NCBI GenBank assembly: GCA_031261295.1
Contig: JAISKT010000186.1
Coordinates: 1-57,982, forward strand
DNA length: 57,982 nt
Direction of reading: 5' to 3'
Origin: Candidatus Symbiothrix sp.
GTDB lineage: Bacteria; Bacteroidota; Bacteroidia; Bacteroidales; Azobacteroidaceae
A model generated the notes under the pieces. It worked only from the letters and a program-made list of their open reading frames with translations, made no database searches and was not told the origin of the DNA. The translations under genes were made by a program, and so were the position numbers. Of this stretch, positions 1-57,982 are shown piece by piece (position 1 is the stretch's first letter; each line of letters opens with the position of its first letter).

Positions 1-154
1 CATAGACAGAAGGCGACAAATTTTGCCATGACTTGTTTATGACCGATGTCTTTTTGAGATTGTAAAGATTTGAACAGCAAAGATATAAGTGGTTAGGTTC
101 AAGAACCGTCCATACCGCAATAAACTCTGAAAATCAGAGAGTTGCAAAACAGAA

Positions 155-164
155 GGACTAAAAT
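155..164 (+). other. Candidate left attachment site (attL core)
   Basis: GGACTAAAAT occurs here and again, in the same orientation, at 55860-55869 just after the integrase stop codon. Both copies follow an AAAACAG-like stretch. The interval between them holds every phage gene seen. The match is only 10 bp, so the call is an inference from position plus repeat. Confidence 0.35.
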
Positions 165-197
165 AGGGACTAATCCTATTTTAGTCCTTGTTTTTTT
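155..197. terminator. Hairpin with T-tract at the left prophage edge
   Basis: Arms at 155-167 and 175-187 are perfectly complementary (13 bp) around a 7-nt loop, followed by TTGTTTTTTT. It would terminate rightward transcription entering from the chromosome. It overlaps the candidate left att repeat, so it could also be part of an integrase-binding region. Confidence 0.6.
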
Positions 198-286
198 GTC
201 CCTATCCAAACAAAAAAGCAGCCTGATTTCCGAAGAAATACAGACTGCCAAAACACTACGGTTTTTCAAAGGTATCTTTTAATTAT

Positions 287-646
287 TCATCTTATTTTAA
301 TCAATTCAAATGATTCGGGAGCATCCCCTCTTTCGGTAAGATACATTATATCATCCTTTATATAACCGGAATATTTAGTACTTCCATTAATTGGGTTTTT
401 TATAACTATATTAGGCTTATTATAGGAAAACTTGTAATCCATGCTTACATCTCCCATTCCTGTACCCCATACCATAGTACATTTTTCGTTTATTGCAAAA
501 TAAAAAGTATATGTTTGATATTGATTAATTGTTTCAGACCAACAGGATCCGACAAGTTCTCCATTATTATTTTTTGCGACATCATCTTCATTGCTACATC
601 CGACAAATAAAACAGCGAATAATGCTAATACTAAAATCTTTTTCAT
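287..646 (-). CDS. Small predicted lipoprotein (prophage cargo)
   Basis: 119 aa. The N-terminus has a basic start, a hydrophobic core and a lipobox ending LFVGCSN, so signal peptidase II processing at Cys17 and attachment to the envelope are expected. The rest is a small soluble domain rich in aromatic and polar residues, and I do not recognise its family. The start ATG overlaps the stop of the gene above it (ATGA at 643-646), so the two are co-transcribed. Its place outside the lysis module and next to the left att candidate is typical of a moron expressed in the lysogen. A surface or superinfection role is possible but unproven. Confidence 0.8.
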   Translation of the reverse strand: MKKILVLALFAVLFVGCSNEDDVAKNNNGELVGSCWSETINQYQTYTFYFAINEKCTMVWGTGMGDVSMDYKFSYNKPNIVIKNPINGSTKYSGYIKDDIMYLTERGDAPESFELIKIR

Positions 647-1704
647 AAGTATTTTTTTACCGTGTTAATTAACTGTTCCGAATAATTGTATATATCATCA
701 AGGGAACCTATTTTATTGTGAATTTCCTTTTTGTTTTCATCAAGGAAAGTCAGCCGCTTATTAGTTGCTGAATCAAAATATAATCGGCAAACAGTTTTCC
801 GGTTATTGTTATCAATGAAAACAGCAAAATAGGTTTGCGAATCTCGGTATGTTATTCTATCCGCCGCTATTGTGTTTCTCAAAATAGATTTCACAATATA
901 AAACGCCTCCAATTCCTCATCGGTTGTTAGTATTTTTACTTCTTTTTCTTCCTGTGGTTGAATAATAGCATCCGGTTGTATTTGTACGCTTTCATCTTCC
1001 TTTATAGCTGCTTTCAACCTGTCGGAAATCATATCGTTGATATACGAAGCGATTGAGCGTTTTGTTAAAGATGTAAATTGTTCCAATATCTTGGCTGTTA
1101 TGGTTCCGTCATAAACTTGACGGGCGAAGTAGCGAACAAAGTCCGGTGATGGGGATGCAAATTCCTTTGATATGATTGCCTTTAATTCGCCGGTGTATTT
1201 CAGTTCGCTTGCCGAGCTTAAAATCGTATCTATGTCAAAATAAGATTTATGGAACTTCTTTAATTCTTCAACCTGAATATCTTTCAAATCCAACATATTC
1301 ACTTCCAAGAAAGGTTTTTCGTCCATCTTATTGGTTTCTGCAAGATCTGTGTAGAAACGGTAAACAATTCCGTTCGTGAGTACTCCAAACTTGGCTTTTG
1401 ATACATGGAAGTAGCGGAGCAACTGATTATCGTGTAAATTCAAATCCTGCGACCAATGTTTACACTCAACAAGCATAATCGGGATACCATCTTTCATTAT
1501 CGCATAGTCTATTTTCTCGCCTTTTTTCGTGCCTATGTCGCATGACATTTCCGGCAGTACTTCCAATGGGTTAAACACATCGTATCCTAATACCTGTAAA
1601 AAAGGCATTATCAACGCATTTTTTGTTGCCTCTTCGGTCGGAAGATTGTCTTTTAATTTTTCGACACGCTCCGAAATCTGTTTGATAGAATCCTTAAAAT
1701 CCAT
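643..1704 (-). CDS. HsdR N-terminal-domain-like (PD-(D/E)XK fold) protein
   Basis: About 353 aa from the ATG at 1704; the frame stays open to 1764, but those extra residues lie inside the structured leader. Residues about 20-130 resemble the N-terminal nuclease domain of type I restriction subunits: the segment CDIGTKKGEKIDYAI then IPIMLVECKHW gives the D...ExK core. No helicase domain follows. A small mixed alpha/beta C-terminal domain begins near residue 275. Stand-alone proteins of this kind are frequent in prophages; whether they cleave DNA or act in defence is unknown. The neighbouring lipoprotein is translationally coupled, and transcription seems to start near 1930. Confidence 0.75.
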   Translation of the reverse strand: MDFKDSIKQISERVEKLKDNLPTEEATKNALIMPFLQVLGYDVFNPLEVLPEMSCDIGTKKGEKIDYAIMKDGIPIMLVECKHWSQDLNLHDNQLLRYFHVSKAKFGVLTNGIVYRFYTDLAETNKMDEKPFLEVNMLDLKDIQVEELKKFHKSYFDIDTILSSASELKYTGELKAIISKEFASPSPDFVRYFARQVYDGTITAKILEQFTSLTKRSIASYINDMISDRLKAAIKEDESVQIQPDAIIQPQEEKEVKILTTDEELEAFYIVKSILRNTIAADRITYRDSQTYFAVFIDNNNRKTVCRLYFDSATNKRLTFLDENKKEIHNKIGSLDDIYNYSEQLINTVKKYL

Positions 1705-1756
1705 AACTTTCTTTTTTAGGTTATTATTTTCCTCGCCTGCTTTTGTCGAGAGATAT

Positions 1757-1911
1757 GGACACAAAACGTGGGCAGTCTCTTATTAATTGATAGGTATCTC
1801 CAAAAACCCGTGTCCCAATAAGAAACGCCCACGTAAATCGCAGGCGTTTGCAATATTGTTTCCGGGACAAAATTTTGGAGATTTCATCAATTAGAAAACA
1901 ATAGCAAACGC
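1757..1911 (-). promoter_or_regulatory. Structured 5' leader with interlocked stems
   Basis: Several long complementary segments interlock. 1785-1791 pairs with 1886-1892, 1796-1805 with 1873-1882, and 1812-1816 with 1864-1868, forming one long helix. Its loop contains 1817-1833, which pairs with 1767-1784 (CGTGGGC/GCCCACG and CTTATT/AATAAG), and 1843-1860, which pairs with 1895-1910 (GCGTTTGC/GCAAACGC and ATTGTTT/AAACAAT). The stretch lies between the leftward -7 box at 1935 and the start codon at 1704, so it would be the leader of the restriction-like gene. It could instead be a DNA recombination or binding site. Confidence 0.55.
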
Positions 1912-1934
1912 TATTATATTATAAAATTACGGCA

Positions 1935-1942
1935 CAAAGATA
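1935..1942 (-). promoter_or_regulatory. Leftward -7 box for the cargo operon
   Basis: On the minus strand this reads TATCTTTG, a full match to the Bacteroides -7 consensus TAnnTTTG. A -33 TTTG at the usual 19-21 nt spacing is not seen; the nearest is 12 nt away. It is suitably placed to drive the structured leader and the two cargo genes. Confidence 0.45.
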
Positions 1943-1981
1943 GTTATTTACAACCAAATAGGAGTGATTTGAATCCATAAA

Positions 1982-2578
1982 CTACTTTTTTAGCTCAATA
2001 TACTCCGTATATACTATCTGTGAATGTGGATTTTTACACAAAATTTCTTGCCGTATAGCTTTTGTTCCCCACTTGATAAACCAAAATTGTTTCGGAATTC
2101 TGTGAACTATTTGAATAAGTGTGTCTATGCTTTGAACATGGCAACTAATCTCCTCCTCTTGTATTATCCCGGAAACAGATACCCAATTATCCTGCCAATT
2201 AAACACCTTGGCCGGAATAGGCTCTGCATTAACAATTATTGTCGTATCCTTAACCGGCGCAACAATATCTATCTCTGTTTGTGCAATCGTGGTGCTTGCT
2301 GATTCAAGTCGTTTGACTTTTATTCCCAAGTCTTTAACCGTTTGCACAAGCTCGCTGTTGTACTTTTCCAATTCGTTCTTTGCGAGTGTCAATTTTTCAA
2401 CACTCGCCGCCGAAAGGCTGTCTTTTGTTCGGTACAAAGTGGCATCCTCAAACAAAGCACGTTGATTATTGCTCAACCTGTCCCGATCATCCTTGATATT
2501 TTGGCAATTTTTTAAGCTACCAGCTAAAAATAGCAGGCTTCCTGCCAATGCTATGATAGAAAATACAAACTTTTTCAT
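1982..2578 (-). CDS. Rz-like inner-membrane spanin candidate
   Basis: 198 aa. One hydrophobic segment at residues about 4-24 is followed by a charged alpha-helical region (residues 25-95, with coiled-coil-like runs such as LTLAKNELEKYN) and a periplasmic C-terminal domain. It lies directly downstream of the endolysin (1 nt between genes), the usual place for a spanin. Gram-negative phages need such a protein to fuse inner and outer membranes after endolysin action. No separate outer-membrane spanin lipoprotein was found next to it. The assignment rests on topology and position, since the sequence itself is not one I can name. Confidence 0.6.
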   Translation of the reverse strand: MKKFVFSIIALAGSLLFLAGSLKNCQNIKDDRDRLSNNQRALFEDATLYRTKDSLSAASVEKLTLAKNELEKYNSELVQTVKDLGIKVKRLESASTTIAQTEIDIVAPVKDTTIIVNAEPIPAKVFNWQDNWVSVSGIIQEEEISCHVQSIDTLIQIVHRIPKQFWFIKWGTKAIRQEILCKNPHSQIVYTEYIELKK

Positions 2579-2579
2579 T

Positions 2580-3152
2580 TTACCATGTTTTTATATCATC
2601 AAGGCGTCTCAGCCAGCCCTTAATAAAACGTTTATATGTGTTTTTGAGTAATTCTTGCTCGGTCGCCTTTCTTCCGATTTTTTGTTCATACTTCTTTATG
2701 CTGATTTCCGTTATTTCGTTGAAGAAATTAACGCGAGCTTTATAAATATCATTGAACAATTTTTCGGGATTTTCTAAATTTACTGCCGAAATAGTTACAT
2801 TTCCAACGATACCATCTTGTTTCACGCCAAGGATGCGCTGTGGAATTGTTATCCCATACGCACCGCTTCCCCACACCCAATCAACTAATATGTTTGCGAT
2901 TTTTTGTGAGTTGATTTGGTCGGCTTTCCATCTATCCCAATACTTTCTCAAGATAAAAAGCGCATCTTCTTTGGTAATCAATTTCAAATCATCAACGTCA
3001 ATGTTTCCATCTCCGTCCTTGTCGTATCCTTGGGATTTCCAAGTCGCAATTGTTACGCCTCTATTTGTTGCGCCACCTTTGTCGGCGGGGTCGTTTACAA
3101 AACCGCCCTCCCATTGTAAGATATGGGGAGCCAATAATTCAATATTTGCCAT
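2580..3152 (-). CDS. Endolysin, glycoside hydrolase family 108-like, with EF-hand-type loop
   Basis: 190 aa. It hydrolyses host peptidoglycan at the end of infection. Residues 12-33 ([11 protein letters not shown], then GGATNRGVT) are the catalytic core of the GH108 muramidase family, with the catalytic glutamate in EGG at 15-17. The C-terminal half has the peptidoglycan-binding-like helices usual in this family. Residues 44-55 ([12 protein letters not shown]) match a calcium-binding EF-hand loop at positions 1, 3, 5, 6, 8 and 12. No signal peptide is visible, so export depends on the holin encoded just above, whose gene overlaps this one by 14 nt. Confidence 0.9.
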
Positions 3153-3579
3153 TGTCTGTTTCCTCCTTAATTTCTATAATGTCTATTTTCTTCTTAAATA
3201 TTTGTAAAAAATCAACCTTAATCTTTTTCCCTCTCGCCTCGAAATAGTTAGAATAACAGGAATTTATTTCAAATCCATAAACGACCAATAAAACCAGTCC
3301 TGGAAGCAATGGAATTGAAAAAGGAATAAATGCTTTGTCTATTGCCGCCGCTAAAAACACCCAACAAGTATAATCGACAAACTTGTTAATCGTCCGGCGA
3401 CCAGCCCTTGAAAATCGGATTGTTTCTCCTCGTACCTTGGCCGCCCTTAAACCAAATCTCAAATCGGCAAATATTAAGACAATACCCAACACGGCAAACC
3501 ATTTTAGCGGCGAAAGGAAATCCATCATTCCGCTGAATGCGACACTCAAAGCCGCGCTAATTACATTTCGTTCCTCCAT
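3139..3579 (-). CDS. Phage holin (toxin-secretion/lysis holin family)
   Basis: 146 aa. Hydrophobic segments lie at residues about 7-20, 25-40, 67-85 and 90-105, interrupted by a basic stretch ([12 protein letters not shown]), and the C-terminal tail is strongly charged. This is the usual layout of the phi29/HP1-type holin family common in Bacteroidetes phages, which opens the inner membrane at a set time to release the endolysin. It is the first gene of the lysis operon, and its ATG lies only about 15 nt from the predicted start of transcription at the promoter at 3597-3629. Confidence 0.85.
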
Positions 3580-3596
3580 ATCATTTTAATTTTCGA

Positions 3597-3629
3597 CAAA
3601 AATACTAAATATACTTATATTGTAAGTAT
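3597..3629 (-). promoter_or_regulatory. Leftward lysis promoter with palindromic activator box
   Basis: CAAAAATA at 3597-3604 is TATTTTTG on the minus strand (-7 box). Instead of a -33 TTTG there is a palindrome, ATACTTATATTGTAAGTAT, at 3611-3629, 6 nt from the -7 box. Related palindromes occupy the same place at 24696, 34488 and 42178. Confidence 0.7.
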
Positions 3630-3684
3630 ATTTTGCTGTAAAAAAATAATAATTTATTACGTGATTACTAAGAAGTAAAGTACT

Positions 3685-6600
3685 CTATACAATCCTTAAA
3701 TAACCGTTACTATCTTTCCATACTCGCCCGGAAGATAATCCAGAGGCACTTGTGGGCAAATTTTTAAGCGTAACTACGGACAAAGATGTTCCATTTAGTA
3801 TTAATGAAGCGGATGTTCCATCTGAACTTCCAGAAAACTCAGCTGTATAATCGCCGATTTGCCTATTTGAATTCTGAAATAAAAGTGAATTATTATCTAA
3901 TCGTGAATATCTTATTTCATTATTACTCGGATTAAATAGCCTATTTACAATAATTCCTCCGTTAAAGTTATATCCATAACTTCCATATCCAACCACAACT
4001 ACATTATTTCCATTCGAATCGGTAAACTGTAAATTGGTAGTATTATAATCATCTAATATATTACTGTTAAAAAATAAATTACCGTCAGCATCCCAACTAA
4101 TTCCTCCACTTGCAAGCTGTCCACTTCCATCTGATTTTAATTGTATTTTTCCGCCTGTAAAATTTATTTCCCCAGTATTTCCATTCATCCAAACATTCCC
4201 GCTCTGGGACTCCAATCTACCATTACGGAATACCCAACCGGCTATATTTGCGTTTTCAGCTAAAAGCAATTGCGTGGCAACGCTGTCAAATTGCGCCCCA
4301 AAAGTATTCCAATAAGTTGTATTGGTTGGAACTTTATTTGTAAATCCACTTCCGGCATCCACGCGGGCTACATAATATGTGTCGTTGTATCGAACAATAT
4401 CTATTCGGTTACTTGTTCCGTAGTAAGTTGCAGTACTATCGTATTCTCCCCTAAAAATGGGTGCCGGACTTAATCCGTTTTCTCCCTTATCTCCCTTATC
4501 TCCCTTATCTCCTTTTACACCGTTTGTTCTTACCGGAGTACTCCAATTCTGCAATAATTCACCTGATGCGCTCTTTTTCGATACCGTCATCCACAAATAT
4601 TCTAATGCACCAACAATTGGCATTGTAGTAGTCCAACCGGGAGGATTAGCAACGTCGGATGTAAGGCTCGGATATGCTGTCGTTGAACCGTTTTTTGCGT
4701 ATCTGTACTCAAAAAATGCACCGTCCGTTCCCCATTTTGCCCAAATCGCTGGGGGCGAAAAAACTCCCCAAACTCCATTTTCTTTTCTTCTAACCGAAAC
4801 ATATTCATACGTGTATGTAGAATTTACTCCCTGCGGATCATCCTTCCAACCCACCGGTACGTAATCGTCTGTTTGGACTGGATTTAATTCGGATATATCT
4901 TCGGGTTCTTCATCATTTGTTGATCTTTGATAAATGTACTCTATATCCGTTCCATCCTGCCCGTCCTGACCTTTTTCGCCTGAAATACGCGAAGGAGTAC
5001 TCCATGTTGTTATCAATTGCGTACCGCCTGCCTGCTTATATGCTTCAATCATCCATATCGCACCGCCCAAAGGTAATTGTGGCGGTTGGTCTAACCAACC
5101 TGTCGGGTTAATCATTGATGCTAAAGTGTCGTTCCAATTTGGAGCATTAAAGTTAGTTGTGGCGTAAAACTTGAAATCAATGTATTGCCCGTCTGTACCT
5201 TGTTCTCCGGTAACTGTTATAGGCTCTGACCACTGTCCGGGCGTGAATACATTATCAACAAAAGCCCCTGCAATCCATTCTGTGCCTGTCCAATGTACTA
5301 TCGCTACAACCATCCACCATTTATCATCTCCTGTTGTTTCGCTATCTGGATAATCCCGCCATCCTTCCGGTATTTGCGTTGTATCTGTCGGACTACCTGG
5401 ATTTGTAGCACTTTTTTTATAGGCAAATGTTTTCCAATCAGAAGCCTCTCCATTAGCTCCCGGTTCGCCTCTTGCAGCTATAACAGACCAATATGCCGTA
5501 TTTGTAGGCACTTTCCCTGATTGTGGCGTGTCGTATATGAAACGGTATGTAGAACCTTGATACGTTACTTCATCGCCTTTGTAATAAGTATAAGAGTTGT
5601 TATACTCTCCCCGAAAACATCCCAATGGCTGTTCGTCGCCTGATTGTGATTGTACGAGTGTTCCTATCAATCTTAATTTTCCGTCTCCGTTTATGTTGAA
5701 CTCAAGGGCTGTATTTGCGTTCCCTATCCGGGCGGCATTATTAAGGAAATCAATAAAATTTAGACCGTCAGCCGATACGACTTTGTCAGTGGTTATTCTT
5801 CCGGGTAATATTTCAGTGAACCCGTAGAGAGAAACATAACTCCGTTCGCCCTCGTATTCGCTGTTCAAAACACCCATTAATAAATGATAGTAACCGGCAA
5901 CGCCCTCCAAAGCTATTGCGGTTTCGCTGATATAAAATACTCCGGTAGTTGCTGTTTTGCTTACTTTTGCATACAGATAGTATTTTTTTGAGCCGTCAGT
6001 CAGCGGCGGTGTGTTAAATACAGGAAGCGCCCAAAACTTGTACTCATTGATAGCGTGACTTGACGAAAGTGTATCAATACCGAGTGTCAAGTGTTGGATA
6101 ATTCCTGCGGGGGAAGTAAGTACTTTGGTTTCTGTGTTAAAAGTTACATTATGGGCGACTTCTGTCGGGTTGGTTGTATTGTTCACAAAACGAAATTGCA
6201 GGCTTTCATCCCCCACAAGCATAGCCATTGTTTGAACAGTTATCGGACTTATTGAATTCGTAAACTTGTCAAGCAACGCCGCCTCAAGCATGTCGATTGT
6301 TTCCTGTGAATCACGGAAGCGCCTCTTGGTAAATTGAACGGAATCTTTATGCAATTCATCAACGATTACCTCGTTCGTTTCTATTTTACGGAGGTCGCTT
6401 GAAATGGAACTACCGACAATTTCGTTTGATAACTCTATTTGAGGACTGTGTGGATTATTGATGTAATCCTTTATCCCGATAATCCGGATAAGAACACCAT
6501 CTGGCTGAAATTGATTGTCGCTAAACAGGACATAGCCTCCGAGCTTTATCCTACCTCCGATATTTAACCAATCCTTTTTTGCCCATATCCCATCCAACTC

Positions 6601-7860
6601 GCCGGTGAATGTGAATTTTTGTTCCTCGTTTTCATACAGGAATTTTGCCGCCTCCCTGAACATATCCCAACTCGCTCCGGTTTTAGTGGCATTGTCGCAA
6701 ATATAAGCATCCGACATCATCATTCCGAAAACGGCATATTTTCCTCCTACAACCGGCTTGAAAATATCATCCGGCATTGTTCGTCCATCTATTTCTTGCG
6801 GGACAATCTCAAAACGGCGGTCGGCGTGAATGTACTTTACTTCAAACTCTTTACCCGCGAGCATACCGTCTTGAAATATCACGGTCATTGTTTCTCCCCC
6901 AATCAGGCAATCCGCGAAATTTAGATTTGCCGGTATTGATTGGTCAATAATGTCATAGAAATGTTTTTCAGCATTTACAACGTTTACCGAACTTATAGTT
7001 CCGATACGGGACGGATAGATGTTTGATAAATCCAAACTATCTTCATTCTGAGTGGTCAATGCTTTATCAGAGCGCCTCAAAGAAAAACCATCCGAATCTG
7101 TAACGTATTGACGTGCTTTTGATATGTTGTAGCCCTCTTGGTTTGAAAAATATTGTCCGTCATAACCGATTGTCTGACTTTTTGGGAGTAACAATTCGGA
7201 ACTACCATACTTGCTTGCATCAATGTTTCGTTCGCCTCCCTGTACAAACAGTATTTCAACCGGTTTGGAGTTGTTAGTATTACTCCGCCCGATACCTGAT
7301 TTGAACCCATTACCACGACCGTATGAAAGTGGTAGCGGATTTTCTTTATTATATTCAACTTTACAGAGATTGATAGTTTTACCGACAATTTCCCACTCGG
7401 TTTCAAAGGCATCCGCTATTTGGCTCAAAGCATCGCTACAAAAAGCGTGATTGTAAGATATTAGTTTCTCAACCGCATCAATACAAGTACCGACCGTCCA
7501 ACCTGTTTCCCTCTGATTCAGGTTATCAACCAACATTTGCAAGTGTTCGTGTGGCTTTGCCGTCAAAGGAAATTTCAACCGGCGCGAAGTTGTATCCTTA
7601 AACTTGTACTTATCAAGTTTTGGCGCACTTAATATAAGCGTGTACTCGAAATTCCTTGTATTTTGTTTTTTGAAATTCTCCGGTTCGGTAAGAGTATAAG
7701 TTGCTCCCTCAAACTCGCACCAAGCGCCAAGCGGTATTTCGATATGTTGCGGCAGGGAGTAATAAAGTGTCAAACTGCCTATCTGCTTTATTGCTCTGTA
7801 CCGGTAACTGTTATCGTTTACCGCTAAATCAATCTCTGTATTATTGAAATGTATAATCAT
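3685..7860 (-). CDS. Tail-tip / tail-associated fibre protein
   Basis: 1391 aa. The N-terminal 350 residues resemble the tail-associated (Tal, prophage endopeptidase-like) baseplate hub proteins that follow Dit in siphoviruses. The middle (residues about 730-1180) carries several related modules with the pattern GEYNNSYTYYKGDEV or FRGEYDSTATYYGTSN and W-rich strands, probably carbohydrate-binding. Two collagen-like runs (GEKGQDGQDG near residue 960, GDKGDKGDKGENG near 1120) act as trimeric linkers. The C-terminus is a glycine- and asparagine-rich beta structure. It lies at the tip of the virion and probably touches the host surface. It is the last gene of the structural operon and overlaps the next upstream gene by 4 nt. 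Confidence 0.85.
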   Translation of the reverse strand: MIIHFNNTEIDLAVNDNSYRYRAIKQIGSLTLYYSLPQHIEIPLGAWCEFEGATYTLTEPENFKKQNTRNFEYTLILSAPKLDKYKFKDTTSRRLKFPLTAKPHEHLQMLVDNLNQRETGWTVGTCIDAVEKLISYNHAFCSDALSQIADAFETEWEIVGKTINLCKVEYNKENPLPLSYGRGNGFKSGIGRSNTNNSKPVEILFVQGGERNIDASKYGSSELLLPKSQTIGYDGQYFSNQEGYNISKARQYVTDSDGFSLRRSDKALTTQNEDSLDLSNIYPSRIGTISSVNVVNAEKHFYDIIDQSIPANLNFADCLIGGETMTVIFQDGMLAGKEFEVKYIHADRRFEIVPQEIDGRTMPDDIFKPVVGGKYAVFGMMMSDAYICDNATKTGASWDMFREAAKFLYENEEQKFTFTGELDGIWAKKDWLNIGGRIKLGGYVLFSDNQFQPDGVLIRIIGIKDYINNPHSPQIELSNEIVGSSISSDLRKIETNEVIVDELHKDSVQFTKRRFRDSQETIDMLEAALLDKFTNSISPITVQTMAMLVGDESLQFRFVNNTTNPTEVAHNVTFNTETKVLTSPAGIIQHLTLGIDTLSSSHAINEYKFWALPVFNTPPLTDGSKKYYLYAKVSKTATTGVFYISETAIALEGVAGYYHLLMGVLNSEYEGERSYVSLYGFTEILPGRITTDKVVSADGLNFIDFLNNAARIGNANTALEFNINGDGKLRLIGTLVQSQSGDEQPLGCFRGEYNNSYTYYKGDEVTYQGSTYRFIYDTPQSGKVPTNTAYWSVIAARGEPGANGEASDWKTFAYKKSATNPGSPTDTTQIPEGWRDYPDSETTGDDKWWMVVAIVHWTGTEWIAGAFVDNVFTPGQWSEPITVTGEQGTDGQYIDFKFYATTNFNAPNWNDTLASMINPTGWLDQPPQLPLGGAIWMIEAYKQAGGTQLITTWSTPSRISGEKGQDGQDGTDIEYIYQRSTNDEEPEDISELNPVQTDDYVPVGWKDDPQGVNSTYTYEYVSVRRKENGVWGVFSPPAIWAKWGTDGAFFEYRYAKNGSTTAYPSLTSDVANPPGWTTTMPIVGALEYLWMTVSKKSASGELLQNWSTPVRTNGVKGDKGDKGDKGENGLSPAPIFRGEYDSTATYYGTSNRIDIVRYNDTYYVARVDAGSGFTNKVPTNTTYWNTFGAQFDSVATQLLLAENANIAGWVFRNGRLESQSGNVWMNGNTGEINFTGGKIQLKSDGSGQLASGGISWDADGNLFFNSNILDDYNTTNLQFTDSNGNNVVVVGYGSYGYNFNGGIIVNRLFNPSNNEIRYSRLDNNSLLFQNSNRQIGDYTAEFSGSSDGTSASLILNGTSLSVVTLKNLPTSASGLSSGRVWKDSNGYLRIV

Positions 7861-8165
7861 GTGAATTGAAATATTTTACCGTTTCCACATTTTGTTGCCC
7901 GAATAGTTGTCGTAAACGGGAAATCTTCCTTTGAAATCTGGTCAAGGGCGTTTTTGATATTTGTTGAATTGGAAAAGAATTTCCCCTCCGTACCCTCTTG
8001 TCGGTAGTGAATCAGGTAACGACCGTCTCCGTGCTTTGTTTTTACGTTCGGTATGAAATCCAAAACATCAATTTCACAGTTTACCACATCCGTGATAGAT
8101 ACCTGTTGGCAGTTGAACATTTTCCTGTCGTCATCCTGCTTTACTCCGAGTTCACTAAACTTTTT
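7857..8165 (-). CDS. Small conserved protein next to the DGR (possible OB-fold)
   Basis: 102 aa from the ATG at 8165; the frame opens 4 codons earlier, inside the preceding gene. The pattern of alternating hydrophobic strands (VSITDVVNCEIDVLDFIP, then GRYLIHYRQ, then EGKFFSN) with Lys and Arg loops suggests a small beta-barrel similar to single-strand nucleic-acid binding proteins. I cannot assign a family. It lies between a membrane protein and the tail-tip gene, a few hundred bases beyond the reverse transcriptase. It could serve the DGR (cDNA handling) or be an ordinary tail-module accessory. Confidence 0.6.
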   Translation of the reverse strand, partial: KKFSELGVKQDDDRKMFNCQQVSITDVVNCEIDVLDFIPNVKTKHGDGRYLIHYRQEGTEGKFFSNSTNIKNALDQISKEDFPFTTTIRATKCGNGKIFQFT

Positions 8166-8647
8166 CATAACATCCAAAATAATGTGAAATACATACTTGC
8201 AAATAGCGATGCCTCAATCCAAAAGGTGGGATTTCCTTTTATAGATAATATTCCAACGGAAAGGGATGTAATCAAGAGAAGAATAAGCCAATATCCGGCA
8301 AATATAATCCATAAAAGGGATGTTATGGCACACACCGCCGCCGAAGCAAAGTGTATGGTTTTTTCGTGTGATTTGAATAGTGGTGCTGTACCCACAAAAC
8401 AAAGTCCTCCTCCTGCAAATAATCCCAAAAACTGATACCAAAATCCGGCTGAAAGCTCAAACATCATCGCCATAACGGAAATCCCTACTATATAGCACCA
8501 AATCGTAAAAACATAGCCCGCGCCCTTTTTCTTCCCGCCCAAAAGGTAAAAGCTATCGGATATGGATGCCGGAACGCCGAACAAAGCTATTAATACAACT
8601 AAATACGCCACAAAAAGCGAAGCCGATATACTTAACACTGTTGCCAT
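8165..8647 (-). CDS. Integral membrane protein, unknown function
   Basis: 160 aa with about five hydrophobic segments (residues about 5-27, 43-62, 66-84, 98-130 and 140-158) and few charged residues apart from the loop GGKKKGAGY. It has no catalytic motif. It is not the lysis holin, which sits 5 kb further on with the endolysin. Its gene lies within the tail/DGR stretch, starting 4 nt after the DUF4376-like gene and overlapping the next by 1 nt. A role in superinfection exclusion or virion entry is conceivable; nothing in the sequence settles it. Confidence 0.65.
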   Translation of the reverse strand: MATVLSISASLFVAYLVVLIALFGVPASISDSFYLLGGKKKGAGYVFTIWCYIVGISVMAMMFELSAGFWYQFLGLFAGGGLCFVGTAPLFKSHEKTIHFASAAVCAITSLLWIIFAGYWLILLLITSLSVGILSIKGNPTFWIEASLFASMYFTLFWML

Positions 8648-8651
8648 TTCT

Positions 8652-9401
8652 TTAGATATTTAGAGTTACTTTTTCGGGATAATCATCGGTATGGTCATAG
8701 TCATCTGCCTCCTCAATGGTTAGCAGAGAGGAAACAGCCTGTTTGTGCTTAGAGGTAATAATAGCTGCTTTGTCTGCATATCGTTGAATGGATGCTAATA
8801 TCATATCAGCAGAATCAACCGGCAATGTGATAATCATTCCGTTCAAATCAATATCAAGGCTTTCTTCGCCAAGTTTCTTTGCCGAAGCCACAGAGTTTCC
8901 GTAAACCGCCCTCATTTCCTTATCAATCCAACAAGGAATTCCGTTTACAAGAAAGCTATTTACAGAATCGGAAGTGTCATAATCTTCTATTTCCGCCAAT
9001 TTTTCATTGATAGCATCCTGTAATGTGCGAGGGATATTGAAAATTGTCCGATAGTCGCTTTCTACCTGTCGTTTTGTCGATTTGCGCTGTTTGATAAAAT
9101 CTTCGTACTTTTTAATATACGATGAATCCAAACGACCGAATTTTGCCGCGTTGTAATCGTTTACCAACTTGCTTTCGTAGTCGCTGTTCCAAAGGACAGC
9201 AAGAACAGCTGCTATCAATTTCTCGCGAGTAACAGTCGCCCAAACAACTACCTCATCGCATTCCCAATGATTTTTCTGTTCCTGCGCTTCGTCTGTTTCT
9301 GTCGATGAAGCGGATTGAACCTCTCTAATATTCCAACGGTAAGTAAAAGAACCGTCACCGTTTGCCTCGTAAACAGAGGGCTTAGAATCGTAATGTGCCA
9401 T
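8652..9401 (-). CDS. DUF4376-like tail-fibre-associated protein
   Basis: 249 aa, soluble, without signal peptide. The C-terminal 110 residues (FLVNGIPCWIDKEMRAVYGNS onwards, ending in acidic residues) fit the DUF4376 type found near tail fibres in many phages. The N-terminal half has a run of charged helices containing KYEDFIKQRKSTKRQVESDY. Proteins of this kind are thought to assist fibre assembly or attach to the fibre; the biochemical role is not established. The gene overlaps the 3' end of the reverse transcriptase by 20 nt. Confidence 0.55.
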   Translation of the reverse strand: MAHYDSKPSVYEANGDGSFTYRWNIREVQSASSTETDEAQEQKNHWECDEVVVWATVTREKLIAAVLAVLWNSDYESKLVNDYNAAKFGRLDSSYIKKYEDFIKQRKSTKRQVESDYRTIFNIPRTLQDAINEKLAEIEDYDTSDSVNSFLVNGIPCWIDKEMRAVYGNSVASAKKLGEESLDIDLNGMIITLPVDSADMILASIQRYADKAAIITSKHKQAVSSLLTIEEADDYDHTDDYPEKVTLNI

Positions 9402-10434
9402 AAACTTCGCTTTTAATTATTGTTTTTAATAAATGTTTTGAATCACTGTATTTTGCCCAACCGAGCCAACTACTTATGCGCTGTTTGTACTCCTTTTCAG
9501 ATACATCCCTTCGTTTATTTAGCTTTGCCACAGCCTTGCAAAAATTCTTTTTTATTCCTTTCCGCATTTTTGTATGCGTATGATAGAACACAAATCCAAC
9601 AAAATCTATCCCACGTACCGCGACCGGAAAAACCTGATAATTGCCTTTCAACGATACATTTAGTTCCGAATGGAAGTAGTTGTTGATAAGAACCAATAAA
9701 CCATGCAGAAACGCTTTATCGCTGTGAAGAAAAACCATATCATCGGCGTATCGGAAGTAGTATTTTATTCCAATATCTTCCTTTATCCAATGGTCGAAAT
9801 AGGTCAAATACAAGTTTGCCAAATACTGTGAAAGATAATTCCCTATCGGAACACCGTCCGCACTATCAATAATATGGTCAATCAGCCACAACGTATCAGT
9901 ACATTTTATTTTCCGGCGTACAATTTGCTTTAATACTTCGTGGTCAATACTCGGATAGAATTTTCGGATGTCTATTTTTAAGCAGTATTTCGTATTTTCA
10001 ACATCGCGCATTGCGATTTTTACTTTTCGCATAGCACCGTGAATCCCTCGTTTTTTTATACATGAAAAACTATCAGCCGTGAACACAGACACCCATATAG
10101 GTTCAAGGATATTCATAACAGCGTGGTGTACGATTCGGTCGGGGAAATACGGGAGCCGGAAAATCTCGCGTTCTTTCGGTTCGTATATCTTGAAAATATG
10201 ATACTCCGAAGTCCTAAATGTTTTGTTTTTAAGCATTTCATGAAGTTTCAAGATATTTTCTTCCCTATTCTTATCGTGCGTTTTTACACCATAGGAATTT
10301 AACTTCCCCCGTCTCGCTTTTTCATCAGCAAGTCGGAGGTTGTCAATAGCTATTATCTTTTCATATAAATTACCTACTCTTTTCATACTTTGCTTTTCAC
10401 TTTGAGAATTTTCGGTTTCCCTACCAATACTCAT
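9382..10434 (-). CDS. Diversity-generating retroelement reverse transcriptase
   Basis: 350 aa from 10434, or 334 aa from the ATG at 10386. It copies the template RNA with errors at adenines, producing cDNA that replaces a variable region. The catalytic motifs are clear: an aspartate in KIDIRKFYPS (153-162), YADD at 229-232, and IGNYLSQ at 197-203, which matches the DGR-specific (I/V/L)GxxxSQ signature rather than the QGxxxSP of other retroelements. Template TR1 lies just upstream. The first 16 codons coincide with a 17-nt block also found beside TR2, where it is not the start of an RT, so the first residues may really be guide RNA and 10386 the true start. No typical Avd accessory gene is seen nearby. 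Confidence 0.95.
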   Translation of the reverse strand: MSIGRETENSQSEKQSMKRVGNLYEKIIAIDNLRLADEKARRGKLNSYGVKTHDKNREENILKLHEMLKNKTFRTSEYHIFKIYEPKEREIFRLPYFPDRIVHHAVMNILEPIWVSVFTADSFSCIKKRGIHGAMRKVKIAMRDVENTKYCLKIDIRKFYPSIDHEVLKQIVRRKIKCTDTLWLIDHIIDSADGVPIGNYLSQYLANLYLTYFDHWIKEDIGIKYYFRYADDMVFLHSDKAFLHGLLVLINNYFHSELNVSLKGNYQVFPVAVRGIDFVGFVFYHTHTKMRKGIKKNFCKAVAKLNKRRDVSEKEYKQRISSWLGWAKYSDSKHLLKTIIKSEVYGTLRF

Positions 10435-10632
10435 TTGAGGTTGTCATCTTCTGCCAAGCGGCAAGGTCGTTGCTCTTTTTATCTGTTTTTTTACCTTTGA
10501 AAACCATAGGTGGGAGCTGATATTCGTATTCGAATTCGAGGGGGTGTTATTCGAATGAGCGTAACTGAGACCTGCATTCGCACTGTTATTCGCGTTACCG
10601 CCGAAAAGCACACCACAAGAACAACCAACCTT
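10411..10632 (-). ncRNA. DGR template RNA 1 (TR1 with flanking structural elements)
   Basis: On the minus strand: a 5' flank at 10617-10632, the template at 10505-10616, then a spacer with a complementary segment (10463-10477), a TGCC-loop-GGCA hairpin (10452-10463) and a 17-nt block (10411-10427). The 5' flank pairs with 10463-10477 over 15 bp with one bulge and two G-U pairs, closing a stem round the template. All four elements recur in the same order around TR2 at 45.8 kb. A structured spacer downstream of the template is known to be needed for priming in the BPP-1 DGR. Confidence 0.8.
10505..10616 (-). repeat. DGR template repeat TR1
   Basis: 112 nt matching VR1 (10671-10782) with a fixed offset of 166. 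On the coding strand TR1 has 29 adenines; 20 differ in VR1 and the other 83 positions are all identical. Read in the frame of the target, the template is rich in AAC/AAT codons (for example GNANNSANAG), the usual design for changing Asn to many residues. It ends at the IMH-star motif CACCTATG. Confidence 0.95.
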
Positions 10633-10654
10633 TTATATTCATAATCCGTTCGCT

Positions 10655-12082
10655 TTACGCTGGGATAAAGCAAAGGCGGGAGCCGATACTCGTAGTCGAA
10701 CCCGAGGGGGCGCCATCCGAATGAGCGCAACCGAGACCCGCAGCCGCACCGTTAATCGCGCCACCGCCGAAAAGCACACCACGCAAAGAGCTTGATGTTA
10801 CAGATATATAATGATTGTCGCACCAATACGTGGTAGAACCTCCTCCGTCCAATGCAGATATTATTTCTCCAAATTCACCCAAAATCATTTCTTTGACGTA
10901 TCCTCCCGCTCTTGCTTCCAACCCACGCATTTCATAATTGGCGTAACCGTTATCAATATAGTTTGCCGGATTATTGGCAACATAAACCTTGCTTGTACCG
11001 CCGTCTGCATCTGTTTTGACTTCTATGTTGATTCCGTCCGTCCATTTCCAAATGTGTCCGAAAGGATTTTCAATGCCCCGATAACGGTTTGCATAAACCG
11101 TTACGATTGAACTTTCGTCCCCATTCACATCAACGGAATAGGAAACTTCGCCGGAAAAGTTTCCGAGTGAATCTGTTTGTCCGCAAGGAATGAATGGATA
11201 GTAACCGTTAAGAGTATTCCATTGCGTTGATGAAAGTGTCGTTACACCGTTTCCCAAACCGCCTTGTTTATAACCGTTTGCATCGGTTTGAGCGTTGAAA
11301 GCTGCTTGCGAATTTAGGTTGGCATATTCGATGTAGTAAAGCCATGCAGCATCTTTGTAGGCATTGTAATCGTTGCAATTCCATTGTGTACCGGCTCCGC
11401 GCAACCGAGCGGCTGTTCTGAATTGTGTACGACTTTTTGAGGTGGTCGGACGGCCAAGGACAGAGCGATAAGTTCCGTCCCATGCAGATTGATTGTTACC
11501 GCCACGATAATCTACGTCCATATTGACCACAGAACACAGTTTGCCGGTACTCCGCTCAAAAGTGGCTTCGTATGCAGATACATACTTCTTTGGTACAGAG
11601 TGGTATCCGGGCAAAGGGAGTTCGCTGATTTTTGCACGGCGTTTTGTTCCGTCTGTTTCAAATTTTCGGAAGTGCGCAGGTATTTCAACCATAACCTGCC
11701 CACGTGCGCCGCTCCGGTCGTATGCAGCCCAATTTGTCGGATGCAAATATTCGACAACCGTTCCGTCATCGCTCAAAAGACAACCCCTCATGCGGTTCTG
11801 AATGGGCAAACTTCTATGAAATGCCAAATTTCCTATGCGGGTGCAAACGGGTGATGATACAGCCGTATCAAACTCTATTCCGTAGGCGCATTGTTCCTCA
11901 AGATAAGGAAGTAAAGCAGCTAATTTCGCTTGTTTGCTTTCCCCATCTACATCCAAAACCTCAACGATTAAATCGAGAGGGTTTCCCTCTCCAATGGAGG
12001 GCAATTCATTCAATCGCTTTCCGTTTGTGAAAGCGGTTATAATTTGAAGCACGATAGCTTCTTGGTCTGTTGTTAATGCCAT
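10655..12082 (-). CDS. DGR-diversified tail (receptor-binding) protein
   Basis: 475 aa. The C-terminal part (residues about 150-475) looks like the C-type-lectin/formylglycine-generating-enzyme fold used by DGR targets, with W-rich segments such as GHIWKWTDGINIE and the final strand GSRLCFIPA. Residues 434-471 are encoded by VR1 and lie on the expected ligand-binding face. The N-terminal 100 residues are helical and probably attach the protein to the tail. The gene sits between a fibre-stalk gene and the template/reverse transcriptase, so it is very likely a receptor-binding protein whose specificity is altered by mutagenic retrohoming. Confidence 0.92.
   Translation of the reverse strand: MALTTDQEAIVLQIITAFTNGKRLNELPSIGEGNPLDLIVEVLDVDGESKQAKLAALLPYLEEQCAYGIEFDTAVSSPVCTRIGNLAFHRSLPIQNRMRGCLLSDDGTVVEYLHPTNWAAYDRSGARGQVMVEIPAHFRKFETDGTKRRAKISELPLPGYHSVPKKYVSAYEATFERSTGKLCSVVNMDVDYRGGNNQSAWDGTYRSVLGRPTTSKSRTQFRTAARLRGAGTQWNCNDYNAYKDAAWLYYIEYANLNSQAAFNAQTDANGYKQGGLGNGVTTLSSTQWNTLNGYYPFIPCGQTDSLGNFSGEVSYSVDVNGDESSIVTVYANRYRGIENPFGHIWKWTDGINIEVKTDADGGTSKVYVANNPANYIDNGYANYEMRGLEARAGGYVKEMILGEFGEIISALDGGGSTTYWCDNHYISVTSSSLRGVLFGGGAINGAAAGLGCAHSDGAPSGSTTSIGSRLCFIPA
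10671..10782 (-). repeat. DGR variable region VR1
   Basis: It encodes residues about 434-471 of the target protein. All 20 differences from TR1 fall at template adenines. It ends with the initiation-of-mutagenic-homing motif CGCCTTTGC, present identically in the two distant variable regions at 46.05 and 47.62 kb. Confidence 0.95.
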
Positions 12083-12093
12083 AATGTAATGAA

Positions 12094-12249
12094 TTATTTT
12101 TTGTTTATAAACCTGATTACTGTCGAACCGTTAATACGCAACAATCGCATGGATTCTTGCGTAGTCAAACGAATAGGCTTTTGCTGCCTAAATTTTCCGG
12201 CAAAACGTCTTATTCGCCTTGAAATTCCGATGAATATTGCTATTACCAT
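12094..12249 (-). CDS. Small basic protein upstream of the DGR target
   Basis: 51 aa, starting MVIAIFIGISRRIRRF and ending in NKK. It has a short hydrophobic N-terminus followed by a strongly basic region (many Arg and Lys). It fills the space between the 102-aa gene (7 nt upstream) and the DGR target (11 nt downstream), on the same strand and with the same spacing as its neighbours, which supports it as a real gene. The family is not recognised. Confidence 0.5.
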   Translation of the reverse strand: MVIAIFIGISRRIRRFAGKFRQQKPIRLTTQESMRLLRINGSTVIRFINKK

Positions 12250-12255
12250 ACTTCT

Positions 12256-12564
12256 TTATACATTCGAGCCGCTTCCCCAATAAATATCATTTTGAGCCAA
12301 AATATCGCTGTTTGGAGCGATTTCAACAATAGCCAAAGGCGACCAATCGTTCAATACGATAGGCGCTTCACTTGCGTTTTCGTCTTGATAGCATTTGACA
12401 TTCAAAAATGCATCAATGTCAGAAACCACAAATTTGGGTTTCACATATATTGAAAAAGGGACATTGCCGGGCAACGAAAAACCGTTTGTCAAATCTGAAA
12501 TTTTTCCGTGTGAAACAATGCGCCCACCCGCCATGAATTCACTGATATAACCTTTCTGTTCCAT
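12256..12564 (-). CDS. Small tail-module protein, unknown
   Basis: 102 aa, acidic, apparently all-beta (strands such as FSIYVKPKFVVSDID and PLAIVEIAPNS) with no signal peptide or membrane segment. It lies between the fibre-stalk gene (13 nt away) and the small basic protein. Its place in the operon suggests a minor fibre or fibre-tip domain, perhaps bridging the stalk and the diversified protein. No family recognised. Confidence 0.6.
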   Translation of the reverse strand: MEQKGYISEFMAGGRIVSHGKISDLTNGFSLPGNVPFSIYVKPKFVVSDIDAFLNVKCYQDENASEAPIVLNDWSPLAIVEIAPNSDILAQNDIYWGSGSNV

Positions 12565-12577
12565 ATTGTATATTTTA

Positions 12578-13369
12578 TTAAGTTAAACGTAAACTTCCAT
12601 TACCAGTAAACCGTAATGCGTTTGTTTTTATTTTACGCAATCCAGGTTCTATAACCGTTATTTCGATTGTTTTATAGATATTTGTATTCTCTGTCGGTAT
12701 TACGAAAATACGACTTGTACCGGGCTTATTTACCGTAAAACCTCCGTCCGGCAAGACTGTTACGGCGTTGTTATCTCCGAGAAACAGTACATTTCGCCGA
12801 GCGTTTTCGGGTAACATGGTATAATCTATCTGCATCACACCTGTATTTCTGTATGTTACTGTTTTCGGATAATCCAAAATTATACCGGTAGGGGAAAGAG
12901 AGGCGGCTAATTCTTGCATAGCATTAATTGCTTCCTGTGCTGCTTCCGCCTTTTGATTGGCATTATCGGCTGCCGTATTTGCATCTGCCGCCTTATTTTC
13001 TGCCAATGTCGCTTTTGTATTGGCGTTTGTAGCCGCGTTATTAGCGGATGTCGCTGCCGTGTTTGCATTGTTTGCCGCTTGTGTTGCAGAGGTTGCAGCA
13101 CTATTCGCCGCCGTTGTCGCGGTGTTTGCTTCGTTTTTTGCCGTTGTTGCTGCGCTCGCTGCATTGTTGGCACTTGTAGCAGCTGTGTTCGCACTACTTG
13201 CCGCCTGTGTAGCTGATGTGGCGGCATTATTGGCATTATCGGCTGCCGTTTTAAGGAACTGCAAACTAACCTTGACACTTCTATTCAAGGAATCAACCCC
13301 GATAGTAAATAGCCCGACAAGCGATTCAGCCAAAGGGAGTGAGCTTATTTTTATTTTCTTAATCGCCAT
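12578..13369 (-). CDS. Tail fibre stalk protein with Ala/Asn/Thr heptad repeats and Ig-like domain
   Basis: 263 aa. Residues about 40-150 are a long run of 7-residue repeats built on AATSANN, ATQAANNANT and similar, a pattern that forms a trimeric coiled-coil stalk in phage fibres. Residues about 165-250 resemble a bacterial Ig-like (Big-2) domain (VTYRNTGVMQIDY, then DGGFTVNKPGTSRIFVI). The C-terminal ending RFTGNGSLRLT resembles the ending of the 162-aa connector at 20171 (IRLTGNGDIRV). It probably forms a fibre shaft below the Dit-like protein, carrying the proteins encoded just downstream. Confidence 0.8.
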   Translation of the reverse strand: MAIKKIKISSLPLAESLVGLFTIGVDSLNRSVKVSLQFLKTAADNANNAATSATQAASSANTAATSANNAASAATTAKNEANTATTAANSAATSATQAANNANTAATSANNAATNANTKATLAENKAADANTAADNANQKAEAAQEAINAMQELAASLSPTGIILDYPKTVTYRNTGVMQIDYTMLPENARRNVLFLGDNNAVTVLPDGGFTVNKPGTSRIFVIPTENTNIYKTIEITVIEPGLRKIKTNALRFTGNGSLRLT

Positions 13370-14297
13370 ATATTGATAGATTTATTGCATTTTCTTCATT
13401 GTCCTCTGTTATTATTAAAGTTCCGTCTTCTGCCGCCAACAGGAATTCTTCGCCACCGCCAACACCAACACGGAACGAAGTGAACACAAATACGAGAGAA
13501 AACTCAAACCAAATTTTACCTTGTGGCGAGAATTTGGATACCGAGCAACTTTTATAATAGCACGGATATTCATAACCGTTTGAGTGTGCAAATAAAGCTC
13601 TTTCTTCCGGGCGTGATAAGTCATACAGCAAAGCATTATAGTTGCGCCAAAATTCCTGTAATGTAGATGCTCGCATTAAGCAGTTAAGTTTAACCTCTTT
13701 TGTTTGAAAAAACACATATTCACCATCATAAATAGCTCCGCTTTGCGTTTTTATATCTTGCAAAAGATTCTTTTTAACGGCGGGAGATTTCAGTATTTCC
13801 GTTTCGCTTCCGCGCAATACATAAACTCCGTATTCTGATAAATCACTCTCATCCAATTCATAACCTTGTTCCGGCACAATGTTTGACTGTGGGGCAACAT
13901 AATTGTAATCCGCCAATGGAAAATCATCGGCAAAGCGCAAAGAGAATACGCCGAGCGTTGATACCTGTGACATATTCGGTTGAGAAATCATTCTCAATCG
14001 GTATGTTTTTTCAATATCGCTAAAATTGAAATCGTGGTACGCTCCGTCCGATAATTGTTCGATAAATGTTCCGAACCGGGCATTATGCCCATGAAAAGCA
14101 AAACCGATAGACAATTCTTTGGTATCAAGCACAGGTGCGGAAAGGTCAAATTCTTCGCCGTCCTCCTCCGCCCAATCATTACTGTCAATCGCTTTGAGAG
14201 AGGGGAAAACGACTAAATCTTTATATCCGTTGTCTGTTACAAAAACCTGATATAAAGAATAGGCATCCTGTCCGTCTATGTAGAAATTCCCTGTCAT
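13359..14297 (-). CDS. Distal tail (Dit-like) protein
   Basis: 312 aa. It follows the tape measure gene directly (4-nt overlap), the position of the distal tail hub in siphoviruses. The N-terminal part (FYIDGQDAYSLYQVFV, then ELSIGFAFHG) and the later segment FFQTKEVKLNCLMRAS fit the two beta-sandwich halves expected of Dit-type hexameric rings that join the tail tube to the tip and fibres. Assignment is by order and general pattern. Confidence 0.7.
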   Translation of the reverse strand: MTGNFYIDGQDAYSLYQVFVTDNGYKDLVVFPSLKAIDSNDWAEEDGEEFDLSAPVLDTKELSIGFAFHGHNARFGTFIEQLSDGAYHDFNFSDIEKTYRLRMISQPNMSQVSTLGVFSLRFADDFPLADYNYVAPQSNIVPEQGYELDESDLSEYGVYVLRGSETEILKSPAVKKNLLQDIKTQSGAIYDGEYVFFQTKEVKLNCLMRASTLQEFWRNYNALLYDLSRPEERALFAHSNGYEYPCYYKSCSVSKFSPQGKIWFEFSLVFVFTSFRVGVGGGEEFLLAAEDGTLIITEDNEENAINLSIYGD

Positions 14298-17200
14298 TTC
14301 TTTATCGTTATTCCTTTCAAATTCATATCGTCAATTCCCGATTTTACCTGTCGGATGTTGGTGTTTATTTCCGCAAGATTTTCGCAGTATTTTGTATTAC
14401 TTTCAATACCGGCAAGGTGTTGCAATATCATATTACTGTTAGCAACAAGTATCTTTGTATTCTCTGTGATGCTATATGTATGCGCCTGAATTGCTGTGAA
14501 TCGACCGTTTAATTCATCTGCTGAATCTTGGCTCATAGATGCAAAGCCTTTTTGAGATGCTTCGCGTTCTGCATTCGGCTTCCACAAATCAAGATTTTGA
14601 TTTGCCGCCTCGTCTTGAAACATTTTATACAAATCAAAGGCTGTGTCTTTTGCTGCATTCGCATCCGATACAACGCCTTTCATAATTTGGGTGTATTGCT
14701 TGAATTTTTCTTCATCCGTCAAATTGCTGTTCCCCATAGTTTTTAGCATATCTTTTTGGGCTTGTTCAAATATCGGGGCAAGCGTGATGGAGTAAATCAT
14801 ATCTTGAGCAAGTTTTTCAAGCATTGATGAAACGCTGTCTGAAAATGCTTGCGCCGCATCCGTTCCGTTTCTGAAAGCATCGGTAAGCGCATCACTCATT
14901 GAATTTCCAAGCTCTCCAAATATGTCGGTTAAATAGTCATTAACTTCTTGATAGGCTTTTTCCGCCATATCTGCCAAATCAATCATATTTTGCAAAGATG
15001 CTTTCGATTCATCGCTCATTGTTTGGGTGTTAAGAATGACCTTTGCCAATTCAGCATCGAACTTTCCTGTTTCATCTATCAATTTAGGATATACGTCAAG
15101 TATTCCGCTGTAAATATCCTTTCCCTTTCCCCAACCAAATAATCCTGTTTTTTTGTGTCCTGTCTTAACAGTTATAGAGTTAAGTCCCTGAATACCTTTT
15201 TCATACTCAGCTAAATTTTTTTGGTAGGTATTCCTGGTAAAAATATTACTTTGCATCCATTCCGGTGGTTTAACACCCTTAATTTCTTTGCTTAAATCGG
15301 AGAGAGCTTTTTTATAAACCTCAATAGCATTTGTCGCTTTCCCGTATCCGTCCGTTCCAAAAATAGTTTCAGCTTCTTTCAGTAAAAGGTTTTGTTCTAA
15401 CAGCAAAAGATTATACTCGCGTTGCATCGCCAACTTATTTGCTTGTATTTCTTTCAAAGCCTCTTGATGACGTGCCTCGGCCGCCGAAGCCATATTAAAA
15501 ATTGCAGTAATAATCTGTACAGCGGCACCTATGATGGCTAAAATGACAGATGCTTTTTCAACCGTTGAAATAGCCTGTCCTGCCCCAACCGCCAAAATCT
15601 TTATACCATCAATCATTGCGATTGTTCCACTTGCTATATTAGAGGCTGTTTTAATAATTTCTCCGGCTGTTCCTCCTACGGTATCGCCTATATCTTCAAA
15701 TGAATCATTAACGTCTTTTAGCGTTTTATGCAAATCTTGCCATTCTTTTATTGAACGCTTGTTTGGCGAAGTTGAATTTTTTGCATTTTCAGTTTCAACG
15801 CTTTTCTTAGCTGTCGTTACCTTGGCCTTGGCTATGGCGAGTTTTTTATCATCTTTTTCTCCGCTTGCTTCAAACTTAGCCAATTCGTCCTCTGCTTGTT
15901 TTAGAACTTTTTCAAGCTGCTTCAAAGACATATTCGCCACTTCATCCATCCACGCCTGAAATGTTGCCTCTCTTTCTGCAAATGATTGATTTATTGCATT
16001 TAAATCGTTTTCCTCGTTACGGTTCAATTCATCTACGTTGTCGGTTGTGAAACCTGTTTTTAGGCTTCCGTCCTCATTGTGCATCTGCCTCCGTTTGTCC
16101 TCGTATTCTTTCGTCGTTTTGGTAATCTGCTGTTCGTAGGATACAAACTCGTCAAGCATATTTTTCAACATCTCTTTATTGGCATTTTCCTGATAGGTGT
16201 TTGCCAAATCCGTAAATGATTCGAGTTGTTTTAATTGTTCATCCGAAAGGTCTTTATCTGTCATTCGGTTGGTATATGAAAGCCCTTTTTCTTTGAATTT
16301 AGGATTTTCTTGCTGCCAAACAATTTCATCCTTTGCGTTCAACTCCTTAACCATTTCCTCCCGGCGCTGCTTGTTTTGTGTTATCAATTTTTTATAATTC
16401 AGGTCAATTTGAGCGGTTTGCTTTCCAAAACCATCTTCCATAGCTTCAATGCGAGCCTGTTCAATTTCAAGCTCTGTATCTCTTATTGATTTTTCAATGG
16501 CTTTTTCGTATTCTTCAATTTTCTTTATACGTTCGGCGGCGGCAATTTTTTCTTGATTGGCGTTTTGTGTTATTTTAGGGCTTTTGGGCTTTGTTGTATC
16601 TCCGCCAAGTGCCTTATAAGATTTCTGCGTTTTGTCAAGATTTTCAATGGCATCCTCGTAGGCTTTCTGTGAGTATTTTTTGCTGTTTTTGGTTATGTCA
16701 TCAACGAGTTTCTTTGCTTCTGAATAAGTCTTGCGGGCATTTTCTTTTGCTTCTGCATAAGTCGTTCCTCCGCTGTTGGCTGTCGTTATGGCTGAAATTG
16801 TATTACCCACTTCATTAATCTTTCCTTTCAGAAAATCAAGTTGTGAAATATTTGACATTGTTTGCCAATCAAATTTACCCCATTCGGTATTGACATCAAA
16901 CAAACCTTTTTCAACGTTTGTGATAGCCGGTATAACCGTCTTATCCATTGCACCGGCAAGCCTTTCGGATTCCGGTACAAGTTTTTCAATTTCTGCGTAT
17001 TGGTCTTTGTATTTTTGAAGTTGCTCGTTTAGAATGGATAATTTTTCACTATCTGTTTTTGCCTCAAATTCAGCCTGCCGTATGATTTCGTCGCGTTGAG
17101 CCTTTTCCTCTTTTTTAAGTTTTAGCGTTTCTTCTGCTTCGGTTAATTGCCTACTAAAAGCGAATATCATCCCTCCGTTACCAAATTGTCCGGACTGCAT

Positions 17201-18706
17201 ATTTACGGCTTCGTTTATGCTTTTTTTCAAGGATTCAACACGCTTTTGAGCTGTTTCCAAATCCTTGTTTAATTCAGCTATTTCCTTGTCATCAGCCGTT
17301 TTGTTGATAAGTTTGTCCCTATCCTCCAGCTTCATGTTTTTGAAATCCTGCATAGTCATACCGGCAAACGCTTCCGGCATTTCCTTTTGGAGTTCTTTCC
17401 ATGCCTTTATTTGGGCGTAGATAGTTTGTGTTTCATCGTTAATCTTATTGGTTAGTTGCTGCGTTTTGGATATTAGATTTTCCTTTTTTTCCCTTGCGGC
17501 TTCCATAACCTCATTATGCTTGCGTTGTGCTGCTTCGGCAGCAGTTTCCGCCGTAACGAGCTTGTAAATACCAAAAACCAACGAGGCAACCGCAACGGCT
17601 ATCAAGGTATATGGGTTTGACAACATCGCGGCTTTTACTGCTTGCAATGCTTTGACAAGTCCTTGTTGTGCCAACGCAAGCAGTTTTGTCCTTGCTGCTG
17701 CTACTGCTTCCGCATTTGACAACTGTATGCCTGCAGCTGTCGCGAGTTTCTTTTCCAAAACGGCTTGCATCAAAATTTTCCTGTTAAGGTTCTGAATGGC
17801 GTTCAAGGTAATCAATGCGGCTTTGTAAGAGCCATAAGCAACGACAATATCGGCTATTGCTTTACCTATTTCTTCATAATGTTCAACGATTGAAGTGGCT
17901 CCGGCGATTGTACTTGTTATAATTCCTTGTCCTTTTGTACCCAAATCATTCATCATATCATCAATCGCGCCGTGAAGATTGGATATGCTTCCCTCAATAC
18001 CCTTGCTTTGCTTATCAAGCATTCCGTAAAACTTTCCGCCCTCACTGGCGGCGGAAGCAAAAGCATCGGCAACCATATCCGCGCTTATTGCACCGTTACT
18101 CATTTCTTCTTTCAGAGCGCCGATTGACTTTCCTGTTTTTTCTGCTATAACAGAAAGAGGGTTGAAACCGGCATTTATCATCTGTAATAAATCCTGCCCC
18201 ATCAGTTTTCCTGTGGAGGACATTTGGGAAAAAGCCAAAGTAAGGGAATCAAATTTAGCTTGATTTCCCATAGATATGTCACCTATCTGCTTTAATAGGG
18301 GCATAACCTTTTCCGCTTCGATATTGAATGAAAGGAGTGTTTGTGCGCCTTTTGCGAGTGGGGTTAGTTCGAGAGGAGTTTTTGCGGCGAATTCTTTTAT
18401 TTGACCAAAAAGGGCATCTGCTTTCTGTTTGCTGCCTAACAGCGTTTCAAATGATATTGATAGACTTTCTACCTCTCCGCGCACTTTTACGATGTCGCTG
18501 ATAAAAGACTTTGCCATTGACAATGTGAAATAACCTCCGACAGCTCCGGCAATCTTTTTGTAGGCATTATCTATACGAGCGCCCTCCGATACCGCCGAAT
18601 CTCCAATACCTTTCAAGATATTAGATGCCCGGTTTGCATCCGCCCTTAATTGACTGTTATCAAGTCCGAGGCCGTAATATGATTTTCCCTCATCGTTCGC
18701 TGCCAT
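14294..18706 (-). CDS. Tape measure protein
   Basis: 1470 aa, the second largest structural gene after its neighbours are considered. Long alpha-helical, coiled-coil-rich regions alternate with hydrophobic segments near residues 365-385 (LIAVAVASLVFGIYKLV) and 1065-1090 (VILAIIGAAVQIITAIFNM). The N-terminal 250 residues have the conserved tape-measure domain with FETLLGSKQKADALF and LKQIGDISMGNQAKFDSL. It sets tail length and is probably injected with the DNA. It starts 4 nt before the end of the frameshifted chaperone product, the standard arrangement. Length predicts a tail of about 200 nm, using the usual 1.5 angstrom per residue. Confidence 0.92.
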   Translation of the reverse strand: MAANDEGKSYYGLGLDNSQLRADANRASNILKGIGDSAVSEGARIDNAYKKIAGAVGGYFTLSMAKSFISDIVKVRGEVESLSISFETLLGSKQKADALFGQIKEFAAKTPLELTPLAKGAQTLLSFNIEAEKVMPLLKQIGDISMGNQAKFDSLTLAFSQMSSTGKLMGQDLLQMINAGFNPLSVIAEKTGKSIGALKEEMSNGAISADMVADAFASAASEGGKFYGMLDKQSKGIEGSISNLHGAIDDMMNDLGTKGQGIITSTIAGATSIVEHYEEIGKAIADIVVAYGSYKAALITLNAIQNLNRKILMQAVLEKKLATAAGIQLSNAEAVAAARTKLLALAQQGLVKALQAVKAAMLSNPYTLIAVAVASLVFGIYKLVTAETAAEAAQRKHNEVMEAAREKKENLISKTQQLTNKINDETQTIYAQIKAWKELQKEMPEAFAGMTMQDFKNMKLEDRDKLINKTADDKEIAELNKDLETAQKRVESLKKSINEAVNMQSGQFGNGGMIFAFSRQLTEAEETLKLKKEEKAQRDEIIRQAEFEAKTDSEKLSILNEQLQKYKDQYAEIEKLVPESERLAGAMDKTVIPAITNVEKGLFDVNTEWGKFDWQTMSNISQLDFLKGKINEVGNTISAITTANSGGTTYAEAKENARKTYSEAKKLVDDITKNSKKYSQKAYEDAIENLDKTQKSYKALGGDTTKPKSPKITQNANQEKIAAAERIKKIEEYEKAIEKSIRDTELEIEQARIEAMEDGFGKQTAQIDLNYKKLITQNKQRREEMVKELNAKDEIVWQQENPKFKEKGLSYTNRMTDKDLSDEQLKQLESFTDLANTYQENANKEMLKNMLDEFVSYEQQITKTTKEYEDKRRQMHNEDGSLKTGFTTDNVDELNRNEENDLNAINQSFAEREATFQAWMDEVANMSLKQLEKVLKQAEDELAKFEASGEKDDKKLAIAKAKVTTAKKSVETENAKNSTSPNKRSIKEWQDLHKTLKDVNDSFEDIGDTVGGTAGEIIKTASNIASGTIAMIDGIKILAVGAGQAISTVEKASVILAIIGAAVQIITAIFNMASAAEARHQEALKEIQANKLAMQREYNLLLLEQNLLLKEAETIFGTDGYGKATNAIEVYKKALSDLSKEIKGVKPPEWMQSNIFTRNTYQKNLAEYEKGIQGLNSITVKTGHKKTGLFGWGKGKDIYSGILDVYPKLIDETGKFDAELAKVILNTQTMSDESKASLQNMIDLADMAEKAYQEVNDYLTDIFGELGNSMSDALTDAFRNGTDAAQAFSDSVSSMLEKLAQDMIYSITLAPIFEQAQKDMLKTMGNSNLTDEEKFKQYTQIMKGVVSDANAAKDTAFDLYKMFQDEAANQNLDLWKPNAEREASQKGFASMSQDSADELNGRFTAIQAHTYSITENTKILVANSNMILQHLAGIESNTKYCENLAEINTNIRQVKSGIDDMNLKGITIKK

Positions 18707-18709
18707 TTT

Positions 18710-19410
18710 CTATTTAGTCATTTCCAACATTTTGAGATAACCCTCTCTCGTGTTGATATTGATACCCTTTTTGTTTTCCGTTTCTTCCCTTTTCTTGCTG
18801 TTATAACTTGGTAGAACGGAACCGTACATTACCATGTTTGCGTAACTCATATCGTACAGGACATAATCAATAGGAAGATTAAATCCTTTTACTGTTCCTG
18901 CAATTACTGCCCAGATGCTGTCATTACCGTTTCCCTCGTCTTCTGTAGAAGATTTATCTCTATCAGGGAAACGGTAAGCCCGAAAAAATCGCTTAACTGC
19001 ATTGTTTTGAGCAATCTCGCCATAATCTCGTGTAAGTCCCTTGGCTCTACATTTTCAAGCAATTTTTTAGCGAGGATTGCTTTGTTGTCAATAGTAACTT
19101 CGTTTTCATCGCTGACAAGCCCGAAAAGCCGTTTTGTAACGACTTTTTTTGTTTCGGTTATGTTCTTTGCCCCGAGTATAAGAATGGCGATAATATCGCC
19201 CAGAACACGGCAATCTTTCGCTATGTACAGACTTTCAATGGCTATATCATCGGGATTTAATTCAACCGTTGGAAGTTTTGATATAGCCTCTGATGCAAGT
19301 ATAAGCGTGGCGGCGCTCGGCGGCGATACTTTATAGGTTTCCCCGCCGACAACTACCTCCTCTTGTTGCTGTAATATTGTTTTTGATACTTTGCTTTCAA
19401 CTGTATCCAT
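18710..19410 (-). CDS. Tail assembly chaperone fusion (gpGT-like) by -1 frameshift
   Basis: The zero-frame gene from 19410 shifts to the -1 frame at the slippery heptamer TTTTTTC (coordinates 18988 to 18982 on the minus strand). The new frame is open for 90 codons to the TAG at 18710-18712, giving a product of about 233 aa. The extension reads FFRAYRFPDRDKSS and continues to a charged C-terminus (GYLKMLEMTK). In phage lambda and many siphophages the fused T domain brings tape measure and tube protein together during tail assembly. The position directly before the tape measure gene fits exactly. Confidence 0.85.
18904..19410 (-). CDS. Tail assembly chaperone, zero-frame product (gpG-like)
   Basis: 168 aa from the ATG at 19410. 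The frame extends upstream to 19593, but that stretch contains a tRNA gene, so the longer start is rejected. The protein is helical with conserved-looking segments YKVSPPSAATLILASEAI and MARLLKTMQLSDFFGL; the latter directly encodes the slippery sequence. It would coat the tape measure protein before tail tube polymerisation and does not remain in the virion. Most ribosomes are expected to stop here at 18904, with a minority shifting to make the longer fusion. Confidence 0.85.
   Translation of the reverse strand: MDTVESKVSKTILQQQEEVVVGGETYKVSPPSAATLILASEAISKLPTVELNPDDIAIESLYIAKDCRVLGDIIAILILGAKNITETKKVVTKRLFGLVSDENEVTIDNKAILAKKLLENVEPRDLHEIMARLLKTMQLSDFFGLTVSLIEINLLQKTRETVMTASGQ
18982..18988 (-). 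promoter_or_regulatory. Slippery heptamer for -1 ribosomal frameshift
   Basis: On the coding strand the zero frame reads GAT TTT TTC, giving T TTT TTC, a textbook X XXY YYZ site. After slipping, both tRNAs still pair at TTT TTT. The -1 frame is open from here to 18710 and the zero frame stops at 18904. Confidence 0.85.
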
Positions 19411-19429
19411 TTTTTTAATTATTAGTTTG

Positions 19430-19502
19430 TTGCGGATGCAGGACTTGAACCTGCGACCTCTTGGATATGAACCAAGCGAGCTGCCAACTGCTCTAATCCG
19501 CT
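19430..19502 (-). tRNA. tRNA-Met-type (anticodon CAT)
   Basis: A 73-nt cloverleaf on the minus strand. Acceptor AGCGGAT/ATCCGCA, D-stem GAGC/GCTC, anticodon stem CTTGG/CCAAG with loop TTCATAT, T-arm GCAGG TTCAAGT CCTGC, discriminator A, no encoded CCA. Position 1 and 72 form an A-A mismatch, reminiscent of the weak 1:72 pair of initiator tRNAs, but the G-C-rich anticodon stem of initiators is absent. CAT could read Met or, if lysidine-modified, Ile (AUA). It sits inside the structural operon, so it must be cut out of the late mRNA. Confidence 0.93.
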
Positions 19503-19510
19503 GTACCAAC

Positions 19511-19675
19511 TTATTTTTTATCATCGGGAGCGGCGGGTTCTTTTTCTTTTTCCGCCACGTTCGCTTTAATAAGTTCATCGGCGCGTTTTGCATCCACTTC
19601 CAATACTGTTCCTATCGGACGGAACTTGTTATTTGCGGTTTTATCCACAAATCCTGTCGTTACTACTACTTTCAT
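19511..19675 (-). CDS. Small phage structural-module protein
   Basis: 54 aa, starting MKVVVTTGFVDKTANNKF and ending in an acidic/lysine-rich tail (PAAPDDKK). The first 40 residues look like a compact beta/alpha unit (GTVLEVDAKRADELIKANV). This pattern is common in small proteins next to tail tube or head-tail connector genes in phages of Bacteroidetes and Firmicutes. It lies 21 nt after the tube gene and 8 nt before the tRNA. Function unknown. Confidence 0.7.
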   Translation of the reverse strand: MKVVVTTGFVDKTANNKFRPIGTVLEVDAKRADELIKANVAEKEKEPAAPDDKK

Positions 19676-19696
19676 ATTAATTTAATTTTAAGTTGT

Positions 19697-20149
19697 TTAT
19701 GCCTGCGGAGCCGTGTACGGTTGCAATACATTTCCTGTCGCGGGTTTCATCCCTCTGAAAGTGTAATGTAACTTGATACCGTCTGCTGATTTCCACAATT
19801 CTTTTACCGAAACAGTGCAACGTGGCATCTGTCTGCCCTCAAGGGTAGTGTCTTCGGGAATTACCCGGATTGCGTACTCGGAAGTCACCACACCATCGTT
19901 GTCAGGTATGGGCTTCGCGGTTCCTTTTTCGACAAAACGGTCAAATTCGATATAGGGTTGGTTTGCCAGACGTTTGTAATCTGCAATATCCCCACCCTCG
20001 TATTGAGCTTTCAATTCATCGCCGTCATCCGAATCAAGATTGAATGAATCAAGTACCGGCTTTTTGTCGAGAGCCGTATAAGTACCCGGCGTTCCTGCTG
20101 TTAAAGGGGCAAATTCAATATTCATTCCTCCCCATGCTAATACTGCCAT
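19697..20149 (-). CDS. Major tail (tube) protein candidate
   Basis: 150 aa, mainly beta with the pattern LDSFNLDSDDGDELKAQYEGGD and a second half containing RCTVSVKELWKSADGIKLHYTF. The place in the operon, between the tail-completion genes and the tail chaperones, is that of the major tail protein, which polymerises into hexameric rings around the tape measure. The sequence is shorter than lambda gpV, and the family name is not certain, but no other gene here suits the role. Confidence 0.7.
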   Translation of the reverse strand: MAVLAWGGMNIEFAPLTAGTPGTYTALDKKPVLDSFNLDSDDGDELKAQYEGGDIADYKRLANQPYIEFDRFVEKGTAKPIPDNDGVVTSEYAIRVIPEDTTLEGRQMPRCTVSVKELWKSADGIKLHYTFRGMKPATGNVLQPYTAPQA

Positions 20150-20170
20150 AACTATTTAATTTTTAATTTG

Positions 20171-20659
20171 TTAATTTACTTTTCTTATAACTCTTATGTC
20201 ACCGTTTCCGGTTAGTCTAATTGGGCTTATGTCCTCTCCTCCTGTATAGTAGTAATCATACCCCAATTTAATGACTATAAAATGCTGATTGATTTCGAGT
20301 TCTGCTTCCGTGTAGATAGTCTGCCGTAAATTGAATTTATAATTAGATTTTTCTACCGTCAACGATTTTACAAATTCGGCAGCTGCTATTTCCAATTCTT
20401 CACTTCGTTTTCCGTCCTCAAGCATTACACCGTTATCGGTGTCGGGCGCTTCAATGTCCGGGATGAAAATGTTAATCGTTACCACACCTGTTTCAATTTG
20501 GTCGGGAATGCCGGTTGTAAAGGCAACAATAATATCCTCCGCTTTGCTGTCGCGGGGTCGATAACCGAACCGGTATATCTTTCCGTTTACAGCGTTAGGA
20601 AGTGCGCTGTTTTTCAACAATGCAATAATGTCGCTCTGTACCTGTTTACCTGTTTTCAT
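20171..20659 (-). CDS. Tail terminator/completion-like protein
   Basis: 162 aa. The N-terminus (SDIIALLKNSALPNAVNGKIYR) and the alternating strands that follow fit small tail-terminator proteins that cap the tube and join it to the head. It lies between the HK97 gp10-like gene (4-nt overlap) and the tube gene, as in many siphoviruses. The ending SPIRLTGNGDIRVIRKVN recalls the end of the stalk protein at 12578 (RFTGNGSLRLT), so this short tail may be a shared assembly tag. Assignment by order and shape only. Confidence 0.6.
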   Translation of the reverse strand: MKTGKQVQSDIIALLKNSALPNAVNGKIYRFGYRPRDSKAEDIIVAFTTGIPDQIETGVVTINIFIPDIEAPDTDNGVMLEDGKRSEELEIAAAEFVKSLTVEKSNYKFNLRQTIYTEAELEINQHFIVIKLGYDYYYTGGEDISPIRLTGNGDIRVIRKVN

Positions 20660-21102
20660 TTCCTCCTAAATCCAAGTTTTGAAAGCATTTGCGGAACGAG
20701 CTTTTCAGCCAACAGTTCCGAACTATCCAATACATTATATCCTTTTGCTGAAACGTATGAAGCGTAATTCATACCGGCTACGACAATTAAACATATCCCT
20801 TTCGGGAATTTGCTGATCAGTTGTTTCACGAACTCTTGTCCGTCTGATGCGCCTTGTTTTCCCTGTTTTACAGTTGAAAAGCTGCTCATCTGTATGACAT
20901 TCCCATCCACAACTACGACATATCCTATTGAACTCCGCAGGTTTCCTGTCTGGTCATAATACCCTCCATTAGTGCGAGCTTCGTTCAAACATTTTTCGCC
21001 GACATAGCACAGATTTCGTATAATTACCTGCTCTTTTCTCTGTACGAGATTAGTGATGTAATTATCAATATGGCTATCCGGTGTCAAACGTGTTATAGAC
21101 AT
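20656..21102 (-). CDS. HK97 gp10-like neck/tail-completion protein
   Basis: 148 aa from the ATG at 21102; the frame opens 14 codons earlier, inside the upstream gene. The segment EARTNGGYYDQTGNLRSSIG is characteristic of this family, followed by AGMNYASYVSAKGYNVLDSS, the other conserved stretch. These proteins sit at the head-tail junction or complete the tail. It begins 2 nt before the end of the head-closure gene. Confidence 0.75.
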   Translation of the reverse strand: MSITRLTPDSHIDNYITNLVQRKEQVIIRNLCYVGEKCLNEARTNGGYYDQTGNLRSSIGYVVVVDGNVIQMSSFSTVKQGKQGASDGQEFVKQLISKFPKGICLIVVAGMNYASYVSAKGYNVLDSSELLAEKLVPQMLSKLGFRRK

Positions 21103-21104
21103 AA

Positions 21105-21419
21105 TCAAACAACTATTCGTAACGCACCGACAGCCTCCAACCATTCCGTAAACATTACCGAAAACTCGCCCAAATCCTTTCCTAATCTGTTTATCTGTAC
21201 CCGCTCCGCTTCAAACGGTTGAGGTTCGATTAAAACAATGTAAGAAGCGACCTTAAACGTGTTTCCGTTCTGTTTTCCGAGATTGTTCCTTTTGTTCACT
21301 TGTACGTTGCAAGGAATGGGAGCGCCGAATGTTTCTTCCGGTTTAATCGGATAATCATTGTCGTCAAATCCGCCTCCTGCTTTCGTCTTAGCTGCTATCG
21401 TTCCGTTTTCTATAATCAT
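21105..21419 (-). CDS. Head-closure-like connector protein
   Basis: 104 aa, small and beta-rich, with GGGFDDNDYPIKPEETFG near the start and ASYIVLIEPQPFEAERVQI in the middle. It lies second after the capsid gene, where the stopper (SPP1 gp16-type) normally occurs. It overlaps the adaptor gene by 4 nt. I infer the role from order and size; the sequence family itself is not recognised. Confidence 0.6.
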   Translation of the reverse strand: MIIENGTIAAKTKAGGGFDDNDYPIKPEETFGAPIPCNVQVNKRNNLGKQNGNTFKVASYIVLIEPQPFEAERVQINRLGKDLGEFSVMFTEWLEAVGALRIVV

Positions 21420-21739
21420 AAATCACTTCCCATATATCCGTATGCAACGCCTAAATTTCCGCCATCCCCCAACTCGTCAAGGATACTATCAGCATTTAAC
21501 CGAAATCTACGTCTGTCCTCATCTGTAAAACTATACGATATTCCTCCCTGTGAAACATCCGGGCATTCGGAAAGGAACTTGTATATTCGAGCTTGCGCCC
21601 TCTTAAACGATGCCCCGTTGCGAATTTCCGGTGTTAATACGGTTTCAATATCTAAACCCAAACCCTCTGCAATATCATTTACGGTTGCAGTAGGGATTGG
21701 ATAATTCGATAGGCTTTTCAATGATTGCAGAACGTCCAT
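21416..21739 (-). CDS. Head-tail adaptor protein
   Basis: 107 aa from the ATG at 21739, 4 nt after the capsid stop; the longer frame would run into the capsid gene. It is mostly helical at the N-terminus (MDVLQSLKSLSNYPIP, then DIAEGLGLDIETVLTPEI), with FTDEDRRRFRLNADSILDEL nearer the end, a pattern of gp15-type adaptors that dock below the portal. First gene after the capsid in the connector series. Confidence 0.65.
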   Translation of the reverse strand: MDVLQSLKSLSNYPIPTATVNDIAEGLGLDIETVLTPEIRNGASFKRAQARIYKFLSECPDVSQGGISYSFTDEDRRRFRLNADSILDELGDGGNLGVAYGYMGSDL

Positions 21740-21743
21740 AACA

Positions 21744-22844
21744 TTACTCTCCTCCGTTCCAAGCTGTATTCTCTGTGTTAATGAACACCAAAGAATTACG
21801 GTTGATAAGTGCCGGTTGTACATAAGCCTCTGCCATTGTTACCTCAAGCATTGGGTTCAAATCAGAGTAACGTGTCAACTTGTAATAACTTGCCTGCGCT
21901 TGCAAAGCATCGTTATTAGGGACATTCGGAACAGGCTTGTAATACGTGTATCCGAGTTGTGGAACAGGCGAAAGCGTTACTACTTTCGGATTCCACGGTT
22001 GGATTGTCGTTTTCTTTCCGTCCTTTGCTTCAATCGTTGCATAGGGGTCAATCACAAGGATTTGCGGAGCGCCTTTGCCAATCAGATAAGCATTCACGCT
22101 TGCAAGCGAAATCATATCCGCCGTAACGAGAGTTTGGTCATAACGGGGAAATAACCTTTTGGCGATTGCCGGTTGTGATATAAGTTGTTCAAACTTACCT
22201 GCCGTCATGATTGCGTACATCGGTTTTTTAAGACCTTTTGCAGTGATTGCTTTTTGCGCATTAATCAAATCCTTGATACCGTCAGCGTTTGCTGCCGTCC
22301 AAACAACTGCCGCTCCTTTGAAGTTTTCAGTCGGAACGTTGAAGTTAATAACATCTTCCGTTGCCATTTCTCCCTCGATATTTGCCGGAAAAGTTTGGAT
22401 TCCTTTTGAACCGATGCGCAAAGCATCAATTTCAACTTTGTAATCCATTGCTTTGTTGCAAAAATCCAAGTCGTTGTACACCAAATCAACCAAATAACGT
22501 GCGGTTGCGACATCTTCCGTGTTTGCGGCTGCCACAACTTGCAAATCGTTGTACTCGTTGATTTCTATTTCGTCCTTTTGACGGCTTACCGCAATCTTGG
22601 AAAGTTTACCACTCCAAGACCCCACCTTTTGTCGGGTCTTCTGCGGGGCTTTCGTATTGAACGCCACGCGGTCGGCGGACACAGGAATACCCTCGTCGCC
22701 TTCAATACCTTTCAGGTCGAATTTCGGGGTATATTTCAGCGGAAAGAGTTGTTGCCAAGCAAGCCCCAATCCGGGCTTGTAAGAATTGACAGCGACCTGC
22801 ATTCCCGGCTGGTCGATGTCAAATAAAGGTTTATTCATTGCCAT
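21744..22844 (-). CDS. Major capsid protein (lambda gpE-like)
   Basis: 366 aa. The whole length fits the gpE-type major capsid family: an N-terminal arm, an early strand with DEGIPVSADRVAFNTKAPQ, a helical spine with ATARYLVDLVYNDLDFCNKAM, and the C-terminal stretch PVPQLGYTYYKPVPNVPNNDA. It assembles into the HK97-fold icosahedral shell. Flanked by a decoration-like gene and the adaptor, with 13 nt between it and the former. Confidence 0.88.
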   Translation of the reverse strand: MAMNKPLFDIDQPGMQVAVNSYKPGLGLAWQQLFPLKYTPKFDLKGIEGDEGIPVSADRVAFNTKAPQKTRQKVGSWSGKLSKIAVSRQKDEIEINEYNDLQVVAAANTEDVATARYLVDLVYNDLDFCNKAMDYKVEIDALRIGSKGIQTFPANIEGEMATEDVINFNVPTENFKGAAVVWTAANADGIKDLINAQKAITAKGLKKPMYAIMTAGKFEQLISQPAIAKRLFPRYDQTLVTADMISLASVNAYLIGKGAPQILVIDPYATIEAKDGKKTTIQPWNPKVVTLSPVPQLGYTYYKPVPNVPNNDALQAQASYYKLTRYSDLNPMLEVTMAEAYVQPALINRNSLVFINTENTAWNGGE

Positions 22845-22857
22845 AAATCAATCCTCC

Positions 22858-23415
22858 TTATACTAATTGAATGGTTGGGAGCAATGCGGCTACCTCGCTG
22901 GCGATATTCGCCGTTTCTTTTCTCAAATTCGCTCCGTTTACAAGTCTTACGGCTTGGTCTCCGTTCCCTGTTTTGATACCGTTCCCGATAACATACAAAG
23001 GAGTAATTAACGGAGCTGCTGCTGTTGCACTTGCTGCGGCTGCTTGATACAGCACAGTTCCGATAGGTACATCAACGCCAAGTGTTACAGTAACCGTGTC
23101 GTAATCTGCGTTTGAAGTATCAACCGCCGTACTTGCGACAGCCTTTTTTCCTGTTCCGATAAAATCACCGGAAACGATACCGCTTCCTTTTTCGATTTTG
23201 ATTGTGGTATCGGCGGCGGCAACTGCGGCGGCAAGTCGATAACCTTTAATCAACGCATATTGGGAGCCTGTCCCTTTTCCGACCGCAGTCGTTGGAGGGG
23301 CATCAAATGTGGGTGCGGTAACTAAACCGCCGCCCGGCTTTTCTGCATAAATCTGCTCAAAGTAGATAGGTTCTACTTTACCGGCATCTTCATATTTGAA
23401 ATTTACATTTGCCAT
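22858..23415 (-). CDS. Head decoration-like protein
   Basis: 185 aa, alanine-, threonine- and glycine-rich and probably all beta (AAADTTIKIEKGSGIVSGDFI, NADYDTVTVTLGVDVPIGTV). It lies between scaffold and capsid genes, where lambda-type phages carry the D protein that stabilises the filled head. Longer than lambda gpD (110 aa). The role is inferred from position and composition. Confidence 0.65.
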   Translation of the reverse strand: MANVNFKYEDAGKVEPIYFEQIYAEKPGGGLVTAPTFDAPPTTAVGKGTGSQYALIKGYRLAAAVAAADTTIKIEKGSGIVSGDFIGTGKKAVASTAVDTSNADYDTVTVTLGVDVPIGTVLYQAAAASATAAAPLITPLYVIGNGIKTGNGDQAVRLVNGANLRKETANIASEVAALLPTIQLV

Positions 23416-23417
23416 AA

Positions 23418-24122
23418 TTATTTTGTTTCATTTTGCAGCCCTTGAATGGCGGGGGCTGACTTTGCCGCCTCTTGTTCTGCGATACGAGATTTTAGAATAG
23501 GGTTTATTTCGTCCCCTTTACCTCCTCCACCCGAACCGGCTTTCGGTCTTGTTACTACTCCGCCCTTTGCGTTGTATTCCGTTGTGATTGCTTCTATGTC
23601 GGGTGTGATTTCTGCTACCCATGCATTAAAGTCTTCATCATCTTTGAAACTGTAACGTTCAAAGTCCTTTTCGTAACGTTGACGGATTTTTTCCGGCGCA
23701 TTTTCCAACACTTTTGTGAGTGATTGTTTCCGGGTGTTAGTCGTTTTCTCTCCCTCAATACGTGCCAACTTTTCAGAAAGAGCCTTGTTGCTTTCGATGA
23801 TAGCCTTTGCCCATTCCGGCGTGGTTTTATCATCTTCTTTCGGTGGCGTTGGTGTTGTTGGCGGTGCCGGTGTTTCGATAGGTTTGCCCTCTTTAAGTGA
23901 GTGCTTTTTTTCATAGTTTGCTACTGCGGATTGCGTTGCCTGCGTTGCGCGGCTGTCCGCTTCGCTATCTATGATTTGCTGAAACGTTACCCCCTCTACA
24001 TAGGTTGCAACTTGTTCTTCGGTTGTTACAGTTTTCGCCCCTTTTTCGGCTATCCTGTTCAAAATGTTTTCGCTGACACCTACAAACTTAGTTTTCAGCG
24101 CATTAATAATTGACTGTTTCAT
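23418..24122 (-). CDS. Capsid scaffolding protein
   Basis: 234 aa from the ATG at 24122; the frame opens 12 codons upstream. It is highly charged and helical, with a proline/threonine-rich linker (ETPAPPTTPTPP) and a coiled-coil-like centre (AIIESNKALSEKLARIEGEK), then a glycine-rich stretch and a helical C-terminus. That fits the scaffold that shapes the procapsid and is then lost. It is the first gene of the capsid series. Confidence 0.75.
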   Translation of the reverse strand: MKQSIINALKTKFVGVSENILNRIAEKGAKTVTTEEQVATYVEGVTFQQIIDSEADSRATQATQSAVANYEKKHSLKEGKPIETPAPPTTPTPPKEDDKTTPEWAKAIIESNKALSEKLARIEGEKTTNTRKQSLTKVLENAPEKIRQRYEKDFERYSFKDDEDFNAWVAEITPDIEAITTEYNAKGGVVTRPKAGSGGGGKGDEINPILKSRIAEQEAAKSAPAIQGLQNETK

Positions 24123-24126
24123 ATTT

Positions 24127-24642
24127 TTAAAAATAATTCCATTTATATCCGTATGCACTATTAGCCTTATTTTGACAACAAAGCCTTATATTAGCAGGAC
24201 AAGCGTTTAGGCTTCTTGCTGCCTCTTTCAGACTATCCCATTTCTTTACAAATTCACCGCTCATTAGCTTTTGAATTATACACTTTTTATTTTTAGAAGC
24301 ATTTAGTCTTACTCTATATGCGTGTTTGATGTTTTCGGAGTAAGTAGCCCATTCGAGATTTTCAATTCTGTTATCTAATTTGTCTCCATTTATATGATTA
24401 ACTGTATCCTTTTTATTTTCATTTTCTAAAAATGCCTCTGCTACTAATCTGTGTATTGACATTCGTTTTCTTTTTCCGTCTTTCCATAAATGCAACATTA
24501 AATACCCTCCTCTATTACTGCTATTAAGGATATGAAATGGCATTGAATGGTTTGAGTTTCCATTCCCAAGACTGATAACTCTACCTAAATTGCTGACCTG
24601 ATAAATATCCTCGTATCCTTTAATGTTTCTCCATTCTTCCAT
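24127..24642 (-). CDS. Free-standing HNH homing endonuclease (NUMOD4-HNH-NUMOD1)
   Basis: 171 aa. NUMOD4 motif at the start (EEWRNIKGYEDIYQVSNLGRV), HNH core in the middle (VNHINGDKLDNRIENLEWAT, with His and Asn ligands), and a NUMOD1-type DNA-binding helix at the end (KKWDSLKEAARSLN). Such enzymes make a double-strand break in phage genomes lacking the gene and so spread by repair. It is inserted just upstream of the scaffold gene, near the divergent promoter, and its AT content seems higher than its neighbours, which fits recent acquisition. Confidence 0.92.
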   Translation of the reverse strand: MEEWRNIKGYEDIYQVSNLGRVISLGNGNSNHSMPFHILNSSNRGGYLMLHLWKDGKRKRMSIHRLVAEAFLENENKKDTVNHINGDKLDNRIENLEWATYSENIKHAYRVRLNASKNKKCIIQKLMSGEFVKKWDSLKEAARSLNACPANIRLCCQNKANSAYGYKWNYF

Positions 24643-24671
24643 ATAAATTAACTGAATAGATTATTTTTTGC

Positions 24672-24730
24672 AAAAATACTACTTATTTTTTAAAACACTC
24701 ATATTATAAGTGTTTTTATTATTATTTTTG
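24672..24730. promoter_or_regulatory. Divergent promoter region with palindromic activator box
   Basis: The palindrome ACACTCATATTATAAGTGT lies at 24696-24714. To the right, TATTTTTG at 24723-24730 is a -7 box 8 nt away, driving the ParB-like gene. To the left, CAAAAATA at 24672-24679 is a minus-strand -7 box, 16 nt away, about one helical turn further than at the other three sites. It could drive the endonuclease and structural genes. Confidence 0.6.
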
Positions 24731-24744
24731 CAAAAAAAATTATC

Positions 24745-25311
24745 ATGATACAGAAAATTAAACTCACAGAACTTGAAGCAAATCAAGGACAAATAGAGGG
24801 ATTACCTGTTAATCCAAGGCAGATACATCAATCCAAATTTGAAAAACTGAAAAAGTCATTGCAGGAAGACCCTGAAATGCTTGAACTGCGTGAAATACTT
24901 GTCTTCCAATACGGTAAAAAATATATTGTCATTGGCGGAAATATGCGCTATCGTGCAGCTATTGAGTTAGGAATAAAAGAGTTGCCTTGTAAAATAATAC
25001 CACCTGAAACATCTGTACAAAAACTAAAAGCGTACACGATTAAAGATAACGCTTCTTTCGGAGATTGGTCGTATGATGATTTGGCGAACGAATGGGATTC
25101 TAAAGAACTGGAAGATTGGGGAGTTGACGTGTGGAAAGATGATGATAAATGGTCGGATGATGATTTTTTTAATGAAGAAGATACAATTCCTTTACAAAAT
25201 GATAAAAACGAAAAAATATCGCTAATCGTTAAAAGTACAGATGAGAATATGATTATTTCGCTTTTTTCAGAACTAAATGGACGAGGTTTTGAGTGTGAAA
25301 TCAAAAAGTAA
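24745..25311 (+). CDS. ParB/sulfiredoxin-like nuclease-domain protein
   Basis: 188 aa. ParB-type core with NPRQIHQSKFEKLKKSLQ and the nucleotide-binding-like motif GGNMRYRAAIELG. The following segment YTIKDNASFGDWSYDDLANE is closely matched by the N-terminal half of the ParB-methylase fusion at 32828 (IIKDNVGFGEWDYDLLANDW), so the two are paralogues. Here the methylase half is absent and the C-terminus ends in about 40 unrelated residues. It stands alone on the plus strand with its own promoter. It may regulate or guide DNA modification, or compete with the fusion for its partner. Confidence 0.85.
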   Translation: MIQKIKLTELEANQGQIEGLPVNPRQIHQSKFEKLKKSLQEDPEMLELREILVFQYGKKYIVIGGNMRYRAAIELGIKELPCKIIPPETSVQKLKAYTIKDNASFGDWSYDDLANEWDSKELEDWGVDVWKDDDKWSDDDFFNEEDTIPLQNDKNEKISLIVKSTDENMIISLFSELNGRGFECEIKK

Positions 25312-25322
25312 TCTGTTCAATT

Positions 25323-25342
25323 AATATTTAACAATATTTAAC
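25323..25342. repeat. Tandem 10-bp AT-rich repeat
   Basis: AATATTTAAC occurs twice in direct succession. It opens an AT-rich stretch (25312-25460) without genes that also holds a 12-bp inverted repeat GTTTATTCTATT/AATAGAATAAAC (about 25347 and 25425). A protein-binding or origin role is possible; nothing decides it. Confidence 0.4.
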
Positions 25343-25461
25343 CTGTTTATTCTATTGTAGTTTATTGAACTTAGATAAATAGTAAATAGGAATAATTTTA
25401 AAAACTAAAACACAACAAAGATAAATAGAATAAACATTGTTAATTTGTTTATTTTCACTGA

Positions 25462-25493
25462 TTTGCATATTAGAATTAAGCGTTTTATATTTG
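25462..25493 (+). promoter_or_regulatory. Bacteroides-type promoter
   Basis: TTTG at 25462-25465 and TATATTTG at 25486-25493 are separated by 20 nt, a full match to the -33/-7 consensus. Transcription should start near 25500 and enter the structured RNA candidate just downstream. Confidence 0.75.
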
Positions 25494-25499
25494 CAAAAC

Positions 25500-25610
25500 G
25501 AAACAAATAACAACTACATTGCAGCAGTTTAAAAAGATATAAGGAAAGTCGTTAATTGGCGGGTATGCTGCAATTTTAGTACCCAAAAATTGACGGCTTT
25601 TTCTTTTGTA
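25500..25610 (+). ncRNA. Pseudoknotted small RNA candidate with terminator
   Basis: Helix 2 pairs 25545-25557 with 25588-25600 (13 bp, two G-U). Inside it, 25561-25565 pairs with 25580-25584 (GGGTA/TACCC). The enclosed loop segment TGCTGCAAT (25566-25574) is complementary to ATTGCAGCA upstream (25518-25526), giving a pseudoknot. A T-rich tract (TTCTTTT) follows at once. With the promoter above, this makes a discrete transcript of about 110 nt. The same order of segments recurs at 26003-26146. Confidence 0.65.
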
Positions 25611-25746
25611 TAAATTAAACTTTATTCTATTCTCTATTTGTCTGAAATCACGTTTTGGGAATAGTCTTAGCGGTTAAAAAAGGTAGCCAGAAAGCCGCAA
25701 GGGGGAAGTTGAAATAATCGGCTCCTGTTGGCGAATAAACACACAT

Positions 25747-25872
25747 ATGAGCTATGACACGTTTATTCAAACACTGATTAAAGAAAAAGCGATGACCCGA
25801 CGAGCTAAAGCATGTCAAAGTCAAAACACTTTTTACACTCTTCTAAAACAGCGATGTTTTGGGGTAGGGTAG
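25747..25872 (+). CDS. Possible small protein (41 aa)
   Basis: ATG at 25747, TAG at 25870. The product MSYDTFIQTLIKEKAMTRR and following residues is basic, helical at first and ends QRCFGVG. The second half overlaps a long inverted repeat, which limits what it can encode. The frame could be chance; it is listed because the 620-nt gap around it has no other open frame and the small RNA precedes it. Confidence 0.3.
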   Translation: MSYDTFIQTLIKEKAMTRRAKACQSQNTFYTLLKQRCFGVG

Positions 25873-25885
25873 AAGTGTTTTGACT
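25819..25885. repeat. Long nested inverted repeat
   Basis: AGTCAAAACACTT (25819-25831) pairs with AAGTGTTTTGACT (25873-25885), 13 bp perfect. Within lies a second hairpin AAAACA-GCGA-TGTTTT (25845-25860). There is no T-tract on either side, so it is unlikely to be a simple terminator. Confidence 0.6.
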
Positions 25886-25961
25886 CAAACCCTCTAAACA
25901 CAGCATATCAATTACTAAATAACTATAGAGATAAGTGTCAAAAAATGAAAAAAAGATTTTT

Positions 25962-25992
25962 TTTGATATGAAAAATAAAAATACTAAATTTG
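25962..25992 (+). promoter_or_regulatory. Bacteroides-type promoter
   Basis: TTTG at 25962-25965 and TAAATTTG at 25985-25992 with 19 nt between them. Transcription should begin near 26000, leaving a leader of about 180 nt before the ATG at 26181. Confidence 0.75.
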
Positions 25993-26002
25993 CAGCGTTC
26001 AA

Positions 26003-26195
26003 CGCCAAAGAACAACATTTTGATTTTAGAATGTGTGGTATTTTTATTGCCATAAATTCAGCTATTATAGGCTATCAACCCCTTGTGGATTGCTGCACTT
26101 CTAAAGTCGGTGATTGTTCTTTGGCGAGAATAGGGGAAGATAGCCTTTCCCATTTTAAATACTTAATTTTTCGTTCACAAATGCCAAAGAACAAC
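26003..26195 (+). promoter_or_regulatory. Leader RNA with alternative pairing at the start codon
   Basis: TTGTTCTTTGGCG (26114-26126) is perfectly complementary to 26003-26015 (13 bp). Twelve of those nucleotides, GCCAAAGAACAA, occur again at 26183-26194, overlapping the start codon at 26181. So the central segment can pair either upstream or with the translation start. A separate helix, 26069-26076 with 26139-26146 and 26079-26083 with 26132-26136, encloses the central segment, giving the same pseudoknot order as the RNA at 25.5 kb. It could switch translation on and off; the signal sensed is unknown. Confidence 0.6.
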
Positions 26196-26495
26196 GAAAT
26201 TGCAAGTAAGGCGAACAATAGTAACCGTACAAGCACGTCCACCGGAACGAAATCCGTAGAACTATCTAAAATATTCCGTCCGGAATATCTTGAGTTTACA
26301 AATCAGTTAGCAATAATCGGAAAATGGTTTGTTGATAAACAAGATAGTGAAACAGACGACTATCTGCAAGAGAGGTATGCAAATATTGAAAATCATCTTT
26401 CCCAAGTTGCCTATGAAATAGGATTACTTGTATCTTCCGATTTTAAGGAAAATGTTTACTATAATCTAAATTTTAAGGAAAATGGAGACGAATAA
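26181..26495 (+). CDS. Small phage regulatory-region protein, unknown
   Basis: 104 aa from the ATG at 26181. The frame stays open to 25935, but that part lies upstream of and inside the promoter and leader, so the longer start is rejected. A Ser/Thr/Asn-rich N-terminus is followed by a helical body (EYLEFTNQLAIIGKWFVDKQ). It overlaps the start of the BRO-type gene by 14 nt, so the two form one operon. No family recognised. Confidence 0.65.
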   Translation: MPKNNEIASKANNSNRTSTSTGTKSVELSKIFRPEYLEFTNQLAIIGKWFVDKQDSETDDYLQERYANIENHLSQVAYEIGLLVSSDFKENVYYNLNFKENGDE

Positions 26496-27288
26496 AAATG
26501 AATTAAAGAAGGTTTTTACCTTCATTCCAAGTAATCATCCCATTCGGATTGAAGTAATTAACAATGAGCCGTGGTTTGTCGCAAAAGATGTTTGCGATGC
26601 TTTGAGCATTAGCAACAATCGTGATGCTGTTGACAGACTTGATAGCGATGAAAAGCTAATGTCGGCAGTACCGACGTTAGGTGTAAATCGCGGATTATGG
26701 CTTGTCAATGAGAGTGGTTTGTACAATCTTATTTTTCAATCTCGCAAGCCTGAAGCTCGCGCTTTCCGCAAATGGGTAACATCCGAAATATTACCTGCTA
26801 TACGAAAGTACGGCGTATATGCAACAGATAAAGTATTAAGTAATCCTGAAACTTTATTGGAAGCTCTACAAGCCCTAAATTGCGAACGGAAAAAGTCCAA
26901 TGATTTGAACGTCATCATCAAGGGGTTGAAAACGCAAAACAAAATGCTTAACAGTTCTAATTCTACAATGATAGCTAAGATTGAAAAACAAAGAAAGCTA
27001 TTGGAAAATAAAGAAATAAACAGTAATGCCAAGATTGCTGAACGTTTCTTTATGGTAGTAGATATGTTGGTTGCCGTGAAAACTATCCGGGGAAAACAGA
27101 CTTTTACAACAAAGTACCAAATCAATAATCGTAATTTCGGTCGGTCAAGGGAATTTCCGGAAAGTAAAATATTTCAACCTGTTTGGATTTCCTATCTGAT
27201 GGAAGACTATGGAATTTCAGGCGAATGGATAATGACTGGAAAAGGACGGATGTTCGAAAAAGATGTTAAGGTTTGTATTACTAATTAA
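26482..27288 (+). CDS. BRO-N antirepressor with repressor-like C-terminal domain
   Basis: 268 aa. Residues about 12-115 form a BRO-N domain (PWFVAKDVCDALSISNNRDAV, then GLYNLIFQSRKPEARAFRKW), the DNA-binding part of phage Ant-type antirepressors. A coiled-coil linker follows. Residues about 195-262 (RGKQTFTTKYQINNRNFG, then WISYLMEDYGISGEWIMTGKG) match the whole of the 98-aa protein at 54233. That ending is also the usual close of XRE-type repressor domains. The protein probably relieves repression at the lysogeny switch, perhaps through this shared domain. A strong terminator follows. Confidence 0.85.
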   Translation: METNKNELKKVFTFIPSNHPIRIEVINNEPWFVAKDVCDALSISNNRDAVDRLDSDEKLMSAVPTLGVNRGLWLVNESGLYNLIFQSRKPEARAFRKWVTSEILPAIRKYGVYATDKVLSNPETLLEALQALNCERKKSNDLNVIIKGLKTQNKMLNSSNSTMIAKIEKQRKLLENKEINSNAKIAERFFMVVDMLVAVKTIRGKQTFTTKYQINNRNFGRSREFPESKIFQPVWISYLMEDYGISGEWIMTGKGRMFEKDVKVCITN

Positions 27289-27307
27289 CGTATTGATTCA
27301 CAAAGGA

Positions 27308-27349
27308 AGCAAAAAATCACTTATGAAACAAGTGATTTTTTGCTTTTTT
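27308..27349 (+). terminator. Rho-independent terminator after the antirepressor gene
   Basis: 15-bp arms at 27308-27322 and 27330-27344 (AGCAAAAAATCACTT and its complement) around a 7-nt loop, followed by TTTTT. It closes the plus-strand operon begun near 26000. Confidence 0.85.
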
Positions 27350-27381
27350 AATACTTCTGTTGATGAAAAAATAGTGATTTC

Positions 27382-27412
27382 TTTGTATAATAAAAAATAA
27401 ACGTTATATTTG
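27382..27412 (+). promoter_or_regulatory. Bacteroides-type promoter
   Basis: TTTG at 27382-27385 and TATATTTG at 27405-27412, separated by 19 nt. It faces a 75-nt stretch that ends in a terminator and carries no gene. Confidence 0.75.
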
Positions 27413-27418
27413 CAGTGT

Positions 27419-27490
27419 AATAAGGTGAGTCTCCGGGTTTATCCCGCAGTCGCATCACATGTTGAGCCGGAGGAATCCGGCTCTCCTATT
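27419..27490 (+). ncRNA. Small RNA candidate with terminator
   Basis: The transcript predicted from the promoter above would end at the hairpin GAGCCGGA-GGAA-TCCGGCTC (27464-27483) and T-rich run (ATTTTTTATT). CTCCGG upstream (about 27429) can also pair with CCGGAG in the 5' arm of the terminator, an antiterminator-like alternative. No open frame fits. It converges on the minus-strand head gene that ends at 27493, so the hairpin may terminate both. Confidence 0.6.
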
Positions 27491-27492
27491 TT

Positions 27493-29070
27493 TTATTGTT
27501 TATATATTCTGCCTTTCTCATTAGAGAAATAATAATATATAGGAATTCCCTCTTTTCTGAGTTTAAGCAGTTCAAGATGAATCTCCCTTGTTTCTTTTTC
27601 AAATTCAAACAATACAATTTTTGCTCCTTGTTTCCGGGTAGCTTTTTTTGCTTCCTTTACAATATTATTGTGTCCTGATACCCTTTTCAAGTCTGCTAAA
27701 ACACCGTTTATTGTTGCATCAGGTGAGGGAATACGCGGAATTTCTTCTAATAATTCTATCTTATGACCATTATTTGCAAATACAATGGACATCTCAATTT
27801 CTTTGTCATATTTTGCCTTTTCATTTTTGCTTAGCTTGGAGTGCTCTATTCGTTTCTTGTTGGATACAACATATCCACCGCTAAACTTATCAAAGTGTAT
27901 TTTCGTCCAATCATCTGTATTGTACGAGTTATACTTCACTTTTGCCTCTTTTAGAAATTCAGCTCTACCCACTTGATTTATTTTGTTTACAGAAATTCCG
28001 GCAAAGTTAGCATTATCTTTCAAAAAATACGACAGAGTCCCCATATTATTTGCTTTCTCTATTCTGTCCGCATTCTCTTTTATCCACTTTTTGAAGTTCT
28101 CAGGCACATCATTGACGGAATTTTCACTATCAACGGACGGCTCCTCTCCGTTCATTATTCGCTCGTTGTCGGCTTCCATTTCCTCCTCTGTTTTCAGAAT
28201 TGATATGGCGTGGCACCGGCAGGCAGGATGCCAACCGGTAAACTTGAAATCCTTTGGATATTTGCCTTTCAATTCATCACATATATCGGAAAATGCCACA
28301 CCGTTTAGTGTGTGGTTATTGGATAGGCGCACTTCAATCCCGACAACGAAATCCATTTGTTGCCAACGGGTATAATCGGAGGTTCTGTAAGCCATATTGG
28401 TTTCTGTCCTTGCGAGGCGCATAGCATTTTTATAGCTGCTCCGGTAAACACCTTGGCCGGGATGGTAGTCTTTTGCATTTTTCGATAATTGTAATTCTCC
28501 ATGTTCGTCCCGGACACGGCGGAACAGTTTATTTGGTTCTTTGAGGTATTGTTTCAAGTCCCGCGCCATTTCGTCCGCCGGTAAACCGTTTCTCAACCCC
28601 AAATCCAATCCCATTTCCATCTCAGATTTGAATTGGTCTGTATAGTTCCACACCCTGTCGGAAAGGTTTAATCCGGCTGTTTTGCGTGTTTCAAACGCCT
28701 CACGTGCTTTGTCGTTACTGCTGTAATACTTTCGTTCCTGTGCCTTTGTTAATCTGTTTTTATTATCCCCAAATACGAGGTCGCAAAGCACATTGTTTTT
28801 ATTGTTAGCCAAAGTCCACTCAGAACGTACACCGTTCACAATAACCGTTTGCACATCCTTTGTCAGCCCTTTTATCAACTTATCAATGCGAGCCTTTGTG
28901 TTTGGGTAATCAGAGAAAGAAAACGGTTTGTCGGGGTTGAAATCGGTTATAGTCATACCGATAGCAGCAGCTTCTTTGACCGCTGATTCATATATTTGCG
29001 TTATCTGTTTATCTGTTAATCCAAGATTACGCAAATGCTGTTTATCCCAATTGTTTATTTTCTTCGCCAT
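27493..29070 (-). CDS. Phage head morphogenesis protein (Mu F/SPP1 gp7-like) with toxin-like nuclease C-terminus
   Basis: 525 aa. The N-terminal 300 residues belong to the Mu F-like minor head family: a helical region, then ARTETNMAYRTSDYTRWQQM and the cysteine/histidine motif GWHPACRCHA near residue 283. Such proteins sit inside the procapsid next to the portal. The last about 110 residues (DATINGVLADLKRVSG, then KKATRKQGAKIVLFEFE) resemble the CdiA C-terminal tRNase-type toxin domain of contact-dependent inhibition systems, with the acid/lysine core of a PD-(D/E)XK-like fold. The domain may be injected with DNA. It follows the portal gene by 12 nt. No immunity gene stands beside it. Confidence 0.85.
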   Translation of the reverse strand: MAKKINNWDKQHLRNLGLTDKQITQIYESAVKEAAAIGMTITDFNPDKPFSFSDYPNTKARIDKLIKGLTKDVQTVIVNGVRSEWTLANNKNNVLCDLVFGDNKNRLTKAQERKYYSSNDKAREAFETRKTAGLNLSDRVWNYTDQFKSEMEMGLDLGLRNGLPADEMARDLKQYLKEPNKLFRRVRDEHGELQLSKNAKDYHPGQGVYRSSYKNAMRLARTETNMAYRTSDYTRWQQMDFVVGIEVRLSNNHTLNGVAFSDICDELKGKYPKDFKFTGWHPACRCHAISILKTEEEMEADNERIMNGEEPSVDSENSVNDVPENFKKWIKENADRIEKANNMGTLSYFLKDNANFAGISVNKINQVGRAEFLKEAKVKYNSYNTDDWTKIHFDKFSGGYVVSNKKRIEHSKLSKNEKAKYDKEIEMSIVFANNGHKIELLEEIPRIPSPDATINGVLADLKRVSGHNNIVKEAKKATRKQGAKIVLFEFEKETREIHLELLKLRKEGIPIYYYFSNEKGRIYKQ

Positions 29071-29082
29071 AGTCTTTTATTA

Positions 29083-30459
29083 TCAAATAGCTCCCTCCAT
29101 TACATCGGACATTTCTTCCTGTTTTATTTGGGCTATTTCAGCCTCTACATCTTCGGCATATCCGAGATTAGAAATGGCTGTTTTTTGGCTCATTACAGCC
29201 TTTCCGCCGGTTGCGCTGCTGTAATTGCTTATCTGTTCTTTTTCATCCCGGATTTGGAAAGGAGTAATTACCGTTTCAACAATGAGACTATCAATAGCAG
29301 CTGCCATTTTCGGGTACATTTTCTTCATAAATGCCCTGACAACATTTATTTCACGGTCGAAAAATTCCAACCATATTCCGCTTTCGTCCGTTACTTTCAG
29401 TTGGGCATCAATAAACATCATTTTGCGGGCTTCACCGGACATTGGCGTTGATTTCATGTTATCCATAGACATATCGGGGAGTTGAAGCTCTGTGAAGAAA
29501 TCGCGTTTGATTTCGTCAACATGGAACTTGATACTGTCTATCGCTTGCTCCCAAGTGGCATAACCTGCTTTGTCGTTCTGTCCGTACTGTAAAACGTTAC
29601 GTCCCTCATTATCCGATTTACTTTCCGCTCCAAATTTTACTTTGTTGTCAGAATATACAACCCAATTCGGGCGAGCGTTTTTGCGTATGTAGTTACCGTT
29701 TCGGCTTAAAGTCCATTCAGCCTCGTAAACGTTATCCGATTGGTCTTCCCAAATGGGTTCGGAGCGGCGTATGTAAATTCCATTAATCTTTTGCAAGTCG
29801 AAATTTTCCCTTAATTCCTCCTCAATTTTTCCTCCGTCTGTACGCCAACGGATATGCTCGTCCGCTGTGTAGGTTTCAAAGTAAGTGATTGTTTTACCGT
29901 CCTCAAGGCGAGTGTACTCAATAGACAAGGCAATCAAATCATCATATTCATCAAACAGCGGGTACAGATTATCTCCATTCATTGGGGAATAGTTTTTGCA
30001 ACGAAGTTTTAGATTGCTTTTTTGCCCTGCGTATTCCGTATCTGCCTCTTGGCTGTACCATATTGTCGTGTTTTCGCAGGAAGCAAAAAGATATTTCCCT
30101 CGTTCCATGTTTACACTATCAATACGGTTTTTGACGAATATGGCTTCCATTATCTTTGCCGCCAATTTTTCATTTTCGTTTTGCGGCTTGTACACACGTT
30201 TAACAGGTATGCCGAAAATCAGTCCTTTCATGCGGTTGACAGCAAGTTTTTGTAATCCGAGTGTCCGCTTCGTTACTTTTTCAATACCCTTTTTCGTTAC
30301 TTTATCCGTGTATAACTTATCTGTCATTACCGGATGCAGTTTCGGGTCGTACTCTTTTTTTAGTTTCTCCCACGCGGGGACAACAACGCTTTTGCGCTTG
30401 AGGTCAGAAATAATGCCTTTAGCATCCCTGTCTGTTCTTGTAATTTCTTTTATATCCAT
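29083..30459 (-). CDS. Portal protein
   Basis: 458 aa, size and order typical of SPP1 gp6-type portals (12-mer ring at the unique vertex through which DNA is packaged). Recognisable segments include YDPKLHPVMTDKLYTDKVTK near the start and the region CKNYSPMNGDNLYPLFDEYDD before the stem. The C-terminal third is helical (the crown). Located between the large terminase (12 nt) and the minor head gene (12 nt). Confidence 0.88.
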   Translation of the reverse strand: MDIKEITRTDRDAKGIISDLKRKSVVVPAWEKLKKEYDPKLHPVMTDKLYTDKVTKKGIEKVTKRTLGLQKLAVNRMKGLIFGIPVKRVYKPQNENEKLAAKIMEAIFVKNRIDSVNMERGKYLFASCENTTIWYSQEADTEYAGQKSNLKLRCKNYSPMNGDNLYPLFDEYDDLIALSIEYTRLEDGKTITYFETYTADEHIRWRTDGGKIEEELRENFDLQKINGIYIRRSEPIWEDQSDNVYEAEWTLSRNGNYIRKNARPNWVVYSDNKVKFGAESKSDNEGRNVLQYGQNDKAGYATWEQAIDSIKFHVDEIKRDFFTELQLPDMSMDNMKSTPMSGEARKMMFIDAQLKVTDESGIWLEFFDREINVVRAFMKKMYPKMAAAIDSLIVETVITPFQIRDEKEQISNYSSATGGKAVMSQKTAISNLGYAEDVEAEIAQIKQEEMSDVMEGAI

Positions 30460-30471
30460 ATCGTTTGAAAT

Positions 30472-32070
30472 TTAGTATAGTACATCTTCAAAATCTTCAT
30501 CGTATTCTGTGTTATAAACTTGCCCAACAGTCTTAATCGCTTTCGGATGAAATGTGTTGGCCAAGGCATCAAATTCGTCCGGCGAGTGTCCCAAGCGGTT
30601 TTTAATGTCCTCTTTCGGTTCGATGATAATTCGACCGTTGCTAAGGAAACTCCACTTTATTTCAGTTGATTCCTCAAAGAGAGAGCCGCCCGGCGGCAAC
30701 ATCGCATTCATTCCGCTATCAGGGTTAAGCCAATCCCGGACACACCAAAACAGATAAGCTCGCATATTGGCGAAAGTGTATTGCCCCGTGATGTCTGTAA
30801 GGTCGTTTCCGCTGTTATCCTTTGCGCCCTCGCTGTATTTGCAACTTACAATAGTATCTTCGTCTAATTTTCCGTTGCTTTGTTCACAGACTTCTACTAC
30901 TCGCGAATAAACACCGGCACCCTCTCCGATAGTATCAATGGAAGCGGCGCAACCAGAGTGTATCGTAATATCATTCGTTATCTGCCCTGCCACTTTCATG
31001 TGGTTGGCTTTTCCGCCTGAATTGCTTTTGTTGAATTTCTCAACGTAATTATTAAACCGGTAACAGAAAACGGTACAGTCGCGCCCCATACCCGCCACGT
31101 CAACACCTATAATTGCATTGTTATGGCTTGTTAGTTTGTACTCACTCCAACGTTCCTGCGCAAGCTCTATCCATTTCGGAGGTATCAAAATATCCTCGTC
31201 AATCTTCGGAAATTCTCCCAACACCTTTTTACGGAAAAGGTCGGACGGTCGATACCAAATTCCGTCAAATTGGAAGTCGTTTTCGCTTTCCTTTATGTCA
31301 TCCTCTGTTATCGCTTCACACCAATTTTCAACCTTATCAAGAACCCATTCATAATCAACCTGTCCGGGAAAGATAATTTTGCGTTCCATCACATTGGGAG
31401 CTGTAAGGCTGTTTAGACAGAATTTTTTCCATCGGGCTGTTTTTTGGCTCCGTGCCGCATATCCTACACTTGTGTTTGGGTTGAATACAAGCAAAAGCCG
31501 TGAATTGCCTTGCAAGTTTCCCTCTATAGCTGTGTAGGTATCATCCATTATACCTGTCGCCTCTGTAACGACAAACATTGTATTAACAGCGTGAAATCCC
31601 GACCACGCCTCATGATTGTTTTCGTCCGCCTTGAAACCGGTTAAGAACCATTCTTCGTAATCCGTCCGGATGTCGTATGTGTTCAACCGTCCGGGAAGTG
31701 TAAAACCTCGCCTTTTTGCCCTGTTATACAAGCGTGAAATTTCCGGCATCATAATATTCTTGACTTGCCTGTCTGTCGGGGCGGTTAGGGCTACTTTCGT
31801 GTTTTCCGCGAGTTCCCGGTGTTTGTTCCAACGCGGAGTGAGATAGAGAAATGAGACAGCGACACAGGCGGCGACAAAATCCTTCCCCCTTGCTGTGCCG
31901 CTTCGGACTGATACCAACTTGTTGTGTTGAACAGCGGTAACGATTGCTTGTTGCTCTTTATCAAGTGTAACGCCCAAAGCCTCGCGGATAAATTTATTCC
32001 AATCGTTTCGCCAAGCCTCAAACAGTACGGCTGCATTCCTGTGTAATATATCATCCTCATTCCGCTTCAT
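30472..32070 (-). CDS. terL: Terminase large subunit
   Basis: 532 aa. The ATPase domain has a Walker A-like SVRSGTARGKDFVAA (residues about 53-67) and a Walker B with catalytic glutamate in MFVVTEATGI. The C-terminal nuclease domain carries an RNase H-like acid set: IIGVDVAGMGRDCTVFCYR and, later, SIDTIGEGAGV. It drives DNA into the procapsid and cuts concatemers. It overlaps the small subunit gene by 14 nt. The Walker A has no double Lys/Gly pattern of a typical P-loop, but this variant is frequent in TerL. Confidence 0.92.
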   Translation of the reverse strand: MKRNEDDILHRNAAVLFEAWRNDWNKFIREALGVTLDKEQQAIVTAVQHNKLVSVRSGTARGKDFVAACVAVSFLYLTPRWNKHRELAENTKVALTAPTDRQVKNIMMPEISRLYNRAKRRGFTLPGRLNTYDIRTDYEEWFLTGFKADENNHEAWSGFHAVNTMFVVTEATGIMDDTYTAIEGNLQGNSRLLLVFNPNTSVGYAARSQKTARWKKFCLNSLTAPNVMERKIIFPGQVDYEWVLDKVENWCEAITEDDIKESENDFQFDGIWYRPSDLFRKKVLGEFPKIDEDILIPPKWIELAQERWSEYKLTSHNNAIIGVDVAGMGRDCTVFCYRFNNYVEKFNKSNSGGKANHMKVAGQITNDITIHSGCAASIDTIGEGAGVYSRVVEVCEQSNGKLDEDTIVSCKYSEGAKDNSGNDLTDITGQYTFANMRAYLFWCVRDWLNPDSGMNAMLPPGGSLFEESTEIKWSFLSNGRIIIEPKEDIKNRLGHSPDEFDALANTFHPKAIKTVGQVYNTEYDEDFEDVLY

Positions 32071-32614
32071 CCATAATTCCTGTTTTCATCAATAGGCTTG
32101 CAAACGATAGGTCGCCCTGAATCTTTTCCGGAGCGTACAGACCAAGCAGCTTCCGGCGCTCAACCAACTGTGCCCTGATTTCAGAAATAAAAGACACATC
32201 GCCCAAACGAATGACTTCCGTTTTTGTCTTTTCTGTTTGGAATGTCTTTATTTCCGTCTTGTTTTCCTTTTTATCAACCAATACGGGGCTTCCTTTCTTC
32301 TTTTCCGATGTCTTTTCGTAGTCCTGTTTGGATTTTTCCCATTGTTCCCACAATTCTCGAACAGTATCATCAATGCGCTCTAATTCAAGTTGAATGGCGT
32401 GGTCTGTGTTTTCAAGCCTGTTTTCGCGCCATTCGTCAAGCAAAGAATGAATATCTTTGTGAACGGTGTGAGTTGAGTAACTTTCAAGGTTTAAGCGCTT
32501 CATTACTTCCGATTGTATCTTCCGTATGCTATATCCTCGCTTATAAAGTTCCGCTACTATTTCAAGCCTTGAGAGTTTTACTTGTCTGCGTTGTCTGTAT
32601 TGTTGCTCGCTCAT
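32057..32614 (-). CDS. terS: Terminase small subunit
   Basis: 185 aa. A helix-turn-helix lies at residues about 15-50 (LSRLEIVAELYKRGYSIRKI), followed by a long charged coiled coil and a basic linker. This is the usual shape of the ring-forming subunit that recognises the packaging site. Its stop overlaps the large subunit start by 14 nt, and its start overlaps the AdoMetDC-like gene by 4 nt. Confidence 0.8.
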   Translation of the reverse strand: MSEQQYRQRRQVKLSRLEIVAELYKRGYSIRKIQSEVMKRLNLESYSTHTVHKDIHSLLDEWRENRLENTDHAIQLELERIDDTVRELWEQWEKSKQDYEKTSEKKKGSPVLVDKKENKTEIKTFQTEKTKTEVIRLGDVSFISEIRAQLVERRKLLGLYAPEKIQGDLSFASLLMKTGIMDEAE

Positions 32615-32889
32615 AAATCTTTTGTAATTTCTATAAATCGTTGGTAATAATCTAAATTGCAGCTTGACAGTTCAATATAGGTTTTCCCGAATTCGGGGAA
32701 TGTATGCGCCGCAAAGTGGCTTTCTGAAAGAAGCCACAACGCCGTATAGCCTTGCGGTTGGAAGTGATGTTCCATTATTTGCAGGACATTAAAACCGGCA
32801 TACCTTAGCAGTCTGTCGAATACTTTCTTAATTTCCTTCGGGTTCGTTTCCTGAATCCACTCTGAATAATTCCAAATCTTCGCTTGCAT
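32611..32889 (-). CDS. S-adenosylmethionine decarboxylase-like (SpeD) protein
   Basis: 92 aa. The motif SESHFAAHTFPE (residues 55-66) is the self-cleavage and active-site region of class 1b SpeD: cleavage before Ser57 would give the pyruvoyl group, with His62 as proton donor. YIELSSC at 71-77 provides the catalytic Cys77. The protein is shorter than bacterial SpeD (about 120 aa), lacking part of the C-terminal half. Viral SpeD relatives are known, some with altered amino-acid substrates. Here it sits between a DNA methylase and terminase, so it might tune SAM or polyamine levels during infection or packaging. Its first 62 nt overlap the methylase gene. Confidence 0.75.
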   Translation of the reverse strand: MQAKIWNYSEWIQETNPKEIKKVFDRLLRYAGFNVLQIMEHHFQPQGYTALWLLSESHFAAHTFPEFGKTYIELSSCNLDYYQRFIEITKDL

Positions 32890-34363
32890 ACTCTATTTTT
32901 TTAAAAGATTGTTTGATGTTCTTGGGGTTGCCTTTGTAAAAGACAAGTATATTTTGGTGCATTTTTGCCACTTTTCGGCTTTCCATGTATCTGGATGCCC
33001 GAAGCGCCGTACTTGCACCTGTTTCGATAAGGATAATTTCGTTATACAGGTACACTCCGTTCGCTTTGAATATTCTTTTTACGTCGTCAATGAAATTGTA
33101 ATAAAAGCCTGTTTTCTTATCCCTTACATCGCCGACTACTATCACAGCGAAGCGCTCATCTTTAAGGCAGGATATAGCGTTTTTGAAAGCGTTTTCCACT
33201 ATCACGATAAATTCCTCGTAACTGTCTTGATTGCTTGCATCGTTTTCGAGGTCGCTGTACTTTTCGAGGTCAAAATAGGGAGGACAACTGAATAAAAGGT
33301 CTTGGCTTCCTGCTTCAATATGATTTGCCACGTTCTGTCCGTCATCTTGTATATATCGTGCGGACATTCCGGCGACACGTTCGCTGTTTAGTTTAACTTG
33401 TTCCTCCCGGAGTTCGATACCGGTAAATTCATTACCGAGATATGCCGATACATAACCGAACACACTGTCTCCGGCGAAACAGTCAAAAGACTTGCAGTTT
33501 TCCAAACCAAACCACCGGCAAACAATTTCCGCCATAACAGGGTCAAGCAAGGAAACTCCCTGTGAAAGTATTTTCGCGGCTTCCTTTTCTTTCACCTCAT
33601 CCGGTACATACTTTTCAAGGTATTCTCCGAATCCTATACCAAGACTTTCGCGGTGTTGCCGTGTCCGTTGGTACAAATCTTTGTATTTGATTTCCGGCGA
33701 TTGGATAAGCGTATCGTTACGGCTTTCACCCATATCTCCGATAAGTTCCCGCCATTCGGTTTTTCGTTTCTGCCAATAACCTTTTCTTGTGTCAAGGATA
33801 GAAAAGGGAGGAATGACAAACCGGTCAATAAGTGGTGCGCCTGCCGGTTTGCTGTTTTCATTAGAACCGTCTTCGCTGCTATAATCATCTTGCCAAACAT
33901 CAAGCCCCCAATCGTTCAAATCCTCTGCATCCCAATCGTTCGCCAACAAATCATAGTCCCACTCGCCAAACCCAACATTATCTTTGATGATAAACTCCTT
34001 TTTTTCTTCATCGGATAGTTCGGCGGCTTTGATAATAGTTGCTGTCGGTTTGTCAATCCACAGCTGCCAATAATTAACCAAAGCCTCCTGTTCGGCGGTT
34101 GTCTTTTTGTTGAAATCCCTGATGCCTGCAAGGTTTTCCTTTATATCTTCGATTGTCATATCGGCTATGTACGCCAATGCACGGAAGCGCATATTGCCTC
34201 CGAGAGCTACAAAGGTGTTGTCAACCACAATAGGTCGAATTTCAAGCATCTTTGGAAACACGAGAATAGAGTTTACCAATTTGGTAAACTTATCATCTTT
34301 GATTTGTCGCGGGTTGGCGGCATTTGTCTTTATTTGAGACAGTTTTACTACTTCTGTTTTCAT
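32828..34363 (-). CDS. ParB domain fused to DNA methyltransferase
   Basis: 511 aa. Residues 1-150 are a ParB-like domain (NPRQIKDDKFTKLVNSI, GGNMRFRALAYI); the linker IIKDNVGFGEWDYDLLANDW matches the stand-alone paralogue at 24745. From about residue 240 comes a SAM-dependent methylase: motif I-like DCFAGDSVFGY near 298 and motif IV CPPYFD near 361. S/C-P-P-Y is typical of N4-cytosine or N6-adenine enzymes. Such fusions occur in phages and may protect phage DNA from host restriction. First gene of the operon leading to terminase, transcribed from the palindrome-type promoter at 34473. Confidence 0.88.
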   Translation of the reverse strand: MKTEVVKLSQIKTNAANPRQIKDDKFTKLVNSILVFPKMLEIRPIVVDNTFVALGGNMRFRALAYIADMTIEDIKENLAGIRDFNKKTTAEQEALVNYWQLWIDKPTATIIKAAELSDEEKKEFIIKDNVGFGEWDYDLLANDWDAEDLNDWGLDVWQDDYSSEDGSNENSKPAGAPLIDRFVIPPFSILDTRKGYWQKRKTEWRELIGDMGESRNDTLIQSPEIKYKDLYQRTRQHRESLGIGFGEYLEKYVPDEVKEKEAAKILSQGVSLLDPVMAEIVCRWFGLENCKSFDCFAGDSVFGYVSAYLGNEFTGIELREEQVKLNSERVAGMSARYIQDDGQNVANHIEAGSQDLLFSCPPYFDLEKYSDLENDASNQDSYEEFIVIVENAFKNAISCLKDERFAVIVVGDVRDKKTGFYYNFIDDVKRIFKANGVYLYNEIILIETGASTALRASRYMESRKVAKMHQNILVFYKGNPKNIKQSFKKIEYASEDLELFRVDSGNEPEGN

Positions 34364-34472
34364 TGCTTATACTGTTTGTTAAAAGGACAGGGCTACTCAC
34401 TTTCATTGCTTGCTTCATTTCCGGCTTTCGCACACTCCCAACTCTTTGGGTAGTTTGTCCTTAAATTTTCGA

Positions 34473-34506
34473 CAAAAATAATCAAAAACACTTACATTAT
34501 AAGTGT
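34473..34506 (-). promoter_or_regulatory. Leftward promoter of the methylase-terminase operon
   Basis: CAAAAATA at 34473-34480 is the minus-strand -7 box TATTTTTG. The palindrome ACACTTACATTATAAGTGT at 34488-34506 lies 7 nt away, in place of a -33 box. The 166-nt gap here (34364-34529) holds no gene. Confidence 0.7.
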
Positions 34507-34529
34507 TTTTACCGTAAAAAAATAACTTT

Positions 34530-34859
34530 TTACGCTAAAATAGCCTGTTTTATGAGATTTACCGTTTTTGTTTTGTAGAGTTCATCAGGGGTTACACGAA
34601 ATATCCGCCAACCGAGAAGTGTACCGGCGTTGTACTTTTCAATGTCTCCAAGAAATCCTTTAGGACTTGTGTGCCTGCCTTTCGTCCAAACTCCTCCCTC
34701 AACTTCCAAAGCGATTTTGTGCGTTGGAATGGCATAATCAAACCTCCATTTGCGGGTGGGATGGAAGATATACTCTTTCAGAACCTCCACTCCGATGTCT
34801 GTTTTACAAATCGTTGTGAATACGTCCCGCGTGGGTACTTTCGGTTTTGTTGTTTTCAT
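34530..34859 (-). CDS. Vsr/DUF559-like PD-(D/E)XK endonuclease
   Basis: 109 aa. The core RFDYAIPTHKIALEVEGG (residues 39-56) gives the D41...E52-V-E54 active site of small PD-(D/E)XK nucleases related to Vsr and phage resolvase-type enzymes, followed by a GRH motif at 61-63 and the helix EKYNAGTLLGWRIFRVTPDE. It probably nicks or cuts DNA in recombination, replication or repair; VRR-NUC-type junction enzymes are the nearest functional analogues. Overlaps the small zinc protein upstream by 4 nt. Confidence 0.8.
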   Translation of the reverse strand: MKTTKPKVPTRDVFTTICKTDIGVEVLKEYIFHPTRKWRFDYAIPTHKIALEVEGGVWTKGRHTSPKGFLGDIEKYNAGTLLGWRIFRVTPDELYKTKTVNLIKQAILA

Positions 34860-35056
34860 ATCGCTTCAAATAAATGACACGCTTTGTCGGTTACTTTGAT
34901 TGTCTTATAACCGGCGTTATTGTTCCCCTTTTTATATTCGCAACATTGCAGAACCTTTTTTGACCATTGATTTAGCGGTGTCGAAAATCTATGTTTACAT
35001 CTCCGGCAGGTTTCTGTGGTCTGCGGGACTGTTTCAACTTCAAATAGTGTTTTCAT
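34856..35056 (-). CDS. Small cysteine-rich (zinc-ribbon-like) protein
   Basis: 66 aa with CRRCKHR at residues 17-23 and a second pair of cysteines (QCCEYKK) plus a late Cys/His (KACHLFE), enough ligands for one zinc site. Small, basic and probably nucleic-acid or protein binding. Overlaps genes on both sides by 4 nt in the early operon. Confidence 0.65.
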   Translation of the reverse strand: MKTLFEVETVPQTTETCRRCKHRFSTPLNQWSKKVLQCCEYKKGNNNAGYKTIKVTDKACHLFEAI

Positions 35057-35307
35057 ATCACAGTCGCATAAGATGTTTTAAACGCTTGTACTCTTGGTTT
35101 TTCAGTCATAAAGGCATCGTATCCAATATGTTTACTTATCGATTCGCTGTTATCTTCCACATACTTTTTTGCCCATTCTCTACCCTTGTTTTCCGCTTGT
35201 TCTTTGGATTCATCGTAAGCGAGGATGTTCAGTTTAAGCCTGTTTTTCTTGAACGTGATAACAATTCGCGTGTCCCAAAATAATTTCTTTTGCTCTTTCT
35301 TTTCCAT
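35053..35307 (-). CDS. Small early protein, unknown
   Basis: 84 aa, highly charged. The N-terminal half is a strand-rich basic region (FWDTRIVITFKKNRLKLNIL), the rest helical (SKEQAENKGREWAKKYVED). No motif recognised. It is closely packed between the ASCH gene (3 nt) and the zinc-ribbon gene (4-nt overlap), which supports it as real. Confidence 0.6.
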   Translation of the reverse strand: MEKKEQKKLFWDTRIVITFKKNRLKLNILAYDESKEQAENKGREWAKKYVEDNSESISKHIGYDAFMTEKPRVQAFKTSYATVI

Positions 35308-35310
35308 GAT

Positions 35311-35883
35311 TTATAATGCTTTTGTTAGTTTATTTATAATATTTGCGTTTACGTCTTCCCACTCACTTTCACAAATCATGTAACCACAATGTTCACATTC
35401 ATGACAATAATTTCCAAAAGTTGTATCCGCCCCGAAACCGGTTGTATGGTCGTGCAAACATACTTTTTCGCATTGTGGGCAAACTATTTCTTCATAACCG
35501 CTTTCCCAAAAGGATAATTTGCCTTTCATATTCAAAATAGGAGTTTCAAACAATACAGGATTAGCAAGTACCCAATTCCAACAATCGTAATTACACCAAA
35601 TAGACGGATAACCTTTAATGCAATCTACAATCTCAACCGAACCAATAATAGCTGCATTTGTTAAATCTTTATAGTCGTCATATTTTTTATATACAAAATA
35701 ATTAGCACTCTCCATTTGAGCCTCAGTAAAATTATCAAAGAAATTATGATAAGGAATAGCCCTACCACTTGCGTGAATCAAAATACGTCCACGATAGTTC
35801 GTTTTCCAAGTCCTATTTTCTACGTCTTTAATACCGGCGCAAATAAGATACGCCCAAGGCTGCTTAACTGTAATTGCTTTCAT
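35311..35883 (-). CDS. ASCH-domain protein with C-terminal zinc-binding segment
   Basis: 190 aa. The start MKAITVKQPWAYLICAGIKD followed by VENRTWKTNYRGRILIHAS is the signature of ASCH (PUA-like) domains, thought to bind RNA or modified nucleotides. The C-terminal 60 residues add a zinc-ribbon-like set (CPQCEKVC, then CHECEHCGYMIC). ASCH proteins are common in phages, and some relatives recognise modified bases. Its gene overlaps the PAPS-reductase-like gene by 20 nt. Confidence 0.85.
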   Translation of the reverse strand: MKAITVKQPWAYLICAGIKDVENRTWKTNYRGRILIHASGRAIPYHNFFDNFTEAQMESANYFVYKKYDDYKDLTNAAIIGSVEIVDCIKGYPSIWCNYDCWNWVLANPVLFETPILNMKGKLSFWESGYEEIVCPQCEKVCLHDHTTGFGADTTFGNYCHECEHCGYMICESEWEDVNANIINKLTKAL

Positions 35884-36874
35884 AACTGTTTACTTTATTA
35901 GTGTTTATTATTTCGTCTATTCCAAATAATCGCAGTTGCCTGTTTTTGCTGTCGGGAAGTTTAATCCCGATATATTCAAGTGCATCCCGGTAGGTTACAC
36001 CATTATTTTCGTATGCCATAAATGTTTGATAGGCTTTTGGGTGCAAGTTTTGTAGGACATCAAACCGGTTGAATAATCCTTTTTCCATGTGACAACCGAA
36101 TCCGCAAAACATACAGCCGGTACGGTTACAGCCTTTGTCGTATATTGGTGAGTAGGGGACTTTTAATTTATGGATATACTCCCAAATATCATTTTCAGTC
36201 CATATTGAAAGTGGATAACTTGCAATATTTTTGCTATCGAACGAATTACACCCTGTTTTCAGCCATTTTTGTAAGCGTAAACGGCTTTCTGATGCCATTG
36301 TTCCGATGATAGGATATAAACCTGTTTCTTTGCTGTACGTGTGAAATGGGTCTTTTTTCAGCTTTTGACAGCATAATTCAGATACTTCAAACGGTGCTTT
36401 TATAAGAAATAGCCATTTATCATCTATCTTTCCTTGCTTGTATCCGTTTCGTCCTTGCTTTCCGTTTATCCTTATGTTTCGGAGTATTTCGCTGTTTGTG
36501 TTTCGCGCTTGTCGGATGTATTGGCTTTGTTCCTTGCTTACGAGTGGAAATCCGTATTTTGAAAGCACATCAGAGATACGCATTTTAGGCCGAATGATTG
36601 TTACATCATCAAAGGTTCTTACGAATTGTACAATTTCGGGAAATTCGTTACCGGTGTTACTGAACACGGCGGGGAACCCCCGCCGGACGAACCTCCGGGC
36701 AATATCCAACAAAACAGTCGAATCCTTTCCCCCACTAAATGAAATATATCCTTTTCCGTCCGTTTTGGCAAGAAAAGCCTCTATAGTTCCAACTGCATGG
36801 TCTATCTTTTGGCTCAACGTCCAACCGGTTCTTATTTTCAAATCTTCGTACAGCATATTTTTCAAAATGGGCAA
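35864..36874 (-). CDS. PAPS reductase/DndC-like PP-loop ATPase
   Basis: 336 aa (330 if it begins at the ATG at 36856, which avoids the 13-nt overlap with primase). The PP-loop motif YISFSGGKDSTVLLDIARR near residue 45 binds ATP; the later cluster CNRTGCMFCGFGCHMEKG supplies cysteines that fit an iron-sulphur site as in DndC. Related proteins reduce sulphate donors or take part in DNA phosphorothioation, but the other dnd genes are not present here. In phages the role is unknown; adenylation or sulphur transfer to nucleic acid is a possibility. Confidence 0.82.
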   Translation of the reverse strand: MPILKNMLYEDLKIRTGWTLSQKIDHAVGTIEAFLAKTDGKGYISFSGGKDSTVLLDIARRFVRRGFPAVFSNTGNEFPEIVQFVRTFDDVTIIRPKMRISDVLSKYGFPLVSKEQSQYIRQARNTNSEILRNIRINGKQGRNGYKQGKIDDKWLFLIKAPFEVSELCCQKLKKDPFHTYSKETGLYPIIGTMASESRLRLQKWLKTGCNSFDSKNIASYPLSIWTENDIWEYIHKLKVPYSPIYDKGCNRTGCMFCGFGCHMEKGLFNRFDVLQNLHPKAYQTFMAYENNGVTYRDALEYIGIKLPDSKNRQLRLFGIDEIINTNKVNSYESNYS

Positions 36875-38679
36875 CCGTCTGCTGGCATATCAAAATCAAG
36901 TAATGAATAATGCTCTGCCTCGTTGAGTTGGTGTTTTGTTAATTTTGTTAGATGATTCTCATTGTCCCAACCAATGTCTCCATTTGGTCTGTTTGGGTCG
37001 TATGGAGTGTATCGTCCGTTGTTTACGTTGTACTTGAATGTGCATACACCCGATTCGCCCAAATGTCTGAATTTGACTTTTTGAACGTGTACCTCAACGT
37101 AATTCTCCTCGCGCCTCCTGTGTACGACTATCCCGAAATCGGCTTTGTTGAAAAAGTTTGCCGAACCGCTTATGTCATACAGCGTGGGGGCTTCAATCTT
37201 TCCGTCCTTGTTCTTTTGGAGCTTTGTCGGGTGCGCCATAAGAACAACCAAAACATCGTTTATCTGTGCGAAGTTTGTCAGTTTGTCGAGTAACTCGCTG
37301 ATGTATTGGGTTTCATTTCGGTTTCCCTGTTCGCTTTCAATCCGGTTGTACGGGTCAATTACAAGGGCTTTAATTCCTTTTTTCCGAACGAGATATTTTG
37401 CTTTTTCAATAATGTTATCCGCTTTGAAATTATCGTTGGGTGATATGAAAAAGAAATTATCTTCCATGTGTTCCTTTACCTGCCTGTATTCGCCGTATCC
37501 GAGTGTTTGTCGGCTGAATTTCTTCCCTGTAAACTTTTCAATAAGTTTTGAAGCGTGATAGGCCAAGGGAGCATTTTCGGGGCTGAAATAAGCGAAGCGC
37601 CAACCGTATTTCATGTTCAACAATTCGGCTATTTCGTCAATAAATTCGGATTTACCGCTTCCAGGAATACCGGTAACGATGCAGAGGCGTTTGGTTTCAA
37701 AAGAACACAACCGGTCGAAGTTTTCATGCCCGATTGTTACGCCCTTTTGCATTCCGTTCTCAAACAGCGCGTCCAATGACTGTTCAAAGTCTGAAACTTG
37801 AAAAACGCCGTCCACTTTTATTTCGGGAGCATTCGCCAAGCATTGCAAGAGTGATTCCCTTCCGAACTTTATCAGGTGTTCGTTGGCATCCTTGCATTCC
37901 TCTCCGTATTCAACGACCCGACAGCGTTCAACACCGAACCGGCGGATAAGTTCGTCCCGGAGTGCCACTCCTTTTGTGTCGGTATCAACGGCGATGAAGA
38001 CCGTTTCTTTGTCATCGAAATATTCTTCGATGTAGTCATCGAGATACGATAAGTTTGCGTTTGCACCGTTCGGAACGCTCACAACATCCAAACGCCCGCA
38101 GGTGTGGAACGAAAGCGCATCCATTTCTCCCTCTGTGATGATGGCTTCTTTCGTCCCTTTGATGCCGTCAATGTTGTACGGAAGCAGCTCCGCTCCGCTC
38201 ACAAGTTTGAAACACTTATCCCCTGTCCTGAATTTGGTGTTTATAAGCTCTCCGTTGCGGTAGTAGTTGAATTGGACGGTGTTTGCTTTTCCCTCTTTCT
38301 GTGGCATCCATTCCTGTCCCTCTGTCACTTTGAGGGCTTTCAGTGTTTCCCCGCTTATCTTCCGACCGTTAAACCACTCAAGGGCTTTTTTGCTTATCGG
38401 CTGCCCTGTCCCAGACGGTGGATTCGGTTTTTTGTATTCCGGCTTTTTACTGGACAACGGTCGGGGGTTGAAAAATGGTTTTTGCCAATCTTCCTGTTTC
38501 GGGGCGGCGCAACCTGAATATCCGCAGTAATGGCAATTGAACATACCGGTTGCAAGGTCGCATGACAGGCTTTTATCGCGCTTATTGTGCCGCTTGTCAT
38601 GGCATTCAGGGCAAGCGGTTTTTATTTGTCCGCTCGTCCGTCCATAGGGAATCTCAATATGTAATTCTCTCCATCTCAT
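36862..38679 (-). CDS. Primase-helicase (DnaG zinc finger, TOPRIM, DnaB/RecA helicase)
   Basis: 605 aa. Zinc finger near residues 24-52 (CPECHDKRH, then CHYCGYSG), TOPRIM motif IITEGEMDALSF near 183, and a RecA-type helicase with Walker A TGIPGSGKSEF near 338 and Walker B ALVIDPYNRIE near 425. The order matches phage T7 gp4-type bifunctional proteins: it primes lagging-strand synthesis and unwinds DNA. No separate DNA polymerase is encoded in the window, so the host enzyme must be recruited. It sits in the leftward replication operon, just after the replisome-organizer-like gene. Confidence 0.92.
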   Translation of the reverse strand: MRWRELHIEIPYGRTSGQIKTACPECHDKRHNKRDKSLSCDLATGMFNCHYCGYSGCAAPKQEDWQKPFFNPRPLSSKKPEYKKPNPPSGTGQPISKKALEWFNGRKISGETLKALKVTEGQEWMPQKEGKANTVQFNYYRNGELINTKFRTGDKCFKLVSGAELLPYNIDGIKGTKEAIITEGEMDALSFHTCGRLDVVSVPNGANANLSYLDDYIEEYFDDKETVFIAVDTDTKGVALRDELIRRFGVERCRVVEYGEECKDANEHLIKFGRESLLQCLANAPEIKVDGVFQVSDFEQSLDALFENGMQKGVTIGHENFDRLCSFETKRLCIVTGIPGSGKSEFIDEIAELLNMKYGWRFAYFSPENAPLAYHASKLIEKFTGKKFSRQTLGYGEYRQVKEHMEDNFFFISPNDNFKADNIIEKAKYLVRKKGIKALVIDPYNRIESEQGNRNETQYISELLDKLTNFAQINDVLVVLMAHPTKLQKNKDGKIEAPTLYDISGSANFFNKADFGIVVHRRREENYVEVHVQKVKFRHLGESGVCTFKYNVNNGRYTPYDPNRPNGDIGWDNENHLTKLTKHQLNEAEHYSLLDFDMPADGCPF

Positions 38680-38683
38680 CGGC

Positions 38684-39670
38684 TTACATATTCCATTGCT
38701 TTAATCCGTCATTCCACCACCACGCGGCTGATTGGCGGGGCGGCGCATCCATCGGAACGGTTGTTTTTCCTGTTCCGTAGGTTCGCCTGCCGTTTTCTAT
38801 CCGCTCATCATAACCGAGTTGTACGGAAGTTGTACCGGAGAAAGTTGTCTCTTTGTCTTTATTGTCGTAATTGCCTTCGATGATTTTTACCCAATTTTTT
38901 GAGTTTTCAAATACCCAATCAAAGCTCGCCTGCCAACCGTTTTTGTTATCTCCCCGCATGAATTTTGAATTTTGCGCCTTGTCGAAAATCTTTTTTACTG
39001 TTTCCATTTGCCCGGAAAGGTCTTTTCCGAACTCGCCCATACGGACTTTTATTTTCGCTTTTCTCGCATCTGTAATTTTCACAACTTGAGGAAAATTTGT
39101 GCAGGTCGAATTCCACAATTCGACAATATCCTGATAAGGATATATTATACTTTTCTCTCCTTTACTCTCCTCTACTATACTCTCCTCTACTATGCTTATG
39201 TTTGGGTTATCTTTTTCGGAATTAACATTACTGTCGGTTATGTTTTGGTTATCTTTTTCGGAATTATAATAAGGGTTGGATTGTCCTTTTTTGAAATTAG
39301 GATTACCGCCCTTCTTTCCGTTTTCACTTTGCTTTTCTCTATATTCAACAACGGATATAAGCCTATTTTTGTGCGTTTTTGAATATAGCTTTCCGTCTTG
39401 TATTTGCATCAGTTCAATCTTGATGCAATACTCAACTATTTCAGTCAATTCTTCGGAAGAAATATCAAAATCTGCGGCAAGAAGTTCGATATTTATCTCA
39501 TTCCAATCCAATTCAAAATAATCGCTATCGGTTAATGCTTCCAAAAGAAAACACCAAATCGCATACCCTGTATGTTTGAATTTTCGGCGAAGCGCCTTAA
39601 TCCTTACATCATTCCGCATATCCGCGTCATGAGTGAAGTATTCTGCATTGTTTTTCTTTGGTCTTGCCAT
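38684..39670 (-). CDS. Replisome organizer-like protein (DUF4373/Lin1244-type N-terminus)
   Basis: 328 aa. The N-terminal 110 residues (YFTHDADMRNDVRIKALRRK, then YAIWCFLLEALTDSDYF) match the winged-helix domain found at the start of many phage replication initiators. The middle carries a short repeat (SEKDNQNIT, SEKDNPNIS), then a helical C-terminal domain with WQASFDWVFENSKNWVKI, as in helicase loaders. It probably binds the origin and recruits the primase-helicase encoded 4 nt downstream. Confidence 0.8.
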   Translation of the reverse strand: MARPKKNNAEYFTHDADMRNDVRIKALRRKFKHTGYAIWCFLLEALTDSDYFELDWNEINIELLAADFDISSEELTEIVEYCIKIELMQIQDGKLYSKTHKNRLISVVEYREKQSENGKKGGNPNFKKGQSNPYYNSEKDNQNITDSNVNSEKDNPNISIVEESIVEESKGEKSIIYPYQDIVELWNSTCTNFPQVVKITDARKAKIKVRMGEFGKDLSGQMETVKKIFDKAQNSKFMRGDNKNGWQASFDWVFENSKNWVKIIEGNYDNKDKETTFSGTTSVQLGYDERIENGRRTYGTGKTTVPMDAPPRQSAAWWWNDGLKQWNM

Positions 39671-39675
39671 AACTG

Positions 39676-41064
39676 TTAGCTTTTTAATTGTGATGCGATT
39701 GATAGCCTCAGGTTTTCATTACCGGCGTTCCAATCAAACTTGTTCAACATCCAACTCTTATACTCCTGCGGAATGTCTGTTATTCGCTCTCCCTTGTATT
39801 TTCCAAAAGGCATAATTTCAAGTATTCTTACCTCTTTCGCGGATTTGCTTTCTATTCTACCGACATCATCTTTCGTTACCTTTCCGATGTCATGTATAGG
39901 GATTCCCGAAAGCAGCTTCCCGCCTGTGCCGAACATCCGCCAGATTGTACCTTTCTCGAAAACAATGTCTTCAACACGTCCGAACCGCTCAACGTTACCG
40001 GCAAGGTCAATGATAATGGCATCCTTTTTGTCCGGGTCGATACGTGTCGCCCGCCCGATGATTTGATAATACAGGGCGATAGAAGCCGTTGAGATACCCA
40101 AGATTATACAGTCGATACCGGTGAAGTCAAAGCCGGTTGAAAGGACGCGCACGTTAAACATTACGCGCGTTTTACCGCTTCTGAAATCATGTATAACTGT
40201 TTCTCTTTCAGCCTTGTGCATCTCGCCGTAAATAGCCGCAGAATCGGGATATTGCTTACTTAAATCAATAGCCTCCTGTACAGAAGGAACAAATACAAGG
40301 ATATGCTTTCGGTCGCTGTTTTCATCAAGTTTTTGTTTTATTTGTGCGTGAATATTATTGGCTTTGAACGCTCTCTGTACACTGTCTTCCGTATATTCCG
40401 ATTTTGAGGAGTTATACACCAAAGCAGAGCCGTCAAAGCTGGTTGCCTTGTATTCGAGCTTGCTCCAAAATCTGAGTTCTACCATTTCCTGTACCTGTCC
40501 CACGTGGATTATATCCTTGAAAAAATTACCTTTCTTTGAGCGGCTTGTCAGCATAACGAGTTTTGAAAACCGCTCGTGGTTCAAGTCCGTGTTTTGTTGT
40601 AATTTTATCGGTGTGGCGGTTATTCCAAGAACGTGCGAGATACCACTTTCAGCAAGGAAAGTTCCAAGCATACTGTCAGCCTCGCGTGGGTAAAGGTGCG
40701 CCTCGTCAATAAGCATTTTTTTGAATCCGAGTTGCTTAAACAGTTTCCCCAGATTCTTAATGCTTCCGATGGTGGCGTATGTTACCTTGTCAATATTCTT
40801 TTTCCCGAACGAGGCGGAGTATATTCCGGCTTGTGTTTCAAATTCACACAGGGAAATATACTTTTTGTAATTTTGCTCTAACAACTCCTTTGAGGGTTGC
40901 AACACGAGCAATTTATCATCAATGCTTTTTGCCGTGAACGCCGTGAGGATTGATTTTCCCCACGCGGTCGGCAACACTATCAAGGATGGAACAGGCTTTT
41001 TGTTGTTAAAAAACTCTATTGCTTTCCTGATAGGCTCTGTTTGATTTTTTCGGAGTGTAATCAT
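39676..41064 (-). CDS. DEAD/DEAH-box superfamily 2 helicase
   Basis: 462 aa. Motif I PTAWGKSILTAF at residues about 32-43, motif II LIDEAH near 117, motif III GITATP, and motif VI QIIGRATRID near 338. The C-terminal 60 residues (GKYKGERITDIPQEYKSWML) form a small domain that also occurs at the end of phage nucleases. These stand-alone helicases are common in phage replication/recombination operons and act in annealing or fork remodelling. It lies between the replication initiator and a small gene. Confidence 0.9.
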   Translation of the reverse strand: MITLRKNQTEPIRKAIEFFNNKKPVPSLIVLPTAWGKSILTAFTAKSIDDKLLVLQPSKELLEQNYKKYISLCEFETQAGIYSASFGKKNIDKVTYATIGSIKNLGKLFKQLGFKKMLIDEAHLYPREADSMLGTFLAESGISHVLGITATPIKLQQNTDLNHERFSKLVMLTSRSKKGNFFKDIIHVGQVQEMVELRFWSKLEYKATSFDGSALVYNSSKSEYTEDSVQRAFKANNIHAQIKQKLDENSDRKHILVFVPSVQEAIDLSKQYPDSAAIYGEMHKAERETVIHDFRSGKTRVMFNVRVLSTGFDFTGIDCIILGISTASIALYYQIIGRATRIDPDKKDAIIIDLAGNVERFGRVEDIVFEKGTIWRMFGTGGKLLSGIPIHDIGKVTKDDVGRIESKSAKEVRILEIMPFGKYKGERITDIPQEYKSWMLNKFDWNAGNENLRLSIASQLKS

Positions 41065-41073
41065 AATTTCCTT

Positions 41074-41244
41074 TCATTTTAGATATTTATCAACACAAAA
41101 TCTTGCAGTTGGAAATATTGAATTTCTGTACGCAAAATTTTGTAATTCATCTACCACATTATCAATATCATCCTCGTCATAACCAACTATCGTAAATGTT
41201 GTGGTTACGCCATCACTATCCGTTTTATTGATTAACGCTTTCAT
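41074..41244 (-). CDS. Small early protein, unknown
   Basis: 56 aa from the ATG at 41244, which lies 2 nt after the stop of the gene above it; the longer frame overlaps that gene by 59 nt and is less likely. It has a two-strand start (ALINKTDSDGVTTTFTIVGY) and an acidic helix (DEDDIDNVVDELQNF). No family recognised. Confidence 0.55.
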   Translation of the reverse strand: MKALINKTDSDGVTTTFTIVGYDEDDIDNVVDELQNFAYRNSIFPTARFCVDKYLK

Positions 41245-41245
41245 A

Positions 41246-41986
41246 TTATTCTGAAATTTCGTTATCCGAATAAAAAGATACATCTTCATCGGGCATGAAA
41301 ACATCCACTATATTCAATTCTTGCACGATTTTAAACGTGTTGTAAATGCTTTCGTACTCGCTCCTGCCGTTTACAAGTTTTATCGCCTCAATAGCCTTTT
41401 CAAACGAAGTGGCTTGAATGAGTACATTTCTTGTGCATGCATTGCCGGTTTCCGAATTTTCATCAAACATCGCGTAAATTTGGCAGCAATACCATTTTAC
41501 GTGCCATTTTCCGTCCGCTTCGTATTCATCGCGCTCTGTTTCATACATCTTGATTACTTTTCCGTATTTAAGTTTATTGACCTTAATGACCTCAAAAGTA
41601 GCTTCGATGTTTACCTCAAAATATTCAGAAATAAATACCTCTGCATCCGCCGGGCAATCCGCGCTAACAAAGTAGCTTTTTTGGCTTTTTCTTTTATTTG
41701 AACGCACTTTCAGAACCGTTTCCCAGAGGTTCAAATTCTTTTCCTGTGTTCCGAGCAAAGGAATGTTTGAAACTTTCACGGCTTTTACTCCGTTTTCTGC
41801 CAACAAAGAAATAGTAATGTCATTCAGGCACGTTCCTTTACCGCATAATACTTCGTTTCTTTCAACGGTTGTAATTTCTCCCGTTTCATCGTCTTCGATG
41901 TCTTCGTTCCAATACCGAAGTGCATTTTGGATTAAAAACCACCCACTCGCTTCGTGTACGTCTAATGTTTTCTTAATTAGTTCCAT
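41246..41986 (-). CDS. Early operon protein, unknown
   Basis: 246 aa. It is largely beta/alpha with an acidic centre (YWNEDIEDDETGEITTVERN), a glycine/cysteine turn (LCGKGTCLNDI) and strand-rich central segments (SYFVSADCPADAEVFISEYF). No motif I can name. Proteins of this length between a methyltransferase and a helicase are common in Bacteroidetes phages but uncharacterised. It follows the 47-aa gene and the palindrome-type promoter, so it is expressed early in that transcript. Confidence 0.6.
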   Translation of the reverse strand: MELIKKTLDVHEASGWFLIQNALRYWNEDIEDDETGEITTVERNEVLCGKGTCLNDITISLLAENGVKAVKVSNIPLLGTQEKNLNLWETVLKVRSNKRKSQKSYFVSADCPADAEVFISEYFEVNIEATFEVIKVNKLKYGKVIKMYETERDEYEADGKWHVKWYCCQIYAMFDENSETGNACTRNVLIQATSFEKAIEAIKLVNGRSEYESIYNTFKIVQELNIVDVFMPDEDVSFYSDNEISE

Positions 41987-41997
41987 ATTATTTATTT

Positions 41998-42141
41998 TTA
42001 AAAGTTTTCAATAAAAAAATACAGGTTATTAGGATTACCTGCGCAAATAAACCAGTCGGACGACTGTAAACAAACGCTAAGAGCCTTTCGGTTTAGTCTC
42101 TTATCCTTTAACCTGTATCTATATTCTTCTATCTGTCTCAT
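41998..42141 (-). CDS. Small protein at the head of the replication operon
   Basis: 47 aa, starting MRQIEEYRYRLKDKRLNRKA and ending FFIENF. Basic first half, aromatic second half with two cysteines. It begins about 23 nt from the -7 box at 42164 and ends 12 nt before the next gene, so it is the first frame of the transcript. It may be a real peptide or a leader frame. Confidence 0.5.
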   Translation of the reverse strand: MRQIEEYRYRLKDKRLNRKALSVCLQSSDWFICAGNPNNLYFFIENF

Positions 42142-42163
42142 ATTTGAAATTTGTTAGGTGCTG

Positions 42164-42196
42164 CAAATATAATAAAAGCACTTATATTATAAGTGT
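42164..42196 (-). promoter_or_regulatory. Leftward promoter of the replication operon
   Basis: CAAATATA at 42164-42171 is TATATTTG on the minus strand. The palindrome GCACTTATATTATAAGTGT at 42178-42196 lies 6 nt away in the -33 position, as at 3597 and 34473. It separates the replication genes from the methyltransferase gene that ends at 42214. Confidence 0.7.
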
Positions 42197-42213
42197 ATTT
42201 TTGCGAGATTTTT

Positions 42214-44148
42214 TTAATTAATTTTCTTATATTTCTGATTATCAATATTATAAATTTCATTTTCAAAAAGTATATTACATAAAGCTTCGCATAAAGCCTT
42301 TGCCGTCCTCACTTCTACGGCGTTTCCAATAAATTTCTTTTGGTCTGCTTGACTTCCAACCAAAACATAGTCTTTCGGGAACCCCATTATTTGTTTTAGT
42401 TCCGGTATCCTAAGCATTCGCATTTTAATGTCTATGATACCGTATAACGCCATAAATTCCTTTATTTTAAGCATTGATGGTGTATCTGTTTCTTCCGGCA
42501 CAATGGCAATTTCTCCGCTTTCTGTCATGATTAAATAAGGCGGCATTTTATCCATCCGGGCGATAAGAGTAAAGCATGGTTTGTCAATCGAACCTCCGGG
42601 AGATGTAAATTGTGGATTCATAAGATAGTGCCATTTCCTATTAGCTGTTACAACCGGTGCGGGGCTATCAATATCGCTCCCTGTGTTATTAAAATTTGTA
42701 TTCATCAACCAAGGCCGTAAACTTACAAGATTATATTTCGGGTTCGCTGTTATGCAGCCCAATGGTTGTTCGGGGCTTGCCGGTTTGCTGTTTCCAAATT
42801 GTTGGTCTATGAATTTGCATGAAACAAGCCTTTGTTTTGGGACAGGCATAACAGCAGGGCAAGGTTTATCCGTCCCTGAATGTTGCCCTCCTCCGGTATA
42901 GTAATTCATGAAAAACGGAGATATAAGTGATAAACGGTCTTTACAAGTAACCACCGGAGCCGGTTCACTTAATTTATGGTTATGTCCGTTTCCATAATAG
43001 GCAGATATGAACGAATGATGATCGTGTGTTGTTACCGCTCCGGCAGGTGCATCTACGGAGATGTTTTTTCCGTCCGGACTGCCTCCGTAATATTTTGATA
43101 AGAAATGAGTACTTACTAATTCCTGATTCCCTCCGGTGGCGGTTATTGTTCTCGCCGGGCGCTCAATGGAAATGATTTTACTTTCCGGCTTTCCGGTGTT
43201 TCTCTGTTGGATGAAATTTACTTTTGCAAGCCCAAATCTGTTGCATGTTGTTACTGTGTTGCAAGGCTCGTCAATAGACTTGATGCGATTAGGACGTTGG
43301 TTGTACTGGATTAAATATTTGTCTTTGCCTCCCGCAACGAATTTCACAAGTCCTGAGTAAATCCGCTCAAGTGTTGCATCAACAAGAGGCTTTTTCCGTC
43401 CGAATATGGATTCGCCCTCGTCTGAAAAATCCAACACTTCCCGGACCGGTTTCCATGATGCTAATGTTCCGAAAATCCCTGTGTCCCCATTCTTTGTATG
43501 GGTTGGTTCGGGAAATACAATCGGTAGTTTTTGCTTTGCAAATATTCCGAAAAAACGGCTTCGGGAAGTATATGCCCCATAATTAGCCGAGTTTAATATT
43601 CGGTGTTCAAACTGATAACCGTATTTACAAACATTTGATACCCATTGCCGGTAACAACGCCCGGAATCTTTGCTTATCGGCTTTCCGTTATCGTCAAGGT
43701 CTCCCCAACTCATAAACTCCTCAACATTTTCAATCTGTATGAAATCTGGGTCAATGGATTTGATATACCGATACAAATGCTCGGCCAAGGTGCGGCTATC
43801 TGCATCACGAGGCTGTCCGCCCTTTGCCTTGCTGAAATTGGTGCATTCAAGCGAAGCCCATAAAACGATAAAAGCATCGGGATATAATTCTCTCATTTTC
43901 TTGATATGAGCAATGAGTGGGGATAATTCCAATGTCCGTATATCTTCCGTGAAGTGCAAAGCATTCGGGTGGTTTTCTGCGTGGCTTGCAATAGCGTTTT
44001 TGTCATGATTGACACACCCTATAACCTTTGCACATTTACGTCCTTTGTGTTTTGCATTTTCTACACCGGTTGAAGTTCCTCCGGCTCCGCAAAACAGGTC
44101 TATATACAAGAGCTTTATGTCTTTATTATTCAAATAATCCAAGTTCAT
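42214..44148 (-). CDS. C5-cytosine DNA methyltransferase with repeat-rich target domain
   Basis: 644 aa. Motif I LYIDLFCGAGGTSTGVE (residues 14-30), motif IV with catalytic Cys in LECTNFSKAKGG near 103, and motif VI IENVEEF near 141. The usual PCQ is replaced by ECT, though the cysteine is kept. Residues about 275-540 contain some eight degenerate repeats of 30-38 aa with cores such as SEPAPVVTCKDRLSLISP and DSPAPVVTANRKWHYL, in the place of the target-recognition domain. Motif IX-X returns at the end (IPELKQIMGFPKDY, then FIGNAVEVRTAKAL). It probably protects phage DNA from restriction. Confidence 0.9.
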   Translation of the reverse strand: MNLDYLNNKDIKLLYIDLFCGAGGTSTGVENAKHKGRKCAKVIGCVNHDKNAIASHAENHPNALHFTEDIRTLELSPLIAHIKKMRELYPDAFIVLWASLECTNFSKAKGGQPRDADSRTLAEHLYRYIKSIDPDFIQIENVEEFMSWGDLDDNGKPISKDSGRCYRQWVSNVCKYGYQFEHRILNSANYGAYTSRSRFFGIFAKQKLPIVFPEPTHTKNGDTGIFGTLASWKPVREVLDFSDEGESIFGRKKPLVDATLERIYSGLVKFVAGGKDKYLIQYNQRPNRIKSIDEPCNTVTTCNRFGLAKVNFIQQRNTGKPESKIISIERPARTITATGGNQELVSTHFLSKYYGGSPDGKNISVDAPAGAVTTHDHHSFISAYYGNGHNHKLSEPAPVVTCKDRLSLISPFFMNYYTGGGQHSGTDKPCPAVMPVPKQRLVSCKFIDQQFGNSKPASPEQPLGCITANPKYNLVSLRPWLMNTNFNNTGSDIDSPAPVVTANRKWHYLMNPQFTSPGGSIDKPCFTLIARMDKMPPYLIMTESGEIAIVPEETDTPSMLKIKEFMALYGIIDIKMRMLRIPELKQIMGFPKDYVLVGSQADQKKFIGNAVEVRTAKALCEALCNILFENEIYNIDNQKYKKIN

Positions 44149-45085
44149 TTCGTATTCTTTTATTTGCTATTTCTACATTTTTAGGTTGTAATTCAATACC
44201 GATATAATTCCTGTTTAATTTTCGGGCTACGACAGCAGTTGTACCAGAACCCATAAATGGGTCAAGAACAATACCTCCCTCCGGGCATCCGGCTTTTATA
44301 CATGGCAGAATAAGTTTCTCAGGGTAAACAGCGAAATGGGCATCTTTAAAATTCGCTGTCGGGCAAGTCCATACGGAGCGTTTGTTCCTGTATGGACGAT
44401 AATCATAGGCGTTTCCGCTTTTGGTTCTGCAAAACACATCGGGATTGGCGGTATATTTCTTTCCTCCGTATCTTTGAGGTCTTAATTCCGTTTTTTGTGT
44501 TTGGTTATCATGGTTAGGTTTGGTGTTTTCGACCGGTTCGGCTATTGCTTTACTGTCGAAATAATACTTATTCGATTTGCTTAACAGGAAAATGTATTCA
44601 TGTGACTTTGTGCATCTATCCGTAACACTCTCCGGCATAGGATTAGGTTTTTGCCAAATAATATCTTGCCGGAGATACCAACCGTCATTACGCAAGGCAA
44701 ATGCCAACATCCAAGGAATACCTATCAAATCTTTTGCTTTTAATCCGTCAATTTTTGTAGGATTTGTAGCGTGTGAAGCACGGTTGGAGACTTGTACTCT
44801 GTTTTGAACGGTTTTATCTCCTTTTGCTTTTCCGCTGCCGTTATAACTGTCCCCGATGTTTAACCATAATGTTCCGTCGTCCCTAAGAACCCTTTTAACC
44901 TCGCCGAAAATCGCAACTAACTTTTGTACATATTCCTCCGGTGTTTTTTCTAATCCTATTTGCTCTTTGTGTCCGTAATCTCTTAAATTGAAGTACGGAA
45001 CAGATGTAACACAACAATGACAGGTTTTATCAGCCAATTTTTTAAGTTCGCACAACGCCTCGCCGGTATGGATAACATTAATCAT
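44126..45085 (-). CDS. N4-cytosine/N6-adenine DNA methyltransferase
   Basis: 319 aa. Motif IV TSVPYFNLRDYG at about residues 27-38 (a variant of TSPPY), followed by GTLWLNIGDSYNGSG, and motif I DPFMGSGTTAVVA near 277. The order IV...I places it in the beta class of amino-methylases. The central region has the usual variable recognition part. It overlaps the C5-methyltransferase by 23 nt and the gene above by 8 nt. With the ParB fusion and the C5 enzyme this gives three DNA methylases in one phage. Confidence 0.92.
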   Translation of the reverse strand: MINVIHTGEALCELKKLADKTCHCCVTSVPYFNLRDYGHKEQIGLEKTPEEYVQKLVAIFGEVKRVLRDDGTLWLNIGDSYNGSGKAKGDKTVQNRVQVSNRASHATNPTKIDGLKAKDLIGIPWMLAFALRNDGWYLRQDIIWQKPNPMPESVTDRCTKSHEYIFLLSKSNKYYFDSKAIAEPVENTKPNHDNQTQKTELRPQRYGGKKYTANPDVFCRTKSGNAYDYRPYRNKRSVWTCPTANFKDAHFAVYPEKLILPCIKAGCPEGGIVLDPFMGSGTTAVVARKLNRNYIGIELQPKNVEIANKRIRNELGLFE

Positions 45086-45737
45086 TGGTCGTATTCTGTT
45101 TGTCCTGTAAAATTTTAGTTGCTAAATTCCGGTCAAAATATCTATTTCTTGCGAAAAATGATTCAATCGCATCAATTTCTTTTTTATATTCTCCCACAAA
45201 GAATTTTTCGTTTGATTTCTCAAAAGCTATATAACTTTTGGGAGATTCAATAAGGTATATCCCGGCGCAATTATTTTCCGGGTTATTTTTTTGAAACCGG
45301 TATTTTTGGCTCTTATCAAATAAATCATTTACCTCATCTAACAACCAATGCAATTTCTTTATGGCTTCATCGTTTTCATAAAAATTACCTCCATTTTGTT
45401 TTTTGATTTGTTTTTTACGATAATCGAAATATTCTTTACAAACAGAGGGGCGCTTCATTGAGCAATTATAAGCAGACCTGCTGCAATAGCTTTTACAATG
45501 GCTCCGGCAACACCATATTCCCGGACATAAAAACTTTTGTATAGTGTTTATTGCATCACAACAACGTAAGTAACTCCTTTCCGATTCATGTTCTACTACG
45601 GAACTATTTTTTAATAATTCGTAAATTAAATCGTCTGATTTTTTAAAGTCCCTTTTATACTTAACTTTTTTCTGCGTTCTTTTCAAACAGTCTAAAAACT
45701 GTAAATAAGCTATATGCTGAGGTGTTCCTATACTCAT
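45078..45737 (-). CDS. Cysteine-rich protein next to template TR2, unknown
   Basis: 219 aa from the ATG at 45737 (MSIGTPQHIAYLQ). The frame remains open back to 45950, through the second DGR template, so the longer version would translate template RNA. A helical N-terminus is followed by a cluster of about ten cysteines at residues 60-110 (RCCDAIN, CCRSHCKSYCSR), enough for one or two zinc sites, then a charged helical region and a short alpha/beta end. It has none of the reverse-transcriptase motifs. It takes the place where an RT would normally follow a template, so a role in handling template RNA is possible. Confidence 0.65.
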   Translation of the reverse strand: MSIGTPQHIAYLQFLDCLKRTQKKVKYKRDFKKSDDLIYELLKNSSVVEHESERSYLRCCDAINTIQKFLCPGIWCCRSHCKSYCSRSAYNCSMKRPSVCKEYFDYRKKQIKKQNGGNFYENDEAIKKLHWLLDEVNDLFDKSQKYRFQKNNPENNCAGIYLIESPKSYIAFEKSNEKFFVGEYKKEIDAIESFFARNRYFDRNLATKILQDKQNTTND

Positions 45738-45789
45738 TTTATCTATTTTTTGTGGTTTATAAATTTTCTTTGCCTTTCTATTCGGAGTC

Positions 45790-45970
45790 TTCGGTTTCCC
45801 TACCAACACCTTTTGAATTTGTTGTTTTTCGCCAAGAGGCGAGGTTGTTTGTCTTTGATTATTTTTTGAGCATAGGTGAGCTGCGTTACCTGCATTCGGA
45901 TTCGAATATTCGTAGTTCGTATCGTTGAACGTGAAACCTGAAGGGTACAACCCACAAAGACAAACAACCT
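45790..45970 (-). ncRNA. DGR template RNA 2 (TR2 with flanking structural elements)
   Basis: In order on the minus strand: 5' flank 45955-45970, template 45871-45945, complementary flank 45842-45857 (16 bp, perfect with the 5' flank), hairpin CGCC-AAGA-GGCG on the plus strand (45830-45841), and a 17-nt block (45790-45806) identical to 10411-10427. Compared with TR1, the hairpin has a T-A pair changed to C-G with the stem intact. The conserved order suggests the same reverse transcriptase recognises both. Confidence 0.8.
45871..45945 (-). repeat. DGR template repeat TR2
   Basis: 75 nt. The coding strand has 22 adenines. VR2a differs at 16 of them and VR2b at 20, while all 53 other positions are identical in both. 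In the frame of the targets it reads PSGFTFNDTNYEYSNPNAG, rich in AAC, AAT and TAC codons. The end CACCTATG matches that of TR1. Confidence 0.95.
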
Positions 45971-45977
45971 TACTTTC

Positions 45978-46454
45978 TTATTTCGTTATTATCCCTTTGT
46001 GAACCTCTGTAATCTGTTTTCCCGAATATATCGCTAACGATTCGTCTTTCAGGCAAAGGCGAGCCGCGCTACCCGCATCCGGACACGAAGATGCGCAGTC
46101 CGCATCGTCGAACGCGAAACCCGAAGGGGTGATAGAATTGAACCAAGGCAACCATTTCTTTTGATTTCCGTCATTGTAGTCGGCTTTCCATCCCTCATTT
46201 AGCGCCTCTGTGAAAACAGCGGCATTGTATAATGATTGAAACCATTCGCGCATATCTTCCGGCGCATCACTGAATTTAGGAGTAGCCGGTCGCCCTGTTT
46301 CCTTAAAGGCGTCATCCAACGTTTTTACCCTGTCAGTCACTTTTTCGCTGAAAATTTCGGAGCCGAATAATTCTTCGAGTAACGTTTTTTCTCTTAATTC
46401 TCCGTCGCGATATTTCGCCAAAATCTCTTTTTTACTTATGCTTAATGTTGTCAT
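45978..46454 (-). CDS. DGR-diversified early protein (variable protein 2)
   Basis: 158 aa. Residues 109-134 are encoded by VR2a. The region before it is helical (GRPATPKFSDAPEDMREWFQ), then ALNEGWKADY...KKWLPWF leads into the variable segment and the conserved end AARLCLKDESLAIYSGKQ. The GF...(A/S)RLC pattern also ends the tail target at 10655, so these may be reduced C-type-lectin-like domains. It lacks a signal peptide and lies among recombination genes, unlike usual DGR targets. The partner is unknown. Shares its last 85 residues with the protein at 47549. Confidence 0.85.
   Translation of the reverse strand: MTTLSISKKEILAKYRDGELREKTLLEELFGSEIFSEKVTDRVKTLDDAFKETGRPATPKFSDAPEDMREWFQSLYNAAVFTEALNEGWKADYNDGNQKKWLPWFNSITPSGFAFDDADCASSCPDAGSAARLCLKDESLAIYSGKQITEVHKGIITK
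46054..46128 (-). repeat. DGR variable region VR2a
   Basis: Aligned with TR2 at an offset of 183 without gaps: 16 differences, all at template adenines. It contains the CGCCTTTGC initiation motif on the coding strand. Confidence 0.95.
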
Positions 46455-46605
46455 AATTTATATACTTTGATTTTTTTAGCTTATTTATCATTATGCCTGC
46501 CATACGCTTTGTATTTGCTGTTTTTGTATCATTTCCGGGCAAGCTTCGGAGAGCAGCGAGAAGTTTCGTTATCTCCTCCCGCTGCTTGTTTGATATTGCA
46601 TACAT
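46432..46605 (-). CDS. Small early protein
   Basis: 57 aa, MYAISNKQREEITKLLAALR and a basic end (MINKLKKSKYINYDNIKHK). It is amphipathic and helical, a kind of small protein common in Bacteroidetes phages between recombination genes. It starts 3 nt after the YqaJ gene and overlaps the start of variable protein 2 by 23 nt in another frame. It fills what would otherwise be a 153-nt gap. Confidence 0.6.
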   Translation of the reverse strand: MYAISNKQREEITKLLAALRSLPGNDTKTANTKRMAGIMINKLKKSKYINYDNIKHK

Positions 46606-46607
46606 GG

Positions 46608-47552
46608 CTATTTAAGCAAAAACCTCCGGGAGCCGGGAACGGTCATTGTGTACTGTCGTTCAAGTTCGGGATGTTCCTTGCAGAATAGTTTGCTGTCGAA
46701 CTTTTCGCTGTCCTTGGCCGCTTTCCATGTTGCAAGTGTTTGCCCGCAGTAAGAGATAGCTTCCGCATCGCCAAATGTGAGTTTGATTTTTGCTTCGAGT
46801 TCGTCTTTCCTTTCGTCAAGTTTTTTGAGTTCTTCCTTAACTCCTTTCAGCTCTGTGTAGGCTTGTAGAATCTCCTCCGTTGTTTCAATGATTTTGCCGT
46901 CTGTGTGGCGGGCGTATTTTGTAACAACGTCCTCAACGCTTGTAGATTCAGGTTCTTGTCCTCCGATGATATTGTCCGTCCAAAAACGTTCAACTTCCTC
47001 GCTTATCCATCTGAAAAAGTTGGGAACGAGCGCAATGTCCTTGTATCCAAATTCCCTACCGGATGAAAGCCATGCGAGAGAACCTTGCTCAAAACCGGAA
47101 ACACCTAATTGGTATTGCACCTGTACGAACCAATGCTTTGGCAAATCGTCTGCATCAATGGTTTTCTGTGTGGTTTTACACTCCAATATGCCCTTGTTTT
47201 CGTTGTTTTTAGGCATATCGGGAAGCCAAAACGTCCGGTCGGGTGATACCTGCATAAAAGGCTTTTCGGCACTTCTGTAAAGCCAATCACCGGCAGAAGA
47301 TTTAATCACTTCGCGCCCTGTTTCATCCGCCCAAAACATTGTTACGGCATCTTCCAAATAATGCCCTGCTTTCATTGCAAACGTTTCGTCTTTTGCCGGG
47401 TCAATTCCTTGTTTACGCCGCCATAATTGATACGGTGTTTCAAATGGATTCAGTCCGAGAATGGAAGCAACTTCGGAGCTTCCAATACCGCTTTTTCGGT
47501 GTTCAAGCCATTCGGTTCTATCCTTTGGCTTAATGATTGTTACATTGTTCAT
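46608..47552 (-). CDS. YqaJ-like (lambda exonuclease-type) recombination nuclease
   Basis: 314 aa from the ATG at 47552, which overlaps the stop of variable protein 3 (ATGA). It begins with the family signature WLEHRKSGIGSSEVASILGL and carries the PD-(D/E)XK core GILECKTTQ and the later Q-rich helix HWFVQVQYQLGV. With RecT (encoded 1.2 kb upstream) it forms an exonuclease/annealing pair that processes phage DNA ends. The C-terminal 80 residues are a coiled coil and a short beta unit. It ends in a true TAG stop. Confidence 0.92.
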   Translation of the reverse strand: MNNVTIIKPKDRTEWLEHRKSGIGSSEVASILGLNPFETPYQLWRRKQGIDPAKDETFAMKAGHYLEDAVTMFWADETGREVIKSSAGDWLYRSAEKPFMQVSPDRTFWLPDMPKNNENKGILECKTTQKTIDADDLPKHWFVQVQYQLGVSGFEQGSLAWLSSGREFGYKDIALVPNFFRWISEEVERFWTDNIIGGQEPESTSVEDVVTKYARHTDGKIIETTEEILQAYTELKGVKEELKKLDERKDELEAKIKLTFGDAEAISYCGQTLATWKAAKDSEKFDSKLFCKEHPELERQYTMTVPGSRRFLLK

Positions 47553-47905
47553 AAGATAAATCCCTCCCATAAATCTAAAAATTGTTTACCCGCATACGCG
47601 GCGAGTTCTTCGTCTTTCAGGCAAAGGCGAGCCGCGTGACCCGCAAGCGGAAGCGAAAAGCCGCAGCCCGCAACGTAGAACGCGAAACCCGAAGGGCTTA
47701 CATAGAACCACGGATACCATTTTTTTTCGTTTGAATTTCTGTAATCAGATATCCAACCCTCATTGAGTGCTTTAATCACGGTTTTTAACTTCTTGTAAGC
47801 AATTTCATCTGGCGTTGCATCGCCAAAATCTGTTATCGGTTCTATGCCGAGTACTTTACATGCGTCTTCGTAAGACGTTACCTGTTCTTTAATGTTCTGT
47901 TTCAT
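47549..47905 (-). CDS. DGR-diversified early protein (variable protein 3)
   Basis: 118 aa, the smallest of the three targets. Residues 70-95 come from VR2b. The N-terminus EDACKVLGIEPITDFGDATPDE is a helical unit; then KALNEGWISDY and KKWYPWFYVSPSGFAF lead into the variable part, followed by AARLCLKDEELAAYAGKQFLDL. It shares the second half with variable protein 2. It overlaps the exonuclease gene by 4 nt and lies between it and the DUF1351 gene, so all are made together early in infection. Confidence 0.85.
   Translation of the reverse strand: MKQNIKEQVTSYEDACKVLGIEPITDFGDATPDEIAYKKLKTVIKALNEGWISDYRNSNEKKWYPWFYVSPSGFAFYVAGCGFSLPLAGHAARLCLKDEELAAYAGKQFLDLWEGFIL
47622..47696 (-). repeat. DGR variable region VR2b
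   Basis: 75 nt matching TR2 without gaps. Twenty of the 22 template adenines are changed and all other positions kept, so it has diverged more from the template than VR2a. Contains the CGCCTTTGC initiation motif. Confidence 0.95.
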
Positions 47906-47920
47906 AAAATATTAAAAATA

Positions 47921-48799
47921 TTATAATTGTATTTTTTCAAAATCAATCCCGTGTTCATTCATAAAATCACCGAGCGCGATTATATTTTCACGAGTAGTCG
48001 TTACCTTGAATGCTCGTGTGAGCATTTGTTCTTGTTGCGGTTCCTGTTTGGGAGATTCAACTTCTTTTATTTCCTATTGCGCATACGGTATATTGTCAAA
48101 AGGTAATCCCGGAGAAACAGAAGCGGCTTTAGATTTGGCTTCTTCCTCTGCCGCCTTTGCTTTTTCCTTGTTTTGCTTTAGCGTATTTGCGTATTGGATA
48201 GTGCTGTTAATATTCAGCGTATCCAAATACAGAGATTTAAGCAAATCAACATCTTCTCCGATAGCTTCCAGAGTTGAAATATCATCGTTGATTTTTGATA
48301 TTTTAGCATCTATTTCATCATAGATGTTTTTCGGCTTTTCCGTCTTATTCAGCCATTTAATTTCAAATATCTTGTCAAGGGAAACGAGCGTAAATTGCTT
48401 GCTCTCCCAATATCGGTTAATCGTTTCGCGCTTTTCTTTCCGTGCCTTTTCATCGCTCTGTTTAACGACCGTATCAATCTTTGCCGAACATTCTGAAATC
48501 AGCTTTACCGTATCCGAAACAACATCTTTGAACTCTGAAAACGGTATCATAAACTCGCGCTCAATTTCAAGGCGTTTTGCATTCAACGCTTTAGCGGCAT
48601 TATTTAATAATGCCTTGTCTTTCTTTGCGAGGTCGATATTGCTTTCATCGTAGTTTACAATATCATATCGTTGTAATCCTCCTTTTACAATATCCCTTAT
48701 CTGCTCGGCATTAGTTGTCAATCTACCAAGCATTTTTTCGGAAACGACTAATTGTAAATCGGTTTCCTGTATTTCTACTTTTACCAAATCTTCGTTCAT
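47921..48799 (-). pseudogene. DUF1351-like early protein interrupted by an in-frame TAG
   Basis: The gene from 48799 codes for 241 aa (coiled-coil protein with a conserved region REFMIPFSEFKDVVSD), then meets TAG at 48074-48076. The same frame remains open for 50 more codons to a TAA at 47921. The extension RAFKVTTTRENIIALGDFM then HGIDFEKIQL resembles the usual end of DUF1351 proteins, which lie beside RecT in many phages. The stop is thus probably a recent nonsense change (CAG to TAG is one step), or else is read through. TAG is a true stop elsewhere in this phage, so the code is not reassigned. The short product may still work. Confidence 0.75.
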
Positions 48800-49704
48800 A
48801 ATAAAGAATTTTGTTTAGGTTTATTACCTCCTTGTGGAGCTTCCTGCTTCTCCTTTATCTCTCCCGTTTCAGTATCTACTACCGTTGCTTCGTCGTAAGC
48901 AATATCTTCAATCTTAGCCTGTCCATTTTGGAAGTTTTCGGGCTTGAGTATTGCTTCATCCGTTGCAATAGCTTCTGCTTGGTCGATGTTAAGGGGTAGA
49001 TATTTTGACAACTGTTTGAGGGCTTTTGCTTTCGCCATTGCATCGTAATCAGTCGCCCACGCTCCGACGGGATTTCCTTTTTGCATTGGGCTTCTCATAC
49101 GCAGTCTTTCAACCTCCGATTTGCTTAATACTACGAAATTGTAACCGCCGTCATTAAAATGGCATACAGCGTAAACGTGTGTGATAGGCTTGCTGCTGTC
49201 AAATTTTGGTTTATGTTCAATGGTTGGATTCAACCCGAAAGCGGCGTTAAATTCATCCCCCTCTCTCACAACTTCGGCGTAAACCATTTTTATTTTACCG
49301 CTCCGGCGGGCGAGTTCGATATACCCTTTATATCCAATTTGAAACTGTACGTCCTTTCCATAAGGTACGAAATAGCAGTATCCAAGAACATCAACCGGAG
49401 GGAATCCGAGTATGCTTGCCTGCATAACAGAACCTAAAAGGCTTGCAGGAGTGCATTTTGCTATTGCAGGATTTCGATAAATAGTAGAGGCTGCCATTTG
49501 TAACACCCTGTCAGCGGTTAGGTGCTTCGGTAAAACCTGAGCGACACGGTCTTTCATACCGGAAAGATATTGCCCTATTTCGCCCTGATTTAGTCCTGCC
49601 AACGAACCACTTTGTGCCACTTTTTGAACAATGGTTGGCTTTTGGCTTCCGTGCGATGTTGCTTGTTGTATCGCTCCATTAACTTTGTCATTTACGTTAT
49701 TCAT
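48796..49704 (-). CDS. recT: RecT single-strand annealing protein
   Basis: 302 aa. The segments MQASILGFPPVDVLGYCYFVPYGKDVQFQIGY (family core, near residue 90-120) and YDAMAKAKALKQLSKYLPL near 230 are diagnostic of RecT. It anneals complementary single strands during phage recombination and replication. The C-terminal 60 residues are acidic and disordered. Its gene overlaps DUF1351 by 4 nt and is followed further along by the YqaJ nuclease, forming a standard recombination cassette into which two diversified genes are inserted. Confidence 0.93.
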   Translation of the reverse strand: MNNVNDKVNGAIQQATSHGSQKPTIVQKVAQSGSLAGLNQGEIGQYLSGMKDRVAQVLPKHLTADRVLQMAASTIYRNPAIAKCTPASLLGSVMQASILGFPPVDVLGYCYFVPYGKDVQFQIGYKGYIELARRSGKIKMVYAEVVREGDEFNAAFGLNPTIEHKPKFDSSKPITHVYAVCHFNDGGYNFVVLSKSEVERLRMRSPMQKGNPVGAWATDYDAMAKAKALKQLSKYLPLNIDQAEAIATDEAILKPENFQNGQAKIEDIAYDEATVVDTETGEIKEKQEAPQGGNKPKQNSLL

Positions 49705-49757
49705 AACTTTTTGCTGTTATTCCCCATCTTACAGCTTCCGGGATTGCTTTGCGAGCG

Positions 49758-49776
49758 GGCGAGAATCGAACTCGCC
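49758..49776 (-). other. tRNA T-arm-like hairpin upstream of recT
   Basis: The minus strand reads GGCGAG-TTCGATT-CTCGCC, a 6-bp stem with a canonical T-loop sequence, followed by CGCTCGCA. No anticodon arm, D-arm or 5' acceptor strand is found in the surrounding 100 nt, so it is not a tRNA. It may be a tRNA remnant or a leader hairpin. It lies in the 90-nt gap between recT and the 56-aa gene. Confidence 0.5.
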
Positions 49777-49795
49777 GTAACCGTTCCGCCCTAAA

Positions 49796-49966
49796 TCACT
49801 TTTTAATGAATTTCCCTGTTTTGTCCCTCAACCGTGTGAGAGATTTAACCTGTTCTTTCAGTTTGAAATTTTCTTCATTCGCTTCGCCAATTTTCTTGCT
49901 GAAAAATTCATCAACGTCCCGAAGCCTTTGCAATTCACTTGTTTTAATAATTGATAATCCGAACAT
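49796..49966 (-). CDS. Small coiled-coil early protein
   Basis: 56 aa, MFGLSIIKTSELQRLRDVDE with a charged helix after it (KIGEANEENFKLKEQVKSL) and a basic end. Similar short frames starting MFGL occur near DUF3853 genes in Bacteroidetes mobile elements. It lies 30 nt after the DUF3853 gene in the same direction. Confidence 0.6.
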   Translation of the reverse strand: MFGLSIIKTSELQRLRDVDEFFSKKIGEANEENFKLKEQVKSLTRLRDKTGKFIKK

Positions 49967-49996
49967 AATTTTTATAATTTAGAGGTTTATAATTGT

Positions 49997-50305
49997 TTAC
50001 TTTCGCTTTCCAAATAGTTCCAAAGCAAGCGGAGCATCACATATAATTTTGCGCCCATATTGCTTTATAGCCGGTTCAATCCAACCTTGTTTTCGGTATT
50101 CATACACCGTTGTAGGAGATACGTCTAACAATTTTGCTATTCCGGCAATACCGTACACATACTTATCGCTGTGTTCAAATGTTGCTGTGCTTTCCGTTTG
50201 TTTCGGTTTCATTATTTCTACAATGAAATCAAATAACTCTCCGGTCGTTAATTGCCATGAAGGCTTATTCCTGTCAATCGCATCCATAATAATAATCGTT
50301 TTCAT
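49997..50305 (-). CDS. DUF3853-like DNA-binding protein
   Basis: 102 aa from the ATG at 50305 (starting codons at 50287 or 50377 are alternatives; the last would lie deep in the upstream gene). The helix-turn-helix segment GIAGIAKLLDVSPTTVYEYR, then KQGWIEPAIKQYGRKIICDA, is typical of MerR/excisionase-like domains, and the WQLTTGELFDFI start fits DUF3853, common in Bacteroidetes prophages and integrative elements. It could be an excisionase or early regulator. Overlaps the zinc protein gene by about 32 nt. Confidence 0.75.
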   Translation of the reverse strand: MKTIIIMDAIDRNKPSWQLTTGELFDFIVEIMKPKQTESTATFEHSDKYVYGIAGIAKLLDVSPTTVYEYRKQGWIEPAIKQYGRKIICDAPLALELFGKRK

Positions 50306-50522
50306 ATTCAACTTCCCCACGTCCTCTGCATTCTTCACATTCTTCTGCGTACCTTTCGCTTTCGGAAAGCAGCGCATATTCTGTGAGTGTTATAATTTTC
50401 CCATCCTCGTCATAATACATTAAGCCTGTTCCGTTGCATTCGGTGCATTCTACCATTTCGGGTTCTTTTGAGCAACAAGGGCAATTTCCCGGTCTTCCGA
50501 ATTCATCACAAACCGTACACAT
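50274..50522 (-). CDS. Small zinc-finger protein with DnaJ-type CxxCxGxG motifs
   Basis: 82 aa. Four cysteine pairs: CTVC, CPCC, CTECNGTG (residues 26-33) and CEECRGRG near residue 65. The last two match the zinc-binding motif of DnaJ. It ends in an acidic tail (ENDYYYGCD). It might modulate host chaperones, or simply bind a partner protein. Located in the early operon between a membrane protein and DUF3853. Confidence 0.7.
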   Translation of the reverse strand: MCTVCDEFGRPGNCPCCSKEPEMVECTECNGTGLMYYDEDGKIITLTEYALLSESERYAEECEECRGRGEVEYENDYYYGCD

Positions 50523-50524
50523 AG

Positions 50525-50716
50525 TTATTCGTCAAGTTTGAAGCGTTTAACAATATCGTCCATCCAACCTCGCTTGTCGGCGTATATCAAAAGAATTGTT
50601 GAACCGAAAAACCAAGCAACCATCAATAATACCGCCCAAATAGGCGACTGTTCCGTATCAATACACAAGCCCATAAAACTGAGCGCCCAGTTGATTAGAA
50701 TTAAATAAGCTCTCAT
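50525..50716 (-). CDS. Small membrane protein
   Basis: 63 aa from the ATG at 50716, which forms an ATGA overlap with the gene above. Two hydrophobic segments at about residues 4-20 and 26-46, then a positively charged end (ADKRGWMDDIVKRFKLDE). No family recognised. Early-expressed two-helix proteins often affect envelope or superinfection, but there is no direct evidence here. Confidence 0.6.
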   Translation of the reverse strand: MRAYLILINWALSFMGLCIDTEQSPIWAVLLMVAWFFGSTILLIYADKRGWMDDIVKRFKLDE

Positions 50717-50922
50717 ATCTTTTTGTCTTTTAGTAAGCATTTTGCACATTTGTCAGCTTCTTTTTCTCTTTTGTTGAGTTGGGAGATAAGCATATTCACA
50801 AGCCGCCGGTTTTCGGAGTTCAGCGTTTTGTTGGATTCCTCAAGAGCTTTTATATACCTTTCATCCGACAGGTTTCCGCGCGGCACGGAGGGTGTATCTT
50901 CCGCTTTTATTTTCTTTTTCAT
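50713..50922 (-). CDS. Small charged coiled-coil protein
   Basis: 69 aa with a strong helical heptad pattern (YIKALEESNKTLNSENRRL, then VNMLISQLNKREKEADKC) and a CAKC pair near the end. Overlaps both neighbours by 4 nt in the early operon. Function unknown. Confidence 0.6.
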   Translation of the reverse strand: MKKKIKAEDTPSVPRGNLSDERYIKALEESNKTLNSENRRLVNMLISQLNKREKEADKCAKCLLKDKKI

Positions 50923-51134
50923 AAATTACCCTCCTTTAGCCGTTCCTCAGTACGCTTTCTTGAAAACCAAATAGTTGATTTTGCGTGTATGTTGTACTTT
51001 TTCATCAAATGGGTTTCAACCGCCGAAGCCATAGCCCCCGGTTGCTCCATTAATTCATTCCAATCGTTGTAGATAGCTAATTCCCTTGCTTCCTTTTCGA
51101 GTTGGTACTCCGTTTTAATTACTGATTTGTCCAT
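50919..51134 (-). CDS. First gene of the early leftward operon, unknown
   Basis: 71 aa from the ATG at 51134; the frame is open to 51245, but that would cross the promoter and operator. It contains the helix EYQLEKEARELAIYNDWNEL and a second unit with KKYNIHAKSTIWFSRK. The start lies about 70 nt from the predicted transcription start at the repressor-type promoter. It is expressed first when the switch turns to lytic growth. No family recognised. Confidence 0.6.
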   Translation of the reverse strand: MDKSVIKTEYQLEKEARELAIYNDWNELMEQPGAMASAVETHLMKKYNIHAKSTIWFSRKRTEERLKEGNL

Positions 51135-51214
51135 ATTCAAAAATTTACTGTTTAGTTTACTTGTATTATTAGTTTTTTTATTAACTTTGAAATCGTTTTT
51201 ATTAAAACACGATG

Positions 51215-51246
51215 CAAAGATAAGGTATAAATACCTTGAAAACAAA
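51215..51246 (-). promoter_or_regulatory. Early leftward promoter with palindromic operator
   Basis: CAAAGATA at 51215-51222 (minus-strand TATCTTTG) and CAAA at 51243-51246 (TTTG) are 20 nt apart. Between them lies the 16-bp palindrome AAGGTATAAATACCTT (51222-51237), touching the -7 box. A half-site AAGGTAT follows at 51254. A bound repressor would block the promoter. Confidence 0.8.
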
Positions 51247-51317
51247 CAATATTAAGGTATTTTTTCAATGAAATTAAAAATAATTTATAAGTAATTGATT
51301 ATCAATAAAATATTTTT

Positions 51318-51719
51318 ATGAATAAAATAAGTCTATCGGGAACGGAAAAGAGAATATTAAAAGAATTGAGTATATCTCAATATGAAGATGGTATGTTCGA
51401 TGATTTGTCGAGGGCGGAGTTGTATGTTGCCTCAAATAGATTGAAGGGGTATGGATTGATAATTGCTCACTATGCAGAAGGAAATGAACTTGTAGTAGCC
51501 CATATTTCGGATGAAGGGCAAGTTTACCTGAAAGAAAATCCATTACTTGAAAATCCTGTATCTGATAACGAGCTTAAAAGATTGCAAATAGATGAATTGG
51601 AATACAAAAAGCGTATCCGGAAAATGGAAGATGTAATCCGGGTTTGGAAGCTTGTTAGTGCAATTATCGGCCTAATCGGCGTTGTTGGTTGGTTGTTTTT
51701 TTTCTTGAAAAACGGATAA
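51318..51719 (+). CDS. Winged-helix-like protein with C-terminal membrane anchor
   Basis: 133 aa. Residues about 5-75 look like a winged helix (GTEKRILKELSISQYEDGMF, then LYVASNRLKGYGLIIAHY, HISDEGQVYLKEN). A coiled coil follows (DELEYKKRIRKMEDVI) and a single hydrophobic segment at 110-128 (LVSAIIGLIGVVGWLFFF). It is divergent from the early leftward operon and lies in the switch region, so it is probably expressed in the lysogen. A membrane-tethered regulator or superinfection-exclusion protein are both possible. Confidence 0.65.
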   Translation: MNKISLSGTEKRILKELSISQYEDGMFDDLSRAELYVASNRLKGYGLIIAHYAEGNELVVAHISDEGQVYLKENPLLENPVSDNELKRLQIDELEYKKRIRKMEDVIRVWKLVSAIIGLIGVVGWLFFFLKNG

Positions 51720-51887
51720 TATGTCTTTTATCTCCGAAAATAAAAAACTTACACCGGGCAATCCGTATTCCAATACAAGGTGTTGTTTTCTTGTTTTCAA
51801 CATAATAGCTGCTTCAATAGCGGCTCTATTTAAAAGCGTGTTTTCCTCTTGTAATTTTAGGATAATTTTTAATGCTCCTGTATCCAT
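51672..51887 (-). CDS. Small helical protein opposite the repressor gene
   Basis: 71 aa from the ATG at 51887, about 25 nt from its promoter. Fully helical and amphipathic (GALKIILKLQEENTLLNRAA, then FLFSEIKDILSVFQEKKQP). Its gene diverges from the repressor gene and its 3' end overlaps that of the plus-strand winged-helix gene by 48 nt. The place and promoter resemble a Cro- or antirepressor-like early function, but no helix-turn-helix can be recognised with confidence. Confidence 0.55.
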   Translation of the reverse strand: MDTGALKIILKLQEENTLLNRAAIEAAIMLKTRKQHLVLEYGLPGVSFLFSEIKDILSVFQEKKQPTNNAD

Positions 51888-51910
51888 AACAATTTGAATT
51901 AAAATTTTTG

Positions 51911-51942
51911 CAAAGATAAGGTATTTACACCATAAAAACAAG
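51911..51942 (-). promoter_or_regulatory. Second leftward switch promoter with operator-like site
   Basis: CAAAGATA at 51911-51918 (minus-strand TATCTTTG) with CAAG (CTTG) at 51939-51942, 20 nt apart. AAGGTATTTACACCAT at 51918-51933 matches the operator at 51222 in 12 of 16 positions and has the same place relative to the -7 box. The repressor gene starts at 51949 in the opposite direction. Confidence 0.65.
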
Positions 51943-51948
51943 TAAAAT

Positions 51949-52572
51949 ATGAAGGAAAGATTAATACAATTTTTAGCCTATTTAGGCATTGGACAAAATA
52001 AATTTGAAGAAAAAGTTGGTTTGTCAATAGGTTATATCAACAAATTAAAAGGAGATATGACGTTAAAATCTATTAAAAAAATTACAGACACATATCTGGA
52101 ATTAAACGAGGAATGGTTGAAAACAGGAAAGGGTAGAATGTTGAAAAATGGAGTTGATATTGTTCAAGATGAAATTAATTATGTTCCGTTGCTTCCAATA
52201 TCAGCACAAGGCGGTACTCTGAATGATTTTATCGTATCTGTTAAAGACAGTGATTGCGAAAAAATAATATCTCCAGTAAAAGGTGCAGATTGGGCAGTAA
52301 CGGTATCAGGTGATAGCATGTCACCAGAATATCCGTCCGGCGCACAAATATTAATCAAGAAGATTAACGAAAAGGCTTTTATTGATTGGGGCAGGGTTTA
52401 CGTGCTTGATACGTGCAATGGAACGGTTATAAAAATTCTCACTCCTTCGGAAAAAGACGGATATGTGAAATGTGTTTCTATAAACACAGACCCCAAATAC
52501 GCTTCATTTGATGTGTCTATTGATGATATATATGGGATTTATAGGGTTATGTTGTGTATGTCGGTTAAATAA
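51949..52572 (+). CDS. S24/LexA-type phage repressor
   Basis: 207 aa. N-terminal helix-turn-helix (FLAYLGIGQNKFEEKVGLS, then YINKLKGDMTLKSIKKI), and the phrase EEWLKTGKGRML that closes such domains. The C-terminal half is an S24 peptidase-like dimerisation domain with the catalytic serine in VTVSGDSMSPEYPSGA (near residue 125) and a lysine expected near TVIKIL. RecA-stimulated self-cleavage would induce the prophage. It presumably binds the AAGGTA...TACCTT operators on either side. Confidence 0.9.
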   Translation: MKERLIQFLAYLGIGQNKFEEKVGLSIGYINKLKGDMTLKSIKKITDTYLELNEEWLKTGKGRMLKNGVDIVQDEINYVPLLPISAQGGTLNDFIVSVKDSDCEKIISPVKGADWAVTVSGDSMSPEYPSGAQILIKKINEKAFIDWGRVYVLDTCNGTVIKILTPSEKDGYVKCVSINTDPKYASFDVSIDDIYGIYRVMLCMSVK

Positions 52573-52580
52573 AATGAATT

Positions 52581-53225
52581 ATGGCAAAAAGTTTTTTAAA
52601 CAGTTTATTCACGCATTCGGCAAAGGCCGTTGATAAGGCGATAAAACAAGCGGCAAAAGAACGCGAAAAAAAAACGAAGGCAAACGAAAAAGAACGGTTA
52701 ATTGCCGAAAAACGCAAAATGGCTTATGAAAAAGAATTACGAGAACGGCAAAGGGTAAGGGATTTATTAAGTCGTGGATATGTTATTATGCCTATTAAAT
52801 CATTTGATAAATACATAAAGGGAACTATACTTGATGAAGCAATTAATGACCAAATAACTGATGCAATACTTTCCGGACGTAAAACAATAGAAATTCACCA
52901 ATCCAAAATACAAGATATGGACAGAAAGCGGGCAGAGTATTTAGCAAAAGAAAAAACAATGCACAAATGCTCTGGATTGAACAATAAAGGAATCGCTTAC
53001 GAAAAAGAAGGGAAAATTAAATTGGCAATTAGTACATACGAAAAAAATATTCAAAGCGATTATCCTGCACACCATTCATTTAAACGGCTTATGATTTTAT
53101 ACCGAAAGGATAAGGATTACGAAAATGAACATCGAGTTATACTTCGTGCTTTGGATGTATTTCCGGATTGGACAGAATACATTGACAGATTAGAGAAAGT
53201 AGAACAATTAATTAACAACAAATAA
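52581..53225 (+). CDS. Lysogeny-operon protein with helical basic N-terminus and TPR-like end
   Basis: 214 aa. The first 70 residues are a highly basic helix (AAKEREKKTKANEKERLIAE). The C-terminal third contains NNKGIAYEKEGKIKLAISTY and a second similar helix pair, resembling tetratricopeptide repeats. No catalytic motif. It follows the repressor gene by 8 nt and precedes the zinc-ribbon protein, so it is expressed with the repressor. Such genes are typical lysogenic cargo, possibly defence; function not known. Confidence 0.6.
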   Translation: MAKSFLNSLFTHSAKAVDKAIKQAAKEREKKTKANEKERLIAEKRKMAYEKELRERQRVRDLLSRGYVIMPIKSFDKYIKGTILDEAINDQITDAILSGRKTIEIHQSKIQDMDRKRAEYLAKEKTMHKCSGLNNKGIAYEKEGKIKLAISTYEKNIQSDYPAHHSFKRLMILYRKDKDYENEHRVILRALDVFPDWTEYIDRLEKVEQLINNK

Positions 53226-53235
53226 ATTACAGTAT

Positions 53236-53778
53236 ATGAATGAAAGTAAAATAATATGTCCTAAATGCGGCTCACCTAATCTACACTCTGGAAAGAAAGG
53301 ATACAGCCTAAAAAAAGGAGGTATCGGATGGGCTATTGCTGGAGGAGTTGGATTGCTTGGCGGTCTAATTGGAAGTAATGAAATTATAATTACTTGTTTG
53401 TTTTGCGGACACAAGTTCAATCCGGGAGAAGAACAAGTTTCGCTCAATAAAAATCAATATTCATATTCTAATGAGGAAATGTCCAAAGAGGTTGAAAAAA
53501 TAAAAGAAAATCAAAAATACCAAGAGATAAACTCTAAAATAAAAAACAAAGGTATTAAACGGAAAAAAGTAATATGCTCTGAATGTAAGAGCATAAATGA
53601 AACTCATTTTAAATTTTGCCGTGTCTGTGGAACAAAAATAGATATTAGCAAAATGGGAATGGTTAATAATGGACAAAATTTTGAATATACAAAATGTTAC
53701 GAATGTCATCAACTTACACCTATTCCAAGCAACAAATGCAAATATTGTATTAATTGCGGAGAAGAAATTAAAATATAA
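53236..53778 (+). CDS. Zinc-ribbon protein with glycine-rich hydrophobic segment
   Basis: 180 aa. Zinc ribbons: CPKCGSPNLHSG with CLFCGHKFNPG, CSECKSINETHFKFCRVCG, and CYECHQ with CKYCINCGEE. Between the first pair lies a glycine-rich hydrophobic stretch (IGWAIAGGVGLLGGLIG) that may enter the membrane. Similar proteins occur across bacteria without known role. In the lysogenic operon, 10 nt after the previous gene. Confidence 0.7.
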   Translation: MNESKIICPKCGSPNLHSGKKGYSLKKGGIGWAIAGGVGLLGGLIGSNEIIITCLFCGHKFNPGEEQVSLNKNQYSYSNEEMSKEVEKIKENQKYQEINSKIKNKGIKRKKVICSECKSINETHFKFCRVCGTKIDISKMGMVNNGQNFEYTKCYECHQLTPIPSNKCKYCINCGEEIKI

Positions 53779-53783
53779 TAGCC

Positions 53784-54260
53784 ATGCACACCCGATTACT
53801 CGAAATAATCAAATACAAAACAAGCGGAAAACAGACCGAATTTGCATCGTTGCTCGGTTGGGCTCCGCAATACCTCGCAAAGCTTCTGAAAGGAGGTAAT
53901 TTCGGCCTTCAACCGGTTCTTGCGGTAGTAACGAAACTTCCTGAAATAAATGCCCGCTGGCTATTGACAGGAGATGGGGAAATGATTATCAGTTCAAAAT
54001 ATGATGATATAAGAAAGAAAATGCACGAAAGCATATCCAATCTTCTCGATATTGAGAAATACATGCCGGTGATGTCCCCCGATGAATTAAGAGATTTTGA
54101 ACAGGTTGTAATCGGAAAGAAAAAAGCCGATTTCAGCCCCGATACGGTTGCAAAATGGGAAAGCCTGTTAAGTGAACGCAACGAAGAAATTAATGCGAAA
54201 TTCAAAGCCGCAGGGCGTAAATCAAAAGAGTTATGCAGTCAGAAGAAAGTCAAAAAGTAG
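53784..54260 (+). CDS. XRE-like helix-turn-helix regulator
   Basis: 158 aa. A helix-turn-helix near residues 14-40 (KQTEFASLLGWAPQYLAKLL) and the typical close INARWLLTGDGEMI near residue 63. The remainder is helical and charged, without protease motif. Short phage repressors of this kind could act with, or against, the S24 repressor upstream. It overlaps the next gene by 28 nt and is 6 nt after the zinc-ribbon gene. Confidence 0.8.
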   Translation: MHTRLLEIIKYKTSGKQTEFASLLGWAPQYLAKLLKGGNFGLQPVLAVVTKLPEINARWLLTGDGEMIISSKYDDIRKKMHESISNLLDIEKYMPVMSPDELRDFEQVVIGKKKADFSPDTVAKWESLLSERNEEINAKFKAAGRKSKELCSQKKVKK

Positions 54261-54529
54261 TAAAGCGATTTTTTGAGGCAATATACGCCTTAAAAGAAAG
54301 GAAAGTTATCCGGGGAAAACAGACTTTTACCCGCCGTTATGGTATTAACAATCGGAATTTTTGGCTTCTTGAACAAGATATGTCCCGCGATATATTTCAA
54401 ATGGCTTGGCTTTCCTACCTTGTTTCTGATTACGGAGTTTCACCAGATTGGATTATTACCGGAAAAGGAGATATGTTCAAAAAAGAACCTCCGCTAAGAT
54501 TGGGACATACAAACTCAAAGAAGAAATGA
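54233..54529 (+). CDS. Small XRE-like protein sharing the antirepressor C-terminal domain
   Basis: 98 aa. Almost the whole length (KVIRGKQTFTRRYGINNRNF, then WLSYLVSDYGVSPDWIITGK) matches residues 195-262 of the BRO-type antirepressor at 26482. A 22-nt stretch is identical at the DNA level between the two (about 54309 and 27085). The end resembles the helix-turn-helix close of XRE repressors. It overlaps the integrase start (ATGA). It could be the DNA-binding partner, or a competitor, of the antirepressor. Confidence 0.75.
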   Translation: MQSEESQKVVKRFFEAIYALKERKVIRGKQTFTRRYGINNRNFWLLEQDMSRDIFQMAWLSYLVSDYGVSPDWIITGKGDMFKKEPPLRLGHTNSKKK

Positions 54530-55839
54530 ATATCAAAAGGACTTGTCAATTTCTACTCGACAAAGAAGCCGATAAGATGGACGCTAAGCTGCGATACCGA
54601 ATAAAATGGAACAGCAACAAAAACATTGTCGCTTTCAATGTCGGATACAGGGTTGATATTGCCAAATGGAGCATTGATACACAACGCTGCATCAACAACA
54701 CCACTCACGGTAAAAAGAAAGTCGCCGCCAATATTATCAATAAGGAAATACAAAGGTTTGAACAGATTGCCGATGAAGTTTTTGAGTTCTTTTCATTAAC
54801 CGGTAAAATTCCGAAAACCGAAGAATTCAGGTCGGAGTTCAACAAAAGAACCGGGAGAATACAACCGGAGCTACTTTCGGAGGGGAAAACACTATTTGAT
54901 ATTTTTGATGAATATCTCAAGAAAATGAGTGAAATAAACCAATGGACTGAATCAACATACACAAAACATAAAGCGGCAAAATCCCACCTTGAACACTTTG
55001 ATAAGAAACTCACTTTTGAAAGTATAACAGAAGACACACTTGTTGATTTTATCAAGTATCAGCAAACAAAAGAAGCCATGCAGCTCAGGTATAAAAATTC
55101 CGAAATGGGTATGCGAAACATTACAATAGCCAAAAATATGGAGTATTTAAAAAGTTTTTTGAAATGGGCGCACAAAAACAAGTATTATCAAGGGGATTTG
55201 CACGAAACATTTAAGCCCAAATTTAAGGGCATAGACGGAAACAGCAAAGAGGTTATACATCTTTCTTGGAAAGAATTAATGTACCTGTATGATTTCAAGT
55301 TTGAACAGGAATATTTGGAACGTGTTCGGGATGTTTTTTGCTTTTGCTGTTTCACTTCTTTAAGGTACTCGGACGTTGCCAAATTAAGGCGCTCCGATAT
55401 TAAAGAAAACTACATAAGGGTTATCACTAAGAAAACCATTGACGGTCTTAAAATAGACCTAAATAAATACAGCCGTGCTATATTGGATAAATATAAGAAT
55501 ACCGAATTTCCTTACGACAGGGTTTTGCCTGTAATATCAAACACTAAAATGAATGAGTATTTGAAAACAATGGGGGAGGTCTCCTGTTTTACTGAATTAA
55601 TCCGGATAGTCTATTTTATAGGTGCGCAACGTTACGAGGAAGTATTACCTAAATATTCTTTGCTTACGACACATTGCGGTCGGCGCACATTTATTGTCAA
55701 TTCGCTGTATTTGGGTATTCCGGCAGAAGTGGTTATGTCATGGACGGGACACAGCGACTACGATTCAATGAAGCCGTATATCAAAATAGTGGACGAGTTG
55801 AAAGAGATGTCAATGAAGAAGTTTGATGAAAAAGAATAG
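54526..55839 (+). CDS. Tyrosine integrase
   Basis: 437 aa from the ATG at 54526, which overlaps the previous stop; the frame opens earlier, inside that gene. Arm-binding and SAM-like core-binding domains lie in the first 240 residues. The catalytic residues follow: Arg in TSLRYSDVAKLRRSDI, Lys near LRRSDIKENYIRVITKK, His-x-x-Arg in THCGRRTF, His in SWTGHSDYDSM and the nucleophile Tyr in KPYIKIVD. It integrates and excises the prophage. The candidate right att repeat starts 20 nt after its stop. Confidence 0.95.
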   Translation: MNIKRTCQFLLDKEADKMDAKLRYRIKWNSNKNIVAFNVGYRVDIAKWSIDTQRCINNTTHGKKKVAANIINKEIQRFEQIADEVFEFFSLTGKIPKTEEFRSEFNKRTGRIQPELLSEGKTLFDIFDEYLKKMSEINQWTESTYTKHKAAKSHLEHFDKKLTFESITEDTLVDFIKYQQTKEAMQLRYKNSEMGMRNITIAKNMEYLKSFLKWAHKNKYYQGDLHETFKPKFKGIDGNSKEVIHLSWKELMYLYDFKFEQEYLERVRDVFCFCCFTSLRYSDVAKLRRSDIKENYIRVITKKTIDGLKIDLNKYSRAILDKYKNTEFPYDRVLPVISNTKMNEYLKTMGEVSCFTELIRIVYFIGAQRYEEVLPKYSLLTTHCGRRTFIVNSLYLGIPAEVVMSWTGHSDYDSMKPYIKIVDELKEMSMKKFDEKE

Positions 55840-55859
55840 TCCCCGATATTCAAAAACAG

Positions 55860-55869
55860 GGACTAAAAT
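55860..55869 (+). other. Candidate right attachment site (attR core)
   Basis: Direct repeat GGACTAAAAT of the copy at 155-164, adjacent to the integrase. AGTCCC at 55838-55843 and GGGACT at 55859-55864 form a 6-bp inverted pair around it, as expected for core-type integrase sites. Confidence 0.35.
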
Positions 55870-56010
55870 CGGTTTGGTTTACAGGAGTGCATTGTTTAGC
55901 ATTGTAGAAATATAACTAACTAATAACAAGTTATGTAGTATATTGAATTTTATCGAATCATAAATCGTCTTCCGTCCGGACCGCAAAAGAGCACTTTCCA
56001 TGTGTCTTAA

Positions 56011-56047
56011 AGCCCTGTAAAACAAACATTTACAGGGCTCTGTTTTT
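56011..56047. terminator. Terminator beyond the prophage
   Basis: 11-bp arms at 56011-56021 and 56029-56039 (AGCCCTGTAAA and its complement) with a 7-nt loop, then TGTTTTTT on the plus strand. It ends the integrase transcript or insulates the host genes. The rest of 55870-56315 holds no gene I can support. Confidence 0.85.
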
Positions 56048-56315
56048 TCGGGATTCCAAATGGGGTTCCAATTTGATATTTCGAGAATATATTGACGATA
56101 TACCTTTGATATTCATTGATATGAAGAATTTAGTCCACCTATATCTATTATCCATATTCGCCATTCATTAATATATCTGCTACATCTTTTCCAAAGTGCA
56201 TCAAATTAAAGAAGCCCTTTTCTTTGCCTTTTTCTTTCATTCTAAATTTCGTTTCTTATTAAAACAACCCTTAAAAACCACGAATGCAAGGAAAATAGGT
56301 CGTCTTAGACAGGAA

Positions 56316-57008
56316 CTATATTTTTTCTACAAAATGTTGATGTGTAACTTTCACCTCGCACCAAAGTTCGTTAATTTTGATAATATCTTGCCAACTCCAT
56401 TGCGTATAATCATGAAAATCGCACAACGCAAGAGAGATGAAATAATCATCTAATTCCCCATTTTTTGCCATAATCCGATTGCAGTTTTGTTTCTTGTCAA
56501 AGTAAGTATCGTCCCAACGAGGGTCGAAATGGAGGCAACAATCATCAGGGAAAAGCGTATGTAATAGACAATATATTCCTTTATCCGGCTCGCCCATATT
56601 TTGACCATTCTCATCTTGTTCCATAATAAATGGCATTATCTGTGCTTCTATTTCATAATCGTTCAAAAATGAATCGTTATTTTTCATTCGTTCTTCAAAA
56701 TTACAAATAATTGCCTCTTCCTCTTTTCGCAACTTTTCCATGCCCTCCATTAGTTTTTGATTTATTCGGAGGATTTTCTCAATATTTTCGGGAGTAAAAA
56801 CAAATTCATCGTTTAATTTTTGATGTCGGACTGAAAGAATGTTCTTTAATTGCAAATCATCTTCCCATGACTTTTTCCAAGACCCCTTACGTATCTTTGC
56901 CACAAATTCAATAGCCATCGCTTCTAATTCGGCAACAGAATGTTGCGCTAATTCTTCCCATTGTTTTTCAAATTTATCAAATGTATTTGTGTCTTTTTTG
57001 TGTTCCAT
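56316..57008 (-). CDS. Host protein, unknown
   Basis: 230 aa from the ATG at 57008; the longer frame overlaps the next gene and is unlikely. It is helical and acidic (KQWEELAQHSVAELEAMAIE, EGMEKLRKEEEAIICNFEER) with a mixed C-terminal part containing CCLHFDPRWDDTYFD. No signal peptide. The sequence before its ATG (AAAAAT) and its first residues (MEHKKD) resemble those of the phosphoesterase gene above it, suggesting a shared translation signal. Host chromosomal gene, no family recognised. Confidence 0.6.
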   Translation of the reverse strand: MEHKKDTNTFDKFEKQWEELAQHSVAELEAMAIEFVAKIRKGSWKKSWEDDLQLKNILSVRHQKLNDEFVFTPENIEKILRINQKLMEGMEKLRKEEEAIICNFEERMKNNDSFLNDYEIEAQIMPFIMEQDENGQNMGEPDKGIYCLLHTLFPDDCCLHFDPRWDDTYFDKKQNCNRIMAKNGELDDYFISLALCDFHDYTQWSWQDIIKINELWCEVKVTHQHFVEKI

Positions 57009-57012
57009 ATTT

Positions 57013-57723
57013 TTATAGCGATACTCGTTTGACTTCAAATTGCCGATTATCAATAACTAAATATTCCCCTTTCCACAAGCAATCGCAAAACCAAACGCTG
57101 ACATCGTTCACAGGAATTTCTTGGATTTCCTGTACTTGATTATGTCCTACTATTTGGATGTAGCCTTGCAATGGCGGGTCTAATTCAGTATAATTTGCCC
57201 ATAAGATACCACCAATTGTATTTTTGTCTCCACCACGACCGCCACCACATTGGTAAAGGGCTGGTGTTTGTTCGGGTGTAGGATTATTCAACTGCTCGGC
57301 AATGTTCTTGTGGCGGTCGCCTTTGAAATCGTGAATAAACCATTGATGAGCGATACCTGCATGGGTAAATATGATATTCCCCTCTTGAAAAGCATATTGA
57401 AACAAGTGTTGATTTTCGACAAATAATTGCTTGATATTTCCAGCAATAAACATATTGTAACGCTTACAAGGAATTGCTTCATGTATAAAATAAGGCACAT
57501 CGTGATTACCCAACAACAGAATAACATTATCAGGTTGCTCTTTTTTGAGTTGGATAATTTCTTTCAGATTGGTAATAAGTAAATCGGGCGCAATATCTAT
57601 GTAAGGGTCAAGGTAATCGCCCAAGAATACATATTTACAACCCGGATTTTCTGCCACTACTTGTTTCCAAGTGGTTAGTCCGTGAATGTCGCCAATGGCA
57701 ATAATTGTTTTTTTGTTTTCCAT
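57013..57723 (-). CDS. Calcineurin-like metallophosphoesterase
   Basis: 236 aa from the ATG at 57723 (MENKKTIIAIGDIHGL). The family motifs are complete: GDIHGL (residues 11-16), VFLGDYLDPY, LLLGNHDVPYF and, later, THAGIAHQWF and VGHNQVQE. These bind two metal ions and hydrolyse phosphoesters; substrates in this subfamily range from phosphoproteins to dinucleotides. Host gene, with 5 nt between it and the next phosphoesterase. Confidence 0.9.
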   Translation of the reverse strand: MENKKTIIAIGDIHGLTTWKQVVAENPGCKYVFLGDYLDPYIDIAPDLLITNLKEIIQLKKEQPDNVILLLGNHDVPYFIHEAIPCKRYNMFIAGNIKQLFVENQHLFQYAFQEGNIIFTHAGIAHQWFIHDFKGDRHKNIAEQLNNPTPEQTPALYQCGGGRGGDKNTIGGILWANYTELDPPLQGYIQIVGHNQVQEIQEIPVNDVSVWFCDCLWKGEYLVIDNRQFEVKRVSL

Positions 57724-57727
57724 ATTT

Positions 57728-57982
57728 TTATACAATCGCTACATTACAAAACAGCGTATCACCCACTTGCAAACTCTCGCCGCCCTCAGAATGGAAATGC
57801 CCGAACATGTGAATTTGTGGACGTGCCAAGTCCACCATTTTCCGCAAAATCGGGCAACCATCACCTTTGCCGCCGTCCAATATGCCTTGTGGTGCACCGT
57901 GTGTCACAAGCACATCCACACCTGACGGAAGAGGCAATGGCGCATACAGCCCCCAGCGGGCAGGTAAAATGTAAAAGCGGAT
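57728..57982 (-). CDS. Metallophosphoesterase, C-terminal part (cut by the window edge)
   Basis: 85 codons from the window edge, with no start inside the window. VLVTHGAPQGILDGG and the metal-binding ending QIHMFGHFHSEGGES are the C-terminal motifs of calcineurin-like enzymes of the MPPED type. Together with the next gene it forms a pair of phosphoesterases in the host chromosome. Confidence 0.85.
   Translation of the reverse strand: MRFYILPARWGLYAPLPLPSGVDVLVTHGAPQGILDGGKGDGCPILRKMVDLARPQIHMFGHFHSEGGESLQVGDTLFCNVAIV

Follow-up and report, generated by a model that had tools for sequence, protein, structure and literature searches.

An RT-less DGR template in a Candidatus Symbiothrix phage contig, probably served in trans by the tail-module reverse transcriptase 35 kb away

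The accessible text of the sources cited here describes several systems close to the locus under study. Besides the DGR of the BPP-1 type (PMC12875486), Quimbyvirus has one phage reverse transcriptase (RT) with one structural target and one distant, supposedly non-structural target (PMC8008677), and Bacuni phages have a distant second DGR target (PMC8143477). In Thiohalocapsa PB-PSB1, targets without a complete local DGR are supposedly diversified by components located elsewhere (PMC10907252). Several template repeats (TRs) per genome are described for the zeta crAss-like phages Lera and ct1yV3 (PMC12386605), and two TRs with six variable repeats (VRs) for the DGR of Stenotrophomonas SKA14; 216 of 271 multi-VR DGRs in the same source have a single TR (PMC6642488).

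We analyzed a contig of Candidatus Symbiothrix sp. (JAISKT010000186.1, 57,982 nucleotides; the window), which is contig C374 of a draft genome with 388 contigs, 87.75% completeness and 5.33% contamination. Its features are collected in Table 1. The window resembles the BPP-1 type, as far as the text of that account extends, in having a TR, a VR in the 3' part of the target, adenine-specific changes, an RT of phrog_1423 and structured RNA between TR and RT; it departs from it in that TR2 has no RT in cis and in that no perfect hairpin of at least 5 bp was found in the 120 nt that follow VR2a and VR2b. Like SKA14, it has more than one TR and several targets (PMC6642488). Going by the accessible accounts, Thiohalocapsa PB-PSB1 presents duplicated loci on a bacterial chromosome, whereas here a phage carries two TRs that do not match each other and one RT in the contig, and the TR2 and TR3 pairs of Lera and ct1yV3 have 3 and 10 non-adenine changes and are supposedly inactive now (PMC12386605), whereas the TR2 pairs of the window have 0 of 106.

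Table 1 Features of the TR2 region and of the tail-module DGR in the window.
Feature	Position	Strand	Remarks
Possible accessory gene	7857..8177	-	phrog_19665, unknown function
DGR-type RT	9382..10386	-	ORF open to 10434; probable start MKRVGNLY at 10386, from relatives
TR1 3' RNA scaffold	10388..10473	-	R1 71.1 bits; RT-17 39.0 bits
TR1	10505..10616	-	A-only scan
Tail-type TR1 target gene	10655..12082	-	phrog_5302 tail protein
VR1	10671..10782	-	A-only scan; 20/29 A changed vs TR1
Stretch behind TR2 scaffold, RT start codon site in related cassettes	45741..45767	-	no RT; by eye vs L066, L263
Rfam RF03020 RT-17 match on TR2 scaffold	45766-45846	-	51.7 bits
TR2 3' RNA scaffold, two hairpins	45768..45851	-	R1 71.8 bits
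TR2-closing stem, 3' arm	45842..45857	-	16 bp, perfect
TR2 template repeat	45871..45945	-	A-only scan bounds 45870-45946
TR2-closing stem, 5' arm	45955..45970	-	16 bp, perfect
VR2a target gene, 158 aa	45978..46454	-	phrog_11581 (unknown function)
VR2a	46054..46128	-	16/22 A changed, 0/53 other sites
YqaJ-type recombinase gene, between the two target genes	46608..47570	-	PF09588, 3.4e-22
VR2b target gene, 118 aa	47549..47905	-	phrog_11581
VR2b	47622..47696	-	20/22 A changed, 0/53 other sites
DUF1351 gene adjoining VR2b	48074..48799	-	PF07083, 9.2e-24

Read on the minus strand, TR2 (45945 to 45871) aligns without gaps to VR2a (46128 to 46054) and to VR2b (47696 to 47622). The changed adenines comprise 12 A>G, 2 A>C and 2 A>T in VR2a and 10 A>G, 6 A>T and 4 A>C in VR2b, and every C (21/21), T (18/18) and G (14/14) of TR2 is intact in both repeats, so that the pooled differences are 36 of 44 at adenines and 0 of 106 elsewhere. 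The earlier note had reported an ungapped match with 16 and 20 of 22 adenines and none of the 53 other sites changed, which we reproduced exactly. A scan of both strands of the window for runs of at least 45 nt without a non-adenine mismatch (the A-only scan) lengthened each of the two matches by one base per side (45870-45946; 77 nt with 23 adenines, 17 of them changed in VR2a and 21 in VR2b) and returned no pairs beyond TR2/VR2a/VR2b and TR1/VR1. When compared directly, TR1 matched neither VR2a nor VR2b, so that within the window no template other than TR2 was found for these two repeats; nor did TR2 match VR1.

TR2 comes after the VR2a gene, the YqaJ-type gene lies between the two target genes, and the DUF1351 gene is upstream. 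We take the gene at 48796-49704 to be RecT and the gene or genes at 42214-45085 to encode a DNA methyltransferase. The TR2/VR2 and TR1/VR1/RT features described are all on the minus strand. A nucleotide search of the phage collection for relatives of the TR2 locus returned none.

A relative in the same family but a different genus, L243, has the YqaJ and VR2a genes with DNA that is 76% identical. Compared with TR2, its VR is changed at 18 of 22 adenines and at only 2 of the 53 remaining sites. Outside the VR, 61 of 133 third codon positions differ; inside it, 1 of 25 does, and 0 of the 19 at which TR2 has a base other than adenine, an outcome with a chance of about 1e-5 if sites are independent. 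The VR2a variation is adenine-specific despite this divergence at third positions, and the pattern is the one predicted for copying from a near-identical template. The signature of adenine-specific mutagenic retrohoming that had been proposed for TR2/VR2 is thus supported between relatives as well as within the window. The L243 genome yielded no scaffold and no RT, which speaks against too simple an account.

Searching IMG/VR with the RT protein, we used the best 80 of 276 loci, and 67 of those 80 had a TR/VR pair. The TR 3' flanks of these loci contain a conserved two-hairpin element that ends at the RT start, and in the RNAalifold consensus 11 of 12 pairs show changes on both sides that preserve pairing. 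A model of this element, R1, was made from 49 RT-adjacent templates with the window excluded (49 of 51 references, L012 and L013 being left out, after L025, L033, L034 and L035 had been removed for length; eight TRs that lacked an end anchor were dropped from the scaffold alignment). R1 scores TR2 at 71.8 bits and TR1 at 71.1 bits, the next match being 15.2 bits; on the draft genome at E<=0.01 it finds the TR1 and TR2 scaffolds only, and no scaffold outside the window. Aligned with each other, the two 3' flanks score 63, whereas none of 500 shuffles exceeds 37, and are homologous; the 5' flanks score 31, barely above the shuffle maximum of 30.

The same element falls in Rfam family RF03020, RT-17, reportedly stemming from Weinberg in 2017. 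TR2 exceeds the RT-17 gathering score of 40.4 with 51.7 bits and TR1 stays just below it with 39.0; of nine other loci scanned, four pass (L005, L008, L053 and L066). Rfam types RT-17 as an sRNA gene, whereas here it corresponds to the 3' scaffold of DGR template RNAs, even where no RT follows. We found no account of RT-17 as a DGR template scaffold in the accessible text of the open-licence literature (without preprints).

The TR 5' and 3' flanks are also joined by a 12-bp stem that loops out the template. Across 51 of 53 distinct loci (L017 and L072, with 9 and 7 of 12 pairs, were dropped), 597 of 612 cells are paired vs a mean of 454 and a maximum of 484 in 1000 runs of a swap control, a difference inflated by the arms having been picked for best pairing. 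This closing stem has 12 of 12 pairs in both TR2 and TR1, and in TR2 it extends to 16 consecutive pairs. In the order-wide R1 search (E<=1e-4) a scaffold was found in 10 of 393 genomes, with two scaffolds in G000 only, and 37 of 39 virus records had exactly one scaffold and two had none. R1 returned nothing for the LoVEphage scaffold and a weak match (24.5 bits) in Versailles; not all of these phages, then, have the scaffold.

The RT of the window matches phrog_1423 (E 1.1e-129) and groups with RTs behind TR/VR pairs. The earlier note had called it the only RT, which is true of the window but not of the host draft genome: PF00078 matched this RT and one more on contig C109, 36-37% identical to it in the matched pieces. 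C109 also has an Asn-rich, TR-like stretch in a neighboring frame. The gene at 7857-8177, checked as a DGR accessory protein (Avd or other), matches phrog_19665 only; by eye, its FPFTTTI end is like that of the small ORF behind the RT in L003, L004 and L256. The TR2 locus has a TR/VR pair with adenine-specific differences, a structured TR-RNA flank (conserved in structure and predicted to be recognized by an RT) and a DGR-type RT in the same element, though 35 kb away, and no RT adjoins TR2 in cis.

Beside RTs of this group two cassette types occur. One has a long TR and a single VR in a tail-type gene; the other has a short TR with two or three small genes bearing VRs, which usually lie about 190 and 570 bp upstream of the TR. 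The VR2a-TR2 spacing of 183 bp is that of the short-TR, small-target type, and VR2b is further from TR2 than usual because the YqaJ gene intervenes. Fourteen contigs match the TR2 5' flank over 25 bases: the RT is directly behind the TR in 13 of them, and the remaining one, L230, ends before the RT position. In a quick, midpoint-rooted tree with some long branches, the RTs of these 13 form part of another clade (about 60% identity to the window RT), while the window RT itself clusters with the long-TR cassettes. With the window RT in a different clade from the RTs of such cassettes, its use of the TR2 scaffold would be cross-use. Among 94 stretches examined (80 of 91 listed, plus the 14 contigs matching the 5' flank; several are on contigs already sampled, namely L160/L029, L234/L066 and L240/L069), the RT is directly behind the scaffold in 48 of 50 scaffold loci.

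TR2 is not alone in lacking this neighbor: L180 and L187 are the two exceptions among the 50 loci, and L270 is a further case. L180, which is syntenic with the TR2 region, has the same scaffold end (69.6 bits) and the same RT-less junction, followed at once by a different gene; it keeps the YqaJ-VR2a order and the DUF1351 gene, with YqaJ DNA 76% identical, and has VR2a and TR2 fused, through a deletion or an assembly collapse. In L187, a 71.4 kb record with no phrog_1423 match, the RT is by eye cut to a stub; its TR/VR pair has a 115-nt core without non-adenine mismatch and with 24 of 34 adenines changed. L270 has a TR and a scaffold (46.1 bits), then what appears to be the end of an accessory gene, and no RT in the 10.3 kb of sequence examined. 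Behind TR2 itself, we considered an RT remnant and rejected it, the short A/T-rich likeness AAATTTATA being too weak to claim. No account of an RT-less phage DGR template with an intact scaffold was found in the open-licence literature, preprints aside, as far as its text was accessible.

In all ten genomes for which both a distant VR2-like gene and an RT/TR stretch were available, the RT-linked TR matches the distant gene with adenine-specific differences (Table 2). Five of the 14 VR2-relative records are among those tested; G118, G315 and G043 were not counted: each has a VR2-like gene, but the sequence examined contained neither a scaffold nor an RT. Shuffled far sequence reached the threshold in 0 of 15 runs (five genomes).

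Table 2 Far VRs compared with the RT-linked TR; all but that of LoVEphage are best local segments, with mismatches past the segment ends uncounted.
Genome	A changed	Non-A mismatches
G010	12/20	0/55
G104	12/21	1/58
G152	14/20	0/54
G300	11/20	2/54
G352	22/30	0/75
Bacteroides phage Versailles	14/22	0/85
crAss-like cr52_1	12/18	0/45
crAss-like cr56_1	16/22	0/43
crAss-like cr60_1	13/18	1/38
LoVEphage	19/25	0/87

The RT and the far VR2-like gene are roughly 15 to 56 kb apart. In Versailles the far gene lies between a NinB-type gene and the replisome organizer, and in LoVEphage (QVQ57199.1) it is among methyltransferase and RtcB genes. The VR2-like genes of Buchavirus, LoVEphage and Versailles had been set down as non-targets, with no TR or scaffold near; their clean VRs against the distant TR overturned this. 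All ten genomes show it, so for this set a second DGR target outside the tail module is the norm. The accessible open-licence literature (preprints excluded) yielded no account of the far VR in Buchavirus or Versailles.

These ten genomes use one TR for both targets and thus bear on long-range targeting, not on the service of a second TR. The window phage differs from them in having its own template for the second targets. LoVEphage QVQ57199.1 is a relative of VR2 in a setting like that of the Quimbyvirus account (PMC8008677, as far as accessible) and probably corresponds to the distant Quimbyvirus target. In LoVEphage one TR serves both targets, an arrangement that the window does not share, since it has a separate second TR with its own scaffold. 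A DGR with two templates serving two modules had been described as unusual: the separate, RT-less template sustains that description, but the two modules do not, given the ten genomes and the accessible accounts of Quimbyvirus (PMC8008677) and Bacuni phages (PMC8143477).

Tail VR and far VR have the same base at 61 of 95 doubly changed sites in nine genomes vs 37 expected from shuffling within the repeat (40 of 69 vs 26 once 20 nt are trimmed from the end; 33 of 57 vs 24 once 30 nt are trimmed). We do not claim matched specificity of the two VRs, as position-specific constraint can explain this.

We consider it likely that the VR2b-VR2a-TR2 cassette, itself RT-less, is served in trans by the tail-module RT 35 kb away. 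A small-target DGR cassette would have lost its own RT gene and kept the template, the template end and the full TR-RNA scaffold. TR2 RNA would be made from the surrounding minus-strand operon; the tail-module RT, plus any accessory protein, would bind it through the scaffold and reverse transcribe it with errors at adenines, and the cDNA would replace VR2a and VR2b. Transcription of TR2, and work by the window RT at TR2 that continues today, are what this reading presumes. That the RT at 9382-10434 acts in trans on TR2 had been suggested before, and the scaffold that TR1 and TR2 share, together with the ten relatives with a distant VR, argues for it at the level of sequence. Weighing against it are the clade difference between this RT and those of cassettes sharing the TR2 5' flank, the barely significant likeness of the TR1 and TR2 5' flanks, the second RT on C109, the fused VR2a and TR2 of L180, and the lack of scaffold and RT in L243.

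A cassette that lost its RT might instead be a fossil, with TR2 and VR2 frozen and no diversification now. The lack of an RT near TR2 is consistent with this, as is the recurrence of RT deletion in L187 and L270, and the clean L187 core in a record without a phrog_1423 match means that such a pair can occur without a known RT. Yet the loss is not recent, as the L180 junction is RT-less too while its YqaJ DNA is only 76% identical, and the scaffolds still score 69.6 (L180) and 71.8 bits and TR2/VR2 still show 0 of 106 non-adenine differences; we therefore regard a fossil as unlikely. Less probable still is service by another RT, on host contig C109 or in a co-resident phage. Contig C109 does offer an RT and an Asn-rich TR-like stretch, and trans action between loci has been argued for Thiohalocapsa (PMC10907252, in its accessible text), but the C109 RT is only 36-37% identical to that of the window in matched pieces, and the genome outside the window has no R1 scaffold, whereas TR1, beside the window RT, has one.

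The contig could also be an assembly artefact, or a MAG contig that wrongly joins two phages, since the draft genome has 5.33% contamination and assembly can merge VR/TR repeats, L180 being a possible case. Against this, L243 and L180 independently keep the YqaJ-VR2a order, and L180 also the DUF1351 gene, and ten other genomes likewise combine RT/TR and a distant VR2-like gene on a single contig or record; they include three crAss-like records whose titles call them complete, and two Bacteroides phages that have names. An artefact is therefore highly improbable, and trans service by the tail-module RT is the reading we prefer.

The VR2 proteins were examined for the C-type lectin fold expected in the variable part of a DGR target. 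The phrog_11581 family matches 46 of 46 aligned VR2 family members and, weakly, the terminal part of the tail-type protein that TR1 targets (E 0.00025). Neither VR2a nor VR2b matches a Pfam family above chance, and 50 VR2 family members gave one stray match each for two Pfam families and nothing more. Protein searches with VR2b returned none in plasmids and none among 21 stretches of genome_contigs. The AlphaFold model of VR2b has a mean pLDDT of 84; its helices are confidently predicted, but its variable part is not (51-53 around residues 71-90). It has no PDB match at E<=0.001, and its best matches in the viral library are uncharacterized phage proteins. We speculate that the small VR2 proteins are intracellular variable binders in phage-host or phage-phage conflict, and the neighbors of the VR2 genes fit the phage-host-conflict role put forward in the accessible text of PMC8008677.

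More generally, we propose tentatively that RT-less template satellites, made of template, closing stem and RT-17 scaffold, might persist without an enzyme and draw in trans on whichever DGR RT is compatible, including RTs of other clades. One RT would here run two unrelated templates at once, for a tail-type protein and for a small-protein family that may be a second, mostly overlooked target across Bacteroidales phages, including the crAss-like Buchavirus, and an intracellular variable recognition protein. The template part of a DGR would then be separated from its enzyme in nature, and the closing stem with the RT-17 scaffold would provide a recognizable RNA handle for finding RT-less templates. 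The methods of Roux 2021, as accessible, searched for repeats around the RT (PMC8144416); such RT-centered surveys could miss TR2 and the distant VRs, which whole-genome repeat searches, as in the accessible text of PMC8008677, would not. These phages repeatedly diversify a small protein away from the tail module, besides the tail-type protein, and as Versailles and LoVEphage are named phages with such an arrangement, the function of the small protein is testable.

In the nine genomes in which an RT-linked TR templates both the tail VR and a far VR2-like gene (G010, G104, G152, G300, G352, Versailles, cr52_1, cr56_1 and cr60_1), the tail VR and the far VR carry the same base at 61 of the 95 sites that are changed in both, compared with 37 in shuffles.

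Two related loci retain the TR and its scaffold and have lost the RT. In L187, an 11-codon stub is what remains of the RT gene behind an intact TR and scaffold, and the TR/VR pair is still clean. In L270, the TR and scaffold give way to the apparent 3' end of the accessory gene. The RT-less junction of L180, a syntenic relative of the TR2 region, has a single hybrid repeat fused from VR2a and TR2, its 5' half VR and its 3' half TR, which reflects either a genuine deletion or collapse of the repeats during assembly.

Coordinates of features in the window and related loci
Record	Positions	Strand	Feature
L187	11260-11560	-	TR, scaffold, RT stub
L270	302-600	+	TR, scaffold, apparent accessory-gene 3' end
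L180	1968-2447	-	VR2a/TR2 hybrid
L001 (G000 contig C109)	1234-2427	-	RT
Window	19430-19502	-	tRNA gene (Rfam, 60.6 bits) within ORF 18904-19593
Window	27169-27263; 54392-54486		Direct repeat of 95 nt (73% identity) shared by two genes separated by 27 kb
Window	39196-39279		Tandem pair of 42-nt units (83% identity) within ORF 38684-39670

Four of the short-TR-type cassettes (L229, L267, L268 and L080) differ from the two-target ones in carrying three small target genes. The host draft genome encodes a second RT, and the open frame beside it contains a TR-like stretch rich in Asn; the two look like another DGR.
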